This document shows, in pieces, positions 1 through 64,000 of a stretch of DNA of 64,000 nucleotides. A program made the translations under genes and the position numbers. How positions within the stretch are numbered: the stretch's first letter is position 1; each line of letters starts with the position of its first letter. The DNA comes from Prorocentrum cordatum (Eukaryota > Sar > Dinophyceae > Prorocentrales > Prorocentraceae): contig CAUYUJ010003438.1 in assembly GCA_963575745.1 (NCBI GenBank), forward strand, positions 1-64,000, given 5' to 3'. The notes beneath the pieces were generated by a model. The model made no database searches. It was given only the letters and a program-made list of their open reading frames with translations, and was not told the origin of the DNA.

Positions 1-99
1 TCGGATAGAGGTCGGTGGTGAACTGGAGTGCCAGGCGGGCTCCCCCGCAAACTCGATGGCGTGCCCGGTGGCATCATGCCCAAAAGAGCTGTACCATGC

Positions 100-777
100 T
101 CAGCTCTGGCCGCAGCCATTCGCTCCATGAGAGTGCCATTCGTGGCAGGCCGACCAGGGAGTCCCGAATGGAGACTGCACTGGCGTTGTCGCCACTGGGG
201 TCATGCCCCTCGGTGTGTGCATGCTGTGCGAGGGGCTCCCTGGCATCTGCTCGAATCGAGCGGGCCCTCCAAAGATGCGGCCGAACGTTTGCGGGTCTCC
301 CTGCGGCTCGGGCATGTCGCTCCTGAGTCCATTAACGGGCAGGTTTCCCTGCGCGCCCTGGCGGTTGCGCGTCACCATGGCGGACATAGCTCCCTGGCCT
401 GCGGCCCAGGGATCTTGTTGGCACAGTCTGTCCGCTAGCTGTTCCACCTGCTCAGGGTTTAGAGCAGCCACAATCTGATCCAGATCTGAGGTGCTGAGGA
501 CCTGCCAAGATATGGCACTAGGCCCTTGGCTTGGAGCACGGCTTGGAGCCGCACTCCCCGCCTCATTCGTTAACATGAGGATCTGGTGGGTCTCGGGCTG
601 GTTTCCCAGCACTGTTGGGTTGTAGTGGTCCCCCAACTCTCTCTGACAACAAGCCGTAGGAGGCTCATCATCACGCCAGAGAGACATTCTGTACCCAATA
701 CTCGCATTGCCCACCGTTTTCCATCTGCTTGGTGCCGTCATCGCGGCAGTGGAACAGCGTGCACGGCGACTACCCAA
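100..777 (-). CDS. Unknown ORF downstream of the Tpt1-like domain
   Basis: A 225-residue frame in the same phase as the Tpt1-like frame, separated from it by a TGA at about 793. It contains a short helical stretch around 405-500 (Leu/Gln/Glu-rich) and G-N-x-P peptides from hairpins at 339-352 and 597-610. No domain recognised. It may be the continuation of the polyprotein beyond a nonsense mutation, leading toward parts outside the window. Confidence 0.35.
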   Translation of the reverse strand: MGSRRARCSTAAMTAPSRWKTVGNASIGYRMSLWRDDEPPTACCQRELGDHYNPTVLGNQPETHQILMLTNEAGSAAPSRAPSQGPSAISWQVLSTSDLDQIVAALNPEQVEQLADRLCQQDPWAAGQGAMSAMVTRNRQGAQGNLPVNGLRSDMPEPQGDPQTFGRIFGGPARFEQMPGSPSHSMHTPRGMTPVATTPVQSPFGTPWSACHEWHSHGANGCGQS

Positions 778-792
778 GTAGTGTGGGTTTTG

Positions 793-1500
793 TCACTGTT
801 TACCTGTGGAGATCTCCTCCACGTAGTTGATATAATACGGCTCAATAATGCCGTCGACCCCTCCCGATAACAGCACCCCGTTGTCGGACCAGCTGAACTC
901 GATTCCGTCCTTCGAAGCCTGGTGCCAGTCCACCGAGATGATGATCTCGGAATCAGGGTCCCATCCACTCTGCACGTCACGACGCTGAAGCGTTGGAACA
1001 AGGTGGATGCGTGAACGGCCAGTCCCTTTCTTCTTGGTGTTGTGCTCTCTGCGGCAGGAAAAGCCTATCCACATGATGCCCTCAAAGGCTGCCCACCGTG
1101 TGCCGTGAATGGCAACGTCGGGGTACGGGGCCGGTCTCCCGGCAGGATTGTCGTGCAGTACAATGTACTTGTACAGCGACCAAGGGGCCTTGAGCGTCCA
1201 CGAGTGCCCCTGCGAAGCACGGATGAACAAATCGGCCGTGCCAGAATCTCGCATCAGGACCTTGAACTGCAGACGCTGCTTCTCCTCACCGTCCGCCTCG
1301 CGGACGTGGACGATCGCCATCATGATGGCAGCCATCTGGTCGACCGTTCTGTCGTAAAAGGTCCCGGCGATGATCTTGGCATCGTCGTACTTCGGGTTGT
1401 GCCCGTCATGCCGCGTACCGTCGTTCCAGGGGAACTCGTTTACGAGCTCGTGGAGGTTGATCCATCCATCGTGGTCGTCGAACGTCCTCAGCCTCCACAC
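793..1500 (-). CDS. Tpt1/KptA-like RNA 2'-phosphotransferase domain
   Basis: The family transfers a 2'-phosphate from spliced RNA to NAD+. Visible family features in order: a DGWINLHELV segment (residues 11-20) matching the N-terminal lobe, IRASQGHS (93-100) matching the RAxQGHS signature, IHGT (131-134) matching the substrate HGT motif, an Arg/His segment R-R-E-H then R-I-H-L (150-167), and SDNGVLLSGG (205-214) matching the C-terminal SxNGVxLxxG motif. The opening LSxxLRH motif is in the preceding frame. Residues 120-124 come from a member of the hairpin family inserted just before the HGT motif. The domain is fused to, or co-transcribed with, a Gag-like region. Activity of this copy is doubtful because of the frame break. 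Confidence 0.72.
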   Translation of the reverse strand: MWRLRTFDDHDGWINLHELVNEFPWNDGTRHDGHNPKYDDAKIIAGTFYDRTVDQMAAIMMAIVHVREADGEEKQRLQFKVLMRDSGTADLFIRASQGHSWTLKAPWSLYKYIVLHDNPAGRPAPYPDVAIHGTRWAAFEGIMWIGFSCRREHNTKKKGTGRSRIHLVPTLQRRDVQSGWDPDSEIIISVDWHQASKDGIEFSWSDNGVLLSGGVDGIIEPYYINYVEEISTGKQ

Positions 1501-2483
1501 TGGATTGTTCGGTCTGTCAGCGCGTGCCTACAGATCTTGCTAAGGCACTTTCTGAGCTGCTTCAGCTTGTAGTTCGTGCTAGGAATGATGTTCTTCTGCC
1601 TGCAGCTCTCCATAAGCGCCTCGGCAACCGAACGCATCGGTGGAAGCTTCCGTAGAGCACGACGATCGTTGATCAACGCCTGGCTCCCGCTCGTGAAGGA
1701 GGTATCGCCTGGGTGGCGCAGCTTGTCCTCTGGTGGGTTTCCCCGCAATGGAGCCTCTGCCGCTGGCGAGGCTGCAGCTCCTGATGATGAGGATGCTGCG
1801 GCTGCAGCGCCTGGCGGGTTTCCCCGCGGTGTCTCTCGGCTGGCGCTGCTCCTAATCTTAAGCACCCAAGTACCCCGAGGCAAAGCACCCTCCTCGGGCG
1901 CCTTGGAGCGCGTCGCCACTGGCGAGGCCGGCGTAGGGGTATACCCTGTACGCTCGAAAGCCTTGGCCTTGCTGGTGATGGAGCCACTCCGGCTAGGCTG
2001 TCGCCTGCGGATCTCCAGGGTGTCCTGAGGCTGTTGCCTGGGGTCAGGTCTCTGCGCAGGCATTGCTCGAGTCGGTGACTGCGGCACTTCGGAGAGGGGC
2101 CTCCCAATCTGCACATCGAACCCGAGCTCCTCTGAGCGGGTAGAAACTTTCTGTCTTTCACCCGAAGGCGTCCTAGGTTCACGAGTCTCGCTTTTGGCCT
2201 TTGGGATCGTTGGGGGATTCTTTGCTTCAGCTTGTGACTCCAGCAGCATTCGGCGAGTTGCCTCGCGGGCGCGCTCTTCTGCCACTCGCTTGCGCTCTGT
2301 CTCTGCTGCGGCTCGTTGAACCTCATGCTCGTCGTCACTCGTCATCTCGAACGTTTGTGCCTGACTGGAGACACCAGGCGGGTTCCCCCGCGGAGATCGA
2401 GTCTCCTGAGCAGCAAGACTGCTGTGGCCCGCGGTTCCGAGACGGCGATTGATCGCATCGATCTCTTCTTGGGTCATAGGCAC
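1488..2483 (-). CDS. Linker ORF ending in the first motif of a Tpt1 domain
   Basis: This frame opens with an ATG at 2483. It has a charged Glu/Arg-rich coiled-coil-like stretch, then a Pro/Ser/Ala-rich region with repeated R-G-N-P-P peptides from hairpins at 1733-1746, 1814-1827 and 2378-2391. The last 25 residues contain LSKICRHAL, which matches the LSxxLRH motif that opens Tpt1/KptA RNA 2'-phosphotransferases. The rest of that domain continues in another phase at 1500, so the domain is split by a frame change near 1490-1500. Confidence 0.5.
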   Translation of the reverse strand: MPMTQEEIDAINRRLGTAGHSSLAAQETRSPRGNPPGVSSQAQTFEMTSDDEHEVQRAAAETERKRVAEERAREATRRMLLESQAEAKNPPTIPKAKSETREPRTPSGERQKVSTRSEELGFDVQIGRPLSEVPQSPTRAMPAQRPDPRQQPQDTLEIRRRQPSRSGSITSKAKAFERTGYTPTPASPVATRSKAPEEGALPRGTWVLKIRSSASRETPRGNPPGAAAAASSSSGAAASPAAEAPLRGNPPEDKLRHPGDTSFTSGSQALINDRRALRKLPPMRSVAEALMESCRQKNIIPSTNYKLKQLRKCLSKICRHALTDRTIQCGG

Positions 2484-2627
2484 AAGAGGTGGATGACCCT
2501 CCTTTGCAGGAGTGCGGCCCCTGTTCGGGCTTAAGACGTCATTGAGGCCTACAGGGCAACCAGGTCTGTGTTCCTGGAATGCCTGTGAGCACGGACCGCA
2601 GACAGCATTGGCCCTGTAGCGGCGGCG

Positions 2628-3575
2628 CTATTCGATGATGGCTCTCAGCTGTTTCCGCACTGCCTCTATCTCAGGACGTCGAATGTTCGTCGCGAGCTGA
2701 TAGCCACCCCGCATGGACCTGCCCTGGGCGCCCCTGTTGATCGGGTTGCCCTGTCCAAAAGCAGAGTGCTCACCCGTTTGGCGCCAAGAGTCGTTGTAGG
2801 CGAGCAGCTCCCCCCCCCGTCGAGCGGCATGCTCTGATGGGGCTGCTTGCCTCCATTCACGCGGGGGCCGTCCCTGGGAGTGCGGATCGCCCCTAAGACG
2901 CGGATGTGAGCGAGACCTCCTGGCCTGTTCATCGGATGATGCTGCTGACATATCCTGAGCAGGAGCTGACGGGGTTTCCTGGGTAGGCGTAGGCAGCGCA
3001 TCCTGGGCAGGCAGGTCTATCTGCTGACTGGAGTCTGGCATGATTGGCTCTTGTGCGGATGGTTGTGCGCCAGGACTGTCTGGGTCGAAGTCCACCTCCT
3101 CGTCTTCGCCATTGACGTCCATCATGAGGATGGTGGCCTCGTCCTCGCACAATCCACATCCGTCATCATCTTCAACTTCTAAAGTAGGATTGTCAATGAC
3201 AATGGTCATTGGCCCAGCCGGGACGGGCAGGTTCCCCTGCTGTAGAGGCGTCTGAGCACCGCTAAGCTGGCCCGGCGCCGGCGGCGCGGAGGTCGGCCCA
3301 GGCTCGTTGCCGAGCACGGCGTGCGCTTCAAGCTGATCATCGTCATAGGAGGGCTGCCCGATGACGTTTCGCATGGCCGCATGGTTGGGCCGTAGCCCCA
3401 CCGCCTGGAGACCCCATCCCGGCGGAGGAAGCGCCTGTCCACGCATTGTGATAGCCCTCTCAAGGGCTTGGCGCCAACGCCCCTTTGCATACCATGTGTC
3501 GCTGCACGTCGTCAAGGAGCACGCTGTCGATGAGAGCGAGGGCCGCCAGGAGCAATTCCGAGTCGTCACAGACAT
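2628..3575 (-). CDS. Unknown acidic, low-complexity protein segment
   Basis: A 315-residue frame in the same phase as the Gag-like block. It is rich in Pro, Ala, Gln, Asp and Glu, with an acidic stretch near the middle (around 3060-3200) and an Arg-rich C-terminus ending at a TAG. G-N-x-P peptides are encoded by hairpins at 3227-3240 and 3302-3315. No enzyme motif was seen. Its position between Gag-like and Tpt1-like regions suggests a linker or accessory part of the same element. Confidence 0.4.
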   Translation of the reverse strand: MSVTTRNCSWRPSLSSTACSLTTCSDTWYAKGRWRQALERAITMRGQALPPPGWGLQAVGLRPNHAAMRNVIGQPSYDDDQLEAHAVLGNEPGPTSAPPAPGQLSGAQTPLQQGNLPVPAGPMTIVIDNPTLEVEDDDGCGLCEDEATILMMDVNGEDEEVDFDPDSPGAQPSAQEPIMPDSSQQIDLPAQDALPTPTQETPSAPAQDMSAASSDEQARRSRSHPRLRGDPHSQGRPPREWRQAAPSEHAARRGGELLAYNDSWRQTGEHSAFGQGNPINRGAQGRSMRGGYQLATNIRRPEIEAVRKQLRAIIE

Positions 3576-3933
3576 CGGAGTCTTGCAGCATCATGTGGCC
3601 GCTCTCGACGCTCTGTTGACTATCAGGATACTCTTCGGCTTGAGCGGCGTGCATCTGCATGGGGGCCTGCAAAACCGTGCATGGTCCGTACCCACCCAGC
3701 GCGAGCATACCAGGTGGCTCGCGAGGATTGCCCGGCACGCCCACGGTGAAGGCTTGAGCCTCCAATTCCATCAATTCGCAATAGTTCGGCGGATACACTG
3801 GAGTAGGCCTGTTTCCAGGCACGAGGTCAGATTGCCGTCGAAGATTGTGCTCGACCTCCGAAGGTGAGGCCTCAACAGTGACGTCCTCGTCGCTGCTCTC
3901 GTAGGCCATGATGTTACCTGGATTGCCGAACAT
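3460..3933 (-). CDS. Linker segment after Gag-like region (frame changed)
   Basis: This 157-residue frame follows the zinc-knuckle protein in a different phase. It is acidic and proline-rich, carries G-N-x-P peptides from hairpins at 3807-3820 and 3956-3969, and has no domain I recognise. It overlaps the end of the upstream frame by about 160 bases and the start of the next by about 115, which fits a chain broken by small indels. It could instead be a separate small ORF. Confidence 0.35.
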   Translation of the reverse strand: MFGNPGNIMAYESSDEDVTVEASPSEVEHNLRRQSDLVPGNRPTPVYPPNYCELMELEAQAFTVGVPGNPREPPGMLALGGYGPCTVLQAPMQMHAAQAEEYPDSQQSVESGHMMLQDSDVCDDSELLLAALALIDSVLLDDVQRHMVCKGALAPSP

Positions 3934-5966
3934 CCAGTCGAAGAAAGAAAAAGGGGCTGGTTTCCCAGCGTTCCGTTTTCCACAGGCGTGAGCTCGATGG
4001 GTCCGAAGATGAACCTGCGGAGGTACTCGAGGTAGTACACGTAGAGCCCGTGGCCGTGCGCCTCGATCTCGTCCAGAGTGTCCATGTTACTGACCCAAGT
4101 GTAAAACATCTGATCCACAGCCTCGAAGTCTTGGAGGCTCAGATACTCAATAGCAGGTTCACTTGAGTCTAGATGGACTTCGGACGATCTACCCTTTCCA
4201 TTCCCCTTCACTGGACAATCCTGTACAAGGTGATCGGCACTTTCACATTCATGGCACTTCAAGATCTGGCCGTCTCTACCTCGCGGGTTCCCCCGCCGAC
4301 CATTGCCTTTGCCTGAGGTTTCCCTACGGCCTTTTCCACGGCCTTTTTCCCCGAAGAATATCTCATCATACTGATCATCCGAAAACCTCTGGAGGAAAGC
4401 CGTAATGCCTCGTCCGTTCAACCTTCGACGACCCCGTTTGCCTTTGCCTTTTCCTTTGAAGCTCCTCCGTATCCTCCTAACACGACGCACTGGTTTTCGT
4501 GTAAACCTCCTCCACCTACGCTTCGCTTGTTGTGACAACCAAAACAGATGCTCAGCGCGCTGATTAGCACCTTCCATTTGCATAATATCTGACCAGTCTA
4601 GCGGTTCGATGCCATCTGGTGATATCGTGTCGGCGTCGGTGCCTGAGTCGAAACCGTCGTTACCTAGGTAGGTGGCTACGCCGTCGTTTAGGGGGTTCGC
4701 TTCTCCCCATAGAGAGCGGGGAGGCTGAGGTTCTCTAGGAGGAGGGCTGGTTGCCCAGCTTGGTTGCGATCGATCCCCAACTAGTAGGGCAGTAGATTCG
4801 CCAGGATCGTCGGCCCATATGTTTGCGGGCCCGTTGCCAGGCTGAGCTTCAGAGGTTAAGGCAGTATAACAATTTCCATTGCCAGTTCCCCTTCCCCTTC
4901 CAAACACTGATCCTATGTTACCAGGAGACCGTTCTGACAAATGGCCGATCGAGCGCATCCTCTCACACAGTTCTTCATACTGTTGTTGTGTTCGGGGCAT
5001 TTGGTGGTTGAGTGGTTGTAAGAGTTGCATGGCTCGCTGGTTGCCAACGCCTAGGGCGCGGAATATGATGGTCGTAAGCAATTGGAAGTTGGGAAGGTCA
5101 AAGCCCACCGATTGTGCCTCGAGACGGGCCATTTCGAACCGAGTGAGGGTTACGTCGATTCGTTCTCCGTGAGGCACATGAAAGTCGATGAGCTGAGCGC
5201 CTGAGGTGAGCTGACGCTGATCTTCCAGGCGTTCGAACTTCATGTTCAGGAGGAGCATAATATATGTTACTGGGTCGGTGTGGACACCGTCGATGTCCGC
5301 ACCATAGTTTATGATGTCAGGTGGTACCCTCATGGCGAGTGTCCTCGCGAGGCCGCCCTGGCCGCGTTGTATGGCGGCTGCTAGGGCTTGTGGCGTCATG
5401 CGTCCACTCGCGACGTTAAGCCACGCGTTGACCTCGTAGACGTACTCGCGAAAGAGTACGTTGCCTTGGGGGCCCCAGTATGGGCCATGTGTTTGCCCAT
5501 CGGTGCTATTATCTCCTCGGCGCATGTGTCCGATTGCCGCCCCCAGCGCAAACCATATAATGGCGAAGATAACCAACCCTAGGCTGTGGAGGTATGGGTG
5601 GTTATCGGGCGCGTTGCCGCGCTGGGGTAGGGCTTGTAGCGCCTTGTCAAGCCTACGAGGCGCTTTATCTTGCGGGTCTCCCCGCCTACGCTTCAAGTAC
5701 TTCGGTTTTGGCTCGTTGCCGAGCGGTTGGTGGTAGCGTAGTGATGAAGCGTATATGGTACCAACGTTGTTGTCTAGACGTCGTACCTCTCGTGTTGCTT
5801 CTTGCTCTTGAATTGATCCTCGTAAATGTCGGTGGAGTGGTGGCGCAGGGTAGAGATTGGTCACGAGGATCGTGCCGTGTAGCGCGAGGATAAGAAGAGC
5901 AAGAGCTGACCACACGAGAGTGCGGCCAGCTCCGCTACCAAGTCTGAAATGACTCTGGTAGGTCAT
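3771..5966 (-). CDS. Gag-like protein with two membrane segments and a CCHC zinc knuckle
   Basis: The frame is open from 6110, but its first codons lie in the leader remnant and the first ATG with a plausible N-terminus is at 5966. From that Met, residues about 17-36 and 129-147 are strongly hydrophobic and look like membrane segments. A helical region follows whose pattern resembles the Gag core of Ty1/copia elements. A very basic Arg/Lys stretch precedes a zinc knuckle of form C-x2-C-x4-H-x4-C at about 4209-4254. Short G-N-x-P peptides recur and are encoded by the hairpin family described separately. The reading continues in another frame after about 3.9 kb. Nucleic-acid packaging is inferred from the knuckle. 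Membrane segments at the N-terminus are odd for a Gag. Confidence 0.6.
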   Translation of the reverse strand: MTYQSHFRLGSGAGRTLVWSALALLILALHGTILVTNLYPAPPLHRHLRGSIQEQEATREVRRLDNNVGTIYASSLRYHQPLGNEPKPKYLKRRRGDPQDKAPRRLDKALQALPQRGNAPDNHPYLHSLGLVIFAIIWFALGAAIGHMRRGDNSTDGQTHGPYWGPQGNVLFREYVYEVNAWLNVASGRMTPQALAAAIQRGQGGLARTLAMRVPPDIINYGADIDGVHTDPVTYIMLLLNMKFERLEDQRQLTSGAQLIDFHVPHGERIDVTLTRFEMARLEAQSVGFDLPNFQLLTTIIFRALGVGNQRAMQLLQPLNHQMPRTQQQYEELCERMRSIGHLSERSPGNIGSVFGRGRGTGNGNCYTALTSEAQPGNGPANIWADDPGESTALLVGDRSQPSWATSPPPREPQPPRSLWGEANPLNDGVATYLGNDGFDSGTDADTISPDGIEPLDWSDIMQMEGANQRAEHLFWLSQQAKRRWRRFTRKPVRRVRRIRRSFKGKGKGKRGRRRLNGRGITAFLQRFSDDQYDEIFFGEKGRGKGRRETSGKGNGRRGNPRGRDGQILKCHECESADHLVQDCPVKGNGKGRSSEVHLDSSEPAIEYLSLQDFEAVDQMFYTWVSNMDTLDEIEAHGHGLYVYYLEYLRRFIFGPIELTPVENGTLGNQPLFLSSTGCSAIQVTSWPTRAATRTSLLRPHLRRSSTIFDGNLTSCLETGLLQCIRRTIAN

Positions 5967-6100
5967 ATTGCATCCAATTCCATGTCGAAGGAATACGATA
6001 TGGGGTGTGGATGAGTAAGATAGAATAAGATCGATGTAATGATCTTTCCAACACATAGCGAATACCAAGTCAGGTATCCGGGCAAATTGGGCGCGCGTGC

Positions 6101-6121
6101 CTTGAGCCAAAAGGCAGCGAC
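6101..6121 (-). other. Relict dinoflagellate spliced leader
   Basis: On the minus strand this reads GTCGCTGCC followed by TTTTGGCTCAAG. The canonical dinoflagellate spliced leader ends in GCCATTTTGGCTCAAG, so the last 12 bases match exactly and GCC matches after loss of one A. It lies at the 5' edge of the minus-strand coding block and points in the same direction. Genomic leader remnants are known marks of trans-spliced mRNAs that were reverse transcribed and reinserted. Confidence 0.75.
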
Positions 6122-6759
6122 GCGCAGGCTATACTCCCGATTATCTATAACATCTCCCAAAGAACTACCCTTAAAGTCGAAACACATGCGCAGCAACGAT
6201 CATAAAACAAAACCCATCAGGCAACAGGGCAAGAACAGGAAATTACGAAACACAAGCATCACATGGCACCAACAGTGGAGCACAACCCATCGATCACCAA
6301 ATCAAGAACCATACACCCGCAGTCACGAAAGCAGCATCGGGCACCTGTCATAGCGCACAACACATCAGGACAACAACGAAACACACGCAGCAACCACTAC
6401 CGGTCATATGGCACCAGCCAGGCAAGACCATGAATTAGAGTCCCCATGGAAACGACGAGAAATATGCATGAACTAATTCATCATGGGGCACCAGCTACAG
6501 AACACCACCCACAAAATAGCGAGGCAAGACCAAGAAAGCATCGCAAGGATTAACGCAACCTAGGCCACTAGCCACACAGCACCATACACTACAGCGCATG
6601 GACCAGCAGGGCGAGCCAAACAGCACCGCCCATAGCACAACAGCGCATGACCGCACACGTGCAACCACCAACACATCATAGAGCGCTGGACATAACGCAC
6701 CATTAGAGCACGAACAAATGATTAGTCTGGCGAAGGGCCCAACCATACGCAATTGTGAC
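6122..6759. other. Spacer without recognised gene
   Basis: A purine-rich plus-strand spacer with loosely recurring phrases such as GGCACCA and GAGCACAA. Similar phrasing reappears at 8640-9350, so the two stretches flanking the tandem array may be remnants of one sequence family. No coding exon or structured RNA was seen. Confidence 0.5.
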
Positions 6760-8470
6760 TACCGTCGTTGTCGGTATCGCCTTCGGTGGATCTCCTTATG
6801 GGGCACGAAACGTGTGACTGGGTAGTCGAAGCCAATCTGGCGCCAATCTGGCAGGCCCAATCTGGCAAACGGGGGCAATCTGGCGAGGGAGCCAAGGCGA
6901 ATCCAGTCTGGCGAATAACCCAAATCATCCAGTTTGGCCGGGCCAGATTGGCCCTTGGGGTCCAATCCAATCTGACAGTCTGGCCTTCGACTACCCAGTG
7001 TGAAGAGTGTGCCGCTTACGGCGGGGTCGCCATGCGGGCGCTGCTACTGGGGCTTGATGTGGAGCTCCATTTATGGGGCCACAGCACGTGTGAGGGTGTG
7101 CCGAAATGGGGCGGGGACGCCATGCGGACGCTGCCACTGGGGCCTTCGGTGAAGCCCCCTAAGGGGCCACGAAACGTGTGAGGGAAGAGCGGCGATGATG
7201 GCGATGAAGAACGATGCGCAGGACCTTAGATGGAGCTCCCTACATGGGGCCACGAAACGTTCGAGGGCTGTGCCAAAATGGGGCGACGCCGCCACGCGAA
7301 CTGCGCCACTGGGACCTTAGGTGAAGCTCCATATGGGGCCACGAAGCGCGTGAAGGGTGTGCCAAAACGGGGCGGCGCCGCCATGCGGACTGCGCCAGTG
7401 GGACCTGCGGTGGAGCTCCCTATGGTGCCACGAAGCGTGTGAGAGGTGTACCAACACGGGGCGGCGCCGCCATGCGGACTGCGCCACTGGGACCTCAAGT
7501 TTAGCTTCATATGGGGCCGCGACGCGTGTAAGGGGTGTGCCAAAATGAGGCGGCGCCGCCATGCGAACTGCGCCACTCGAATCGTAGGTGGTGCCCCCTG
7601 TAGGGCCACGAAACGTGTGACGGGTTTTTGCCAAACTGGGGCGGCGTCGCCATGCAAACTGCGCCACTGGGACCTCAGGTGGAGCTCCCTATAGGGGGGC
7701 ACGAAACGTGCGATGGGTATACCGAAATGCGTCGGCGCCGCCATTCGGGCTGCGCCACTGGGACCTGAGGTGGAGCTCCCTGTGGGCCGCGAAGCGCGTG
7801 AGGGGTGTGCCGAAATGGGGCGGCACCGCCATGCGAACTGCGCCACTGGGACCTTAGGTGGAGCGCCCTGAGGCCAGGTATCGTGTGAGGAGTGTGCCAA
7901 AACGAGGCGGCGCCGCCATGCGAACTGCGCCACTAGGACCTTAGGTGGAGCCCCGTATGGAGCCACGAAACGTGCGAGGGGTATACCGAAATGGACGGCG
8001 CCGGCATGCGGCCTGCGCCAGTGGTGCTTTAGGCGGAACTCCCTGTGGGACCACGAAACGTGTGAGGGGTGTACCGAAATGGGGCGGCGCCGTCACGCGA
8101 ACTGCGCCACTGGGGCCTGCGGCGGAGCTCCCTATGGGGCCACGACACGTGTGAGGGGTGTGCCAAAATGGGGCGGCGCCGCCATGCGGGCTGCGCCACT
8201 GAGCATGGGGCGGTGCCGCCATGCGGGCTGCGCCACTGAGACCTTAGGTTGAGCTCCCTATGGGGCCACGAAACGTTTGACGTGTGTGTGTGTGCCAGAA
8301 TGAAGCGGCGCCGCTGTGCCACTGGATCCTCAGACATGATTCCCTATGGGGCCACGAAGCGTGTGAGGGGTGTGCCAACATGGGGCGGCGCCGCCATGCG
8401 AAATGCGCCACTGGGACTTTAGGTGGAGCTCCTTATGGGGCCACGAAACGTGTGAGGTGTGTGCCGAAGC
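6760..8470. repeat. ~90-bp tandem repeat array with GGCGGCGCCGCC palindrome core
   Basis: About fifteen units of 80-110 bp follow one another. Each contains a block like CCACGAAACGTGTGAGGGGT, then a palindromic GGCGGCGCCGCC core, then TGCGCCACTGGGACC and GTGGAGCTCCCTATGGGG. Divergence between units is modest, and unit lengths vary through small indels. Both strands show long open frames here that are by-products of the repeat. One early unit is interrupted by the MITE at 6817-6999. Confidence 0.85.
6817..6999. mobile_element. MITE with 15-bp perfect terminal inverted repeats
   Basis: ACTGGGTAGTCGAAG at 6817-6831 is matched by its exact reverse complement at 6985-6999. The 183-bp element lies inside a unit of the ~90-bp array: removing it together with one GTG joins ACGAAACGTGTG to AAGAGTGTGCC, restoring the repeat consensus, so GTG is a 3-bp target duplication. 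The interior holds several copies of CAATCTGGC. No coding capacity. Confidence 0.78.
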
Positions 8471-9588
8471 TGATGGCGATGGTGAGGACGATGATGAGGA
8501 TGATAGCATGATGATGATGACGACGATGCTGATGATGAGAATGACCACGCGAGGAGGGAGGAAAGGGGAGAAAAGAGGAGGAAGGAGGGACGCGGGGACC
8601 GTCTCTTCAAAACGAAAACCCAACACCACAAGATGGCTGGGGAAAAAACGCATACAGCACCAAGCACACTGCACCGCTCAGAAACACCATGACAAGAACG
8701 GGAACACCGCAACCAGAAAGGCATCATGTATATAGGACATCACCCACAGAGACAAAGACAAACGGACAAACTCGCACACGTGAGAACATCATAGCGCACC
8801 GACAATCTAGCACCAGCGATACTGCACCGAGGCGAAAACGATGTCATCGCAAAGCTGAAATACCCACATGACACGATATGCACAACCTGACAATTCAGTC
8901 AGCATGGCAAGAACGGCAAGTTCACAAACGCAGACAAAGGCATCATGGGAACACGCCATCGCGCATCACCCATGTCGTAATGCACCAAGGCAAAGACGAG
9001 ACGCCTCAACAAACACGGCATCAGATGGGCACAAACAGTAGAGCACCACCCGAAGGGCACCAATGCGACAACGCAAACATTTCAACAGTTCATGACTCAT
9101 GGGGAGCCAGCCATGCCGCACCGCCCAAAGAAGAGCAAAGCAGCAAGGATAACATTGCATCCAAGAAATCGTCAGAGGGCATCAATTTAGACCATCGCCC
9201 ATGGGGCATTACGGCAATAACGAGAACATCGGCACCACTACGGCACCATATGGCATCAGCCATGGGTCACCACGGCATCACCGATAAGGTACTAAGTCAC
9301 GAACGAGAAGCCCACAACAATTCTGCATCAACGCATAGTCGATCACAATAGAAGCAACAAGACATCATACAGCCTTAGCCGGCGAACTTTATAGCAATGA
9401 GGATAAATTTGCAACCCTTAAGATAAAGTGCACCACCAGCCACAGCATTATAAAACCAGGACCCGTCAGTGTAGGCATCTGTTTGGGGCGCAACGCAGTT
9501 CTGGTCGGGTACCCCTTGACTGTACGCTGCACGCGTGCTTCTTTCTGGATAGGTCTTCTTGTCTTCGCTGTGGCAGTTGTATCAACAG
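8471..9588. other. Spacer with short GAT-rich microsatellite; no gene recognised
   Basis: A GATGATGAC-type microsatellite (about 8480-8545) is followed by a purine-rich stretch with AGGAGG runs, then roughly 700 bp of sequence with scattered CATCA and GGCACC phrases like those at 6.2-6.7 kb. Reading frames are short or have no coding character. Confidence 0.45.
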
Positions 9589-9720
9589 TGGGGGGCCCAA
9601 AAATATACATCACCACCACCTCCCTCACCCCCTCCCTCTCCCAGGAAAGAGGAGAGGAAGAGGAGGGTAGGGGAGAGAGGACGAATCGACGTGGTGCTGG
9701 TGTATATTCTTTGGCTCCCA
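9589..9720. mobile_element. Foldback/MITE-like element, ~30-bp imperfect TIR, 5-bp TSD
   Basis: The left end (9589-9619) and the right end (9692-9720) are imperfect reverse complements sharing an AATATACA core, and both termini begin TGGG when read inward. AACAG occurs immediately outside both ends (9584-9588 and 9721-9725), a plausible 5-bp target duplication. The interior is a purine/pyrimidine-rich stretch without coding potential. Confidence 0.62.
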
Positions 9721-10439
9721 AACAGCACATCCGCTCTCCGAGCACCGCCCATCTCGAACCCTAGCGAAACCCGACCCATCTCGAACCCTAGCGAAAGCCC
9801 GCCGGCTCGGCCGGAGCGCGAGCACCCTCTGACTCTGGCCCGGCCCGGCGCTGCTCCCGACTCCCCCCCCGCACGTTTCGTCTGCTGGAGCTGGGGGGCA
9901 TATGGGGGATGCACCGACCTAGAGTCGGCGATACATCGCCGATAGACCGGCGGGAGTCCTCCGATAGTGAATCCGCAACTTCCTGGACAGGTTGGGGCCA
10001 TCGGACCCCTATCGGCGATCAATGGGCGATTGGGGGGTCGATGCATCCCCCCTATGCCTATCCCCCTCTATCGTTCAGAGAGACATGCCGATTGCTTCAA
10101 TCCCCCCTCCCTGACAGCAGAAGCATACGACAAGCCAAAATTGGCTCAATAAGTCTAAGCCTCCGGGCACATGTGCCGTCGATCTTTGCGCATCCCGGGG
10201 GGACAACGGGTCCCCAAGGCCATCGGGAGACGAGAATCCGCCGACCCCTTGGGGTTCATCGGCGTGTGAGATGTTCCACCTCCCCAAACCCCTCCCCCGG
10301 GAGCCCGGTGCGGTCGATTTGGAGGGGGGGTGGGTCTCCCGGAAAGTCCTGGAACGGAACGGAGGTCTCACCCGGCCCGAAAATCGTGCAAAACCTAATA
10401 CAAATCGTGTAGGGACTCCTCTGGTGGCCTCGAAATGGG
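9721..10439. other. Spacer with short direct repeats and CGGCGAT palindromes
   Basis: CATCTCGAACCCTAGCGAAA is repeated head to tail near 9750-9800. Around 9925-10025 TCGGCGAT motifs recur and form a small palindrome (TCGGCGAT then ATCGCCGA near 9926-9943). From about 10170 the sequence grades into the CCCAAGAGG-type repeat that follows. No gene recognised. Confidence 0.45.
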
Positions 10440-13080
10440 TTTGGGACGCCCAACGAGCGCTCCAAGACGCCCAAGGTGGCCCAAAGACGGGCCACGACGC
10501 GTCCTCGACGGCAGAAGAGGTCCCCACGACCCCCCCCGAGGGCCTCCGAGATGCGTTCCACGAGGGTCCCTAGACGAGAAAATTGGCCCATTCCCGTCGT
10601 GAAACGTACATGTTTCACAAATTCGGCTTTGGCCCTTTCCGATGCTCCCCGACGGCCCAAGAGGTCCCCAAACCCGCTCCCCGACGGCCCAAGAAGTTTC
10701 GCAGAGGGTCCCCGATATACCCCACGAGGGCCCCCAGACGGGCCAACAGGAGTCCAAAACGGCCCAAGAGGGCTCCGAAAACGGCCCCAAGAGCGCTCCA
10801 GGAGCGCCCCGAGTGGCCTGCACAAAGCTCCACATGGTCCTGGACGGTCCACGAGCGATCACAAACAGCGACGACGGCCCCCCGACGGCTCAGGAGGTCC
10901 CCCGAGACGTTCCAAGAGGCACCCAAGGATCGGCCCAAGAGGCCCTTTCGACGCACAAAATCGCACGTCTCCTGTGTAAAACGTATATTTTTTCACACGC
11001 GCGCCTTTGCTCCCCGACGGCCCAAGAGGTCCCCAAACCCGCTCCCCGACGGCCCCAGAAGCCTCGCAGAGGGTCCCCGATATACCCCACGAGGGCCCCC
11101 AAACGGGCCAACAGGAGTCCAAAACGGCCCAAGAGGGCTCCGAAAACGGTCACCAAGGCGCTCCTAGAGTAGCGCCCAGATGTGGCCTGCAACAAACTCC
11201 ACCATGTCCTGGTACGGCCCACGAAGCGATCCACAAAACAGCGACGACAGGCCCCCGACGGATCGGGAGGTCCCCCGGAGACGTTCCAAGAGGCACCCAA
11301 GGATCGGCCCAAGAGGCCCTGTCGACGCACAAAATCGCACGTCTCCTGTGTAAAACGTATATTTTTTCACACGCGCGCCTTTGCTCCCCGACGGCCCAAG
11401 AGGTCCCCAAACCCGCTCCCCGACGGCCCCAGAAGCCTCGCAGAGGGTCCCCGATATACCCCACGAGGGCCCCCAAACGGGCCAACAGGAGTCCAAAACG
11501 GCCCAAGAGGGCTCCGAAAACGGCCCCAAGAGCGCTCCAGGAGCGCCCCGAGTGGCCGGCACAACGCTCAATGGTTGTGGACGTCCCCAACGAGCGATCA
11601 CAACCAGCGAACGACGCCCCCCCGACGGCTCAGGAGGTCCCCGCCTCCCCGAGAACGTGTTCCAAGAGGCCACCCAAGCATCGCCCAATGAGGCCCAGTC
11701 GACGCATCCAAAATCGCACGTCTCTTCGTCCCTTTATCGATTTGTAAAACGTATATTTTTTCACACGCGCGCCTTTGCTCCCCGACGGACCAAGAGGTCC
11801 CCAAACCCGCTCCCCGACGGCCCAAGAAGTTTCGCAGAGGGTCCCCGATATACCCCAGGAGGGCCCCCAGACGGGCCAACAGGAGTCCAAAAAACCGGCC
11901 AAGAGGGCTCGAAAACGGCCCCAAAGAAGACGCGCAGGACGCCTCAGAAACCTGCCGAGTGGCCTGCACAAAGCTCCACCATGGTCCTGGCGGTGGCGAG
12001 CGATCACAAAACACAGCGACGACGGCCCCCCGACGGCTCAGGCGTCACCCGAGGACCCCCGAGAAGGCACCCAACGGATCGATCCCCAAGAACACCGTCC
12101 GACGGCACAAAATGTCCGCACGTCCCTTGGTCGTAAAACGGATATTTTTCACACGCGCCGACTTTGCTCCCCGAGGCCAACGAACGCGGTCCCAAACCCG
12201 CAACCACCGACGGCCCAAGAATTAAGTTCAATTTTTGAGGGTCCCCGATATACCCCAGGAGGGCCCCCAGACGGGCCAACAGGAGTCCAAAACGGCCCAA
12301 GAGGGCTCCGAAAACGGCCCCAAGAGCGCTCCAGGAGCGCCCCGAGTGGCCTGCACAAAGCTCCACATGGTCCTGGACGGTCCACGAGCGATCACAAACA
12401 GCGACGACGGCCTCCCGACGGCTCAGGAGGTCCCCCGAGACGTTCCAAGAGGCACCCAAGAATCTGCGAAATAGCCCCTCTAGACGCACAAAATCGCTCG
12501 TTTCCTGCGTAAACCGTAGATTTTTGCACACGCGCGCCTTCTGGGGTGCCCCCCGCTCCTGGACGGCCCCAGAGCCCCCCAAACCCGCTCCCAGACGGCC
12601 CAAGACGCCTCAGAGAGGGATCCCCCCAGAGCTCTCGAGGGCCCCAAAACAGCCAACAGACGTCCCAAACGGCCCAAACGGGCTCCGACACCGGCCCCGA
12701 GAGCGCTCCAGGAGCGCTCCGAGTGGCTTCGAAAAGAGCTGCACATGGTCCCCGACGGTCCAAGAGCGATCCAAAACGCTGACGACGGCCTCCAGACGGC
12801 GAAAGAAGCCCCCAGGACGCCCCAAGAGGCATCCACGATGGTCCACAAGAGGGCCTCTAGCCGCACAAAATCGCCCGTTCCTTTGGTAAAACATGTGATT
12901 TTTCGCACCTGCGCCTTTTGGGGCGCCCCCCGCTCCTGGGCGGCCCCAGAGCCCCCCAAGACCGCACCAAGACGGTCCAAGAAGCTTCCACGAGGGCCCC
13001 GCGACTGCCCAAGAGGGGGCCAAGACGGGTCGAGAGGGGCCAAGGACGGCCCAAGAGAGCCCCGAAGACGGCGCGCGCGC
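10440..13080. repeat. ~370-bp tandem repeat array rich in CCAAGAGGC/CCCGACGG phrases
   Basis: A unit of about 365-395 bp recurs about six times. Starts marked by GCTCCCCGACGGCCCAAGAG-like sequence fall near 10645, 11010, 11385, 11780, 12165 and 12540. Each unit includes GGTCCCCGATATACCCCA, a block of CCCAAGAGGGCTCCGAAAAC, and an AT-richer GTAAAACGTATATTTTTTCA. Long open frames on both strands (Pro/Arg/Lys-rich on plus, Leu/Gly/Ser/Trp-rich on minus) are consequences of the short internal period. Similar phrases return at 63690-63930. Confidence 0.82.
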
Positions 13081-13084
13081 GACT

Positions 13085-14460
13085 CGAGATCCGATTCCTC
13101 GCAACTTGCGCTGCTTCCCGCCGTGCTCGTCACTTGCCTCCGCAAGGCGTTTCGGCGGGTCTTGCCGAGGCGGCCGTCCCGCCTTATAGCACTGGGCGCA
13201 AACCACCAGAGCGCCTCGGTGGAAATAATTCTTCGTCTGGGCTGTCGACAGATGGCCGCCGTCAGTGAACGTTGGCTTTGATCCGTCCGTCTTCAGGGGA
13301 CATGCGGAACATTCCAGCTTCTTCGCCACCTGCCTTTGCTCGTGGCACGCTCGGCACGCCACCGAGCGATGGGCCGAACCCTTCTTGAAGAAGGCCTGCA
13401 CTTGCGTATATGTCAGATGCGTCCTGCCCGTGAATTCTCGCCCCTCCCCATCTGCTTCTTTCGGCCACGCGGAGCGCGCGAGCACTCGCGGCTGATTGCG
13501 GTCTTCCTGGCACGCGCGGCACATGACTGGACGATGCCTCGAAGCCGTCGCGAAGAAGTGCTTCACTTGATTATCAGTCAGATGCGTCCTGTCCGTGAAC
13601 TCTCGGCCTTCCCCATCTGCTTCTCTCGGGCACGCGGAGCACCTAAACGCCCGCGATCGCTTGTGACGCGCGTCGCAGTCGCGGCATTTCACTGGCGCAT
13701 GGCCTGCGCCCGTCTCAGAATACTGCTTGATTTGGTGTGCTGTCAGATGCCCGACGTCCGCGAATTCCCGCCCTCTTCCGTCCGCTTCCTCGGGGCACGC
13801 CGAACACCTCAGCGGCTGTTGCTGGCGTGCGCTTCGTCGAGCAGTGTTCGATTTATTCATGTACTTCGTTGCCTTCTGCGCTTGGCTCCACGCGTTCCAT
13901 CCGCCGCTCCTGTTCCCCGCGCACTTCTTGCAGAGCTTCTCCCCTACGCCCTTCGTCGCGTACTGGTTCGCCGTAATTTCTGCCTCCGTCTTCAGGAATT
14001 CACAGCATTCAGCGCAGCGGATCTTAAATTTGCCTCGTACATTCTCCTGCCACTTCTGAGACTCTTTCCGCGACTGCCTCCGGGCTACTGGCCCTGCGCA
14101 CCTGTCGCATTTGCTTGTCCGCACGAACACTCTGCTCCTGTCGGACTCGGCCCCCGCCACTCTGGAGGCCATCTCGGCCCATTGGTCACAAGTCGTGCAC
14201 GACTTTTCCCCTGCCCCCTTCAACATCTCCGCGCACTCGCAGCAGAAGCTCGGGCCCGACTTCGCGCCGAACCCATTCGTGCTGAATCCAGCCTTTTCCT
14301 TCACCTCCCGACATTTCCCGCATGTTTTCCGCGGCATCAACCCCTCCTCGATGTCGGGCCACGGCAACGCTTCTCCCCGCAGCTTCTCTGTAACAACAAC
14401 CTCGTGCCCTCCAGTTCTCCCTGCGTGCGCGGCTGTCTCGAAAATGGCCGATATATGAGC
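13085..14460 (-). CDS. CxxC zinc-repeat tail of the Helitron
   Basis: The open frame spans 12610-14724, but its authentic part is about 14460 to 13085; below that it runs through the ~370-bp repeat. After a CGKCREV segment there are at least four modules of about 60 residues. Each has a CSACPxEADGxGREF start, a HLTxxQVKxFF middle and a CRACxE end, that is, a pair of CxxC knuckles around a conserved core. One module has lost its first pair (RSAW). The layout recalls single-domain zinc ribbons such as Stc1-like domains, but that comparison is from memory. It directly follows the helicase in a shifted phase. Confidence 0.6.
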
Positions 14461-15578
14461 AGACCCTGTCGAGTCTTCACGCGCGTTATGGCCACGTAGC
14501 TCGACATCCAGCTCACGTTTCTGCCTTCCTCCAAGTCCGTTATTACCGCGTCGAGTGTTCGCCCTTGCGCTGCGTGCGCCGTGCACGCCAGCCCAGGCGA
14601 AATTATAAACTGTATCCGTCGCACTCCAAGCACGGGCTTCTTTCGATACGAGTCCAGATGCCACGTCCGAGCACGAGGGACTAGGGGATACAGTCCGGGT
14701 CCCGGCATCCCTTTCAACGTCCACTTCTCGGTGTGAAAGTCCAACACGATTTGCCTCGGCATCTTACGCAGGACTCTCGACGACACGTCCTGCACGTCTT
14801 CTTCTTCATCTACCACCCATGAATGTATCGTCGCGCCACACCCTCGTAGCAATTGCTTCTCTGCTCTGTCCAAATGGTCCGTCAGTACAACTGGCATGCC
14901 CACGGCAAGCGGCAACCATCCTGGCATGTCTGCACAGGCCTTGTCGTGGTATCCGAGCCACCGCACTTTGTCTGCTGAGGTGTACGGCCTTTCCTGATAC
15001 GTAGCGTGCGTGGCCTTATGCCGCGCATAAGCCCACGAAATCTGTTTCTTCTGGCACGCGGCCCAGTCGACGGCCCGCTGCCGCGCTACCTTGCACTTCA
15101 CATCCTGATTCGGATATATGGCAGTGGCTTCGACGAGTTGTGGAAGTGCGAACCGTTCGTCTGCGGCACTGGTGACTACGAGACATCGACGCTTTCTTTC
15201 CTCTGCACACCGTCCACACTCCAGCTCGTTGTCCTTCGCGATAGACGCCACGTTCTGCATGCAGGATAGCGAACCACACATTGGCTGGTCATGCAACCAA
15301 GACCCTGGAACATCTGTAGGTTTCCCGTGCAGAAACTGGTGCGTCCTTTCGGTCAGGGCTCCCCGTCGGAACTCATATTGTACTGCCAGAAGCCACTCGT
15401 CCTTCTCTTCCAAACACTTGCACTCTACCAGTTCCGTCATCCCCGCCACGGACCCCGGACCCTCGCCCCAGAAGATGTAATGACCATGATCTTCTTCGGC
15501 GCCTGGCGCATACTGCCTCGCCTTCCGTACCCATGACGTCGGAATCGCATTCAATGGAGTTCCGCCAGGAGGTTCCAA
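14337..15578 (-). CDS. Pif1-family helicase, C-terminal half
   Basis: Same phase as the upstream helicase frame, separated by one stop. Early residues include the HQFLHGKPTDVPGSW region typical of the middle of Helitron helicases. The end carries AHAAQGRTLDAVITDL (motif V region, normally THKxQGxT) and SSYVAITRVKTRQGLLI (motif VI, normally YVALSRxxxxxxL). The conserved Lys of motif V appears as Ala. The real coding passes into the zinc-repeat frame near 14.4 kb. Confidence 0.7.
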   Translation of the reverse strand: MEPPGGTPLNAIPTSWVRKARQYAPGAEEDHGHYIFWGEGPGSVAGMTELVECKCLEEKDEWLLAVQYEFRRGALTERTHQFLHGKPTDVPGSWLHDQPMCGSLSCMQNVASIAKDNELECGRCAEERKRRCLVVTSAADERFALPQLVEATAIYPNQDVKCKVARQRAVDWAACQKKQISWAYARHKATHATYQERPYTSADKVRWLGYHDKACADMPGWLPLAVGMPVVLTDHLDRAEKQLLRGCGATIHSWVVDEEEDVQDVSSRVLRKMPRQIVLDFHTEKWTLKGMPGPGLYPLVPRARTWHLDSYRKKPVLGVRRIQFIISPGLACTAHAAQGRTLDAVITDLEEGRNVSWMSSYVAITRVKTRQGLLIYRPFSRQPRTQGELEGTRLLLQRSCGEKRCRGPTSRRG

Positions 15579-15590
15579 CTGGTAGAAATC

Positions 15591-16334
15591 TCAGCAGAAT
15601 AACACATTGACACCTCCAAACGGACGGTCTACCTTGTCGGCACCCCCCTTTCCTGGCCTCGCTGCTGACATCACAGACCGCAAGTGCGCATCCAGCTCTG
15701 CAAAAACATTTGCACTGACCAAACTGATTTCGTCGATGATGAGCGAACGCCACTGCTGAATTCGCTTCGCTGCCTCTACTTTCTTTGCGCCTGGCTCTCC
15801 GCGCTTCTTACCAGATTCCGCACTGGCGCCGTGCGGAGTCATCCCAAACACGGCGTGCAACGTGTGCCCATCCAGACTGGACGCGCTCGTGGCTTGTAAC
15901 GCAGCAACTTGGAAGTCCAGCCCGTGCTCCCAGCCCATGACTCCTTCGAACACGTGTTTTCGTAAGGTCTCTACCACGAAGCTCTTCCCTGTGCCTGGGC
16001 CTCCGCGCAGCGTCCACAGCAACGGCTCCGGACTGCCCATTGTACGCTCGTCTTCCTGACACTCAGCGATCATCCTGTCTATGACCTTCTCTGCGACTTC
16101 TCTTTGTTTCTCATTCATGTCTACGACGCGTCCGCCGCTAGGTCCGCGCAGTCCTGCTTTCCACCGCCGCAACTCCTCGGCGCCGCCTGCAGGAACCTGT
16201 CTCACTCTCCCCTCCTCAATTTCGCAACCCTCCAACGCGTCACCTCTCGTCTTTGTCTGAGAGGCCGAGCTTCCGCTTCCCGTCGCTTCAACTCTTCCTC
16301 TGGCACCTCTACGCGCCCGTCTCTTCTCGCCCAC
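15591..16334 (-). CDS. Pif1-family helicase, N-terminal half
   Basis: Contains NEKQREVAEKVIDRM (Q-motif-like region), Walker A GGPGTGKSF at about 15973-16010, an ATSASSLDGHTLH segment (motif Ia region), and Walker B LIIDEISLV near 15715-15750, in the order of Pif1 helicases encoded by Helitrons. The helicase would unwind DNA 5' to 3' during rolling-circle transposition. It continues in the same phase after a stop at about 15591. Confidence 0.75.
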   Translation of the reverse strand: MGEKRRARRGARGRVEATGSGSSASQTKTRGDALEGCEIEEGRVRQVPAGGAEELRRWKAGLRGPSGGRVVDMNEKQREVAEKVIDRMIAECQEDERTMGSPEPLLWTLRGGPGTGKSFVVETLRKHVFEGVMGWEHGLDFQVAALQATSASSLDGHTLHAVFGMTPHGASAESGKKRGEPGAKKVEAAKRIQQWRSLIIDEISLVSANVFAELDAHLRSVMSAARPGKGGADKVDRPFGGVNVLFC

Positions 16335-16687
16335 GCCCCTCGGTGGTTCCTTCCATCTCCGCCCGCCTCTCGGCCCCGCACACGCGTCGATAATACCATG
16401 GCTTCAGCACTCAAACGCCGCGCCTCTGCAACAGCGCCGGTCGTTTCCCTTTTATCGTCCTCTAAGCGCGTGCCCCCAACGTGCACGCGCCGCCGGACAC
16501 TTTCGTCGAGGTCGTCGACGTCCACATCTTCGTCGCTGAACAAGACATCGTCGTGCTTCCTCCCAGCGTCATCCCCCTCGGGGCGCATGTCGACGACGCT
16601 CATGAAATTCTGCACATGCCTCTTCGATTCCTCAAGGAAGGCCGCCATCCAACCACTCACGTGCGGCTTGTGCCCGCGTCTTCTCAC
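16202..16687 (-). pseudogene. Acidic linker of Helitron polyprotein in shifted frame
   Basis: A 161-residue frame with MAAFLEESKRHVQNFMSVV followed by a run of Asp/Glu (DVLFSDEDVDVDD). It bridges the gap between the Rep-side and helicase-side blocks, which are in another phase. Two frame changes (near 16.65 and 16.35 kb) are therefore needed to read through. Confidence 0.45.
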
Positions 16688-18269
16688 CAGTGCACCACTC
16701 GGGCACTCTCGACACCCCGTCCAAATCTGTGTCTTGCAGAGTGAACGATCGAAAATACGCCATCAAGATGAGCGCGTTCCTATCTGCTTCCCCTTGCCGA
16801 TGCTTCGGCTGTGGTGCACCGTGAAAGCTCGGATTCCGCGGACTCTCGTTCCGAACTAACACCCACTTGTGCCGTGTCGTTTCCATGCCTTCAACGTCAG
16901 GGAACGCTACCCACGCGTCGCAACCGTCGCCGCGAATGACATAATTGATCCCTGCTAAAAGCGGTGCTTCTTCCACTCCCCTCTGGCGTGCCTCCCGGAC
17001 CTTTGTCTTGCCGCTCGCCGTCATTATCGCGTGATATTGACATTCATCCTCCTCGTCCTCCGTGTCTTCCTCGCCCTCCTCTGTAACCGCTTTTCCTTTC
17101 TTCATCTTCGTGGACCACTTCGTCATTTCGATACGCCAATATCGGAAGAACTCATACACAGATAGGTACCGTAGGTCTGGGGCCCATTTGGCACCCAACG
17201 GTCTCATGCCGTACAAGAACGCTGGATTGTTTGATACTACGCGCGGCCTCTTTGCGCGCCTACCATCGCGCTCCACATGAACTCTGCTGGGGTCCGATCG
17301 CTCCGACGGCACCCCGCACTCTTTTTCTACCATCCTCACCACGTCAAACGCAAGGACCATTGCTGTTCTCGACGTCTTAATACTCTCCGCAGCTGTCACG
17401 TCTCGCACATCCGAGTACGCGCGCAGGTTCACACTCTCTTGCGCGGACCGCACGATCCCTTTCCCGTACATATCCGAGAGTAGCCGCGTGATGTGGCGGT
17501 GCGCCACGTAGGAGGCGCTACGTCCTTTCACTTTGTCAGCCAACGCATGGTGTCCTTTCTTACACTCTTTCACCTCGTTGAAAGACGACGCCCGACGCTT
17601 CGCCCCATAGTCGCACGCATATCCTGCTTGGGCGTTCTGCGCGCGCTGTGCCGCGAGCACGATATATTTTACCTCCGCGCCGTCCCAACACCTCTCTGCG
17701 CATGCGTCCCCGTCATGCGTCTGCTCCAAAATTGGGAACCTGTACGGGAGCTGGACATCGGAGTTGAAATTCAATCCAAGGCCGCCGCTCAACAATGCAG
17801 GCAATGTCCCGTTCAGGTTCTCTTCATTCTGCGGCCCGTGTAGGCATCCAGTCATATCCCTGCGCCCTCCACACGGCATGGAGCGGTTTTGCAGACAGCC
17901 TGGACGCAAAAGCACGGTCTTCTCCACCAGCCACGTCGTCCGAGGGAAAAAGCTCTTGCACTTCAATGGGTCGTCATCTCGCTGACAGTGTAACAAGGGC
18001 ACAAATATAGAGTTCCGATGGCTCCACTTGTGTACGTGGTTCTGAAGATATCCCTGACCCCTCTGCACACATGTCAAATACTTTCGCAGCCACCATTTCG
18101 AAGCGCTCCCGCTCTCCGACTCTGAGCTGAGCTCGTGGGGGGCCCCCTTTCTAGGGTTCGCTGCACCTGCGCATCGCTCTGCTTCATATACGGTTCTGCC
18201 TGAATGAGGTCTTCCGTGCCCATATACACAAGCCAATATGTTTCGATGTGCTCTTTCTGCCTCTGCCAT
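16632..18269 (-). CDS. Helitron polyprotein between Rep and helicase
   Basis: A 545-residue frame with strong coding character. Features include an FFPRTTWLVEK segment, a Cys/Gly/His stretch, LPYRFPILEQTH, an AAQRAQNAQAGYACDY segment, and an SDMYGKGIVRSAQE segment, all in the order I recall from dinoflagellate Helitron-like proteins between Rep and Pif1. Near the C-terminus it is acidic (EEGEEDTEDEEDE). Confidence 0.62.
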   Translation of the reverse strand: MAEAERAHRNILACVYGHGRPHSGRTVYEAERCAGAANPRKGAPHELSSESESGSASKWWLRKYLTCVQRGQGYLQNHVHKWSHRNSIFVPLLHCQRDDDPLKCKSFFPRTTWLVEKTVLLRPGCLQNRSMPCGGRRDMTGCLHGPQNEENLNGTLPALLSGGLGLNFNSDVQLPYRFPILEQTHDGDACAERCWDGAEVKYIVLAAQRAQNAQAGYACDYGAKRRASSFNEVKECKKGHHALADKVKGRSASYVAHRHITRLLSDMYGKGIVRSAQESVNLRAYSDVRDVTAAESIKTSRTAMVLAFDVVRMVEKECGVPSERSDPSRVHVERDGRRAKRPRVVSNNPAFLYGMRPLGAKWAPDLRYLSVYEFFRYWRIEMTKWSTKMKKGKAVTEEGEEDTEDEEDECQYHAIMTASGKTKVREARQRGVEEAPLLAGINYVIRGDGCDAWVAFPDVEGMETTRHKWVLVRNESPRNPSFHGAPQPKHRQGEADRNALILMAYFRSFTLQDTDLDGVSRVPEWCTGEKTRAQAAREWLDGGLP

Positions 18270-19360
18270 TCCGCCACATCTGCGTATGCTTGTCGCGACG
18301 CCAGCCTTTTAAATGCTGCGTAGCCGCATATCAAACGCTGGAGCTCGTCAGGGGGACGGCGAATGATCTCGTGCAGCGGCGTGTGCTGATGGAGGCATTG
18401 GACGAACAACTGGGCGTGCAGGTGCAAACTGCCCGCGGATCTCTGAGCTTCTATGGAGCCGTACACACCGTCCACTCGTCCCGCGCAGCCGCCTATCAGT
18501 TTGGCGTTACTACCTGCCAAATCTGCGCAATCACAGTCGGGACACCGCGGACACCACCGAATCCCGAACAGGTGCTCCAACACCAGCCCTACGATTGTGC
18601 GAAATCCGTCGGCGCCCGCCAGAGGATCCCGCGCCAAGCACTCCAATCGCATCTTGGCTGCTGCTACGTTTTGGCATACAACCTCCATGGGTATTGCCAT
18701 GTGCACATCGTCAGCGTCACCCTCCACCGCTTCGTCCTCGATTGGCACGCCGCATGCGCTTGAAAAATCGGGCTCGAACAATCCGCCAGTCGACGGGCCT
18801 TGTTGTTCCTGCACCCGATGCCTGTTGACTGAATCCTTTCGGCGCGATCTACTCAGCCGAACCATGACGAAGTTGTGCCTTTCACCAGGGGACATCGTAA
18901 AACATATAGGGGCGCCTTGAGCCACCCGACCAGCGTGGGCATCGTGCCGCATAATTGTACGTACGTCACTTGTTCCTGCGATCTTCTTATTAATGGCCTG
19001 CGCTTGCCGCGCCGTTCTCTGCCCGGTCTCCGATAATGACGTGACGAATTTCAACTTCGATCCGTCCCCATTCACTGCGCGCCGTTGTCCAGTGCCTGGA
19101 TCTGGGCACGTGCCTCGCAGTGCTGCTGCTATGCTTATGGCAGCCTCTTCCATATACGTAAAGTCGCGACCCGATTCGTCCTCCCTCTGCTCCCTATCTG
19201 CAAACAGTCGCATGCTTCGGGACGTATTTAAGGCGCTTTGGTACAACAAGGACGACATCGTGAATCCGATGCGCCAGTCACGTCTGAGCTGAGATTCCAC
19301 GCGGCGTGTCATGATTCGTGTCCACAGCGAAAAATTCCACGCGGGGTGCTTCTCCGACAC
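18074..19360 (-). CDS. Helitron Rep domain (HUH endonuclease motif)
   Basis: The frame covers the Helitron-like N region and the replication initiator. A Cys-rich segment (CPRCPDCDC) is followed by GRVDGVYGSIEAQ and then SLHLHAQLFVQ near 18400-18437; the His-Leu-His with flanking hydrophobics is the HUH metal-binding motif of rolling-circle Rep proteins. The Rep would nick and rejoin single strands at transposon ends. The catalytic Tyr motif could not be placed with confidence. Sense passes to the next phase near 18.2 kb. Confidence 0.68.
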   Translation of the reverse strand: MSEKHPAWNFSLWTRIMTRRVESQLRRDWRIGFTMSSLLYQSALNTSRSMRLFADREQREDESGRDFTYMEEAAISIAAALRGTCPDPGTGQRRAVNGDGSKLKFVTSLSETGQRTARQAQAINKKIAGTSDVRTIMRHDAHAGRVAQGAPICFTMSPGERHNFVMVRLSRSRRKDSVNRHRVQEQQGPSTGGLFEPDFSSACGVPIEDEAVEGDADDVHMAIPMEVVCQNVAAAKMRLECLARDPLAGADGFRTIVGLVLEHLFGIRWCPRCPDCDCADLAGSNAKLIGGCAGRVDGVYGSIEAQRSAGSLHLHAQLFVQCLHQHTPLHEIIRRPPDELQRLICGYAAFKRLASRQAYADVAEWQRQKEHIETYWLVYMGTEDLIQAEPYMKQSDAQVQRTLERGPPTSSAQSRRAGALRNGGCESI

Positions 19361-20306
19361 GGCGGTGCCGGCCCACTTCGGACCATTCTGGCAGATCAGG
19401 CATGCCTACTCCAAACTTGAAGCAGAACGGAAAAGCGACGCCAAAGAACCACGGAACGAACTGCCTCATCATGGCCGTGCCTGGACACACCACGAGGCGC
19501 AACCGCATCTGTTCCATCCACGTTCCCCGTCCGTTCACGTCCATCAGCACCAGGTTGTGCCGCTGCGACGCTTCTCCGAGCCTCGCGGTATCCGACACCC
19601 TTTTGCATGTGCATCGTGCGCGGCCATTGTCTTGGTCGCTCAATAGACTGGTAGCCAACGCGACAAAATGGTCCCGCCATGCTTCGTACGCGAACTGAAC
19701 GCTTGCACGTTCTTCTGCACGCGAAGTTGCGCAACCGCCACCATGCCCGTCCGTACCTCCTTCATTGACGCCGCGCGTCACGTGCTGCAAAGCTGCTTCC
19801 GTCATGGCGTTTTCATCTACCTCGTTGAACGATGACCTCTCCATGACCACCATGTTCGGAATTATTCGATCCATGTCGTCGCAAGCGTCTTGCACCGTCG
19901 CCTGCTTCGCATCTGACGGCGTCGCATCCTTCTGCACCGTGATCTTATCCAAATGATTGTAATACGGAAGCAACCGCACTAGTTCGGGCGGCACGCCATT
20001 CTCTGGTAGTTGCTCGGCGCGAGCATCTACTGCTACAGCGTCCACGTGCATATACGCCCTATGCCCGTTAGCGATCAAATTCTTGATGTGGTGCTTTACC
20101 ACATCCCGCCGTACGGTGGCTTGATGGATGAATGTCGGTAAGTTGTCCTTAGAAGTTGCGTCACTCACCTTCAACAAAATTTGAACAACGTGGGAGAGAT
20201 CGTGGCCCACACGCGGCACAGGCGCACCACCCGCGTGCTCTCCTGACGCGACCCCTCCGAAGCTCTGACAAGATGCCCTGCCATGGAAGCGCGAACGAGG
20301 TTGCAT
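19278..20306 (-). CDS. Helitron polyprotein, region N-terminal to Rep
   Basis: A 342-residue frame whose authentic part begins near 20.25 kb (LSHVVQILLKVSDAT). It continues through IIHQATVRRDVV-like sequence and ends with FGVGMPDLPEWSE, features I recall in Helitron-like proteins before the Rep domain. Sense passes to another phase near 19.34 kb, where this frame gives PRVEF and the next gives SLWTRIMTRRVES. Confidence 0.55.
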   Translation of the reverse strand: MQPRSRFHGRASCQSFGGVASGEHAGGAPVPRVGHDLSHVVQILLKVSDATSKDNLPTFIHQATVRRDVVKHHIKNLIANGHRAYMHVDAVAVDARAEQLPENGVPPELVRLLPYYNHLDKITVQKDATPSDAKQATVQDACDDMDRIIPNMVVMERSSFNEVDENAMTEAALQHVTRGVNEGGTDGHGGGCATSRAEERASVQFAYEAWRDHFVALATSLLSDQDNGRARCTCKRVSDTARLGEASQRHNLVLMDVNGRGTWMEQMRLRLVVCPGTAMMRQFVPWFFGVAFPFCFKFGVGMPDLPEWSEVGRHRRVGEAPRVEFFAVDTNHDTPRGISAQT

Positions 20307-20454
20307 TCCCCCGAGCCGCGACTCGCGTCTCCTGCATCCCAGCTACGGAATCACATAAATTTGGGTACTTCACCTCCAACGAGAAACAGATCATGGCAGT
20401 TATGCACGGACTGCAACAAATCATCTCCATGACGGTCATCCCCTCGTCGCACAT
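20161..20454 (-). pseudogene. Continuation of Helitron polyprotein after in-frame stop
   Basis: Same phase as the protease frame, directly after its TAA. The segment containing MICFSLEVKYPNL and the following AARGNATSFALPW looks like the conserved region between protease and Rep in Helitron-like proteins. It loses sense near 20.25 kb, where the next phase takes over. This supports a nonsense mutation, not a natural C-terminus, at 20468. Confidence 0.5.
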
Positions 20455-20466
20455 GCTTTTCGGACC

Positions 20467-23400
20467 TTAAAACGACATCAGATCGTTTGCCAAGCATCGC
20501 GCAGGCATCACTGGAACCATCGCGTGGGACGTTTCGTTCCACGCCCGCTTCGGAGTATCTATACCTTCGAAGCACTCCCAACATAACGGAACCTCGCATT
20601 GAGTACAGACTTCTCGCTTTGCCCGACATCCAGCACGGCGCCGCTGGTCCTCTGAACAACATATCAACTCCAGGTAGCCCCGAGGCACTCCAGTAGACGA
20701 CGCGCACCATGCATCCACCGTCCAGTCGTCAAACTCGTCGATGTGCTTCTGGAGGTCGAGTTTATCGTTCCCTTCTTCATACCTGCACCGGCTCAGGTAT
20801 GCCGTGAGACACAACTCCTGAGGCACCTCCCACATAGACCATGCTCCCATGTGCGTCAGTCCACTGCCATCCCGCGCATCGCTCTCAAACACTCGTTCCC
20901 ACGATATATCATTAGTTTTCCGCCCCGACACCCACGGAAACGAACAGCCGCACATGAAACACATCGGCGATGCTATCTTTTCCTGTGTCACTGTTTCTGC
21001 ATATGCTTTCAGACTTTTCCGGTGCGTCGCGTGCGACGATATTGGAGCTCCTTGCCGTGCGGCGTACGCGACGACTTCACTGTAAGCAGTGAGTTCTCGC
21101 TTGTGCAGCGAGTGCGCGGGCGAATACATGTCCGCGATCGGCTGCGCGACATCTCCGTGTGCTACGCAGACATGGTTCAGAAGCTCAGACTCGTCTACGC
21201 CTGTCCAGGGGCAACCTCGGAAAGCACAATGAGTTGGCGGCAGTTCCTTTGCGTCGTTCTCGACCAAAGCTGCCCCCCACGGTTCATTGGGGTCCTCTGG
21301 ATCCGCGGGCACAATAGGGATGTCCCGCAACAGCGTCGCTGCTGTTGCGACTGCTTCTTCCCGCGCCCGTCGGGGATCATTTGACGCTGGGTTGACGCGC
21401 GCTGCAAAGAACATCTCTTGCGTCGTATCCGCCTCTGGGACTGCACCCACTGCGGCACCACCCGGAACTGGCTTGTTGAGGTTGCTGGCTGTTGCTGCGC
21501 CCGCGGTCGTCCCAGCGCCTGCCTCGGTCTCGTTTCTGCACGACTGGCCACAAATCATGGACGCACAATGTGTGGGCTCTGTCGCGCTCGTTCTATACGA
21601 CTCGCAAAACGTTTCTTTCTGCTTCCCCCGGCGCCTCGTTTGCCTCACCCGCGCCCCCTCGGTGGCCCCTGCGCCCTCCTCCGGCTGAGGGTTCCCGACA
21701 GGAGCGCCATGCAAAGACGAAGACGCACCATGTACACCATCTCCCGCCCTCGATGGCGCGCGCGTTGATGTAGACTCTCTATCGACGCGGCCCACAGCCA
21801 TCTCGCTTTCCAGCGACGTTTTGACAGCACCGTCGTCGTCTACGGATTCTGCATGTCCACGGTTCGCTCCACCCAACTCGTGCGTAGCTTTTTCCGTGTC
21901 GGTTGTTGCTGGCGACATCGGGGGTCTGTCGCCAAACGACAGCGGCCCCTCCGTTGACGACGCGGCTTCCTTGGCGGCATCTGTCGGCGCGACTGCTTCC
22001 GTTCGGTTCCTGGAAAACACCACAAGGGCAATGTCTCTCTGATTCTTCGAGCTCTCTGCAAAGTCCTTGAACTCCATCCGCGCCACCACGTTGTCGTCGA
22101 ACCTGACGACACCAACGCCAGGGCAGTCGAAGGACGCGACGTAATGAGCTGGGTGCTCCAGATGGCAAATCGCGCCCTGGAACTGGTATGTCCAGCCCGA
22201 CGTGCCTGGCCACTCGAACGCCCTTGGGACGCTTACGCGGAAATTCACTCTAGTCATTCCGTCCGCCATTCTTCTGCTCAGGACCACAACGAGGAATCTG
22301 GCAGGTGTCTCCGATGGCACGCCGTGAGTTTGCGACGGGCCTGGGCACCCATGCCGCCCCTCTCCGTCTCGCAAGGCGGGTCGATGCGGGCATGGCAAAC
22401 CGTACTGGGCTCGGGCGGATTCCAACGCTACGAGATGCTCAAGACCAACTGGTCCCAACATGTCCGTATATTCCCACATCTGGATTACCATGGATCGTTC
22501 TCGTCTGTAAACATCCGACACCCAACCGGATCCGCCGCAGAACCGCCTTTGACGGATGGTGCTTGCCAGTATGGACCCGTATACTAGTGTGTAGTGCTGC
22601 GCCGGGATTCCCATGCCCGCCAACGCACTCGACTCTGCAGCACAGATAGCATCAACTGAGGCGCTCCACAGCTCGCTGGCGTCGCACTGGCGAGTGCTCC
22701 TAAAGTCATTAGTGCGACCGCGCTGGGACAACCCATCACGCACCGCTCGCACTCCTGGTACTTGATCGCTTTTATCCGCAGGAAGGTCACCCACGGCTGC
22801 GCCCATCAGATCCGCCTGCTGTGCCAACGCACACACACCGCATCGATGACGCCGTCGGACGCTGCATCCGCGTCGATGAAGCAACACCGCGTGCCGAATG
22901 AGTCCCAGACGCAGTAACACTTGCAATGCGGCGTTTGCAAAACACGAATTTCCGATGTTCGGCATTCCCTTTATCCGATGTTGAACGCACGCCCAGGCCC
23001 CGTCCTCCAGCATGACGTGAGCCGAGTCACCATACAACGCGGCCGCCAACTCTTCTTCTGACACAGCCGGTCGCACGAGCTCCAACAATGTGCTCTCGTT
23101 AGGGCTTTTCGCCAGAATGTGCTCCACGGTTGAGCCCCCTTCCGTATCGTGCCGCTCTTCCCCTGCCACATCGGCATTTTCACGTGCACCATCCGCGCAG
23201 GTTGGCAATGCCGGAGCGACATCGGACGATGGCACCGAGGTGCTACCTCGAACCGCAGAACGCAGCCACGGAGCATGGTCTGCTTCTCCCTCTACAGCGT
23301 CGCGCGTGAGCACATCTCCCCCGCTGACCACGCGAGCAACGTGTTTAGTAGACATCCATAGAACTGCTCCTGCGCACACGCCGTGTTTGTCGCCAAGCTT

Positions 23401-24453
23401 CCATCTATGCCGTGACGCGGCTGTCATTACGTCCTGCACATCCTTCGCTTCATACACCCACACAAACGCGCCCTCATCACACAGCCACGTCTGGACCGAT
23501 TGGAGATTTTGTGCCTCTATCGACTCGCGACTGCCACCCCCTGACGCCATGTCGCTGTTACACTCTGTTTCGAATCTTCTCAGTGCACGCCGGCGCCACC
23601 GCCCCCGACGCAGGTTCGCACACGCGACTTGTAAACATTTATTTGCACGGCGACCAATGCTTGATGCATCGCTTCCCAGTGCCACTGCCGACTCGCTCTC
23701 GCCACACTGGACATGAACGGGCTGCGCGACCTCGGACCGCGGTACCCACTCACCGAGAAGTGTTCTCCAGGCAACAGCACGTGCGTTCCGGCCGTGGGAC
23801 CAGTAAGCTGGGAGCGTTATGCTGTGGTGACGCTTCATGCCCACTCCTGGGAAACGGCTATGTGGGCGCAGCTTCGCGCACCCGGCTCTCTGCGCCCGCG
23901 CGTTGGATCCCTGGACGGCAGCACTGCGGGTACATATAAGAGTAGCTGTCCGCGCCAGGCCTAACAAGAACCTGGACGTTCGCACCGCGGCAAACCACGA
24001 AGCCATTGTGGTTTTCATTTGCCCTCTGGACAACGACGGCAACGCGAATTTGAAAATTGGCGAGAGTTTCCCCTTGCAGCAACGTCCATGCACGGACGCA
24101 TACGGCCGCTGTCGCGTCGGACACCATTTGCATGCCAGCGAACGCAAATTTCTCTGCGCACGGCGTAGACCACCCTGAAACGCAAATTTAAAAATTTGCA
24201 AGCGTTTCCCCCTTCTGTAAGTGCCACGTAGGAAGGGATGTAGGTGGCCTGGCGACCGCCACGCCCTGCGTAGAACACCCAGAAATGCAAATTTCAAAAA
24301 TTGCGAGCGTTTTCCCCCTTCTACGACATCCACGTAGCAAAGGATGAACACGCCGACGCGCCCGCCACACACGCCATGACCGAACGCGCCGCCTCCCACC
24401 GCGCACCATTTCGCACCGCCCCCACTCGCCGCCCTTCGGCGCATATCACCCAC
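20467..24453 (-). CDS. USP-like cysteine protease / zinc-finger N-terminal part of Helitron polyprotein
   Basis: The 1328-residue frame first runs through a short tandem repeat (24.0-24.35 kb) and probably starts further in. Near residue 495 is GMPNIGNSCFANAALQ, matching the ubiquitin-specific protease Cys box (GLxNLGNTCxxNxxLQ) with the nucleophile Cys present. About 60-100 residues on, QCDASELW resembles the QxDAxEF box. Near residue 770 HYVASFDCPG followed by VRFDDNVV matches the His box. The C-terminal third has a C-x4-C-x13-H-x4-H zinc finger, further CxxC pairs, and an AYxxxVAYAARQGAPI segment I recall from Helitron-like proteins of dinoflagellates. The frame stops at 20468, but related sequence continues in the same phase below it. 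Confidence 0.68.
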   Translation of the reverse strand: MGDMRRRAASGGGAKWCAVGGGAFGHGVCGGRVGVFILCYVDVVEGGKRSQFLKFAFLGVLRRAWRSPGHLHPFLRGTYRRGKRLQIFKFAFQGGLRRAQRNLRSLACKWCPTRQRPYASVHGRCCKGKLSPIFKFALPSLSRGQMKTTMASWFAAVRTSRFLLGLARTATLICTRSAAVQGSNARAQRAGCAKLRPHSRFPGVGMKRHHSITLPAYWSHGRNARAVAWRTLLGEWVPRSEVAQPVHVQCGESESAVALGSDASSIGRRANKCLQVACANLRRGRWRRRALRRFETECNSDMASGGGSRESIEAQNLQSVQTWLCDEGAFVWVYEAKDVQDVMTAASRHRWKLGDKHGVCAGAVLWMSTKHVARVVSGGDVLTRDAVEGEADHAPWLRSAVRGSTSVPSSDVAPALPTCADGARENADVAGEERHDTEGGSTVEHILAKSPNESTLLELVRPAVSEEELAAALYGDSAHVMLEDGAWACVQHRIKGMPNIGNSCFANAALQVLLRLGLIRHAVLLHRRGCSVRRRHRCGVCALAQQADLMGAAVGDLPADKSDQVPGVRAVRDGLSQRGRTNDFRSTRQCDASELWSASVDAICAAESSALAGMGIPAQHYTLVYGSILASTIRQRRFCGGSGWVSDVYRRERSMVIQMWEYTDMLGPVGLEHLVALESARAQYGLPCPHRPALRDGEGRHGCPGPSQTHGVPSETPARFLVVVLSRRMADGMTRVNFRVSVPRAFEWPGTSGWTYQFQGAICHLEHPAHYVASFDCPGVGVVRFDDNVVARMEFKDFAESSKNQRDIALVVFSRNRTEAVAPTDAAKEAASSTEGPLSFGDRPPMSPATTDTEKATHELGGANRGHAESVDDDGAVKTSLESEMAVGRVDRESTSTRAPSRAGDGVHGASSSLHGAPVGNPQPEEGAGATEGARVRQTRRRGKQKETFCESYRTSATEPTHCASMICGQSCRNETEAGAGTTAGAATASNLNKPVPGGAAVGAVPEADTTQEMFFAARVNPASNDPRRAREEAVATAATLLRDIPIVPADPEDPNEPWGAALVENDAKELPPTHCAFRGCPWTGVDESELLNHVCVAHGDVAQPIADMYSPAHSLHKRELTAYSEVVAYAARQGAPISSHATHRKSLKAYAETVTQEKIASPMCFMCGCSFPWVSGRKTNDISWERVFESDARDGSGLTHMGAWSMWEVPQELCLTAYLSRCRYEEGNDKLDLQKHIDEFDDWTVDAWCASSTGVPRGYLELICCSEDQRRRAGCRAKREVCTQCEVPLCWECFEGIDTPKRAWNETSHAMVPVMPARCLANDLMSF
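24030..24345. repeat. Three tandem ~115-bp units with an AAATTTxAAAATTxG palindromic core
   Basis: Three units each contain GCGAATTTGAAAATTGGCGA-like sequence followed by GTTTCCCCCTTCT and a variable GC-rich part. The middle one is a palindrome, GCAAATTTAAAAATTTGC at about 24182-24199. They sit at the presumed 5' end of the Helitron coding strand and extend its reading frame artificially. Confidence 0.65.
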
Positions 24454-24539
24454 CTCTCCACTTATCTTCGCGCCTCGCTTCTAATCTACTCTTACTCGTC
24501 GTTTCCAAATCACTTCTCAGACTGGAGAAGGCACAGTCA

Positions 24540-24740
24540 CCCCGGCAACGCGGGGATGCCCACCGGATTACCCCCCGGGAAGGGTCACCCCTGAGATGGC
24601 AGGGGGCACCTGTCACCGCGGCAGCGGGCTTCCCACCGGATTCCCCCCGGGAAGGGTCACCCCTGAGACTGCAGGGGGCGCAGCGCCGGATTGCCCCCCG
24701 GGAAGGGTCACCTCTGAGACAGCAGAGGGCACTTTGGCTT
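24540..24740. repeat. Three short direct repeats CCGGATTNCCCCCCGGGAAG
   Basis: Three copies of CCGGATTNCCCCCCGGGAAG followed by GGTCACCYCTGAGA and a G-rich spacer, spaced about 55-80 bp. The TTCCC/GGGAA pieces within a copy can fold on themselves. No coding role seen. They may belong to the 5' flank of the Helitron. Confidence 0.6.
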
Positions 24741-25154
24741 TATCTTTCGCCATGCGCCCCCCCCCCCGCTCGCCCGCCTGTGGGGGCTGGGGGGGGGGGG
24801 TGCGCGCAGCTAAGCAATGCTTGAGCCTGGGAGCGGCGCGGAAATCTTTGCCACATGTGTCTGGTCTTCTTGCCCCATGTGCCCTTCTTATCATTATCCC
24901 TCACCGCCCTCTCTCAGCCCTTCGCTATCAACGCGTGTCTTACTCGTGAACCTCTGGCACCAAAACTACCAGCTCAAACTTGCCGGCGCACGGACGCGCC
25001 CAGAGGCGTTGAGTTCCTCCTGGGCCCGGCCACGCCACCACAGGCCCAATGTCGGACCAGGCCCACCCTTAGCAGCCGTCGCGCGACTCTTCATATGTCA
25101 TGTCTACATTGTGCAGAACATTTGAATATACATATACATATAGTTATGCCGGAT
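24741..25154. other. Spacer without recognised gene
   Basis: Homopolymeric C and G runs (24755-24800) are followed by mixed sequence and a short AT-rich stretch around 25120-25160. No coding exon recognised. Confidence 0.4.
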
Positions 25155-25720
25155 ATGTATACACACACGCGTACTTAACATGGGCAGGCATGCGTGCACG
25201 GAGGTGGCACTGCGCGGTGCCACTCGACTGGGTCAAGAACGTGGATGTGGATGACAGAAGAGGATGTGGCTGAGAACGGCATGTCGATATTGCTGCCGAC
25301 GTGGCGATGGCATGTTGATCCGCTCGAAGTTAAAGCACGGGCCGCCAACCGATCTGTCCGATACAACTTTTTATCCCTGGATCAGATGATGTGCCACTTT
25401 GCGGCGCCTGTCCAAGTGGGATGCTATGTACAAGAGCACAAAGGGGCGCTGCCTCCTAGCTGCGCAAGATGCGTGAAATGCCACAGATTCTTTGCTGAGG
25501 CTCGTGTCGGAAGTTCCCCACCCCGACCTCCATCCACATCTGCCACTGTCTACCTCTGCCACCTGCCACTCCACACCAACTCAAGCGTTTCCAACGCGTG
25601 CCCACACATCCCCGTCCATCTCCCTCCCCAATCGCGTCATCCTGTTGTCCACGGCGTTGTCCCTGTCCGCCCTTCCTCTTGGCCGGCATGGGGGCTTTGT
25701 GGGCCAACTATCACCCCCAC
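25155..25720 (-). pseudogene. Duplicated, decayed copy of the last exon region of the 27-29 kb gene
   Basis: This segment matches 26781-27350 in order. Both contain GATGTGCCACTTTGCGGCGC-like sequence, both contain TTCTTTGCTGAGGCTCGTGT, and both then show a region that on the minus strand encodes a charged helix. Here the helix reads RADRDNAVDNRMTRLG; in the gene it reads RAEDVENAVDKRIKRIG. Frame continuity is lost outside that stretch. The copy lies about 1.6 kb from its partner, in the same orientation. Confidence 0.6.
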
Positions 25721-26780
25721 CCTTGGAGGAGTGGTGAAACTTGGGAAAAGCTCGAGCGGACAGGCTGACGATGCAATGCCCGCCCAAATGTCACCACGCC
25801 CGACATCGTCAGAACATGGATAATCGCCCCCCCCAAAAAAAAGCTGCCCTCGCATCGGGGATTTGCAGGTAGGTCTGAAAGACAAACCACCAAAAGAGTA
25901 CAGCATATACGCGTGGTTACATAGTGAGGTGGTCGTTGGGAGCTGGAATACCGGCGCATCAATCGCAGCACGTGGGTCGTCGGAGACGAGGATGACAGTG
26001 TCTCGTCGACGCAGTTCTCCGCTGCAGCCACGCTTTCGTCACACCAAGTTGGAGACCTGCATCGGCAGAGGGGCAGGATGCGGCCACAGTAAGAATAATA
26101 GAAGAGGACAAATGGATGGCCGCCCACTGCACCTAGCATTCCCAACAGTCGTCCTGACGCGTGAGCTCGGCGACGACGTCGCTGAATGGAGACTCTGGGG
26201 ATGCAGACCAGTGCCTCAGTGGCACGAACGACGGGCGCAAGTGAGGAAGGCTCTCGGATGTCGGTGTTCTTTGTAATTGAGGATCCCAGCTCGATGCGGT
26301 AGATTCTGATGACGTCGAGGGCGTGCGCATGAGATAAATACTGAATAGCGCCAATGATTCTTGCCGGTCGACCCGAAGACGACGGAAAAGTTGGCCACTC
26401 CATACAATGTTGCTGTAGCTTCCCTCGATCAGCAGCAGATGCTCCATTGTGGTGTGCAAGTGAATGTGGCATGCGCGGTGGCCCTCCCACCAAACGACCA
26501 CTGCTGCCACTGGTCGGAAGAGCCAAAGAATCCACATACACACCGTGGATCGTGGGCGATGTGTGGAGAGTCTGAGGAGCAGCGAACGAAAGGCTGGATG
26601 CTGTTCGTGTCTCGCCGATCAAGGAAGGGCTCGACCTGCGGTCCGCATGTCTGCAGTGATCGCAGTTGGGCAGGCATTGCCATGGTTCACCCGTGTGTCT
26701 TCTTTTATTTATGCCCATCTCCTTCCTCCTTCTCATCGATACCTGTCAACATGACTTTCTCTCTTCGCTAGCCCACATTA
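25721..26780. other. Interval between duplicated segments; no gene recognised
   Basis: Long frames exist on both strands (341 residues on minus), but none has a recognisable motif or convincing coding character. It may be unique sequence caught between the two copies of the duplication. Confidence 0.35.
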
Positions 26781-27206
26781 TACACGCGCGCGTACATGCC
26801 ATGGCCAACCATGCGTGCCACTCGAGAGCGTATCTTGAGTACAAATCGAGTCTGGATGGGGGCCACTACGGAAACCGCACCCGTCGCAACAAAAAATAAT
26901 CAACCGGCCCTCACCGACATCCGCTCTAAGTTGATTCGCACCCCGATCATATACTCCCCTTATATACTTTTTCGTTCCTGATATCGATGATGCGCCACTT
27001 TGCGGCGCCTCTCCAGGCTCACTGATATATACAAGACTTAAAAATGCGCTGCTATTTTGCATCGCAGCTTGACGCGTGAGATGCCACAATTCTTTGCTGA
27101 GGCTCGTGTCGGAAGCTCCGGCATATCGCAGAATCGAAACCTGCCAGTGCTTATCTAACACTGAAAAAATAATACAAACAAAAAAAAACACAACGGCGCC
27201 CCGTAC

Positions 27207-29050
27207 TCAAAAAAACAACAACAACACGCACAGCCCCGTACGCATATTTTGAGTATCCTCGTTCATCTCCTCTCCGATGCGCTTGATCCGCTTGTCGACG
27301 GCGTTCTCAACGTCCTCGGCCCTCCTCTTGGCTGACATGGCGGCTTCTTGGGCCGAAGCGACCATCCCTAACATGAGTTCACCACGAGCCTGTTGGCGGG
27401 CCGCCGTCGAGTTGGACGCGAAGTGCCGGTCAAGCTTGTTGATGGTGGCGCCGATCGCCTGTGCGTTCAAGGCGCCCTTCGCTTCCTGTCGAAAAAGCCG
27501 CATGCACAAGAATGGCACGCACGAGGGCAAACAAGCATTACATTCGAACACCCACTTGCATGCACGTGTGCATGTTTATCTCTTTCCTTCTGGCTCCCCG
27601 ATGCTCATGGTTATACCCATTCTCTACTGCTAGCTGGAGCTCTCGTAGATCCACACCTTTTTTGGGAAGAAGGAAGGCGCTTGTCTTGGACTGTGTCTCG
27701 TTTGATGGACCATGGGGACCCGCAGAAACGAGTCCACGGGAATTTAGCATAGTTTCGGACACCTGGGGAAACCGAACAGGGTACATGCGCACACTCGGGG
27801 AATCAATGTGAAATTTCGGGGCCCCGTTCTGTTCCATCTCTTCGCGGTGCGCTGTGCCCTTCGCCGCGCGCTGCTGCAAGCGCCCCGCTGGCATGGCGGA
27901 AACAGCGCCGAGGGCGCTGAGGAGCTCTTCCATGGAATCCTTCGCCAAGGCCGAGACTCTGACCACGTTGCCGAGGTTCCCCCAAGAGGACACAGGGGGA
28001 CGCCCTTATGTCGATCCAGGGGGGCGCCCATGTAGCATTCCAGGGAAACGCCCGTATGTCATATGCAATATGCAACATTAGTCGAATCTGGTCGTGGCTG
28101 AGCACCGCCCGCGCTGCCCCCTCCTCTTCACGGGCCAAGCTGCACGAGCCCTCGCGACGCAGGCGCTCCTGCGCCAACCGCAAAAGGGAAACGCACTCGT
28201 CAGCCTCGATCGCGCGGAGCGATTATCCTGGCGCGCCCAGTGTGTGTGTGTGTGTGTGTGTGTGTTTTTGTTTTGTTTCTCTGCTCTTTGTTGTTGTTTT
28301 TTCCTTTTTGTGTTGCTGGGCGCCGACCTCTCCACAGCCTCTTGCGCGCCTCCGTGGGTGAAGCCCTCCAGGAATAACGCGCGTGAGGCCCGAGGGCAAA
28401 AAAAACGCGCGTGTTTTTTTTGTTTATATATATATATAAAAACTGGCATGCAAATCTCCCGCGACACCTTCGCACCGGAGTCCATCGCGTCTACATTGAC
28501 GATGCGCCCACCGCTGTTCCTGAGCGGCACCACCTTCCCGATGCATTCGCGAAGGTCGTCGGGGGGCTGACCGATGACGCGGCGCCTCTTTGGGGCACCA
28601 GATACGAGAGCACCACGATCAACAGAAGAACAGCATAAATACACTCCACGAGCACCTGTTACGTAGATAGAATCCGACGCACCACGATAGACAGAAAGAA
28701 GGCAGTCTCCGAATATACTCACCCGGCGTCGTTCCGTCGGCTACGGTTTCGACAACTGTCGAGGTGGGCTCTGATTCGTACGACCAACGATGCAATGAGA
28801 GAGGGGAGTGGTGAGGATTTACTGGCAGCAACACGTGGTGCGGGCGCCTCGCCGCGGCGCGTCCCGATTTGCCAAAGTCTGGCGTGTCCAAGGGGATGTC
28901 CAAGGCGATGGCGCACGAAAGCTCGGGAGTGTACGACATGGCTCCTCTATGAACCAGGCGGCGTGATGCTTGTCGCTGTCTCGATCCGCCGCGCTCGGGC
29001 GATATGTGCCGCTCCACCACCCGCTACCCGTGGCTTCCTGCTCTGCCCGA
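27207..29050 (-). CDS. Unknown multi-exon gene with coiled-coil-like exons
   Basis: At least six exon-like blocks on the minus strand have strong coding character and plausible borders: about 28990-28723 (ends before a GTGAGT donor), 28610-28468 (before GTGTCG), about 28365-28300, 28205-28085, 27958-27640, and 27489-27230 (preceded by a TTTTTCGACAG acceptor). Exon five carries an amphipathic SALAKDSMEELLSALG stretch; the last is a charged helix with AEDVENAVDKRIKRIGEEMN. Intervening sequence holds CA/TG microsatellites, a TATATA stretch and the GGGCG repeats listed separately. No family was recognised. The exon chain is inferred; 5' and 3' ends are uncertain. Confidence 0.45.
27985..28065. 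repeat. Intronic GGGCGnnCCCTGG mini-repeats
   Basis: On the minus strand three units about 25 bp apart read GGGCGTTTCCCTGGAAT, GGGCGCCCCCCTGGATC and GGGCGTCCCCCTGTGTC. Related GGGGGACGCCC or GGGGGGCCGCCCC phrases occur at 29648, 29741, 33277 and 33350, next to ATGT-rich sequence. They lie in a presumed intron. Confidence 0.5.
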
Positions 29051-29294
29051 TCTTTTAACAACACAATCGCGAACGCCTGATCGCGCGGCCAGCCCGCCCG
29101 CGGTTACAGGGCCCCTCGCTGCGCGACGTCACGAGCCCGACCAAGACATGAGCCAGCACCGACCGAGACGGAGCCGGATCAAAACACACAATAGAGATCA
29201 AACCGACACAATCGGCGGCCGCAAGTTCCGCGCGACACCGCGGCGACGCCGACAGCCACGACGACAACAACGACGACGTTAACGACGAAAACAA

Positions 29295-29645
29295 CGACGA
29301 CGTCGTTTATTGCGAGGGAGTTCCCCTTTGCTTCATCAGAGCTCCCACTGCAACCAATAGGGCCCCCCGCCCGAGTCTTTAGAGACGAGAGCCTTCTCAG
29401 AGAGTTCTCAGAAAGGTTTTTGGTAGAATCAGCTACAAATGCGTCTCGGGTGAAAAGGCTCCGCGTCACTCCCTCCCTCCTCCCTCTCTCCGCCCTCAGT
29501 TTCCGTCCTCCCATCCGCGCGCTCGACATTCGCTCGTGCTTCCATCGCGGCGAGCTCCACTCGCACGCGCGTGCAGTTGTGCACGAATGAACCTCGCCGC
29601 CGTGCGTCGGCAAAAATGCCCTGCGCCGCAGCGCGCAAGAGGTTC
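29295..29645 (-). CDS. Possible exon, unknown protein
   Basis: A minus-strand stretch with coding character: VHNCTRVRVELAAMEAR followed by an acidic/Arg-rich tail. It lies upstream of the 27-29 kb gene in the same orientation and could be an earlier exon of it. It is followed by an ACGACGACGTT-rich simple repeat (29255-29310). Confidence 0.25.
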
Positions 29646-30389
29646 TAGGGGGGCCGCCCCTGTGTATATATACACATGTACGTTTCCATAGACTTACCTT
29701 TGAACTACGCGTCATGGCACACGCTTCGCCCTTATCATGCGTTGCGGGGGGCCGCCCCTGCATCGCGAGACGTACGAGGGTATAACACTGTACAATCCCA
29801 AACTAACTGGGGACTGCTCGCGCCTGGCCACAGAACGCGATGCTGCTCGCTGCTGACGAGCCAACCCGCGCAGACTGACGCACGACACCGCCTTTGGACA
29901 AAACACGACCGTCGGCATGTTCGCGACGCCGCGTGAGTGCCAGTGGCCGCACAAACAGAGTAGTTAGGCGAAGGCCCTGTACATCGATTGGGGCACAAAC
30001 GTTAACAATATAGCGTCCTGCTCCGCGAGGCTACCTGTGCAACGTAACTTTGGCGCCACAGGTTGGGGCTTTGCAGTTATGCGGCTCAATGCGCAATATC
30101 TTCAAACTGCTGCTGTGAGTCCGCAGCTCTAAAAAGTATATGACACAGGCGGGCGATTGCAAACAAAATCTTGAATGACGCGGTTAGTCCACTTCCCCCC
30201 TCGTTCCTCTTTTACCCTCCCGCATCACTCAAACCGCCGAACGCAAATTTCATTCCTACGAATCTTCCGTGGCCTCGCCCAACCTCGCCCGCTTCGGCGC
30301 ACCCCCGCTGTCGCCCAGGTCCTCGCCCTCATCCTGCGGGGAAGGTTGGGCTTGCAATCCGGACACCTTCTTGACGTGACATGTGTGCT
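29646..30389. other. Spacer; no gene recognised
   Basis: Contains two GGGGGGCCGCCCCTG copies (29647 and 29741) separated by about 95 bp and a short TATATATA stretch. The remainder shows no coding or structural signal I could support. Confidence 0.4.
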
Positions 30390-30620
30390 TCACCAATAGC
30401 CACGTACCCACTCAGTTTGCGTATGCATCGACACATTCCACCAATGCAAGTCCGCCGATTCCTGCCCTTTCTCCCACTCAGTCTGTCGCCCCCGTCCACC
30501 GAACTCCCTTCCAAATTTTTCCTCTTCGTGCTCATGTGTATTCTCCTCTTCCTCCTTCTGCAACTCTTGCTCGCTGAGCCCGGTTCGAGTCGCGACTAGT
30601 CTGGGGCTAAGAATGGACAC
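30390..30620 (-). CDS. Possible first exon of an acidic protein
   Basis: A 76-residue frame with an ATG at 30620, a Gln/Glu-rich run (ELQKEEEENTHEHEEEKF) and a Trp-containing tail. Base composition resembles other coding blocks nearby. No family recognised, no partner exons assigned. Confidence 0.25.
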   Translation of the reverse strand: MSILSPRLVATRTGLSEQELQKEEEENTHEHEEEKFGREFGGRGRQTEWEKGQESADLHWWNVSMHTQTEWVRGYW

Positions 30621-31269
30621 GTGAACACTCTGCGCCGTCCTCGGCCCCCCCCCCCCCCTACATCCTTCGGGGTGCTCATCGGCTGCTGCGCGGCGGCGAC
30701 CTCTTTTGTGGGCCCGGGCTCCTGGGATCAGCGGTGGCGACCACTACGCGCGCGCGCCAATTCTCGTCCCGTTGTCGTCGTCGTCGAAAGACAAATCAAC
30801 CGTTATGAGGAGTATGCGACACACCGAGAAACGATAGAGAACCGCGCAGGACGCGACAGTGTCAATAGGAATCATGCGTTGGGGGATGTTTGAACTAGGA
30901 GACGAGGGGTGGGTTCTCTGATAGGAATGTCTGTTCAGCAACTATTTCGAGTGATCAACAGGGAAACTATCGCTCGACACCACGCACGAGAGCCAATCGC
31001 GATGATGTACAGAAGAATGCGATACCAACCCAAACCATGCAAAGAAGCCTCGGGCACGTTCTTCTCAATGATGCCAGTATCGGGGTATACGTTCAGCACT
31101 TCTTGGCCTGGTCCGTTCCCGATAAGGTAGACCGACTGTACGCGTCATGATTGACCACAGCGCGAATCGCGATTCTTCATGGCGACGCACGCGATAACTG
31201 GAAACGCAAGTCGACACCCGGAAATCCCGAGAGAGTGCTGCTGACACGATGTACACCACAAATGCTCGT

Positions 31270-33144
31270 ACTCCCGCTCCCTCATCCTCTCCCCCACGCC
31301 CAAATCGGCCTGCATTGTACTTGCCGTTCTTCACGAGTACACTGTCGCCCTCCGCGAGCTTCAAACCACACCTCATCATCGCATGCACAGGACAAGCTAG
31401 AGTACGTGCGTACGCCCTTCCCAATGACTCCTCAGAGTAATAACAACACAAAGCACGATGCTTGTGAAACAGACACAGATGCCACACCGCTGTTGCTCGT
31501 CTGCTGATCGTTTCGCATTCGAAACTCCGGCTGTGAATGAGCTGAGGCAAGCACGTCGCGGCGGCAACTTCTGTCCACGCCGTCACCTTGATTGTGGTGT
31601 CGTCGACAATGAGATAGATGTGGAAAAAGTTGCCATCGTTTACGGCGCCGTGCACGACGCCCTCCACCGCGCGGGCGGCGCCAACCACGTCGTTGCGCAA
31701 GTCGTCCGCCCCCGACAGCTGACAAGGTAAGAAGCACAAAGATATGAGTATCCAATACAAATTTACTATTTCTTCAAATCCTCGTTGCTCGGCCCATGCA
31801 AGCTGTGTCATCCCGCGCCCTCTGTGTGTACTGACCTGTACTTGCGGCGCTCTCGCAGCTTCTACTCCGCCCCCCCCCCCCCTTTCGCCCGCAGCATTCT
31901 CGTTCTCCTCGTCTTCTCGCCCCCTGCTTCACGCATTCGTGCTCTGACCCCTGCGATGCTCTGAATCGCGACCACCTTATGTTTGTCCACTGCGTGTTCC
32001 CTCACGTGCATTCTGACTCCGTATAGCATTGCACGCAGAGAACATCGTCCCGCGCATCCCCTGTTGGGATCCTCGACCGTCTCCTGCGCCGGGATGTTCC
32101 CCTCTTTGATGTGGGCGGGCCGTGCCTCTTTGATGGTGCCCCTGCGATTCCCCAGGGACAGCTCCACGTTGCCTGCGAGTTCAGACAATGTGGCAGATAC
32201 ACGGTGGTCAGAACGTTCCAGCGTCTACATCACCACCCCAACACGCACATGCTAAAGACTCGAGCCTTGGCGAGTTCACGCGCAGAACTCCTGCTGCAAT
32301 GCGCCTCACTGTCTGCAACCCACAACCAACCAACAAACAACAACAACAAAACAACTCCCATCCCTCCACAGCCCGGGGCTCCCACCACGTTTCGAAAGAA
32401 GGTCCAAGTTGTGACTGCGGCGCCCACCAGAAGATCCAAAACGCCCTTAGCTTCAACTTCTGTACTCGCCCATTCTACATCGACCACCTCTCCTCCCTAT
32501 GTGTTCCTTCTCCCATCTAGAATTTGTTCTGTCTACCTATATTCTCTTCGTCGGTCACATGTTCCCCCCCCCCCCCCCCCTCGGGTGAAGCACATTCTGC
32601 GTCCGCGCGTTGTTCTGAATGTTTATGGCTTGGTGTACGTCATGTCTGGCAACACACACCTCGCGGGGTCAACGGCATGCATGGCAACGAGCCCCTACGA
32701 CCCAACAAGACTGAAATCAAATTACAATCCTTGCCAGCGCTGGATCGTGTAGTATCGGAGCAAATACACCTTCCCCTTCTCGACGAGATCGGGAGCACCC
32801 GACCCGAACATCTTCGCGACAACCTCCTCCCCCGCCACGTCGAGAAATGTGACGCTCCTCATGCGTTTGCCGCTCTTCGTGGCGTATGCCACACGCTTGT
32901 CCTTGCAGCGCAACGCGATGGAGTAATTCATCGTCGCGACCGTCAGGTCGGCCACCGCGTGCGTCGGCCTTGCCATCTCCGTCGCGCGCGGCACTGCAGC
33001 GACAGGTCCTGCCGCGGTCGCATTCGGGCTGGCCACGTGCGCCGCAGACGCTGCGCCTGGCGCCCGACGCCGGCGTTGCGGCGCCGAAGCGAGAGTGTTG
33101 GTGGACATTGCCGTCCTGGGACGGCTGCAGGGCTGGGCGGCCAC
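31270..33144 (-). CDS. RPA1-like single-stranded DNA-binding protein (multi-exon)
   Basis: Two OB-fold segments typical of the large subunit of replication protein A are visible. The first (about 32930-32731) reads YSIALRCKDKRVAYATKSG, then VTFLDVAGEEVVAKMF and KGKVYLLRYYTIQ, the classic order of DNA-binding domain A. The second (about 31740-31540) has NDVVGAARAVEGVV then FHIYLIVDDTTIKVTAWTEVA, matching domain B (DviGvv ... lvD ... vtlWg), and LKLAEGDSVLVKNGKYN lies in a further exon near 31350. A possible start is the ATG at 33144, followed by a basic, Ala/Pro-rich leader. The first exon may end at CTGGCAAG|GATTG, a GA-type donor. The zinc-containing domain C was not found. Such genes also occur inside some Helitrons, but this one is about 7 kb from the Helitron and spliced. 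Confidence 0.6.
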
Positions 33145-33679
33145 GCAACGTCAGCAAGCCGCAACGAGCCCCGCTGCAAACGAGCTGCGGTTTTCACGAA
33201 CTGGTTTCTTGTTCCGCGCAGTCCGAACATTGCACAAAAACTTGCACGCGGACAACGACACAGTATATGGGGGGACGCCCCTATGTCCATAATACCATAC
33301 GTGTGCAAATCCTGTCATGTACGATATGAATAAACTATATTCATTCGAGGGGGACGCCCTATATCATATAATTAGAAGACCACACTACACCGAGAAGGAG
33401 CGAAATTCCTCCAACTCGCGGGGGAAGGGGAAAGGGGCAGGGCAACGCAATATTTCCCCGACAAACATGTGCATCTACGCAAGATCTCCACTTTGGGCTT
33501 CGCGACGGGCACGCGCCGCTGTCCTGGTCGCGCAAGACGCGTTGGGGGGAGAACTCGATTGGTGCCAGATCGGGAAAGGGTGGGGAGGATAGTGAATGAA
33601 TGCCCCCCTCTTCATGTCCGCCTTCGTCGCGTGTGTCGCAGAGTAGTCTCGCTTCTGGACCCTCGGAGTCTCTGAGCTC
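33145..33679. other. 5' flank of the RPA1-like gene; no gene recognised
   Basis: Contains two GGGGGACGCCC phrases (33277 and 33350) spaced about 73 bp with ATATGAAT-rich sequence between them. No exon recognised. Confidence 0.35.
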
Positions 33680-33813
33680 GGAATATGAAGTAGGAAAAGG
33701 AAGAAGGGCTGAATAAGTTGAGAAGGACGGGATGGTATATATGACACATAAATGGGTGTCCATATGCGGCGCGTCGCATTCGTAGGACAACGCCGTGTGT
33801 TCGCCGCCTCCTT
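33680..33813. repeat. Direct duplication, copy 1 of 2
   Basis: Starts GGAATATGAAGTAGGAA and includes GGACGGGATGGTATATATGA and ATGCGGCGCGTCG, ending near CGTGTGTTCGCC. It is highly similar to 34573-34711, in the same orientation about 890 bp away. No coding function evident. Confidence 0.7.
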
Positions 33814-34572
33814 TTCTTCGATCTGTAGCGCAATAGTACACGGCACGACGGTGTCGTCCGCACGTGTCCTGCTTGAAACCATCTAGCTTGCTAGAGGATT
33901 CCAAGACTAATCCGAGAAGGATCGAGAGAAAGAGGATTTGTTCGCGCTTATTATGATTGCGATGGTGTTCGTTTCGCAGATGGCCCATGCAGTTGCTCGC
34001 GCGCCTGCTCCTGCTGCAGGACACCCGCCGCAGGCGCAGATTTTATTCATATTCCTACATGTGCCCTGCACTGGATTACATGGGTGCCGCCACATTCCCT
34101 GGGGGATCGAACTACTTTTCTCGATCGCACACAAACAACACGTGTAGTAACTCCCAGGCCCGCGCTGCCCAGCCGCAGGTTTCGTTGAAAACCTGGAACG
34201 AGATGCGCCCCCATGGGCCGCGGCCTTCTCTAATCCCACCAGCCCTCTGGGCGCGGGTGGTTTAGGGCATTTCATCTTCCAACCTTCTTCAACGCCCCTT
34301 CGGTGAGGGGCCACCAAGACGGCTCCACGATGCCAGATAACCCCCAAGGAAGCCTCCAAGAAGCCAAACTCATTCAAAAACCTAGAAAAGACACTGATGA
34401 TTGTTGGCTTCTCGCCTTTCCGTTTCCGTATAATGAAACAGATCGGGCGTCCGAGCGCGGCGGCGCGTCTTGCCCGCCGCTGCCCTGTCCTCGACCTCGA
34501 GAACGAATGTTTCCCCCTTAAAAGGCGGGAACGCAGCAACTCAGATGTTGCCACGGTGAAACGCGGTGGAGC

Positions 34573-34711
34573 AGGAATATGAAGTAGGAAGATGCAAGAG
34601 GGGGCTGAATGAGTTGAAAAAGGACGGGATGGTATATATGACACACATGTGGATGTCCAAATGCGGCGCGTCGTATTCGTAGAACAACGCCGTGTGTTCG
34701 CCCGCCTCCTG
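34573..34711. repeat. Direct duplication, copy 2 of 2
   Basis: Shares GGAATATGAAGTAGGAA, GGACGGGATGGTATATATGA and ATGCGGCGCGTCG in the same order as 33680-33813, with a few substitutions and small indels. Outside the shared segment the two flanks differ, so the boundaries are abrupt. Confidence 0.7.
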
Positions 34712-35252
34712 GGACGCAGGGGCGAAAGAGAGCATCTGCGCATATTTCATCTCCAACGGAAGCATGCGCGAACGCAGCACAGCCTGCGGGTGCCCATGGA
34801 ATGCACCTTCACGGAGACCCGCATTGCAGCCGTCGCTGCCGTGATTAAAGGCGACGACCCAAATCCCCGACGCTGCGATTTTTTGTTCCCGACGTCGACC
34901 CCCAGAGGTGCGAGGCACCCGGGTCCGAGAAGGGCTCCCCGAGGCCAAAAATTCAGAAAAACCACCCGCCATGATAAACTCTCACACCGCGGAGGGTCTG
35001 GGGCGCCAAGTGATCGCAGGATCGAGGAGGAGGAGGAGGGGGTGGAAGAGGAGGGAGGAGGAGGATCGATGAGGATGACTGTCGCCGGTCGAGTGGATCC
35101 TTGAGGCAGAAAAGCGCCTGCATAACATATGTCGCCACAAATGCGCGGCAGGGCGATGCGCCCAGTGTAGCGCAAACTGGAAACACTGGTATCCAACTCA
35201 TTGCAGCGCTGGGACACAACGCACTTGGCGATGGTCCTGGCGCCAAGAACCC

Positions 35253-35255
<3 letters not shown>
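34700..35255 (-). CDS. Two possible exons of an unknown minus-strand gene
   Basis: Block one (about 35250-35105) reads LGARTIAKCVVSQRCNELD and continues with an alternation of hydrophobic and basic residues; it follows a CGAG|GG border next to a TATATA run. Block two (about 34890-34730) reads WVVAFNHGSDGCNAGLREG and continues to PLEMKYAQML. Both have coding character but no family match that I can name, and their linkage is inferred only from orientation. Confidence 0.25.
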
Positions 35256-35283
<28 letters not shown>

Positions 35284-35298
35284 CTGTATATGTCCGTA

Positions 35299-35357
<59 letters not shown>

Positions 35358-35406
35358 TAGAAGAGAGGGAGAGAGGAGAGAGAGAGAGAGAGAGAGAGAG
35401 AAAGTG
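35256..35406. repeat. TA and GA microsatellites
   Basis: A (TA)n run of about 30 bp is followed by a (GA)n run of about 100 bp with small interruptions. On the minus strand the GA part reads as a pyrimidine tract. No coding role. Confidence 0.85.
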
Positions 35407-35785
35407 GAGAGAGAGGTCGGACAAGTAGGCGGACCAGGGTCCGTCCGCGAGGCGCACTGCGGTGCGACAACTCGCATGCACTATTTGCGGCGGTGCAGCC
35501 TTTAGATACGAGGGCGGGCAACAAAAAAAAACCCTCCCCCGGCGCAGTGCGACAGACGCTACAGACGGCGGACAGACGATGATGATCTCACCTGTCAGAC
35601 CGCGTGAGGAAAAAGGCCCCAACAAGAAAGGCGACGTGCTGGCACGTGGCTAGGCGGCTTGGCGGACCGCCAGTTGGGCGCTTGGCCGCTAAGCGGCGCG
35701 CAGTGACGGGGCCCCCCCCGCCCCCACGCCCTGACACCGTGGACGCGGAGCCACACGTACACACGGGCAGGCAGAAAGGAGGAAA

Positions 35786-38700
35786 TTAGCGCGGGGCACC
35801 AGGTGGAGCGCCGCGGAACGATGACAACATAGCTTGGATGTTGAGTGACGGCACGGCACCATCGGGCGAGGCCGTGAGCAGCTCGGCAAAGGCTCGCCCA
35901 GCGCTGTGGAGGCGCTGAAGTAGAGGGCCTTGACGAGCTTGGGCGGCGGCGAGGTCCGCGGCGAGAGCTAAGCACCTCTGCTGGAGGGCAGCCATAGCCT
36001 GTGACAGCTCGGTTTCACGGTCGGTGAGGGGAGGCTGCTCAGTGCCAGCAGCCGAGGGCCTCGAAACAGAGGCGAGGTCCTCGGTACGCCTGTCCAAATG
36101 GTGGACTAGCGTAATGCGGGACCCTGTACGCTGACGTCCGTCACCCTTGAAGGGTGGCTGGAGGGGCCGACGCGACCCCAGGGCTGGAGCCGCTAGGGCC
36201 ACGCCCCGAGAGGTCGGGAGAGCCGCTTCCTCTCGCTCAGCAACGATGGAAGCGTGGATGGGGCACGAGGGCCTGTCTGGTTTAGTACCCTGCGGGGGGG
36301 CTGAAGCCGCCCCCGCGGGCTGCCGGCGGTGGGGAGGCGGAGTGGTTTGCGCGGTGGGACCAGTCGTGATGCCGTGCAAGGGCTCTGAGGTCGGTCGCGT
36401 AGAAGGTTGGCGTCTCGGTAGGGCGGCATGGTCGGCAGCGTGTGGTATCGGCGGTGCGTCCTCCATGCCACTCAGTCCGCGGGGGTCACCCAGGTCATGG
36501 TCGGCGTCTTGGCGGTGGCCGTTATCATCGTATGTGGGCGATATCGCTCTCGGGGACGGAGTCGCAGTAGGGATCGAGAGGTTTCCCGACGGGGCGGGGT
36601 TTTCGCTGGCTGGTCCGTCGTCCAAAGCGTCCGATCCCCCACCGAAGCTGAACAGGTCATCCTCCTGTTCGTCAGCGTCTTGAAAAAGAGCGGCGTTGTC
36701 ATGTGGGTGCGCTGCCGCTCTCAATGGCGGAGTCGGGGGCGCCGTGCGGGTGCCCGACGAGGCAGGGTTTGCGCTGGCTGGCCCGTCGCCCAGGAAGTCC
36801 AGGCCCCCACCAAAGCCGAACGGGTCGTCCTCCTGTTCGTCGAATATCGCCCGTTGGGCCTCGGCCCAGAGCTCGTCCGGGTACTGTGGGATGTCTGGTC
36901 CAGCCGCGGGTGGTGCCTGGTCAGACAGCAGGGGATTTGGTTCCATTTTGTTTAGTTCCGCAGCTGTGAACCCAGCCCTGCGGTGTGGGAGGGGGAGTGT
37001 ACGATGTCTACGCTCGTAGATGGCGACAGCGACTCCGTGAAGCACGGTCGCTTGGCGATGTCGTGATTTGGCAGTTTCGACGATGTCGTCTGGAAGGTTA
37101 TGAGTACGTGCCGCCGCTGTGGCGAGGGCGTCAGCCTGACGATTGAACTCCTCCGCGATGGGCCCGATGAGCCCGAGGTCGATGCCCATGTCGCCCTGGT
37201 GGCTAGCGACTTTCTCGACGCGGAACATGGTGGGCTTGGCCATGACGCATCGGTGGATCTTTTCCCAGAGCTCCACGTGCGTGCCCTGCGGTGGTGAGTG
37301 TCCGTCGATGATCCTTTGGAAACCATCAACCACCGCCTGGTTGTCCACGAAAACGTGTACGGGCCGTTCAGCACATGCCGTGAGGTGGACAATGGCGAGG
37401 GTCTCCGCAAGTTGTGCGTTCTGCGTGATGCCGTGAACGCGTGCACTGTAGTTCATGCGGTGGTCGATGCCGTAGTAGACGCCGTAGCCCGCTCGTGCAA
37501 GCAATGGGATGGCTTGGTTGGTGCATGCACCGTCCGTGGCAGCGTAGACCCATGTCCAACCAGTGTCATGGTCAAGGTAGGTGGTGTAGGAGTCCTGGGA
37601 TGAAGCCGCAGGATCTCCCTCAGGTGGGGGCCGCGGTATGGGCTGAGGTAGCGGGTCCCTCGCGAGGTCGGCCTGCAGGTCGAGGAGGGCTGGGTCTTCA
37701 TCGAAGAGCCCGCAGTGTCTTGTGTGCGGTGGAAGGCGGGCCCACTGCTCGTCACTGATGAGGGTGGTAAGAGGGATTCTTTCTCGGGCCCAGCACTTGC
37801 AGTCGCGCACAGTGTGCTCCTGAGTTTCCTCTTCCTCGTCGCAGTATCGGCAGATGGGGCTGGGGTCAGCGGACGTGTTTGATCGGGATCGTCGCTGTTG
37901 GGTGTGGTCCCCGCCCGACAGGTAGGTAAGGAGGAGCGCCAGCTGCCATGCGTTGCATTTGGCTGCTCCTTTCGTTCGGGCGAGCCACGTGCTGGCGAAG
38001 AGGTCGAGGCCCTGTCTGACAGAGGCCAGGTGTCCAAGGTCATGGCGCCGTGGCTTGATTTTTCTCAGAAAGGCTCTGCGTTGTGAGGCTCGCAGCATGT
38101 GAAGGAAGGCGTTTTGGGGTAGGTTCAGCCAACTGATCTGACAGCCCCAGTCGTCGTACATGATGCCAAATGTGGGCCAGGTCCAAAGGAGCTGCTGAAG
38201 CGTCTGGACAAGTCGTCCTACAGGTCCTCCCCCGAAAAGGGTCTGGACATGGTGTTGGAGATCCCTGACGAGGCCGCAGAGAGTAGCGTCGCGGTTAACC
38301 TGTCGCCGCAGACACAGGAAGACTTCACGCTGCGTAATGGCGTCAATCTCCAGGGCGTGTCCTGGGACGCACACGGCCATGAGGGTCCAAAACTCGACCC
38401 ACCTGTTTCCATTGGGGCGGATAGCCGCCTTAAGGGCATGGTTGTAGGCAGTTTTGACGGGGCCTGATGGGGCTTGAATGTCGGTGCCCGTGGTGCAGAC
38501 GCTGGCAGCAAGGGAACGGGCGTGCCGCGCCTTAATAAGCATCGGTGATGGGAGCTTGCCAATGCGCGGCAGGCGACTAGTCGCCCTGCGAACACGGGCG
38601 TCAGCGGTGGCCGTGAGGTTAAGCGCGGCTGGAGCCGGCGTTGCCTCGGCGTTGATGTAACTCCCGACGAGCTTGAAGGAGTCGACCACGCGTAAGGGCC

Positions 38701-39646
38701 GTTCCGCCAGAGTGAGCTGGGTAACGGCGGTGTGAAGCTCGTCGGCGAGCGCCCACCCCGCCACTTTGCCAGGGTGAATGCGTTGACCAGAAAATCGATC
38801 AAACTTGGCGGTTTCATCAAGAGATTTCTGCAACTCAGGCGCGGTGTGGGTAGTGGAGTTGCTGTCGTCAACAAAGGTAGTGCTGAGTGATCGCGGAACG
38901 TATCGATGCTGTGTCTTGGTCCACACACACATGAGCAGCTTAATGTCGTCCAGGGACCAAGAGCTTCCCTGGAGGTGACCGTTAGTCCTGGCCAGTTCCT
39001 TAGAATACGCACCGTTCATGCGGATGTAGCGTTTGTGGCGACTGTAGAAGTTTCTGCGGACAGTAACGATGTCTTGGGGGCACCCCGCGTGAAGCGCAAG
39101 GTTAAGGCAGATGTCCGTGATGAGGTAGTCGAAACACTTCTGTCGGTCCAGGGCAGCTCCAGCTAAGGGAAGGAGTAAGGCCCTGGCGTGTTCGATGCGC
39201 AGGGCAAGAGAGGTGCTGACGTCCCCAATGGTAGATTTGGGGACAGCGCCAAAACTCGTGGCGTGGGTCCATCCTTTCCGCCAGTCCGTGAGGCTGCGGT
39301 AAGCTGGCGCTTCCCACGCATACATCCAAACGGAAAGCACAGAGAGAAGTCGTTGGTCCGTTGGGAGTTCGCCTCGGCCTTTTCGGAGGCACGGGTTTGG
39401 CACGTGGAGGAGGGGTTCTGGGATGGTGCCAGTGCGTTGCATAGCGCGTAGGACGCTGGCGAAGAGGCGAAGAATGTCGTCGGGTAACTCCTTAGCTTCC
39501 TTAGTAGTCCAGCCGTCCAGTCCCCCCGCGCGGCGCGGTGAACGGGTGCGAATGAAGTGGATGAGTTGGTCGTCGGTGAGGTGGAAAGGGGTAGCTGGTG
39601 ATGGCGTAGGCAGCTCCTGTCGGTACTCGTCGTAGAAGTCGGCCAC
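35786..39646 (-). CDS. LINE ORF2: reverse transcriptase, CCHC finger and RNase H
   Basis: Reverse transcriptase signatures in order: AGGLDGWTTKEAKELP (fingers), LDRQKCFDYL (motif A with its Asp pair, about 39120-39155), LQGSSWSLDDIKLL (motif B region) and TTFVDDSN (catalytic FVDD, about 38855-38885). Downstream is a C-x2-C-x7-H-x4-C finger (CRYCDEEEETQEHTVRDC). Then RNase H: YAATDGACTN (first Asp, about 37510-37550), AETLAIVHLTA, VHVFVDNQAVV (third acid), and an EKVASHQGD ... NRQADALA ending. The C-terminal tail contains two ~55-residue repeats (DPFGFGGGLDFLGDG and DLFSFGGGSDALDDG). All catalytic acids are present, so the domain itself may be intact. The true N-terminus is in the preceding phase. 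Confidence 0.85.
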   Translation of the reverse strand: MADFYDEYRQELPTPSPATPFHLTDDQLIHFIRTRSPRRAGGLDGWTTKEAKELPDDILRLFASVLRAMQRTGTIPEPLLHVPNPCLRKGRGELPTDQRLLSVLSVWMYAWEAPAYRSLTDWRKGWTHATSFGAVPKSTIGDVSTSLALRIEHARALLLPLAGAALDRQKCFDYLITDICLNLALHAGCPQDIVTVRRNFYSRHKRYIRMNGAYSKELARTNGHLQGSSWSLDDIKLLMCVWTKTQHRYVPRSLSTTFVDDSNSTTHTAPELQKSLDETAKFDRFSGQRIHPGKVAGWALADELHTAVTQLTLAERPLRVVDSFKLVGSYINAEATPAPAALNLTATADARVRRATSRLPRIGKLPSPMLIKARHARSLAASVCTTGTDIQAPSGPVKTAYNHALKAAIRPNGNRWVEFWTLMAVCVPGHALEIDAITQREVFLCLRRQVNRDATLCGLVRDLQHHVQTLFGGGPVGRLVQTLQQLLWTWPTFGIMYDDWGCQISWLNLPQNAFLHMLRASQRRAFLRKIKPRRHDLGHLASVRQGLDLFASTWLARTKGAAKCNAWQLALLLTYLSGGDHTQQRRSRSNTSADPSPICRYCDEEEETQEHTVRDCKCWARERIPLTTLISDEQWARLPPHTRHCGLFDEDPALLDLQADLARDPLPQPIPRPPPEGDPAASSQDSYTTYLDHDTGWTWVYAATDGACTNQAIPLLARAGYGVYYGIDHRMNYSARVHGITQNAQLAETLAIVHLTACAERPVHVFVDNQAVVDGFQRIIDGHSPPQGTHVELWEKIHRCVMAKPTMFRVEKVASHQGDMGIDLGLIGPIAEEFNRQADALATAAARTHNLPDDIVETAKSRHRQATVLHGVAVAIYERRHRTLPLPHRRAGFTAAELNKMEPNPLLSDQAPPAAGPDIPQYPDELWAEAQRAIFDEQEDDPFGFGGGLDFLGDGPASANPASSGTRTAPPTPPLRAAAHPHDNAALFQDADEQEDDLFSFGGGSDALDDGPASENPAPSGNLSIPTATPSPRAISPTYDDNGHRQDADHDLGDPRGLSGMEDAPPIPHAADHAALPRRQPSTRPTSEPLHGITTGPTAQTTPPPHRRQPAGAASAPPQGTKPDRPSCPIHASIVAEREEAALPTSRGVALAAPALGSRRPLQPPFKGDGRQRTGSRITLVHHLDRRTEDLASVSRPSAAGTEQPPLTDRETELSQAMAALQQRCLALAADLAAAQARQGPLLQRLHSAGRAFAELLTASPDGAVPSLNIQAMLSSFRGAPPGAPR

Positions 39647-40930
39647 GTCGGCATGGCTTCGGCGTCATGTCCCGCACGTGCACGGTACCTGCCCAAGATG
39701 GGCTCCCAGGTGTCGACCATGAGCTTCAGCATGTCCTTGGTGTTAGCAACAATGGCGTTGGCAGGAAGGATGTCGGGGACTTGCGCAGGTGGTGGTTCAC
39801 GAGTGTGGTCTTCGTCATTGTCCGTGTCGGGCGAACTACCGTCGCTGGGGCTGAAGCCGCCAGCTTCGGTGTCAGCGTCGCTGTCGTCCGTGATAGCTTC
39901 GTCAGGTTTAAAGGCGTTGGTGTCGCAGTGGAGTTGCGTATCGTCAGGTGTGGTAGGCGTGCGGAGATACGCCGTGGGCGAGCTGTCAGCAGCCCGTGCG
40001 TATATGGCCGACTTTCGCCCGCTTGGCTCGCGGACGCCCTCAGCCCATATCTTGATGCGTTCAGCTTTGGCACGGTTCGCACGTCGCGCCAGCTCCAAGT
40101 CGAGGTGTTGGATCAAAACGTCAAGGTGCTCTCCGTGAGGCACTGGCTCGTCGGGGGTCCAGGCCTCGGGGAAGTCTAGGAGAACCGTGGGGCGCAGCTT
40201 GTGGCATAAGAGGGGGGCCGCGGTCCACGTGCAGTCGATGCGCTGCGCGAGGTACGGCGGGATAGCACGGCAATCCAAATGATGGTGCTGTCCGATGAAA
40301 CGGAGCTCACAGAGTTGCCGATGGAGCTTGCGCAGTCGGTTCATGTGTATCGTGGAAGCTCCGTAGGTGGGGAAGGCGCGGGGGACAACTGGTCGATCAT
40401 CGAACGTGGGCGTGAGCCCGTGCATGGTGGGGGGCTTCTTTTTTGGGTGGTCGGGCGGTGGAGGTGGCAGGTCGCGCAGACGGGTGAGATGGTACTCATG
40501 ACTGGCCTCGTTAGCCAGGGCGAACATGAGCTCCACGTCGTCGTGTGTGTCGGCCTGTTCCATGCGGTCCTGATATCGCCCAGCGATGAGGGTCCCTAGT
40601 GCCTGCAGCTCGTGACCCTCATGAGCTCCATCGTCAGGAGGGTAGGGCGTGGGGGCAAGAAGACGTCGGGCCGTATGGTCGAGGCGACTGAGGTCAAGCG
40701 TGACCTGCAGGCCAACATGAGACTTCGCTGGCAAGTCGCGAAGGTAGCAGAAGTCGGTGACAAGGGATCGCGCCGCTTGGTTGGCAATGAAATAATCGAT
40801 GCGCGAAGTGCGGGGGCACTTGGTGACGCGGTCCCAGTCAGGGATATTGCCGTATGTGTGCATGGTGTGGTCTGGTGTGCCCTCAGCAACGTTGAACCAT
40901 CCGTGCTGCAACATGTGCAGAAGGTGTGGA
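39640..40930 (-). CDS. LINE ORF2: end of endonuclease and linker to reverse transcriptase
   Basis: In this phase the C-terminal part of an APE-type endonuclease reads SRIDYFIANQAARSLV and later AKSHVGLQVTL, where the usual catalytic SDH triplet appears as K-S-H. The rest is a basic linker that reaches MLKLMVDTWEPILGRYR just before the reverse transcriptase phase begins near 39.65 kb. The longest open frame spans 39163-40914, but only the part above 39.65 kb fits the chain. Confidence 0.65.
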
Positions 40931-41530
40931 TTGTCGTCGATGTCGTATTGGCGTCCATGCAGATGAAGTAGGGGGCTGAGCCGACCCTAGCGGCGGCGCA
41001 GTCAGCGAGCCGAAAAAGAGCTGTGCTGTCTCCTCCAGCAATCCCGTAGAGGCTCGCTATGTAGATCCCCGCGGGCCCGTGGTGGTTTCGTCGCCGCCTG
41101 CGGCGGTGTTGAGTGCAGAGCGGGAGAAAGACCTCGTGCCATCTTTTCTTGGCCTTGAGGGCGGCGATACAGGGCGCATTGTCGACGACAGTGGAGTCGA
41201 CAATGGCATCCTTAGAGAGGATGGCGACCCCTCCCGAGGCGCCAGTGTTGCCCACAACGGTGTGGTCTGTGCCGCCGTGGGCAGCTCTGCGCTGGGCTCG
41301 CGCCAGATCTAGTTCAGGTCCAAGACTGGCGTGGTATCCTCCGTGGAGTGGATTGGCGGCGCTGGTAGCGATGGCTTGTCTAGTCGGCTTGGCATGTCGG
41401 GTCTCCTGCAGTGCTATGACTGCGGCGTTGTGGTCGACACCAAGGGCGGTGATGGTTGGCCAATTCGCTGAGAGACTGGTGATGTTAAGGCTGACGAGGT
41501 GTATGGAGCGACCTGGCCCGTCTCCATCGG
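40900..41530 (-). CDS. LINE ORF2: N-terminal APE endonuclease
   Basis: The phase open from upstream of 41515 reads SIHLVSLNITSLSANWPTI, then AAVIALQETRHA (the LQET metal-binding motif), GASGGVAILSKD, and PYFICMDANT near 40970, matching the successive blocks of LINE APE endonucleases. The domain nicks target DNA to prime reverse transcription. Sense moves to the next phase near 40.93 kb. Confidence 0.7.
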
Positions 41531-41742
41531 TGGAACTGGGTTTGCACGCCCCGCACGGTGAAGGTCAGCTTGACCCTCACCCAGGTAGGAGGCTTGGCCA
41601 CAGTAGGAGCTCATGGCGTTCCTATGGATTAGCTTGACCGGGGCTGAAGCCGCCGTCAGGCCAGAAATATAGGCGGGACACGGTCGGCACTGCGCCAGGG
41701 GGGGTTCATAAACGTCAGTAAAAATGTCACGAAAAATCCTCC

Positions 41743-43471
41743 TCACTCCAGTACCGTAGGGGACGAGGGGAGGAGAGGTGAGACGGCAGCAGAGGGAGAG
41801 GGAGGCGACTCCTCGATCCGCCCTGCCGAGCACAAAAGCAAAAGCGAACCAGCGGCGGCGGCTAGGCGCGGCAGCGGCACAACGCACGCGCATATACTGC
41901 GCACGCGACACCGCTGGTCCGTCCTGCGGTGGCGCGCCCGCCCCGTCAGTATCTTGATGAGCAGCATCTGGTGGAACAGCTCCAGCAGCACGGTCGGAGG
42001 CCTGGCGCTGGCCTCGTCCATGCCCGCTGCCGTGAGGCCCACGTTGCGGACAGGGCTGATTCCCCGCGGGGCCGCCGCTGCCGCGGCAGCGGCTGAGGTG
42101 GCGGGGGCTCCGCCCCGACTCTGAGGTGAGAGCGGTGAGCCACCGCCGAAACCCGCCGCAAGGTTCTTGACACGATACATGTTCTTGAACGGGTCGAAGG
42201 TTGGCGCCTCGTCGATGGGGACGATCACGCGGGTGGGCAGCGGCGGCTCGTGGTCCGTGGACGGCGTCGGCTCGAGGTCGACCTGGCCAGGTTCGACGAC
42301 GCTGGCTCCGAAGCGTGGCACCACTTCAGGGGCTCGGCCATCAGCCTGAGTCTCGCGAGGCGGCGAGCTCGTGGAGCTCCCTGGGGCCTTGCGTGAACTG
42401 TGGCGGCTGCAGGTCCTGCTGCGCGGGACGCGCCCGCCCGTGTGGCGGTCACGTGGCGAGGTCGCCTGGGCATTAGCGCGCTCGGAATCCGCCCTGCTCG
42501 GGGATCGGATCGGCGCCGCGCAGGGTGATGGGCTGGGCTGGCGAGAGGCGCTTGTGCCGCCCTCCGACGTGGCTGTGGCCTGGTCAGGGTCGACAGCGTC
42601 GGGGCGGGGGCTGACGTGGTGGGCGCTTCCCTCGCTGTGCCGCGGGGAGGCGCTGTGATGCGCCTGGATGTGCGTGAGGGCGAGCGGGGTAAGCGGCTGC
42701 CTCTCCCGCTCAGGTGGGGCAGGTTTTGCCTGGGCAGGGCGCAGTGCTGCAGCCACGTTTGGCGGGGGCGTGTGCTGGCGAGGTTGCCAAGCGCGCACGT
42801 TCGCATCACGCCATCCTTCGGGGCGCCCAGCCCTGCCACTGTTTGTTGCAGCCCCCTGGGCTGAAGCCGCAGGGGTTATCACTGCGGGCTGGTTGCTGGA
42901 GGTGCCATCATGTCGGCCTGAGTAAAGGCCCCAGGCGCGCGTGGACCCTGGCACTGGCGAGGTGGCCCTTAGGGCCTGCACGGGTGCACGCGGGTAGCCG
43001 ATGACCGCTGGGTGTACCCTGGCGTGGGGGGCGTGGCCGTAGCTGGAGGCGGCTGCTCCAGCAGCCGCGGGCCTGGCACCTATGGGGCCACGGTAGTAGG
43101 CGGCAACCCCGTCGTAGGCCGTGTTACCGCCTGTCGGGACTCGCGCAGGGGAGCGGTAGCGTGGTGTGCCCTGCTGTCCTGCGTCACGTTTGTCCCGCTG
43201 CTGGATGCGCTGCTGGTGCTGTTGGTGGCGCTGCCAGTCGGCTCTCGAGAGGGGACGGGTGTCGGGGAGGATGGTGGGCACGTCGGGCCGCTGCCAGCCC
43301 CGATAGACGTGCTCGAAGGCGTGGTCAGGGTAGGTCCCCCCTACGGGTGAGTATCGCCGCACATGCTCCATGTAGTCGATGTTCTGCGGCTCGGAGATCG
43401 CCGTGATGTTGACGGCTCGCTGGTGCGCTGGCCCATAGAGGCAGAAACTACCACGGTTGCTGCGGTCGTGG
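41743..43471 (-). CDS. LINE ORF1, C-terminal low-complexity part
   Basis: A Pro/Ala/Arg/Gln-rich frame downstream of the A-rich insertion, with no enzyme motif. It contains several strong palindromes, including an 8-bp stem with TCCA loop at 43049-43068 and a 20-bp perfect palindrome at 42074-42093. One hairpin of the TGAA family is at 42853-42875. Composition suggests a nucleic-acid-binding or disordered tail. Confidence 0.45.
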
Positions 43472-43604
43472 TTTAAGAAAAAGAAATAAAAGCAAAAAAA
43501 AAAAAAAAATAAAAATAGAAAAAATAAAAAAACAAAAAAAAAAATAAAACAATAATAAAATAAAAAGAAAAAAAAAATAAAATAGATAAAAAGAAAGCTC
43601 GGCT
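43472..43604. mobile_element. A-rich insertion with 9-bp target duplication
   Basis: A 133-bp tract, mostly runs of A broken by single T, G or C on the plus strand, is bracketed by CGGTCGTGG at 43463-43471 and 43605-43613. Removing the tract and one copy restores GC-rich sequence of the same character on the coding strand of LINE ORF1. It carries no gene. Confidence 0.65.
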
Positions 43605-44883
43605 TCGGTCGTGGCACGGCTCACCACGGCGTCGCAGAGTCGCATGTCGTAGTCGAGGGCTTGAGGCCCAGGACCACCCTCGGCGTCCCAGTGCAGTGCC
43701 ACGTCTCGCCAGCGGGTGCTGGTAGTGTGGATGCGCTCGGCGATCGACTCGCAGACGGTCCTGACCGTGACACGGTCCCTGTACATGTTGGTGATGGCTA
43801 GGGAGTAGGGTCGGCGGACCGTCTTGTTGAAGGTGAATTCCTCCTTGAGGGCCTGGTGGGGACTGAAGAGCACGTAGCCTTCCCTCCAAAGCGGGTGGTC
43901 GGGGGAAGGTTCTTCGGGCATCCCCGTTCCTGTGAATCCAGGTGGCCGCCTTGTGCCGTCAGGCAGTCCCTGCCTGGGGACGCGCCGCGGCTGCGGTGGG
44001 AAGTACCAGTGACCCTGGTAGCCTGCTTGCCCTGGTTGTGGAGGTTCCCCCCCGGGGCCTGAAGGCGCTCGGGGGGGTTCCTTAAGGTCGTGGAGGGCTG
44101 GCGCGTTGCCGAATTGGCGGGCAAGGATGTGCGGCGGCATCCCTGTGGCACGAACGTCGAGCAGGCTGTGTGGACTGGGGGGATGGGGGCACCTGCTGGA
44201 CAGGCAGCATGTGTCGGAGTCCCTGTTGTTGGTGCTGTATGCACACGTCCAACTGTTGCACGAGTAGTCCGTGGACCAGTCCATGAGTGTACGCAGTCCG
44301 CTGCGACCGCAGTCTGGGCACGTTGGTTGGCCCGAGGTGCCGAGCTGCGTGTTGCGGCGAGCCGCACAGTACTGACAGCATTGGAATCGACACTGTAGGC
44401 AAGACCAGCGTCCTGGTAAAGGCGGGAGCGCATGCTCATTTGTGCCTGGTCGTCTGGGTGGGGTCGCGGGCGATCCCACAAGGGCCAGACGTCAGCAAAC
44501 CAGGATTGGCCTGTAGTGCGGACAACCTCGGCGGGGAGGCGAGCGTCCTCGGCATGGCACCTGATCCACTGGGGCCCCATGTCCGCTGGTACCATGACGG
44601 TGCGCCAGGTGACGTCCGCTTTGACGTGGACTTGGGTCGGTGCCCAGAGCTTAGTAGTGGTGTCGCCGTGGTCGTGGTGGAGGATGACCCAGCCGTCCCG
44701 CCCCGCCACCGCAGGGTCTATACCGCGGTGGCCCATGACTGTCGTCCCCCACGGTAAGTAGGCGCCGTCGTGGTGATCACCAGGGTCAAGCCAGACCTCG
44801 ATGCCAGGGGCATTGACACGGGTCCGCACATCACGGACGTGGTAGGCGAGGACGTGGTAGGCAGTCGGCTCCTCTTCCGTCAC
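43605..44883 (-). CDS. LINE ORF1, N-terminal part with Cys-rich zinc region
   Basis: An ATG at 44883 opens a frame with a conserved-looking globular start (ADVTWRTVMVPADMGPQWI). A phase change near 44.4 kb leads to a Cys-rich block WSCLQCRFQCCQYCAARRN, then CPDCG and a further CNSWTCAY ... CCLSSRC, suggesting several zinc sites. After that ITNMYRDRVTVRTVCESIA and ALHWDAEGG form another ordered region before the A-rich insertion. The role as ORF1 RNA-binding protein is inferred from position. Confidence 0.5.
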
Positions 44884-44889
44884 AATGTG

Positions 44890-45368
44890 CTCCCACGTCT
44901 CGATGCCACTGTTGTCTGCCCACAGGGTCGGTGCGCCTTTTCATCCGGCTCTTTTTCGCGGCTGCTTTTGCGAAAGGGCGCGTTTTTTTTGCGCCCTATC
45001 GCTGCGCAGTGCGCCTTTTCGTTTTTTCACAACCATCATCAACGACGTATCACTCACACCGAACATGCGTGTGTATACGTACACCCGTGCATGCATTCAA
45101 ACATATTATTACACACATATATATATTTGTGTATATATACATATATATATACATGGTATGTGCATAGTAGTGTTAACTGTTATGTTTAGCTGTGTACACA
45201 CATATATACATATATATACATGTATATACATATATATATATATGTATGTATGCATGTATGTATGGATGTATATATATATGTGTGTATATGTATGTATGCA
45301 TGTATACGCATTTCATGTTTTATCGATTGTACACACTTGTATATAATGTATGCGTGTGCGACTGTGCA
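44890..45368. other. Divergent strand-switch region with T-rich boxes and TA/TG microsatellites
   Basis: From 44935 the plus strand has repeated TTTTT boxes and a GGGCGC-T8-GCGCCC hairpin (near 44975-45000), then about 300 bp of ATGTATA/ACACATA simple sequence. The nearest genes point away on both sides. No coding exon was seen. Promoter activity is inferred only from geometry. Confidence 0.45.
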
Positions 45369-46017
45369 TATAATTGTGTATGACGACAAGAATGTAGCAC
45401 GCGCTGAGGCGAAATCACAATGTGCGGCGTTCACGACAACTACGGCCTGTGATTCTGCGGGATCGGCGGACTTTCCTTGCAAACAGGGGTTGAAAATAAT
45501 TATGTATGACGACAAGAATGTAGCACGCGCTGAGGCGAAATCACAATGTGCGGCGTTCACGACAACTACGGCCTGTGATTCTGCGGGATCGGCGGAACAG
45601 GGGTTGAAAATAATTGTGTATGACGACAAGAATGTAGCACGCGCTGAGGCGAAATCACAATGTGCGGCGTTCGCGACAACTTCGGCCTGCGATTCTGCGG
45701 GATCGGCGGACTTTCCCTGCAAACAGGGGAAAACAACAAGGAAACAACAAAAAAAAAAAAAACATGACACAAAACCAAGCAATCAACAAGAACAAAAGGG
45801 ACGAAAACAAAACAACAAACAAAAACAAATATAAAACAAACAAAAACAACAGACCAGCCCAATACTAAAGAAAAAATAACAAACAGGGGTTGAAAATAAT
45901 TGTGTATGACGACAAGAATGTAGCACGCGCTGAGGCGAAATCACAATGTGCGGCGTTCACGACAACTACGGCCTGTGATTCTGCGGGATCGGCGGACTTT
46001 CCCTGCAAACAGGGGTC
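45369..46017. repeat. Four ~126-bp direct repeats
   Basis: Copies begin with ATAATTGTGTATGACGACAA at about 45369, 45496, 45611 and 45896 and end with AAACAGGGG. Copy 2 lacks about 12 bp. Both strands are open through the repeats with a 42-residue period. Copy 3 has a few substitutions and is separated from copy 4 by an A-rich insertion. They fill the divergent interval between opposite-strand gene blocks. Confidence 0.85.
45730..45879. mobile_element. A-rich, T-poor insertion with 10-bp target duplication
   Basis: A 150-bp tract of A with scattered C and G and very few T on the plus strand lies between two copies of CAAACAGGGG (45720-45729 and 45880-45889). In uninterrupted repeat units this string occurs once, so it is duplicated at the insertion point. 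Confidence 0.7.
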
Positions 46018-46092
46018 CGAGTTGTTTTGTTGGGCGTGGCAGATGCGAGAGCTCCGGCTTCTCGCCCCCTCTCCCCCTCTTCGGCCCAGAGC

Positions 46093-47271
46093 ATGTCCGG
46101 CTCGAGTTCAGCGGGCCACGCGCCGAGGTGCAAGGCGAAAGAACCGCGCTTTGCAGACACAGCCGCCATAGTTGAAGCACTTCGGCCAGTGGTGACCAAG
46201 GCTGTGCCGATCCTCTTCACCCTCGTCGTCCTCTTCCTCATCCTCGTCCCCGTCCTCGTCCTCCGCCACCTCAGTGTTTCTTCCGTCGCCCTGCTCCTCT
46301 TCCTCTCTCGCCTCGCCTGTCCTTTGTGCTCGCACCAATATTTTCCTGGAGGGCGGGGGGTTGGCCAGCCAGCAGGTTGGATTCATCCAGTGCCCCAAGA
46401 ACCCTGTCAGGAGCAAGCCGGTCCCCTCCAAAATGCGGATCCTCGCGCCACTAATTAGGCCCAGTCTCTCGACGACTCCGCCTGTTTTCGGTCGGTTCTC
46501 CTTCGGTCGTCTTCGGTGGCCAGTTGTCGGGTCAATCGTGGGTCGTCATCGGTCATCGGCCGTCGTCGTCTTCGGTCGTCGTCGTCGTCGGTCGTCGGTC
46601 GTCATGGTCGTCGTCATCGTTGTCGTCGTCGTCGTCGCGTTATTGGTAGTCGATCGGTCGGTAGTCGGTCGGTGGTCGGTCGGTGGAAGTGGCGAGGAGG
46701 AGCTGCGGAGTCCAGGGAGATCCGCAAACGGCGTCGCCACGGTTGGATCCGACTTTCCGAAATTCTGGTCACGAACGCCTTCAGCTCGTTCGTCGGGGAG
46801 GGGGCCGCAGGGGGCGGGGCCCGAGAAGACGACGACGAAGACGACAACGACGACGATGGCGACGACGACAACGACGCCGACGACGGCGTCGGACGTCGGC
46901 TCGGTCGTCGGCGGTTGCGCTGTTTAGGGTCTTCTGCCGCCAGGGGGGTATTTTCACAATGGTGGTGCCCGCGATCGGGCCAGCGGAAGGCTGCTCGCAC
47001 AGCGTCCCCGAACTGTAGCTTCCGCCCGCTGTCGCTCGAGGATGGCTTGAAGATCATCGCCAGTGACCGCGGGTTCCTTGTCTTTAGCTGTCGCTTCCTC
47101 TCTCTCTCGGCTTACGCGCAATCTCTCTCTCTCTCTTTCTCTCTCGCTCTCTGTCTCTTTTTCTCTATCCCTCATTCTCGCTGTCTCTCTCTCTCTCTCT
47201 CTTTTCTGTCTCTCTCTCTCTCTGTCGCTCTCTCACTCTCTCTGTCTGCCATGTCTTTATCTCTCGCTCTT

Positions 47272-47304
<33 letters not shown>

Positions 47305-47463
47305 GAGCGGGGGCATCGACGGTGCAGAGCAGCAGGGAATAGGGGAGGTGAAAGACAGAGAGTGAGCTATATATGGAGAGAGAGAGAGAGAGAGAGAGAG
47401 AAAAACAAAAAAAACTAGAGAAATAAATATAGAGAGAAGTATAAACATGAGGGAGAGAGAGAG

Positions 47464-47496
<33 letters not shown>

Positions 47497-48433
47497 AAAG
47501 AAAAAAAAAAGAGATGAGAGACACAACACTCGCTCCGAGGTTCCCGCTGTCGCCCGACGAGCTGGACGATTGGGCGGAAGAGAACGGCAAGAGATTGAGA
47601 ACGCTCTTCAGGCACGCGGCCAGGCACAGCAGGACACGCCGTTTCGATTAAGAAGGATGAGGGTGAAGGGGGAGAGGAGGTCGAGAAGCAGGAGGGAAGG
47701 AGAGAGAAAAAGATGAGGACGATGGGACGGAGATGGGAGAGTAGGAGGCGGACGAGGAGGAGAAGGAGGAGGTGGCGGAGGAGACGCGCAGGGATCACAG
47801 ATGGGGTGCATGTCACAGAATAAGATCATTGCAAGACCTGGAGGGGGTGGGAAGCCAGCTATTGCCAAACCTACGCGCTCCCAGACGCCCCCCGAAATGG
47901 TTCCAGCTGCGCGGCCTCGGCTTGACCCTGAAGCAGAGCCCGCCGCCCTCGCAGAACCAGAGGGCCTCGCGCGAGCCTGCGACCAAGCCCAGATTCGTGG
48001 TTCTGGGGGGGTCCCGAGGCAAGGGGAAGGGCTGCGATGGGCCGCGGAGGCCGGTTCGTGAGAAGAGTAAGCCGATCAGGCCAGAAGTCCCAGATGGAGA
48101 GGGTGATGAGAATCACGACGGGGGCCCAGGCGACGACGGTAGCCACGGTGGTGGCGAGGGCCCAGGCGGCGAGGCTTCTGGCGCTGACGACGGCCCGCGC
48201 GGGCCGACCAAAACCAGAGCTTCAAAACAACAAATGGCACCGATCGGCACAGTTAAATCTGGTACGGTTTCGGCCATTGGCCCTTGCAGGGTCAGGTCCT
48301 ATCCCTCGTCCCCGTCTTCCGCGTCGACCTATTATTCTTATGAATTTCTTTTTCCTCGTATTCTTCCTCGGGTTCCTCACTCCTCCGTGCAATGTTCTTC
48401 CTCCCCCTCTCGCACTCTGTCTCTTTCTTTCTT

Positions 48434-48527
<94 letters not shown>

Positions 48528-49273
48528 CCTCTCCCCCCGCCCCCTCGCTTCCACGGGGGTGGATGGCGGAGGAGAGGGGGTCGGCGCCTTCCCCTGAAGG
48601 CATCGAGCAGAAGTGGGATTTCGATCACGACCAAGAGCTGAAGAAAGCCTTCCGCGTCGAGCGCATCCGGAACAATCAGTATAAGGATTACTGCCAGATC
48701 ATGTACCCGCCGAAGAACGCGCTCCCCACGGACGCGATGATTGCCAAGTGGTCCGACGGGCTCACGCGCAGTGTGCCGCAGGCGTCGGGGCATCTCTCCT
48801 CTCAGTTTGTCGTCATCGCCCTTCTCCTTTCAATCCTGCCAACCCCCATCCTCCATCCTCCGCCCGTTGAGGCCATCGTCATGCAGTTCCAGGATGCGCC
48901 CATCGAGCAACACGTCGACGCGGTCGGCAAGAAGACGAAAGGCAAGGGCAAGGGCAAGAAGAGTGCGCAGACAGAGGGGATCGAGCTGGTGAGTATCAAG
49001 ACCGAGGAGACGCACGTCTCCACGTCGTTCAAGACCGACTGGGGCAAAAGCAATTTAAAAAAAACACTGGGGAGAGGAGTTGAATGGGATGGAGTAGGAG
49101 GAGGAGAAGGGAGGGAGGAGGAGAAGGAGGATGAGGACGAGGAGCAGGAGGAGGAGGAGGAGGACGAGGAGCAGGAGGAGGAGGAGGATGAGGAGGAGTA
49201 GGAGGACGAGGAGGAGAGGGGAAGAGGAGAGGAACAAAGAAGTGAAGAGGAGAACCTAGGAAGGGGGGGAGAG

Positions 49274-49322
<49 letters not shown>

Positions 49323-50970
49323 AAAATTGCGGGGGACCAGCCAGGAACAACAACCGCAAGGGCTTTCCTCCTCAACGGCTGGCCAGGATCATGCAGGACG
49401 GCTGGCAGGTCTTGCAGATGGACGTGGCGGACCCGAGGGCCCCTCAGCAACACGTGGAAGGAGGAGGAAGGGAAGGAGTTGGAGGAGTGGAGGGGGAAGG
49501 CGTGATACAGGACAGCGTCGTACACCTTAGGCGATGCTTAAGAAAACTTAAATTTTCGGCCAGAGTCTCGTTGATTCTTAATGTTTCAATGTAAATCCTA
49601 AGATTTGAATAGTTTTTTGGGGTTTTTATTCAACTTCTGAGACTATGAATTTCTTAACCAATGATTTCTTAAGCATCTCGCAGGGTGTAGTCGTAATCGT
49701 CGTCGGCCAGCCGAATTTTCCAGCTAGGACTTCGCAGAGAACATCAATGATGGCGAGAAGTTGGCGATGGCCTGGTGCAACGACGTAGCGACGCGCCTAG
49801 CGAACAACACCATCACAAGAGAGGACGCGCTGCTGGAGAAGGCGCAGCAGACCATGCTCATGAAAGGGAAGCTGGCGATGAAGAAGAGGCCAGCAGCGGC
49901 AAGGGCATCAGCAGAAGGAGCCAACCTACCTCCTACTTCCTTAACTCCTCCTCCTCCTCCTCCTCTTCCTCCTCCTCCTTCGCTGCCTCTTCCGCCTCCT
50001 CCTCCTCCTCCTCCTCGAGCCTCACCCTGCTTCTCCTCGTCGTTCTCCTACTCATCCTTCGCCTCCTCCTCCTGCTTCTCCTCCTCCTCCTCCTCCTCCT
50101 CATCCTCCTCACCTCCCTCGATCGTCACCCTCGTCCACACACCATTCCTCAATGCCAACCGTCTTCCATGTGCTATGCCCTCTCCCCCCCCCTTGAAAAT
50201 GATCTGGCTTCTCCTGAGGGCGGGGTCAGGCCGGCAAGCTTTTCAACTGTTCCAATGTTTGAACCTAGACGAAACGGTCCTGAGCTGATACGGTAATCCG
50301 CGTCCCTTCGCATGGAGGGGCGGGCATGTAAGATGGTTGGGCCCCGCATCTTACACATTGGTTTTCCCTAGGAGGTGCGAAGCGTCCGCGGGGCTCCGAG
50401 GGCCAGGCCATCGGCGAGGACGTGATCGCGGACGAGGGCCAGGACATCGGCGAGGGCGAGGACGCGATCGTATACGAGGGCCAGAACATCGACGAGGGCG
50501 AGGGCGTGATCGCGGACGAGGGCCATCACATCAGCGAGGGCGAGGACGTGATCGTAGACGAGGGCCAGAACATCGGCGAGGACGAGGGCGTGATCATGGA
50601 CGAGGGCCAGGACATCGGCGAGGGCGAGGACTCGATCGCGGACGAGGGCCAGAACATCGGCGAGGGCGACTCGGGGATCGTGGAGGGCAACTCCGAGGGC
50701 ACGAACATCGGCGAGGTCGGGGGCAGGGGCAAGGGCGTCGCCATCGGCGCGGGCGGCACCGTGATGGCCAACGGCGCGACGATCGAGATCTCGGGCAAGG
50801 GCCAGGGGCAGAACACCAAGGGCCAGGGGAAGACGAACACGACGGCGCCCAAGACCCCCGACCCGAAGCAGGCCGCTGGGTCGCCAGTGCCTGAGAGGCA
50901 CGCAGCGGCGCGCCCACCAGCGAGGCCGAGGCCCCCCTCGCCCGAGGGGCCATTCACGCTGGACATGTAG
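46093..50970 (+). CDS. Unknown multi-exon gene with acidic 14-residue repeats at the C-terminus
   Basis: Exon-like blocks on the plus strand: 46093-46199 (ATG; FADTAAIVEALRPVVTK, then an AAG|GC border), about 46365-46440, 46690-46805, 46975-47070, 47525-47660 (SPDELDDWAEENGKRL), 47775-48290 (basic, Gly-rich), about 48560-48781 and 48872-49060 (joined in frame over a 90-bp GC-AG intron), about 49335-49460 (RLARIMQDGWQVLQMDVAD), about 49731-49925 (an Ala/Leu-rich helix ending MKKRPAAARA), and 50372-50970 ending in TAG. The last exon starts after TTTTCCCTAG and carries about six 14-residue repeats of the form DEGQNIGEGEDVIV, then a Gly-rich and a Pro-rich tail. Introns hold CT, GA and TCC microsatellites and a MITE. 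No family recognised; the earliest exons are the least certain. Confidence 0.45.
47115..47515. repeat. Complementary CT and GA microsatellites in one intron
   Basis: A (CT)n-rich tract (about 47115-47305) is followed after about 70 bp by a (GA)n tract (47375-47510) on the same strand. The two could pair into a long hairpin in the transcript. Confidence 0.75.
48420..48535. repeat. CT microsatellite
   Basis: About 100 bp of nearly pure CT, just before the exon starting near 48560. It may serve as an oversized polypyrimidine tract. Confidence 0.85.
49532..49680. mobile_element. AT-rich MITE-like foldback element in an intron
   Basis: GATGCTTAAGAAA at 49534-49546 is matched by the inverse TTTCTTAAGCATC near 49664-49676. 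The similarity continues inward with AGTCTC and TTGA blocks in inverted order. The element is clearly AT-richer than its surroundings and lies between two exon blocks of the 46-51 kb gene. No target duplication could be fixed. Confidence 0.55.
49940..50110. repeat. TCC-rich microsatellite
   Basis: Imperfect CCT/TCC runs of about 170 bp in the intron before the last exon of the 46-51 kb gene. Confidence 0.8.
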
Positions 50971-51118
50971 GGTTTGATTCGGGCAGCCCCGTCGGGCTGG
51001 TGATCTAGACAGTTGTCTAGAAGAACGTGGGAGTTGAAAAGAGGCCAGAGGAAAAAGCTTCGCAACGAAAGGATTAGATGCCCAATTAGATGCCCCATCG
51101 CGGAAAAAATATAAAAGA

Positions 51119-51119
51119 G

Positions 51120-51153
<34 letters not shown>

Positions 51154-51420
51154 AACAGGTAAAACAAAAAAGAAAAAAAAAAAAACAAAAAAAAAAAAAA
51201 AAAAAAAACAAAACAAAAAAAAACAGAGAAAAAAAAAAAAAGAGAAAAAAATATAAGAAAAAAAAATAAAAAGAGTAAAGGAAATAGAGGAAAAAAAAAG
51301 AAAAAAAAAAAAAAAGAAACAAAAAAAAAAACAGAGAAAAGTAGATAAGAAAAAAAAAAAAAAAGAATCAAAACCAAGATCGTAAGAAAGTAAATATAAA
51401 ATAAAAGAAAAAAAAAGATA
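51119..51420. repeat. A-rich tract of ~300 bp
   Basis: Long A runs broken by isolated T, G and C on the plus strand, after the stop of the 46-51 kb gene. It resembles the insertions at 43.5 and 45.7 kb in composition, but no target duplication was found. It directly adjoins the foldback element at 51433. Confidence 0.75.
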
Positions 51421-51432
51421 ACGAATGCTATG

Positions 51433-51607
51433 CAGTCGGGGCCTTGACCCAAGGAACCCAAAATAAGGAACGAGGCCTTTTTTTCTATGCGTTTAGCTTC
51501 GACTTCCGATCGAAAACATAAGGAAAACCTGAGACAAACTGCGAAACACTTAAGGAACGCGGAGCCCCTCCCCAACGAAAAGGGTTCCTTCTTCAAGGCC
51601 CCGACTG
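51433..51607. mobile_element. Foldback/MITE-like element with ~27-bp arms
   Basis: CAGTCGGGGCCTTGA at 51433-51447, followed by AAGGAACCC, is matched inversely by GGGTTCCTT and TCAAGGCCCCGACTG at 51582-51607. The ~175-bp element has an AT-rich interior with no coding potential. Confidence 0.6.
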
Positions 51608-51639
51608 TAGCCACTCGGGGCGTTCGGTGCACGTTGGCA

Positions 51640-51735
51640 ATCCAGCCGTGGCGAAGAGGAGGGCAACGTCCAGCCGTGGCGATTCGGCGTAGCTATTTCG
51701 GGAGTCGTCCAGCCGTGGCGACCAGGGGGGCAGTG
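51640..51735. repeat. Three copies of GTCCAGCCGTGGCGA-like sequence
   Basis: CCAGCCGTGGCGA occurs three times within about 80 bp, spaced 25-45 bp, upstream of the 51.9 kb gene. Function unknown. Confidence 0.6.
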
Positions 51736-51942
51736 GGTGCTAGCGGGCATCGGACCCCGATCATTGAAATAATTCATTCGATGCAAGTGCGAGTCGAACG
51801 AATGCAGAACACCGTGCGATAACGACTCGAATGCGAACGCAGACAACACCGATCGAACCCCGATGCTGTCCTGAGCATTTTGGCCTCGAGTTTCTCCGCT
51901 GCCCCTCGGCAAGTTAGGGCTGGCACTCGACAAGTGGGTTCA

Positions 51943-54900
51943 ATGGCCGACGCCGAGGGCGCAGCTGCTCGGGTTGCGCGGGGATTCCTTGATAACAGAC
52001 TTCGGGGGCAATCCGATGAACCAACTCCTCTCGCCCTCTCTTTCGCAGCCCTCCTCCTCGTGCTCGTCCTCGTCCTCCTCCTCCTCCTCCTCCGCCTCCG
52101 CCTACTCCCCGACTATCCTCCTCCCCCTCTTCCTCCTTCTCCCCCTCCTCATCCTCCTTTCCATCCCCCTCCCTCCTCCTCCTCCTCCTCCTCCTCATCC
52201 CTCACCTCCTCCTCTCTATAAGATTCAGCCTCCGTCCGCGTGCCGACCCATTGCGTCATTCTCCCACAGGTTGCGACGGTGCGCATCGTTTCGGCGGCGC
52301 CCAGGGCCCTGGCGGAGAATGACCAGCAGGACAGGCAGCATCAAATCCACGGGATAGCTTTTGGAGGATGAGGGGGGGGGGGTCTCGGTCATCTCGGATC
52401 CCGCAGGCAACATTATCGAGTAATGGGGTGACCAATCCCTTTAAGATGGTGACGTGGACAACGCGTGGCCCCCGCGTGGAAGGGGGCAAGACGGAGGGTG
52501 GTGAGATAGCCGCACCACCAATCGTTGCGATTGCCCCCCTCCCCCCACCACGCACACGCACGCACAGGCGCACCCACGCGCACGCGCACGCGCGCGCGCG
52601 CACACGCACGCGCGCGCACGCGCACGCTCGCGCACACACGCGCACACGCGCGCGCGCGCACACGCGCGCGCAAAAGCACACTCACGCACACGCACGCACA
52701 GGGCACGCACAGGCACACACGCACGCGCGCACGCACGCACGCACGCACGCACGCGCACACACACACATACACACATACACACGCACACACAAACACACAC
52801 ATACACACGCACACGCACAATGCGCGCACGCACGCACACACACACGCACGCACACGCGCGCACACACGTACACACACGCACGCACACACACACAAACACA
52901 CACACACGCGCGCGCGCACACACACACACACGCACACACGCACACACACACGCACACACGCACACACACAAACACACATATATATACATATATATATAGT
53001 TGTATATATGTGTATGCAGCGTCGCCCATATGCTTGCCTCGAGGATCGCCAGAGCCACGGGTTCGAGCAGCTATCCCAGCGTGACGCAGCTGGGCCAGAC
53101 CAACCCGTCTCATTGAGCGACAGCGACGTCGAGGAGACACAGACCGTCGTCGACAAGGGCCCGATCGCAGTTCAGCCAGCCAGCCGGACTCCGACTGTAG
53201 TTGCGACCAGGCCTTGGGTACGCCCGACCCCGACACTCGACGAATTTGTTCAGTATACTTTGGATCGCGAGCCCGTGCAACATGATGAGCAGCCCATTCG
53301 GCCGCATCGGCGGTGGCAGCTCCGCGCTCGCGGCGACGACAACATCAGCCAGCCTGCCGACCTCGACAGCGTGCCGATCTTCGCGATCGCCGCCCAGCAG
53401 GACACTCTGCCAGAGACGCAGCCACTAGGGGCCGCCGCGGAGCTTGCGACGCTGCAGCACGACGCCGTCGACCAGCCAGGCGGCGCGACCCCGCCAACCC
53501 CAGGCGCGCAGGCGAGCCTGGGTGCCCAGGCGACGCGCGCTGGAGCCTCGCCGCAGCCCGAGCCCAACATGGATGCTGGCGTGGCCCAGGGCAGCTCGGG
53601 CTCGGAAGGTCGCTCCGAGCTCAGCCAGCCGATGGTCGACGGTGGCTCGGCTGCTGGCCAGGGCCAGCGGGCGCCGAGCGAGGCGCGCCCAGAGGTGCTC
53701 GACGGCGCAGCCGCGGACAGCCAGGGCGCCGCAGTCGGCGAAGCTGGGGAGGAGGTGCCCACGGAGCAGGAGCTGCCAGACCGCCAGCCAGATATGGTGG
53801 ACACCAACTCTTGTGACCACGAGCCCGAGCTGGACCCGAGCCAGCCGATGCCGCCCTCCGCAGTCGACTGCGCGACGCGCATCAGCAGCTTCGAGCAGGA
53901 GCCCAGAGGTTACATTCGAAAGATATGCGCTCTCCGCACCTGCCCTGACTTCCTCATCTTCTGGCCACCTCAATCTCCCGCATCATCCCCTCATCGGGGG
54001 TGCTGGGGGAAAACACAGGAGGAGGAGGAGGAGGAGGAGGAGGAGGAGGAGGAGGAGGAAGAGGAGGAGGAGGAGGAGGAGGAGGAGGAGGAGGAGGAGC
54101 TCTTCCATCGCCTCAGGAGATGGTGGCGCTCTTCAAGCAGAAGTTCAAGGGGCAGGAGCTGCCGACCACCGTGGGGGGTGCCCAGCAGGATGAGGAGGGC
54201 ATCGACGACGACGTGTTGGAGGCGTGTGCGAAGGCTGGGTTCGACTTCGCGGCTCGGGGCGCCCTGGGAAGTAGATTCACGCGCTGGCTGAAGGCAAATG
54301 GACAGTGGGATGGGTTTGGCAGGCTCGCGAGAGATGCCAAGGCCAAGCGCAGGCGCGAGTGGGCCGAGGAGCAGTACAGCGAGGCCATCAAGAAGCGGTC
54401 CAAAGTGACGCAGGACTCCGAGTCCGACATCAAGATTGGACGGATGATGAACCTGGACCAGCTCATCGCAGCTGAGGGCGGGCACCACAGCGCCACCGCA
54501 ATTGCGGGTGCCCATGAGATAGCCAAGTCCGCCTTGGAGCGTGGCGCGGGGTGGGTCGCCATCGACCCCTACAGCAAGAGGATGAAGTTCCGCCACATCT
54601 CCGAGGAGACGCGTCAGGAGTCCAGCGAGATCTGGCGGACGACGTCGGAGCAGACGGCACGCCCTGCGCAGTCATCGGCTGGCCCTTCGACAATGTCGCC
54701 AGACTTGGCAGCGGCGCGGGAGCGTGCCATCGCCCACTTCAACCAGCCCACGGCATTCGGCAACTTCCCGCCTGCAGTCCACGCCAACATTGCAGCCGCC
54801 GCCCCGTTGCAGCCCAAGGCGCAGCCAAGCGCCGCGCCAGCGGCTGCTGCCGCGAGCAGCGCAGCTGCGCTGCCAGCAGGGCCCGCAGTCGACACCACGC

Positions 54901-56067
54901 CGACCACCAGGGCGTTGCAGCTGGCCAAGGACACGCCCCCGAAGCCGACGGCGAAGACCAATGCTGGCGTGGCTGGCGTGGCTGGAGCGGCTGACGGAGG
55001 CGCAGCTGCTGGCGCGCGTGCCCGCCGCGCGGGCAAGCCAGGTGCAGCGGCAGCAGCCCCCTCTTCCACGCCGAGGGGCGGCAAGGTCAAGGCAGGGGGC
55101 TCCCTCGAGAAGAGGGCGATCGAGACGGGCTCGCTCTACGCGAAGGCCACCGTGCAAGCGAGGCGAGCAGTCTTGTTCGCTGATGTTGCTTCTCCTTAGT
55201 CATCGTTTATCTCCTCCTCCTCCTCCTGATCATCATCATCATCATCAGCATCGTCATCATCATCACCATCACAATCATCATCATCAGCATCATCATCATC
55301 ATCCCCCATCATCATCATCATCATCGTCATCATCATCAGCATCAACATCATCATCATCATCATCATCATCATCATAAGCACCATCATCATCACCATCAAC
55401 ATCATCATCATCATCATCCCCATCATCATCACCATCATCATGATCATCATCATCATCATCATCATCATTACCACCATCCTTATCCTCATCCTCGTCCTCG
55501 TCCTCCTCACCTGTCTTCGCCTCCTCCTCCTCCTCCTACTCCTACTCCTCCCCCTCATCAGCCCATCCCCTTCTCCTGCTTCGTGCTCGTCCTGCTCCTC
55601 CTCCCTTCCTCATATGTGTTGACGTTGGTCATGCTCGAAGTTCTTTCCTCCACCTCCTCCTCCTCCTTCTCCACCTCCTCCTCCTCCTCCTTCTCCTCCT
55701 CCTCCTCCTCCTTCTGCTGCTCCTCTTCCTCCTCCTTCTCCCCCTTCTCCTCTTCCCCGATCCCCCCCGCCGCCCGAGGGTCCTCATCTCGGAGATCAGC
55801 CGCGGCGACAGCGGTTTGGATAGCGCAAAGTTCGGGAAGCCTCTGGAGTCTTGCCTGGAAGCCGTGGAGACGGCCGCTCTTTCTTGCTCCAACATGCACG
55901 GTCTGCTGATGTACGGGGCAGCCGAGCTCAAGGGGCAGAGGGACGAGGCCGAGATGTCGATGGCTTTCGGCGCGATCGCCGCCCAGAGGCCCAAGATCGA
56001 CGAGCTCATGGAAAAGTGTAGGAAATTGCGAGCATTTTTGGATATGACAGAGAAATGCCAGGCCTGA
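51943..56067 (+). CDS. Unknown multi-exon gene with a 100-residue domain recurrent in dinoflagellates
   Basis: Proposed exons: 51943 to about 52010 (ATG GCC GAC), 52270 to about 52368 (after CTCCCACAG), 52407-52500 (before GTGAGA), about 53050-53908, 54100 to about 55155, and 55795-56067 (TGA). The join 53908|54100 over a GT-AG intron keeps frame and gives [11 protein letters not shown]. Exon four is disordered and acidic. Exon five contains [19 protein letters not shown], then [13 protein letters not shown] and [16 protein letters not shown], a pattern I recall from many uncharacterised dinoflagellate proteins; its tail is Ala/Pro-rich. The last exon is helical with four Cys. Introns hold CA/CG, GGA and CAT microsatellites. 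Function unknown. Confidence 0.5.
52548..52995. repeat. CA/CG alternating purine-pyrimidine tract
   Basis: About 440 bp of CACACG/CGCGCA repeats ending in TATATA, inside a proposed intron. Long alternating CG/CA sequence favours Z-DNA. Confidence 0.85.
54018..54099. repeat. GGA microsatellite
   Basis: About 80 bp of GGA repeats running up to the proposed acceptor at 54099, whose AG is part of the repeat. Confidence 0.8.
55215..55760. repeat. CAT and TCC microsatellites in the last intron
   Basis: A CAT-rich tract (about 55225-55480) followed by TCC-rich sequence (55515-55760), together filling the last intron of the 51.9-56.1 kb gene. Confidence 0.8.
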
Positions 56068-57116
56068 GCAGAGCAGCGTGTCAAGTCGATATGGGAAGGG
56101 ATTGGCCCATCATGACATATAGGGGGGATAGGGGAGAAAATGGGGGGGAATGTGAGGAGATGAAAAGAGGTCGGGCACGGGATACTGACACGAACATTGC
56201 ACGAGTGGCCGATCTGCAGCTTTTTTTTGCGTACTGTGTAGTTACTCTATTGTCTTATGTGCGATCGATCTCTTTCACGCGTTTCGTTCCAGCTGCAGGC
56301 TGCCAGGGGGGGGGTGGCAAAGAAGCAACAGCTCTTGAAAGGGGGAACTCATGCATCGAGTCCGATGCGCTCCCTGCATTTCTGTTTCGACCTGGGCTGG
56401 GTCACGCTGATTGCCTTAATTTGAATCCTAGATCGACCTGGGTTCCGAGCTCAGGCGAACGATGTTCGGGCAAGTATCTCTCCTGGCAATTTCCTCTCTG
56501 TCGCGACGGCAGCGCTCGAGTGGAAGATTCGGCGCGCGCAGCTTGCAACTCTAAGTTTAAGGCCTGGAAAGCTCGGTTGTTTTTCAGTGAGAGACCGCTT
56601 TCGCGGCTGATATGGGCAATTTACGGCCTCTGCCTAGTTGACATGCCTCGGAGGAGAGGCGGTGAGTGCTCGCGAACGGGGGCGGTGAATATCCGGTGAA
56701 AATCCAGTGAATATCCAATGATTTTGCGGTGAATTTCAGATTACATATTGTTTTAAACACAAACAGGGTGGTGAATATCCGGTGAAATTCCGGTGAATAT
56801 CCGGTGAATGTGCGGTGAATTTGGCATGCGCTTTCGGGGTGACAAAATGCAGCAGCAAGCCCCTCCCCACCCTAAATCACAGCCCTCCGAGCTGCACCCT
56901 CTCCAATCTAACCCCTGCCCCAAACCCAGTGTGCCAGGCTTGCTCGCTTGGTTTTGGCTCGTTCCCGTGATCATTTTCCTCCTCTCGGACCTATCATTAT
57001 GCCTCGCTCGTCAATCATGCTAGCCCTCTGCCTCTGACGTCCGAATCCTCCAGCACATCCTGGATCAAGGTCAGAGCGATGCTCGGCGATTGACTGGATA
57101 TTGAATCCAATTTAGA
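56068..57116. other. Intergenic spacer with GGTGAATATCC mini-repeats
   Basis: Between two plus-strand genes. Around 56680-56820 about nine copies of GGTGAATATCC or GGTGAAATTCC with a 12-13-bp period occur in two clusters. The rest shows no exon I could support. Confidence 0.55.
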
Positions 57117-59828
57117 ATGACCTCTCGTGGATGGGATCTGGACCCGCTCTCGGCTCGTCGGTGGGAGAACGCGACGTTGAGAGAGAACCTGCGCGAGGAC
57201 ATAGAATCACAGGAGGAGCACGGTCGATTACTTGAGCAAGAACTTCTCACACTGTATTCGCGAGGACGGTTGTCGGCGAAAGCAATCTGCTCTATTGCTT
57301 ACCTTGCTGTGAAAGCAGGGGCGAAGGGGATAGGCATCGCTCGGCTCTCGAAGGACCCAACCTCGTCGACAGGCAATTTCCAGAAACACTTGGACCGTGT
57401 CCTCCCCATCTCCAGCAACGTTACACTACGACAAGTTGCCCTTCCAATGGTCATCAGGGGCGAGCGGGAGGACAATGGGTAAGAAACTCTGCGTACATAC
57501 AATTATCTCGTCGAAGCGCCTGGCTCGGCTCGAAAAGATATGGAAGCGACAGCGACTGAGAGGTCGCCTTGGGGGAGGAGTGGTCGAGCGAGGGGGGGGC
57601 AACACAGTTATGCTGTACCAAAAAGGAGAAAAAGGTCCTGATGGCGCCAGTGCACGAATGTATGGCGTAGAGGGCAGACCGAAAACACATGGCTCCCCAT
57701 TGTCCCCCATCACCTCTCAGAGCCCCCTTCCGTTCCCTCCTGGCTTCTCGCAATGCCCATTCTCCGTTTACTTCCTTCGCCGCCCCTCCGCGCCCATCAA
57801 GAGCGTTTTCGGTCTGCCCTCGCGAGGCTAGTGAGCTCGAGCTCGATGGATTAGACGAAGGCCATATCATCCGCACTGCCAGGGCTGCTGTCTGGCAAAA
57901 GGCATTTGAAGACCACCGCCATCGCCATATTCCAGGGGATACGAGGCCAGTGTTTCCCATCGCACTTTACTGCGATGGGGTGAGGTACACAAGAGCCACG
58001 CAAGTAGGCAAACAAGACAGCTTGATAAATTTCACTGCATATAATCTCGCGTCTGGAAAACGGCATGCAATATGTTGTATATCAAAAAGGGAACAATGCA
58101 AATGCGGCTGCAAGGGGTGGTGCACTATGTTCCCCATTATGCAATTTCTCAGATGGTGTTTGGAAGCAGGGATTCGGGGAATACGACCAAACAAACGTTG
58201 GGACGGATCCGAATATGCTCCAGGAGACCCGTTCGCATCGCTTCCAGAGCGTCTCCCAGCACGATTTGTTCCAATAGAAATCAAGGGGGATTGGATGGAA
58301 CACTGCAGCACGTTCGGATTTCAGAACTGGCAGTCATTTAACAAGCCATGCATTTGGTGCGCGTGTCAGAAGCCCAACCTATACGATGCATCTGATGAAA
58401 TCACCCGCCCGAACACAAGAGGGGAGGGGGGGGGCAGGGCAACTTGGGGAGGGATAAGATGCGTCCAATATGTTTGGTATCCCATCTCCCCTGCTCCCCC
58501 TCTCTCCTCCTTCTCGCTGCTCGCCCCGCCCTCGTCCGACGCGCCACCTCCCCCCTGCCCCGCTCAACGGAAAGCAAAGGAGGGCGGGGCGACAACGAGG
58601 GGCATAACTGAAGACGGGGGGCGCGCGGAAAACCGAGAGGGGGATGGTGAAGGGGAGGGGGGCAGGGGGGTGATGTGGAGAAGGAACGTGGATGGCACGC
58701 CCGCGGTGGCACCTACGTGGGCCAAGCGGTTATGATATGGCAAGAGTCTCAGTTGCAGGGCACGCTTGGGGGAATGCTGTTGCATATGATGTTGATTGTG
58801 CACAGTGCGAAATAGAGGTGTTGATTTTTGACGACACCGTCCGTTTGAAGATACTAGGAGAGGGCGGGCTTCATTGGGACAAGCGAGCCGACGCCAGACT
58901 GCGAGAGGGCATGATATTGGCAAGCGATGTGCCGTCGCTGCACCTACGGGCCCACGACAGGCTCGATCCCAGCGCAGAGCTTCCTGACATCGCTCGTTTC
59001 ATTGACACGCCAGTGCCATTTTCGGTTGTTTTCTGGAGGGACAGGCGCGATCATTTACACAGGAGGTTAAATGGTTGTTTAAAGAGAAACCCAATATTCT
59101 GCCCGTCCACGGGCCTCGAGCCCCAAGAACACCTCATGATCGACACGTTGCACTGCCTCCATTTGGGTGTCATTCAGTCATTCATTGCGCAGGTGATCTG
59201 GCTACTCATAGGCAGCAATGTATGGGGTGTTGTGGGGCCGATGCAGGTTAGGATAGATCAGTGCTGCAAGTTGGTGTACAATGATATGGTGGGGTGGTAT
59301 CAGCGACAAGGTATCAATGTGTGCGATCGGTTGGCCGTGCTAACGCAAACCATGTTAGGCAGCCAAGAGAGGCAAACGTTCAAAGCGAAAGCAGCAGAAA
59401 CTGGAACCCTATTGCCCTGGGCAGTGGATGTTCTCGGGAGGTTCAGCGGCCAAGTGAGGCAGGGTGACGTGTTTCTCGCGGCGGGGAAGACTTTATGTGA
59501 GTACATGTGCATCATGAAAACAGCTCCCAGGATCGTCCCGAGGCTGCAATGCCGACAACTAGTCGAATTGATTCTCAGGTACGTCAATCTACTCAGAGTG
59601 GCCAATGCAAAAGTGATTCCTAAAATCCACCAAGCAGTACACATGACATTAAAGATACCAGTTTCTGGGAATCCTAAATACCATTCGTGCTTTCTGGACG
59701 AATCTTTAAATCATATCATTAAGTGCATTGCCCAGGCTGCTCATAGGAGACGCTGGGACAAGGCGATTTTTGCACGCCTTCGCATTCTCCCGTACGTGGA
59801 CAACAATTCGTCATTTGCGTTCTCTTGA
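57117..59828 (+). CDS. DDE-transposase-like protein of a dinoflagellate-abundant family
   Basis: Blocks on the plus strand: 57117 to about 57410 (ATG; EEHGRLLEQELLTLYSRG, SAKAICSIAYLAVKAGAKG), about 57415-57545 in the next phase (YDKLPFQWSSGASGRTMGKK), about 57815-58402 (IALYCDGVRYTRATQ, CKCGCKGWCTMFPIMQFLRW), and about 58716-59828 (MIDTLHCLHLGVIQSF, later SGNPKYHSCFLDESLNHII). I recall this family as very abundant in dinoflagellates. The YxDGV, DxxHxxxxG and C-terminal acidic/Asn motif order resembles CMC-type (CACTA/Plavaka) DDE transposases: candidate catalytic residues are the Asp of YCDG, the Asp of IDTLH and the Glu of DESLN. A single-base phase change near 57.41 kb suggests decay. Transposase identity is inference. 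Confidence 0.55.
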
Positions 59829-60599
59829 TATCCTTGTCAAGGGCATTGGCAATGCCTGTGATGGGATGGGGCCTGCGGGGAGGATGACGATGAGGAGATG
59901 GATGAGGAGTAGCACGATGCAACGACGACAGCGACGAAGGCCAGTGGAAGGAGGAGGAGCGGGAGGAGAAAGACCACTGCGACTCAGGCGCAGTGGCACG
60001 CTGCTAGCACTTGAGCACGCAGCCGAGTGAATCACATACTCGTGTCACGAAGGGCACACTCCTCATCTGAAACACTATCCTCATCCTCTTCTCCCCTAAT
60101 TACCACTCAATTCGCCCTCTTCCTTCTCCTGCTCATTCTTCCCCGTCCTGCCGCCAAATCAGATCTCTCTGGGCATCGGATGTGCGACTCGCCTCTGCAT
60201 GGGGCGTCGGACTTGGCCGCCGCCCAGTAGCTGGCCGCGGAAGCAGCCCGACAGCCCCGCGAGGGGGCTAGAGGAGCTCAGTACAACTTCAATGTGCCAC
60301 CTCTGCTACCCTCATTTTTTCTACCCAACTGTGCACTCCCTCCCCCCTCCCCTCTATCCTCCTTCGCTCCTCCCTATGCCATTCCTCTGCGCTCCGTCTC
60401 TTCCGGTTTCTCGGAGCGCACCTCGGGAGAGGGCGCGCTGAGGGCAGAGCTCCCAAAGGAGACCCAGCCAGGGCCACGACGGAGCCCCAGCAGACCCAGA
60501 AACGTAAATGACACCGCTGCGGCATAATACCCTAAAGAGCCCATGCGCGGGGTACGGAAGGGGGGGCGACGATGGGAATGAACGATGGGATTCAGGGGC
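59829..60599. other. Spacer with weak exon-like fragments
   Basis: T/C-rich stretches (60070-60150, 60300-60400) alternate with GC-rich pieces that read as short open segments (for example LAAEAARQPREGARGAQYNF near 60230-60295) broken by stops. No gene could be supported. Confidence 0.35.
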
Positions 60600-60740
60600 G
60601 CCCAGCCGAGTACCTAGGCAATAATGTCTAAACAATCGCGTCTAAGCAATAGTGTTTGAGTAAATCACGCAATAGTGTCTAAGCGAATTGGGAACTGGAA
60701 ACGCACGCAACATAGTGTCTAAGCAATTCGAAGTACAACC
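60600..60740. repeat. Mini-repeats CAATAGTGTCTAAGCAA
   Basis: Four or five degenerate copies of CAATAGTGTCTAAGCAA-like sequence within about 130 bp, located 100-240 bp upstream of the methyltransferase start. A regulatory role is possible but unsupported. Confidence 0.6.
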
Positions 60741-60841
60741 CTTGCATCTCACATGCTTTTGTCACCGATTGAACCCCCAGCCGACGGTTTCGGACCAGCC
60801 TCAGTGAAGGTTCAAGCTGAGACTTCATTCGTCCCCGTACC

Positions 60842-63287
60842 ATGCCAGGGCACAGTAAAAAACGCAGTGTTTCAGTGATTGCTGATACATGGTTGGAGGC
60901 GGCGCAACCCATGGCAGCTAGATTGGCAGATCGCAAGGTTACTGTTCTCTCTCTTTGCTGCGGGGTCGAGACAGCGTCTGTGGCGCTCTCTCAGCTGGGG
61001 GCCAAAGTGGTGAGCTATCCATTCGACTCCGACCCCAACCTAGAGAGCGCCGTCCGGCACGTGCACGAGAATTACTGCGAGGGGGGCAAGTTTTTCATCG
61101 GGGACAAGGGGGACATCTGCAGCATCGACAAGAGCACCATCCCCGACGTCGAGATCATCGTTGCTGGGCCCCCGCGCCCGCCATGGAGTCAATGCGGCTC
61201 AGGCCGACTGGCAATGCAGTAAGCAGACCCACGCACTCCGTAGCCCGAGAGGGTCTATCGTTTTCTCTCGCCATTCTTTTTCCCTCTCCTCTCCCTCTCT
61301 ATACCCTAACGTTCTTATCTCTCCCCCGCGCTCACTCACTCTCACTCGCTCTCTCGTCCCCCTCCCTCCCCTCTAGCTCCCCCTCACTCTCCCCTCTCCC
61401 TCAGCTCCTTGCTCGTCCCTCTCGCTCTCTCGATCCAGTTCTCTCGTCCTCCTGTGTCCTTTCTATCGAGATCCACGCTCGCCTCCAGGCGGCTCGTGGA
61501 ACGACAAGCGCTCGAAGCCCTTCAAGGGCACGATTGCACATGTGAAAGATCAAGCAGCTAGGCCCTCTAAGAAATTGAAAATCGTATTGATCGAGAATGT
61601 CAAAGGGATCGAGAACGGGTCGAAAACTGGCACCAGCCCAATGGACGGCATCATCAAAAAGTTGAACGCCGAGGTCCCTGGGTTCAAGTTCTGGTTTTGG
61701 GAGGTGGACAGCGTCTGGCACGGGCTGCCCCACTCCAGGCCAAGGATTCCCGCATATAGAAATTTGAGTCTTCCTTATCGTGCTCCTCTTCTGCCTTCTC
61801 CTCCTCCTCTTCCTCCTCATCCTCGCATTTTTCCTCCTCGCCCTCACCTTCTCATCGTATTCATCCTCATCATCCTATCCCTCCTCCCCCTCCTCGTCCT
61901 ACTTGGGCCGCGGCCCCTCTGTTGGCAGAGGATCTATATATGCGGGAGGCGCGTGGCCTCGTTTTCGCGCCCTATCCCGTCTATATCACCCGCGGAGATC
62001 ACAGTGCAGATGATCGATGCCCGCGAGTTGCTCGATCCCGACCTCGACTCCAAGGAAGCTGGTCTGACCGAAAAGCAGGCGCGAGGGCAAGTGTCCGAGT
62101 TGATTGAATAAGAGGGGACGCGTATGCACATTATACAACATATCTGCATATTAATACATACACTGTATATATATATATGTGTGTATGCATCTATCCCGCG
62201 AGAGGCATGAGAGCCTCATGACGAATGAGTGTGCACATATACACACATATGTGTACGTATAAAAATATCATATATATATATATATATGAGAGAGATTCCT
62301 GGGGGTCTGGCGGATAAGATCAGAGATGTCGCGCATATTTCGCAGCGGAATGCTTCGGAGCGCGAGCTGGACCCATCCGCGAGGGCGAGGGGTTTAGGAC
62401 CGCGGGAGCACGCTATCCACCCCAACCTTCATCATCCTCCTTGTCCTTCCTTGCCTTTCGCCTTTTCCAACGCGTTTCTCAATCCTCTGCCTCTTGGCCC
62501 GCCACAACTACCCACCATTGCACTCCCTTCGGCGCATCCGGTTCCTATTGCCGCAGTCGGACATGAAGCTTCTGCCCGAACGGGCTGCGGCAAAATAGCC
62601 CTTCCAACCCCAACGATCGCAACCTCGTGGTCCTTGTCATCGACGCTCCCTCACTCAATCCACGGATCCGCCCCCCCTCGTGTCTCCCTCCCTTCCTCCT
62701 GGTCTTGCTTACTGCCCCTGCTGCTGCTCTTCGCTTTCGTCCTCCACCGCCTCCACCCTTATCCCCGCTCGCCCCTGCGCCGATCCTGGGCCCAGGGTGA
62801 TCCTGGGCCAGGATCGGTGTTGGTGTATAGTTGGTGCATTCCTATCGGAGATGGGGGCCGAGGCTTGCGTTATTATCATTCCCCCTCTCATCAGCATTTG
62901 TTTTGCAACTGCACCCAGGTGGAAAATTTGGCGGCGTACCGCATGTTGGGTCGGAGCCGCTGCAAGGAAGGCAAAGGCGATCGTGGCAAGGTGTGGTTCT
63001 ATGATCTGTCGAGGTCGTCTGGCAAAGTGCGCAAACTAGAGGGGCGCTTCGACGGCGTCTGCCCGTGCTTGACGACCCGCAACAGCACTCTCTGGGTCGA
63101 GGCGGCGCAGTCACCCAAGTATCGCCGTTTCCTTTCTTTCGGCGAGAGATTCGCCATGCAGGGTTTGCCATCCGAGCTAGCGGACACGTTTAGCCTCAAG
63201 GGTGCTAACCAAGTTGCTTCAGGCAACGCGATGGCAGTCAATTGCTTGGGCTTGTGCATCGCCTGTTGCTACGCTGATAAAGTTTAA
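60842..63287 (+). CDS. C5 cytosine DNA methyltransferase-like protein, catalytic Cys replaced
   Basis: A five-exon model (60842-61202, 61489-61744, 61931-62090, about 62295-62351, 62919-63287) gives 400 residues in one frame. Motif I is VLSLCCGVETASVAL, motif VI is LIENVKGI (the ENV motif), motif VIII is GLPHSRPRI, and motifs IX-X are CLTTRNSTLWV, ERFAMQGLP and GNAMAVNCLGL. Motif IV, normally GPPCxxxS, reads GPPRPPWSQCG: the nucleophile Cys is Arg (CGC, one transition from TGC). Introns are GC-AG, GA-AG, GT-AG and GC-AG; the first three preserve phase exactly, while the exon 4 end is a best guess. With an Arg there, cytosine methylation should fail, so this may be a regulatory or dying copy. 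Methyltransferases carried by retrotransposons are known in dinoflagellates, but no reverse transcriptase adjoins this one. Confidence 0.78.
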
Positions 63288-63689
63288 GATGCTGGCATAG
63301 GTGCAACTCCCAAGGGAACGGGGGGTTAAGATATGAGAGATCACATACACATATGCATATATGTATGTACCTATGTGTACCTATGATATTTGAACATGTG
63401 TATACACATTTTCATATATATATATATGTAAATATATGTGTATATCTATATATGTATTTATGATCAAGCCAGGAGCAACTGCTTCATATGTGCACCGCCT
63501 GTTGCCACGCATGCATCGCTCCAGTTTGTTTATTTTTGTAGTGGCGTTTGTGCGCCCGTCTCTTTGCCGAGCTCAGTGTCGCTTGCGAGACACATGCAGC
63601 GTTGGTCAAGTTTTGTTGCTTGCGAGGCGCAAGTATTCGACAATGTGGAAGCACTGGTAGCAGTGCAGTCCTGAACATCAGGCGCGTGA
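63288..63689. other. 3' flank with ATATGT microsatellite; no gene recognised
   Basis: CATATATGTATG-type simple sequence (about 63345-63465) is followed by mixed sequence with a short open segment (ELSVACETHAALVKFCCLRG near 63570-63630) that I could not tie to a gene. Confidence 0.4.
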
Positions 63690-63935
63690 GCTCGAGTGAG
63701 AAGCGCCCAAAGAGACCCCTAAGAGGCCCCCAAGGCACTCTAAGAAGGCCCCCCAAGAGAAGGCTCAAGGCACTCTAAGAAGGCCCAAGGCACTCTAGGA
63801 AGGCCCAACGAGGCCCCCAAGAGACCCCCAAGAGGCCCCCAAAAAAGCTCTCCGAGGCACCCAAGGCGCTCTAAGAGGCGCCCGTGACCGCCAAGAGGCC
63901 ACCAAGACGCTCCAAGAGGCCTCCACTGGGGGACC
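63690..63935. repeat. Short-period CCAAGAGGC / CACTCTAAGAAGG repeats
   Basis: Units such as AAGGCCCAAGGCACTCTA and CCCCCAAGAGGC recur with a 12-21-bp period. The vocabulary matches the ~370-bp array at 10.4-13.1 kb, suggesting one repeat superfamily at both ends of the window. Confidence 0.7.
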
Positions 63936-64000
63936 CTTCCTCTGCGTGCTGCCCACTTCCCTGATCAATGCACTTCCTATAGGCGTCGTTTCTGGATGGG

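Follow-up and report, generated by a model that had tools for sequence, protein, structure and literature searches.

The start of this contig poses a plain question: why should a tiny hairpin of one design recur throughout the coding sequence of a retroelement, and is it the DNA, the RNA or the encoded peptide that matters? The window (the whole 64,000-nt stretch of Prorocentrum cordatum DNA that was analysed) carries at its beginning the following features.

1..6176, minus strand: 5' portion of an LTR-type retroelement that the contig end truncates at position 1; its 5' terminal repeat was found
5987..6176, minus strand: 5' LTR (terminal direct repeat), a partial match at 84% along 191 nt with the 255-bp repeat flanking the C16964 copy
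3771..6110, minus strand: Gag-like open frame with two hydrophobic stretches and one CCHC knuckle
793..1500, minus strand: Tpt1/KptA RNA 2'-phosphotransferase domain (PF01885, E 6e-19)

The element and its copies

The element is ~16 kb long and of LTR type, with CCHC Gag, Tpt1, RING and pol-like portions. In the C16964 copy the 255-bp terminal direct repeats are 98.8% mutually identical and lie 15.7 kb apart, with no target duplication seen by eye at the ends of this one copy. The Gag-like frame has three protein relatives (47-51% identity), and its knuckle, C-x2-C-x4-H-x4-C, was recognised by eye, the CCHC profile match being under the cut-off (PF00098, E 0.002). An AlphaFold model of Gag was unusable (pLDDT 33) and gave no fold, and neither the Gag profile nor the 1493-residue pol-like piece matched a solved structure. 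Pfam profiles for integrase, reverse transcriptase and RNase H (copia-like) gave no significant match, HVDDI-type motifs being seen by eye only. The Tpt1/KptA domain scored E 6e-19 in one search and 1.3e-24 in another, and its Arg-His-Arg-Arg tetrad is present (RH, R and R, by eye, against PMC6333775).

Besides the window copy, 57 gag matches were scored in the 4.13-Gb host genome, and 20 copies out of the 58 long matches were sampled. Analyses of 18 copies, with pairwise identity as low as 72%, omit L021 and L027 because large parts of these were unalignable. The patterns used found no relatives in viral contigs or genome contigs, and a DinoSL remnant pattern had 0 matches in the window.

Hairpin number exceeds chance

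Window 1-5724 contains 21 matches to the pattern GCNNG-N4-CNNGC, of which 17 pair perfectly; the other 58 kb contains 68, of which six do. Read on the minus (sense) strand, 15 of these 17 carry a GNRA loop, the exceptions being GGAG (35-48) and GACA (5335-5348), and window 6200-64000 holds no perfect hairpin of the GNRA class on either strand. The sequence-only reading had described fifteen perfect hairpins in 5.7 kb with seven distinct stems and sense loops of mostly GAAA, GCAA, GAGA or GGAA; the array and its loops are as described, while our recount gives 17 hairpins and eight stems. Beyond the 17, sites 291, 1733 and 4829 are one pair short or wobbled. The inventory, with conservation among the other copies, is as follows.

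35..48, minus: GCGGG-GGAG-CCCGC, loop decayed from GNRA; GNRA-intact in 16/16 aligned other copies, 1 gapped
291..304, minus: GCAGG-GAGA-CCCGC, one A.C mismatch; fully paired in 2/13 aligned others, 4 gapped, A.C in most
339..352, minus: GCAGG-GAAA-CCTGC; intact in 16/17 other copies
597..610, minus: GCTGG-GAAA-CCAGC; intact in 17/17 other copies
1130..1143, minus: GCCGG-GAGA-CCGGC, within the Tpt1 domain, AGRPA (phase 0); intact in 13/16, 1 gapped
1733..1746, minus: decayed, GCGGG-GAAA-CCCAC; intact in 13/17 other copies
1814..1827, minus: GCGGG-GAAA-CCCGC; intact in 16/17 other copies
2253..2266, minus: GCGAG-GCAA-CTCGC, REATR (phase 1); intact in 16/17 other copies
2378..2391, minus: GCGGG-GGAA-CCCGC; intact in 16/17, compensatory GCGAG/CTCGC in other subfamilies
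3011..3024, minus: decayed, GCAGA-TAGA-CCTGC; perfect in 17/20 copies
3227..3240, minus: GCAGG-GGAA-CCTGC; intact in 14/16 others, 1 gapped
3302..3315, minus: GCTCG-GCAA-CGAGC; intact in 15/17 other copies
3807..3820, minus: GCCTG-GAAA-CAGGC; intact in 13/15 others, 2 gapped
3956..3969, minus: GCTGG-GAAA-CCAGC; intact in 16/17 other copies
4283..4296, minus: GCGGG-GGAA-CCCGC; intact in 14/17 other copies
4746..4759, minus: GCTGG-GCAA-CCAGC, SWATS (phase 1); intact in 16/17 other copies
4829..4842, minus: GCCTG-GCAA-CGGGC, U.G pair; intact in 15/17, U.G in 19/20 copies and C-G in the remaining one
5335..5348, minus: GCGAG-GACA-CTCGC, ARTLA, may be peptide-driven; identical in 15/18 copies
5609..5622, minus: GCGCG-GCAA-CGCGC; intact in 13/17 other copies
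5672..5685, minus: GCGGG-GAGA-CCCGC; intact in 16/17, closing pair compensated (GCGGA/TCCGC) in other subfamilies
5711..5724, minus: GCTCG-GCAA-CGAGC; intact in 12/17 other copies

When four coding segments were shuffled synonymously with the protein preserved (2000 runs), perfect hairpins averaged 1.15 and GNRA hairpins 0.52, with maxima of 5 and 4, compared with 16 and 14 actually present, and the claim of a real excess thus came through the shuffling that had been proposed as its check. Codon-order shuffles gave 0.23 perfect and 0.01 GNRA hairpins, and dinucleotide shuffles of 1-6110 (1000 runs) gave 0.26 and 0.008, against an actual 17 and 15. One copy read end to end contained 37 hairpins. 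Antisense GNRA hairpins numbered zero in 21/21 sequences, the class being found on the sense strand only, and no Rfam match in the window reached the gathering threshold.

Hairpins are selected as RNA

Third codon position diversity is 0.048 inside hairpins, about six times lower than in the flanks (0.294) or elsewhere (0.314), and the edges of the low-diversity stretch are sharp at offsets 0 and 14, which delimits exactly 15 nt (stem, loop and a 3' C). We compared 15 sites, defined from the window alone, with nine copies of the other clade and found 95.7% identity at the 15-nt sites versus 74.7% elsewhere, the best of 5000 random draws reaching 87.0%. Among two-base stem differences in this comparison 15/16 still pair, bearing out the original observation that the opposite arm changes to match, and covariation lies above shuffled sequence (score 0.56 versus 0.11, with 0/500 shuffles as high, for chosen variants). 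The covariation set comprised the commonest 33 of 86 distinct variants plus five from downstream, and its 98.9% paired figure is inflated because the commonest variants were used.

Across all 513 cells, from which nine gapped cells had been dropped, 485 have all five pairs and 28 do not; the 485 divide into 396 with Watson-Crick pairs and GNRA, 49 with G.U and GNRA, 39 Watson-Crick but non-GNRA, and one G.U and non-GNRA. Three of 32 sites with fewer than five intact copies were excluded from the branch, variant and diversity analyses, namely window 291 (mostly A.C), the L026 tandem duplicate and one at a ragged stretch end. Stem changes kept pairing in 9/11 cases on internal branches compared with 18/46 on terminal branches (p = 0.017); the other 2/11 internal ones each disrupted a pair, and four sites account for the five double changes. 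Loop changes on internal branches comprised 15 within GNRA, six away from it and one back. In 4/5 copies two hairpins lying past the common pol stop are intact.

Each unit is a 15-nt RNA in which a 5-bp stem carries a GNRA tetraloop and is followed by a C on its 3' side, the base after the hairpin being C in 33/37; the outer G-C and C-G pairs are fixed, the closing G-C is nearly fixed, and the two inner positions are free but paired. Conserved silent positions, compensating stems, loops that largely stay GNRA, the use of three codon phases and hairpins after the stop together show that selection maintains the units along the element's multiplying lineages, at the level of RNA and not of peptide. 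This is a clear case of RNA structure selected in dozens of places inside retroelement coding sequence, in which the many copies serve as natural replicates, supplying both compensatory changes and a neutral-decay control.

A distributed signal, possibly read by Gag

The array suggests that something reads the hairpins as tags on the element RNA. Arguing partly by analogy, we give roughly an even chance to the hairpins being a distributed cis-acting recognition signal on the genomic RNA, with the element's own Gag as putative reader, for packaging. The ~37 hairpins, spaced one to every ~420 nt along the sense RNA from gag through the 3' untranslated region, would present loop and outer pairs to a protein, most likely Gag through its CCHC knuckle, and so many recognition points could condense the long genomic RNA and let it be packaged ahead of host RNA. 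The 5' repeat is hairpin-free, as are the ~210 nt that follow it (the repeat ends at 892 and the first hairpin is at 1105, in copy numbering). The weakest-pair probability averaged 0.76 in place (29/37 above 0.5) and 0.84 for the same 14-mers moved randomly, so the hairpins fold no better where they are.

More tentatively, and with somewhat less than even confidence, we propose that ~37 interchangeable hairpins would form a genome-wide code by which Gag, through many weak contacts, tells long intact genomic RNA from host RNA, with Tpt1 maybe acting in the same step. To our knowledge such a many-contact code has been proposed for some RNA viruses and not shown in any LTR element. Tpt1, whose catalytic tetrad is retained, may clear 2'-phosphates that would stop reverse transcription.

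Reports on parechovirus (PMC5431903), enterovirus-E (PMC7793301) and HBV (PMC7612645) describe dispersed stem-loops with a common motif in assembly. The packaging signals of these ssRNA viruses and HBV resemble the present array in being many short common-motif stem-loops along a genome, but here the genome is that of a cellular LTR-type element whose ~37 hairpins share a single design (outer pairs fixed, loops GNRA, inner stem free), and the reader is a predicted one. Gag of Ty1/Ty3 and retroviruses has an RNA-binding part, and MMTV Gag binds a purine-rich loop (PMC4974528, PMC8096270, PMC11381356). The determinants in those systems are mainly 5', whereas this array covers gag, the pol-like portion and the 3' region and spares the 5' repeat. 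Among the papers listed by a literature search, with subscription journals and preprints outside its scope, none describes such an array in a retrotransposon, as judged from titles and the openings of abstracts.

Several observations were counted against a packaging signal: the six internal losses of GNRA, the A.C kept at 291, the two broken pairs, the origin of the double changes in just four sites, and folding in place that is no better than elsewhere in the element. So was the contrast between the hairpin-free 5' repeat and the position of the main packaging sequences near the 5' end in LTR elements studied so far (PMC4974528, PMC11381356).

The RNA-level evidence would fit equally well with a host protein that reads the hairpins as signals for export, stability, localisation or silencing escape. 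We consider this unlikely, albeit a serious candidate, since the other 58 kb of the window has no perfect GNRA-class hairpin on either strand and signals of this kind as a rule need one or a few copies rather than ~37. Protein-free compaction, in which the loops would dock into receptors on the same long RNA, is improbable: the mostly GNRA-preserving loop changes and the distribution along the whole length are as this would predict, but docking leaves unexplained why the outer pairs and the 3' C are conserved. With 15-nt oligonucleotides, the array opens the debated choice between one-site and many-site genome recognition to testing in a cellular element, and the hairpin design is a simple tag with which to find related elements in other large algal genomes.

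Strand asymmetry

Action of the unit as DNA or single-stranded cDNA (a cruciform, recombination or template-switch site) has a little to recommend it, as the stem is palindromic on either strand, purine-looped DNA hairpins can be stable, and the A.C at 291 is G.T on the opposite strand. It is nonetheless quite improbable, given that the loop is strand-asymmetric in 21/21 sequences and one site keeps U.G in 19/20 copies. Internal changes also favour sense G.U (four) over A.C (one) while terminal decay is even (17 versus 16), these being small numbers.

Common sites and the fate of individual hairpins

Hairpins occupy common sites across the 18 copies, and at 26/30 site clusters the hairpin is perfect in 13-19 of 20 copies. 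Absent or impaired hairpins trace to point decay, a 1- or 8-nt indel or a 15-nt loss that removes one hairpin base, and larger deletions removing hairpins span 63 nt (L014, L018, L023, L025, L027) or 399 nt (L010). No precise hairpin-sized empty site was present among the copies compared, and in L026 one hairpin was doubled by a 27-nt tandem duplication, a gain without a mobile unit. Alignment with distant proteins, by eye, is gap-free at two sites, though the residues there cannot encode the hairpin.

The sequence-only reading had left open whether the unit was repeatedly inserted or selected, and had likened it to the in-frame palindromes of Rickettsia. Selection is upheld by the compensating stems and fixed loop class, and its paralogue check turned up common sites with compensated stems and not peptides kept over uncompensated ones. 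Spread of mobile Rickettsia-like insertions through the element is a very poor prospect, even though coding sequence holds one pattern many times over, mostly in one phase, L026 shows a gain, and a distant relative, P0001, seems to carry the pattern elsewhere (AGQPA four times; its shuffled versions average 0.04 for the 25 phase-0 hairpin peptides combined). Sites are common without a hairpin-sized gap, each keeping its own stem or compensating, which rules out recent mobility within this family, and with losses by decay, indel or deletion and gain by tandem duplication the Rickettsia analogy is therefore unfit for it. Rickettsia palindromic elements likewise lie in reading frames, but they are much longer and mobile among unrelated genes, whereas these units are 15 nt, at common sites and, judging from the window's other 58 kb, within one element family. 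The double-hairpin elements and GC clusters of organelle genomes are also short, G+C-rich and multicopy, but are mostly intergenic and mobile, and differ from strand-bound GNRA hairpins in coding sequence.

Codon phase

In the two long frames of the reference copy 26/33 hairpins share one phase, as had been noticed from the sequence, yet the other two phases also occur; the hairpin remarked on in the Tpt1-like domain is indeed there. A protein motif such as a G-N-x-P polyprotein cleavage site, which the prevailing phase might suggest, is scarcely credible and is ruled out as the cause of the whole array by the three phases, third-position conservation, compensating stems and the two hairpins after the last stop. 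Linkers may tolerate the G-N-x-P peptide, which perhaps explains why the phase encoding it prevails. A peptide explanation may apply to the two ARTLA-coding sites with GACA loops.

A conserved hairpin array in an LTR-type element

The first 5724 nt of the window contain 21 occurrences of the outer frame of GCNNG-N4-CNNGC, of which 17 are perfect hairpins, while the other 58 kb hold 68 occurrences with 6 perfect. None of the 17 gains a sixth base pair, and 15 have GNRA as their loop, in every case on the minus (coding) strand, with no perfect hairpin of the GCNNG-GNRA class on either strand of the rest of the window (window G+C, 58.3%). Using four coding segments, 2000 protein-preserving shuffles gave a mean of 0.52 and a maximum of 4 GNRA hairpins, compared with 14 in the real sequence. 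The sequence-only reading had described such an array and proposed a codon-shuffle comparison; the array is real, larger than claimed and far above shuffled counts, and the observation is confirmed and extended.

A Gag-like protein bearing a single CCHC knuckle is encoded on the minus strand here, together with a Tpt1 domain; the window copy is damaged, since its frames are shifted and interrupted by stops. Searching the host genome (4,128,499,153 bases, 21,875 contigs) with gag returned at least 61 matches of 80–100% identity, comprising 58 long ones (the window's own included, and a few apparently duplicates of each other) and three short leading pieces, all counts being lower bounds. The copy on contig C16964, which serves as a coordinate reference only, has 255-bp direct repeats at 638–892 and 16340–16594 (98.8% identical; the counterpart of the 5' repeat in the window is 6176–5987). 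A frame of 2926 codons in this reference copy encodes CCHC, Tpt1 (E 1.3e-24) and a RING finger; 3' of it lie another long frame and a final part in which the frame is shifted. By eye, motifs resembling those of integrase, RT and RNase H can be recognised downstream of the 2926-codon frame; a profile search of these downstream frames gave no significant match for them.

This reference copy contains 37 hairpins (Watson-Crick or G.U pairs, GNRA loops) over 15.96 kb at a mean spacing of 420 nt, with ten inner stems, loops GAAA (24), GCAA (7), GAGA (4) and GTAA (2), and C as the base after the stem in 33. Across 10-kb stretches of 20 copies there were 10 to 25 perfect sense-strand GNRA hairpins each, the lowest counts coming from two copies with much unrelated sequence (L021 and L027), and none on the antisense strand. 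They form 30 site clusters, 26 perfect in 13–19 of the 20 copies and four in one or two. In a second subfamily, whose downstream part (9.0–14.6 kb) is 82.7% identical over 6152 positions, all 11 alignable reference hairpins have GNRA loops and, counting G.U, paired stems; three closer to the end fell outside this stretch. A census of 5-bp hairpins with 3–6-nt loops in 18 copies yielded 376 positions, and 25 of 28 GCNNG-GNRA positions were held in at least 12 copies, compared with 17 of 334 with other stems. A related A-U-closed hairpin, GCGGA-GCAA-TCCGC, occurs in 16 of the 18 (alignment column 11489).

Selection on the sense-strand hairpins

Selection acts on the sense-strand hairpins. Pairwise diversity was 0.044 in the 15-nt unit compared with 0.179 in the flanks, and at third codon positions 0.048 compared with 0.294 in the flanks and 0.314 elsewhere. 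Diversity falls from the first base of the stem and recovers just past the 3' C; within these limits it is highest at the free loop base. To avoid picking sites for their conservation, 15 sites were defined from the window alone and scored in nine copies of the other clade, where identity was 95.7% inside and 74.7% outside; the best of 5000 random draws reached 87.0%. Among these cells 111 had an unchanged stem and 2 were gapped; two-base stem differences remained paired in 15 of 16, whereas five of six single changes broke the pair and one gave G.U.

Individual sites show compensatory exchanges. At window 2378 the stem is GCGGG/CCCGC in nine copies, of which eight are perfect and one has decayed, and GCGAG/CTCGC in eleven; at window 5672 the closing pair is either G-C or A-U; and two sites, window 35 and another lying downstream, switch between GCGGG/CCCGC and GCAGG/CCTGC, with G.U intermediates at window 35. 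On a tree built without the hairpin sequence, 9 of 11 internal-branch stem changes keep pairing (five double changes at four sites, four to G.U) and two break it, compared with 18 of 46 kept on terminal branches (Fisher p = 0.017); internal branches would represent copies that multiplied further and terminal ones mostly decay after insertion. The earlier claim that the opposite arm changes to match is supported, and third-position conservation and compensating stems support a structural unit under selection. Internal-branch loop changes comprised 15 from GNRA to GNRA, six away and one back, and the six losses count against a strict loop requirement.

Peptide and insertion as alternative origins

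The encoded peptide was rejected as the cause of the array, because all three phases occur, silent codon positions are conserved and two hairpins lie after the pol stop. Most hairpins do share one codon phase, as had been proposed, with 26 of 33 in the two long frames of the reference copy reading (L/R/P/Q/H)-G-(N/D)-x, but four are in phase 0 (AGRPA, ARQRA, AGQPA, AGKPA) and three in phase 1 (SWATS, REATR, SGVTC); a 34th falls in the final, frame-shifted part, to which its assigned phase does not apply. The two hairpins between the pol stop and the 3' repeat are intact in four of five copies, those with the common stop, and both damaged in the fifth. Two GACA-loop hairpins (9200 and 1472 in copy L025) both read ARTLA by eye.

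Structure and selection stand from the earlier interpretation; insertion within the element family does not. Where a copy lacks a hairpin, the site carries point changes or an indel of 1 or 8 nt, or has gone in a larger deletion, of 63 nt in five related copies and of 399 nt in a single copy; a 15-nt loss in L020 removes just one base of a hairpin. The one gain found was a hairpin doubled through a 27-nt tandem duplication in L026. In distant protein relatives of Gag, aligned by eye, P0001 (49% identity) has KGNPK against RGNPR at window 4283 with no gap, and P0003 has ERRKTPD opposite QRGNAPD; neither could encode a hairpin there. P0001 does contain AGQPA four times, a peptide that a hairpin at reference-copy position 9014 encodes within the element family; in shuffled versions of P0001, all 25 phase-0 hairpin peptides combined occur 0.04 times on average and at most twice. 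Judged from the protein, the P0001 gene probably carries hairpins; P0003 has none of the phase-0 hairpin peptides.

A candidate reader

Fixed outer pairs, loop class and 3' base combined with free inner pairs give the array the look of a protein recognition site on RNA, and a protein may read the hairpins on the sense RNA. We know of no such array in an LTR element, on the basis of searches of open-access literature. The simplest candidate reader would be the element's own Gag, since it must recognise the element's RNA selectively and has a CCHC knuckle, and since dispersed stem-loops with a common motif are described as serving assembly in several viruses. MMTV Gag is reported to bind a purine loop (PMC8096270). 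Two points count against Gag: a review of yeast elements puts the principal packaging sequences close to the 5' end, unlike the array spread along the P. cordatum element, although it considers scattered sites likely to contribute (PMC4974528), and the hairpins fold no better at home, the mean probability of the weakest pair being 0.76 in their own context compared with 0.84 at random places in the element.

Further features of the element and window

The Tpt1/KptA RNA 2'-phosphotransferase (window 793–1500; residues 1548–1783 of the L025 frame, with the RING finger further down) keeps the Arg-His-Arg-Arg tetrad by eye. Its closest relatives, P0004–P0006 (85–87% identity), are labelled Pyramimonas sp., a green alga, in EukProt, reflecting either contamination or transfer between algae. 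Directly before the 3' repeat, a sense-strand pyrimidine-rich tract, CTCCTCCCCTCCC, identical in five of five copies (L025, L032–L035), occupies the position expected of a purine-rich primer tract. Inverted repeats of greater length, for example CAGTCTGG...CCAGACTG, lie between the pol stop and 3' repeat and are kept in most of these five. Tandem units of ~89 nt lie upstream of the element (window 6782–8502), and ~90-nt units in the pol-like part of the C21533 contig copy (L031) have a 32-nt stretch in common with the element's flank. Matches to UCH-type protease and RNase H come from long open frames at window 20467–24453 and 35786–39646, which are possibly further mobile elements.
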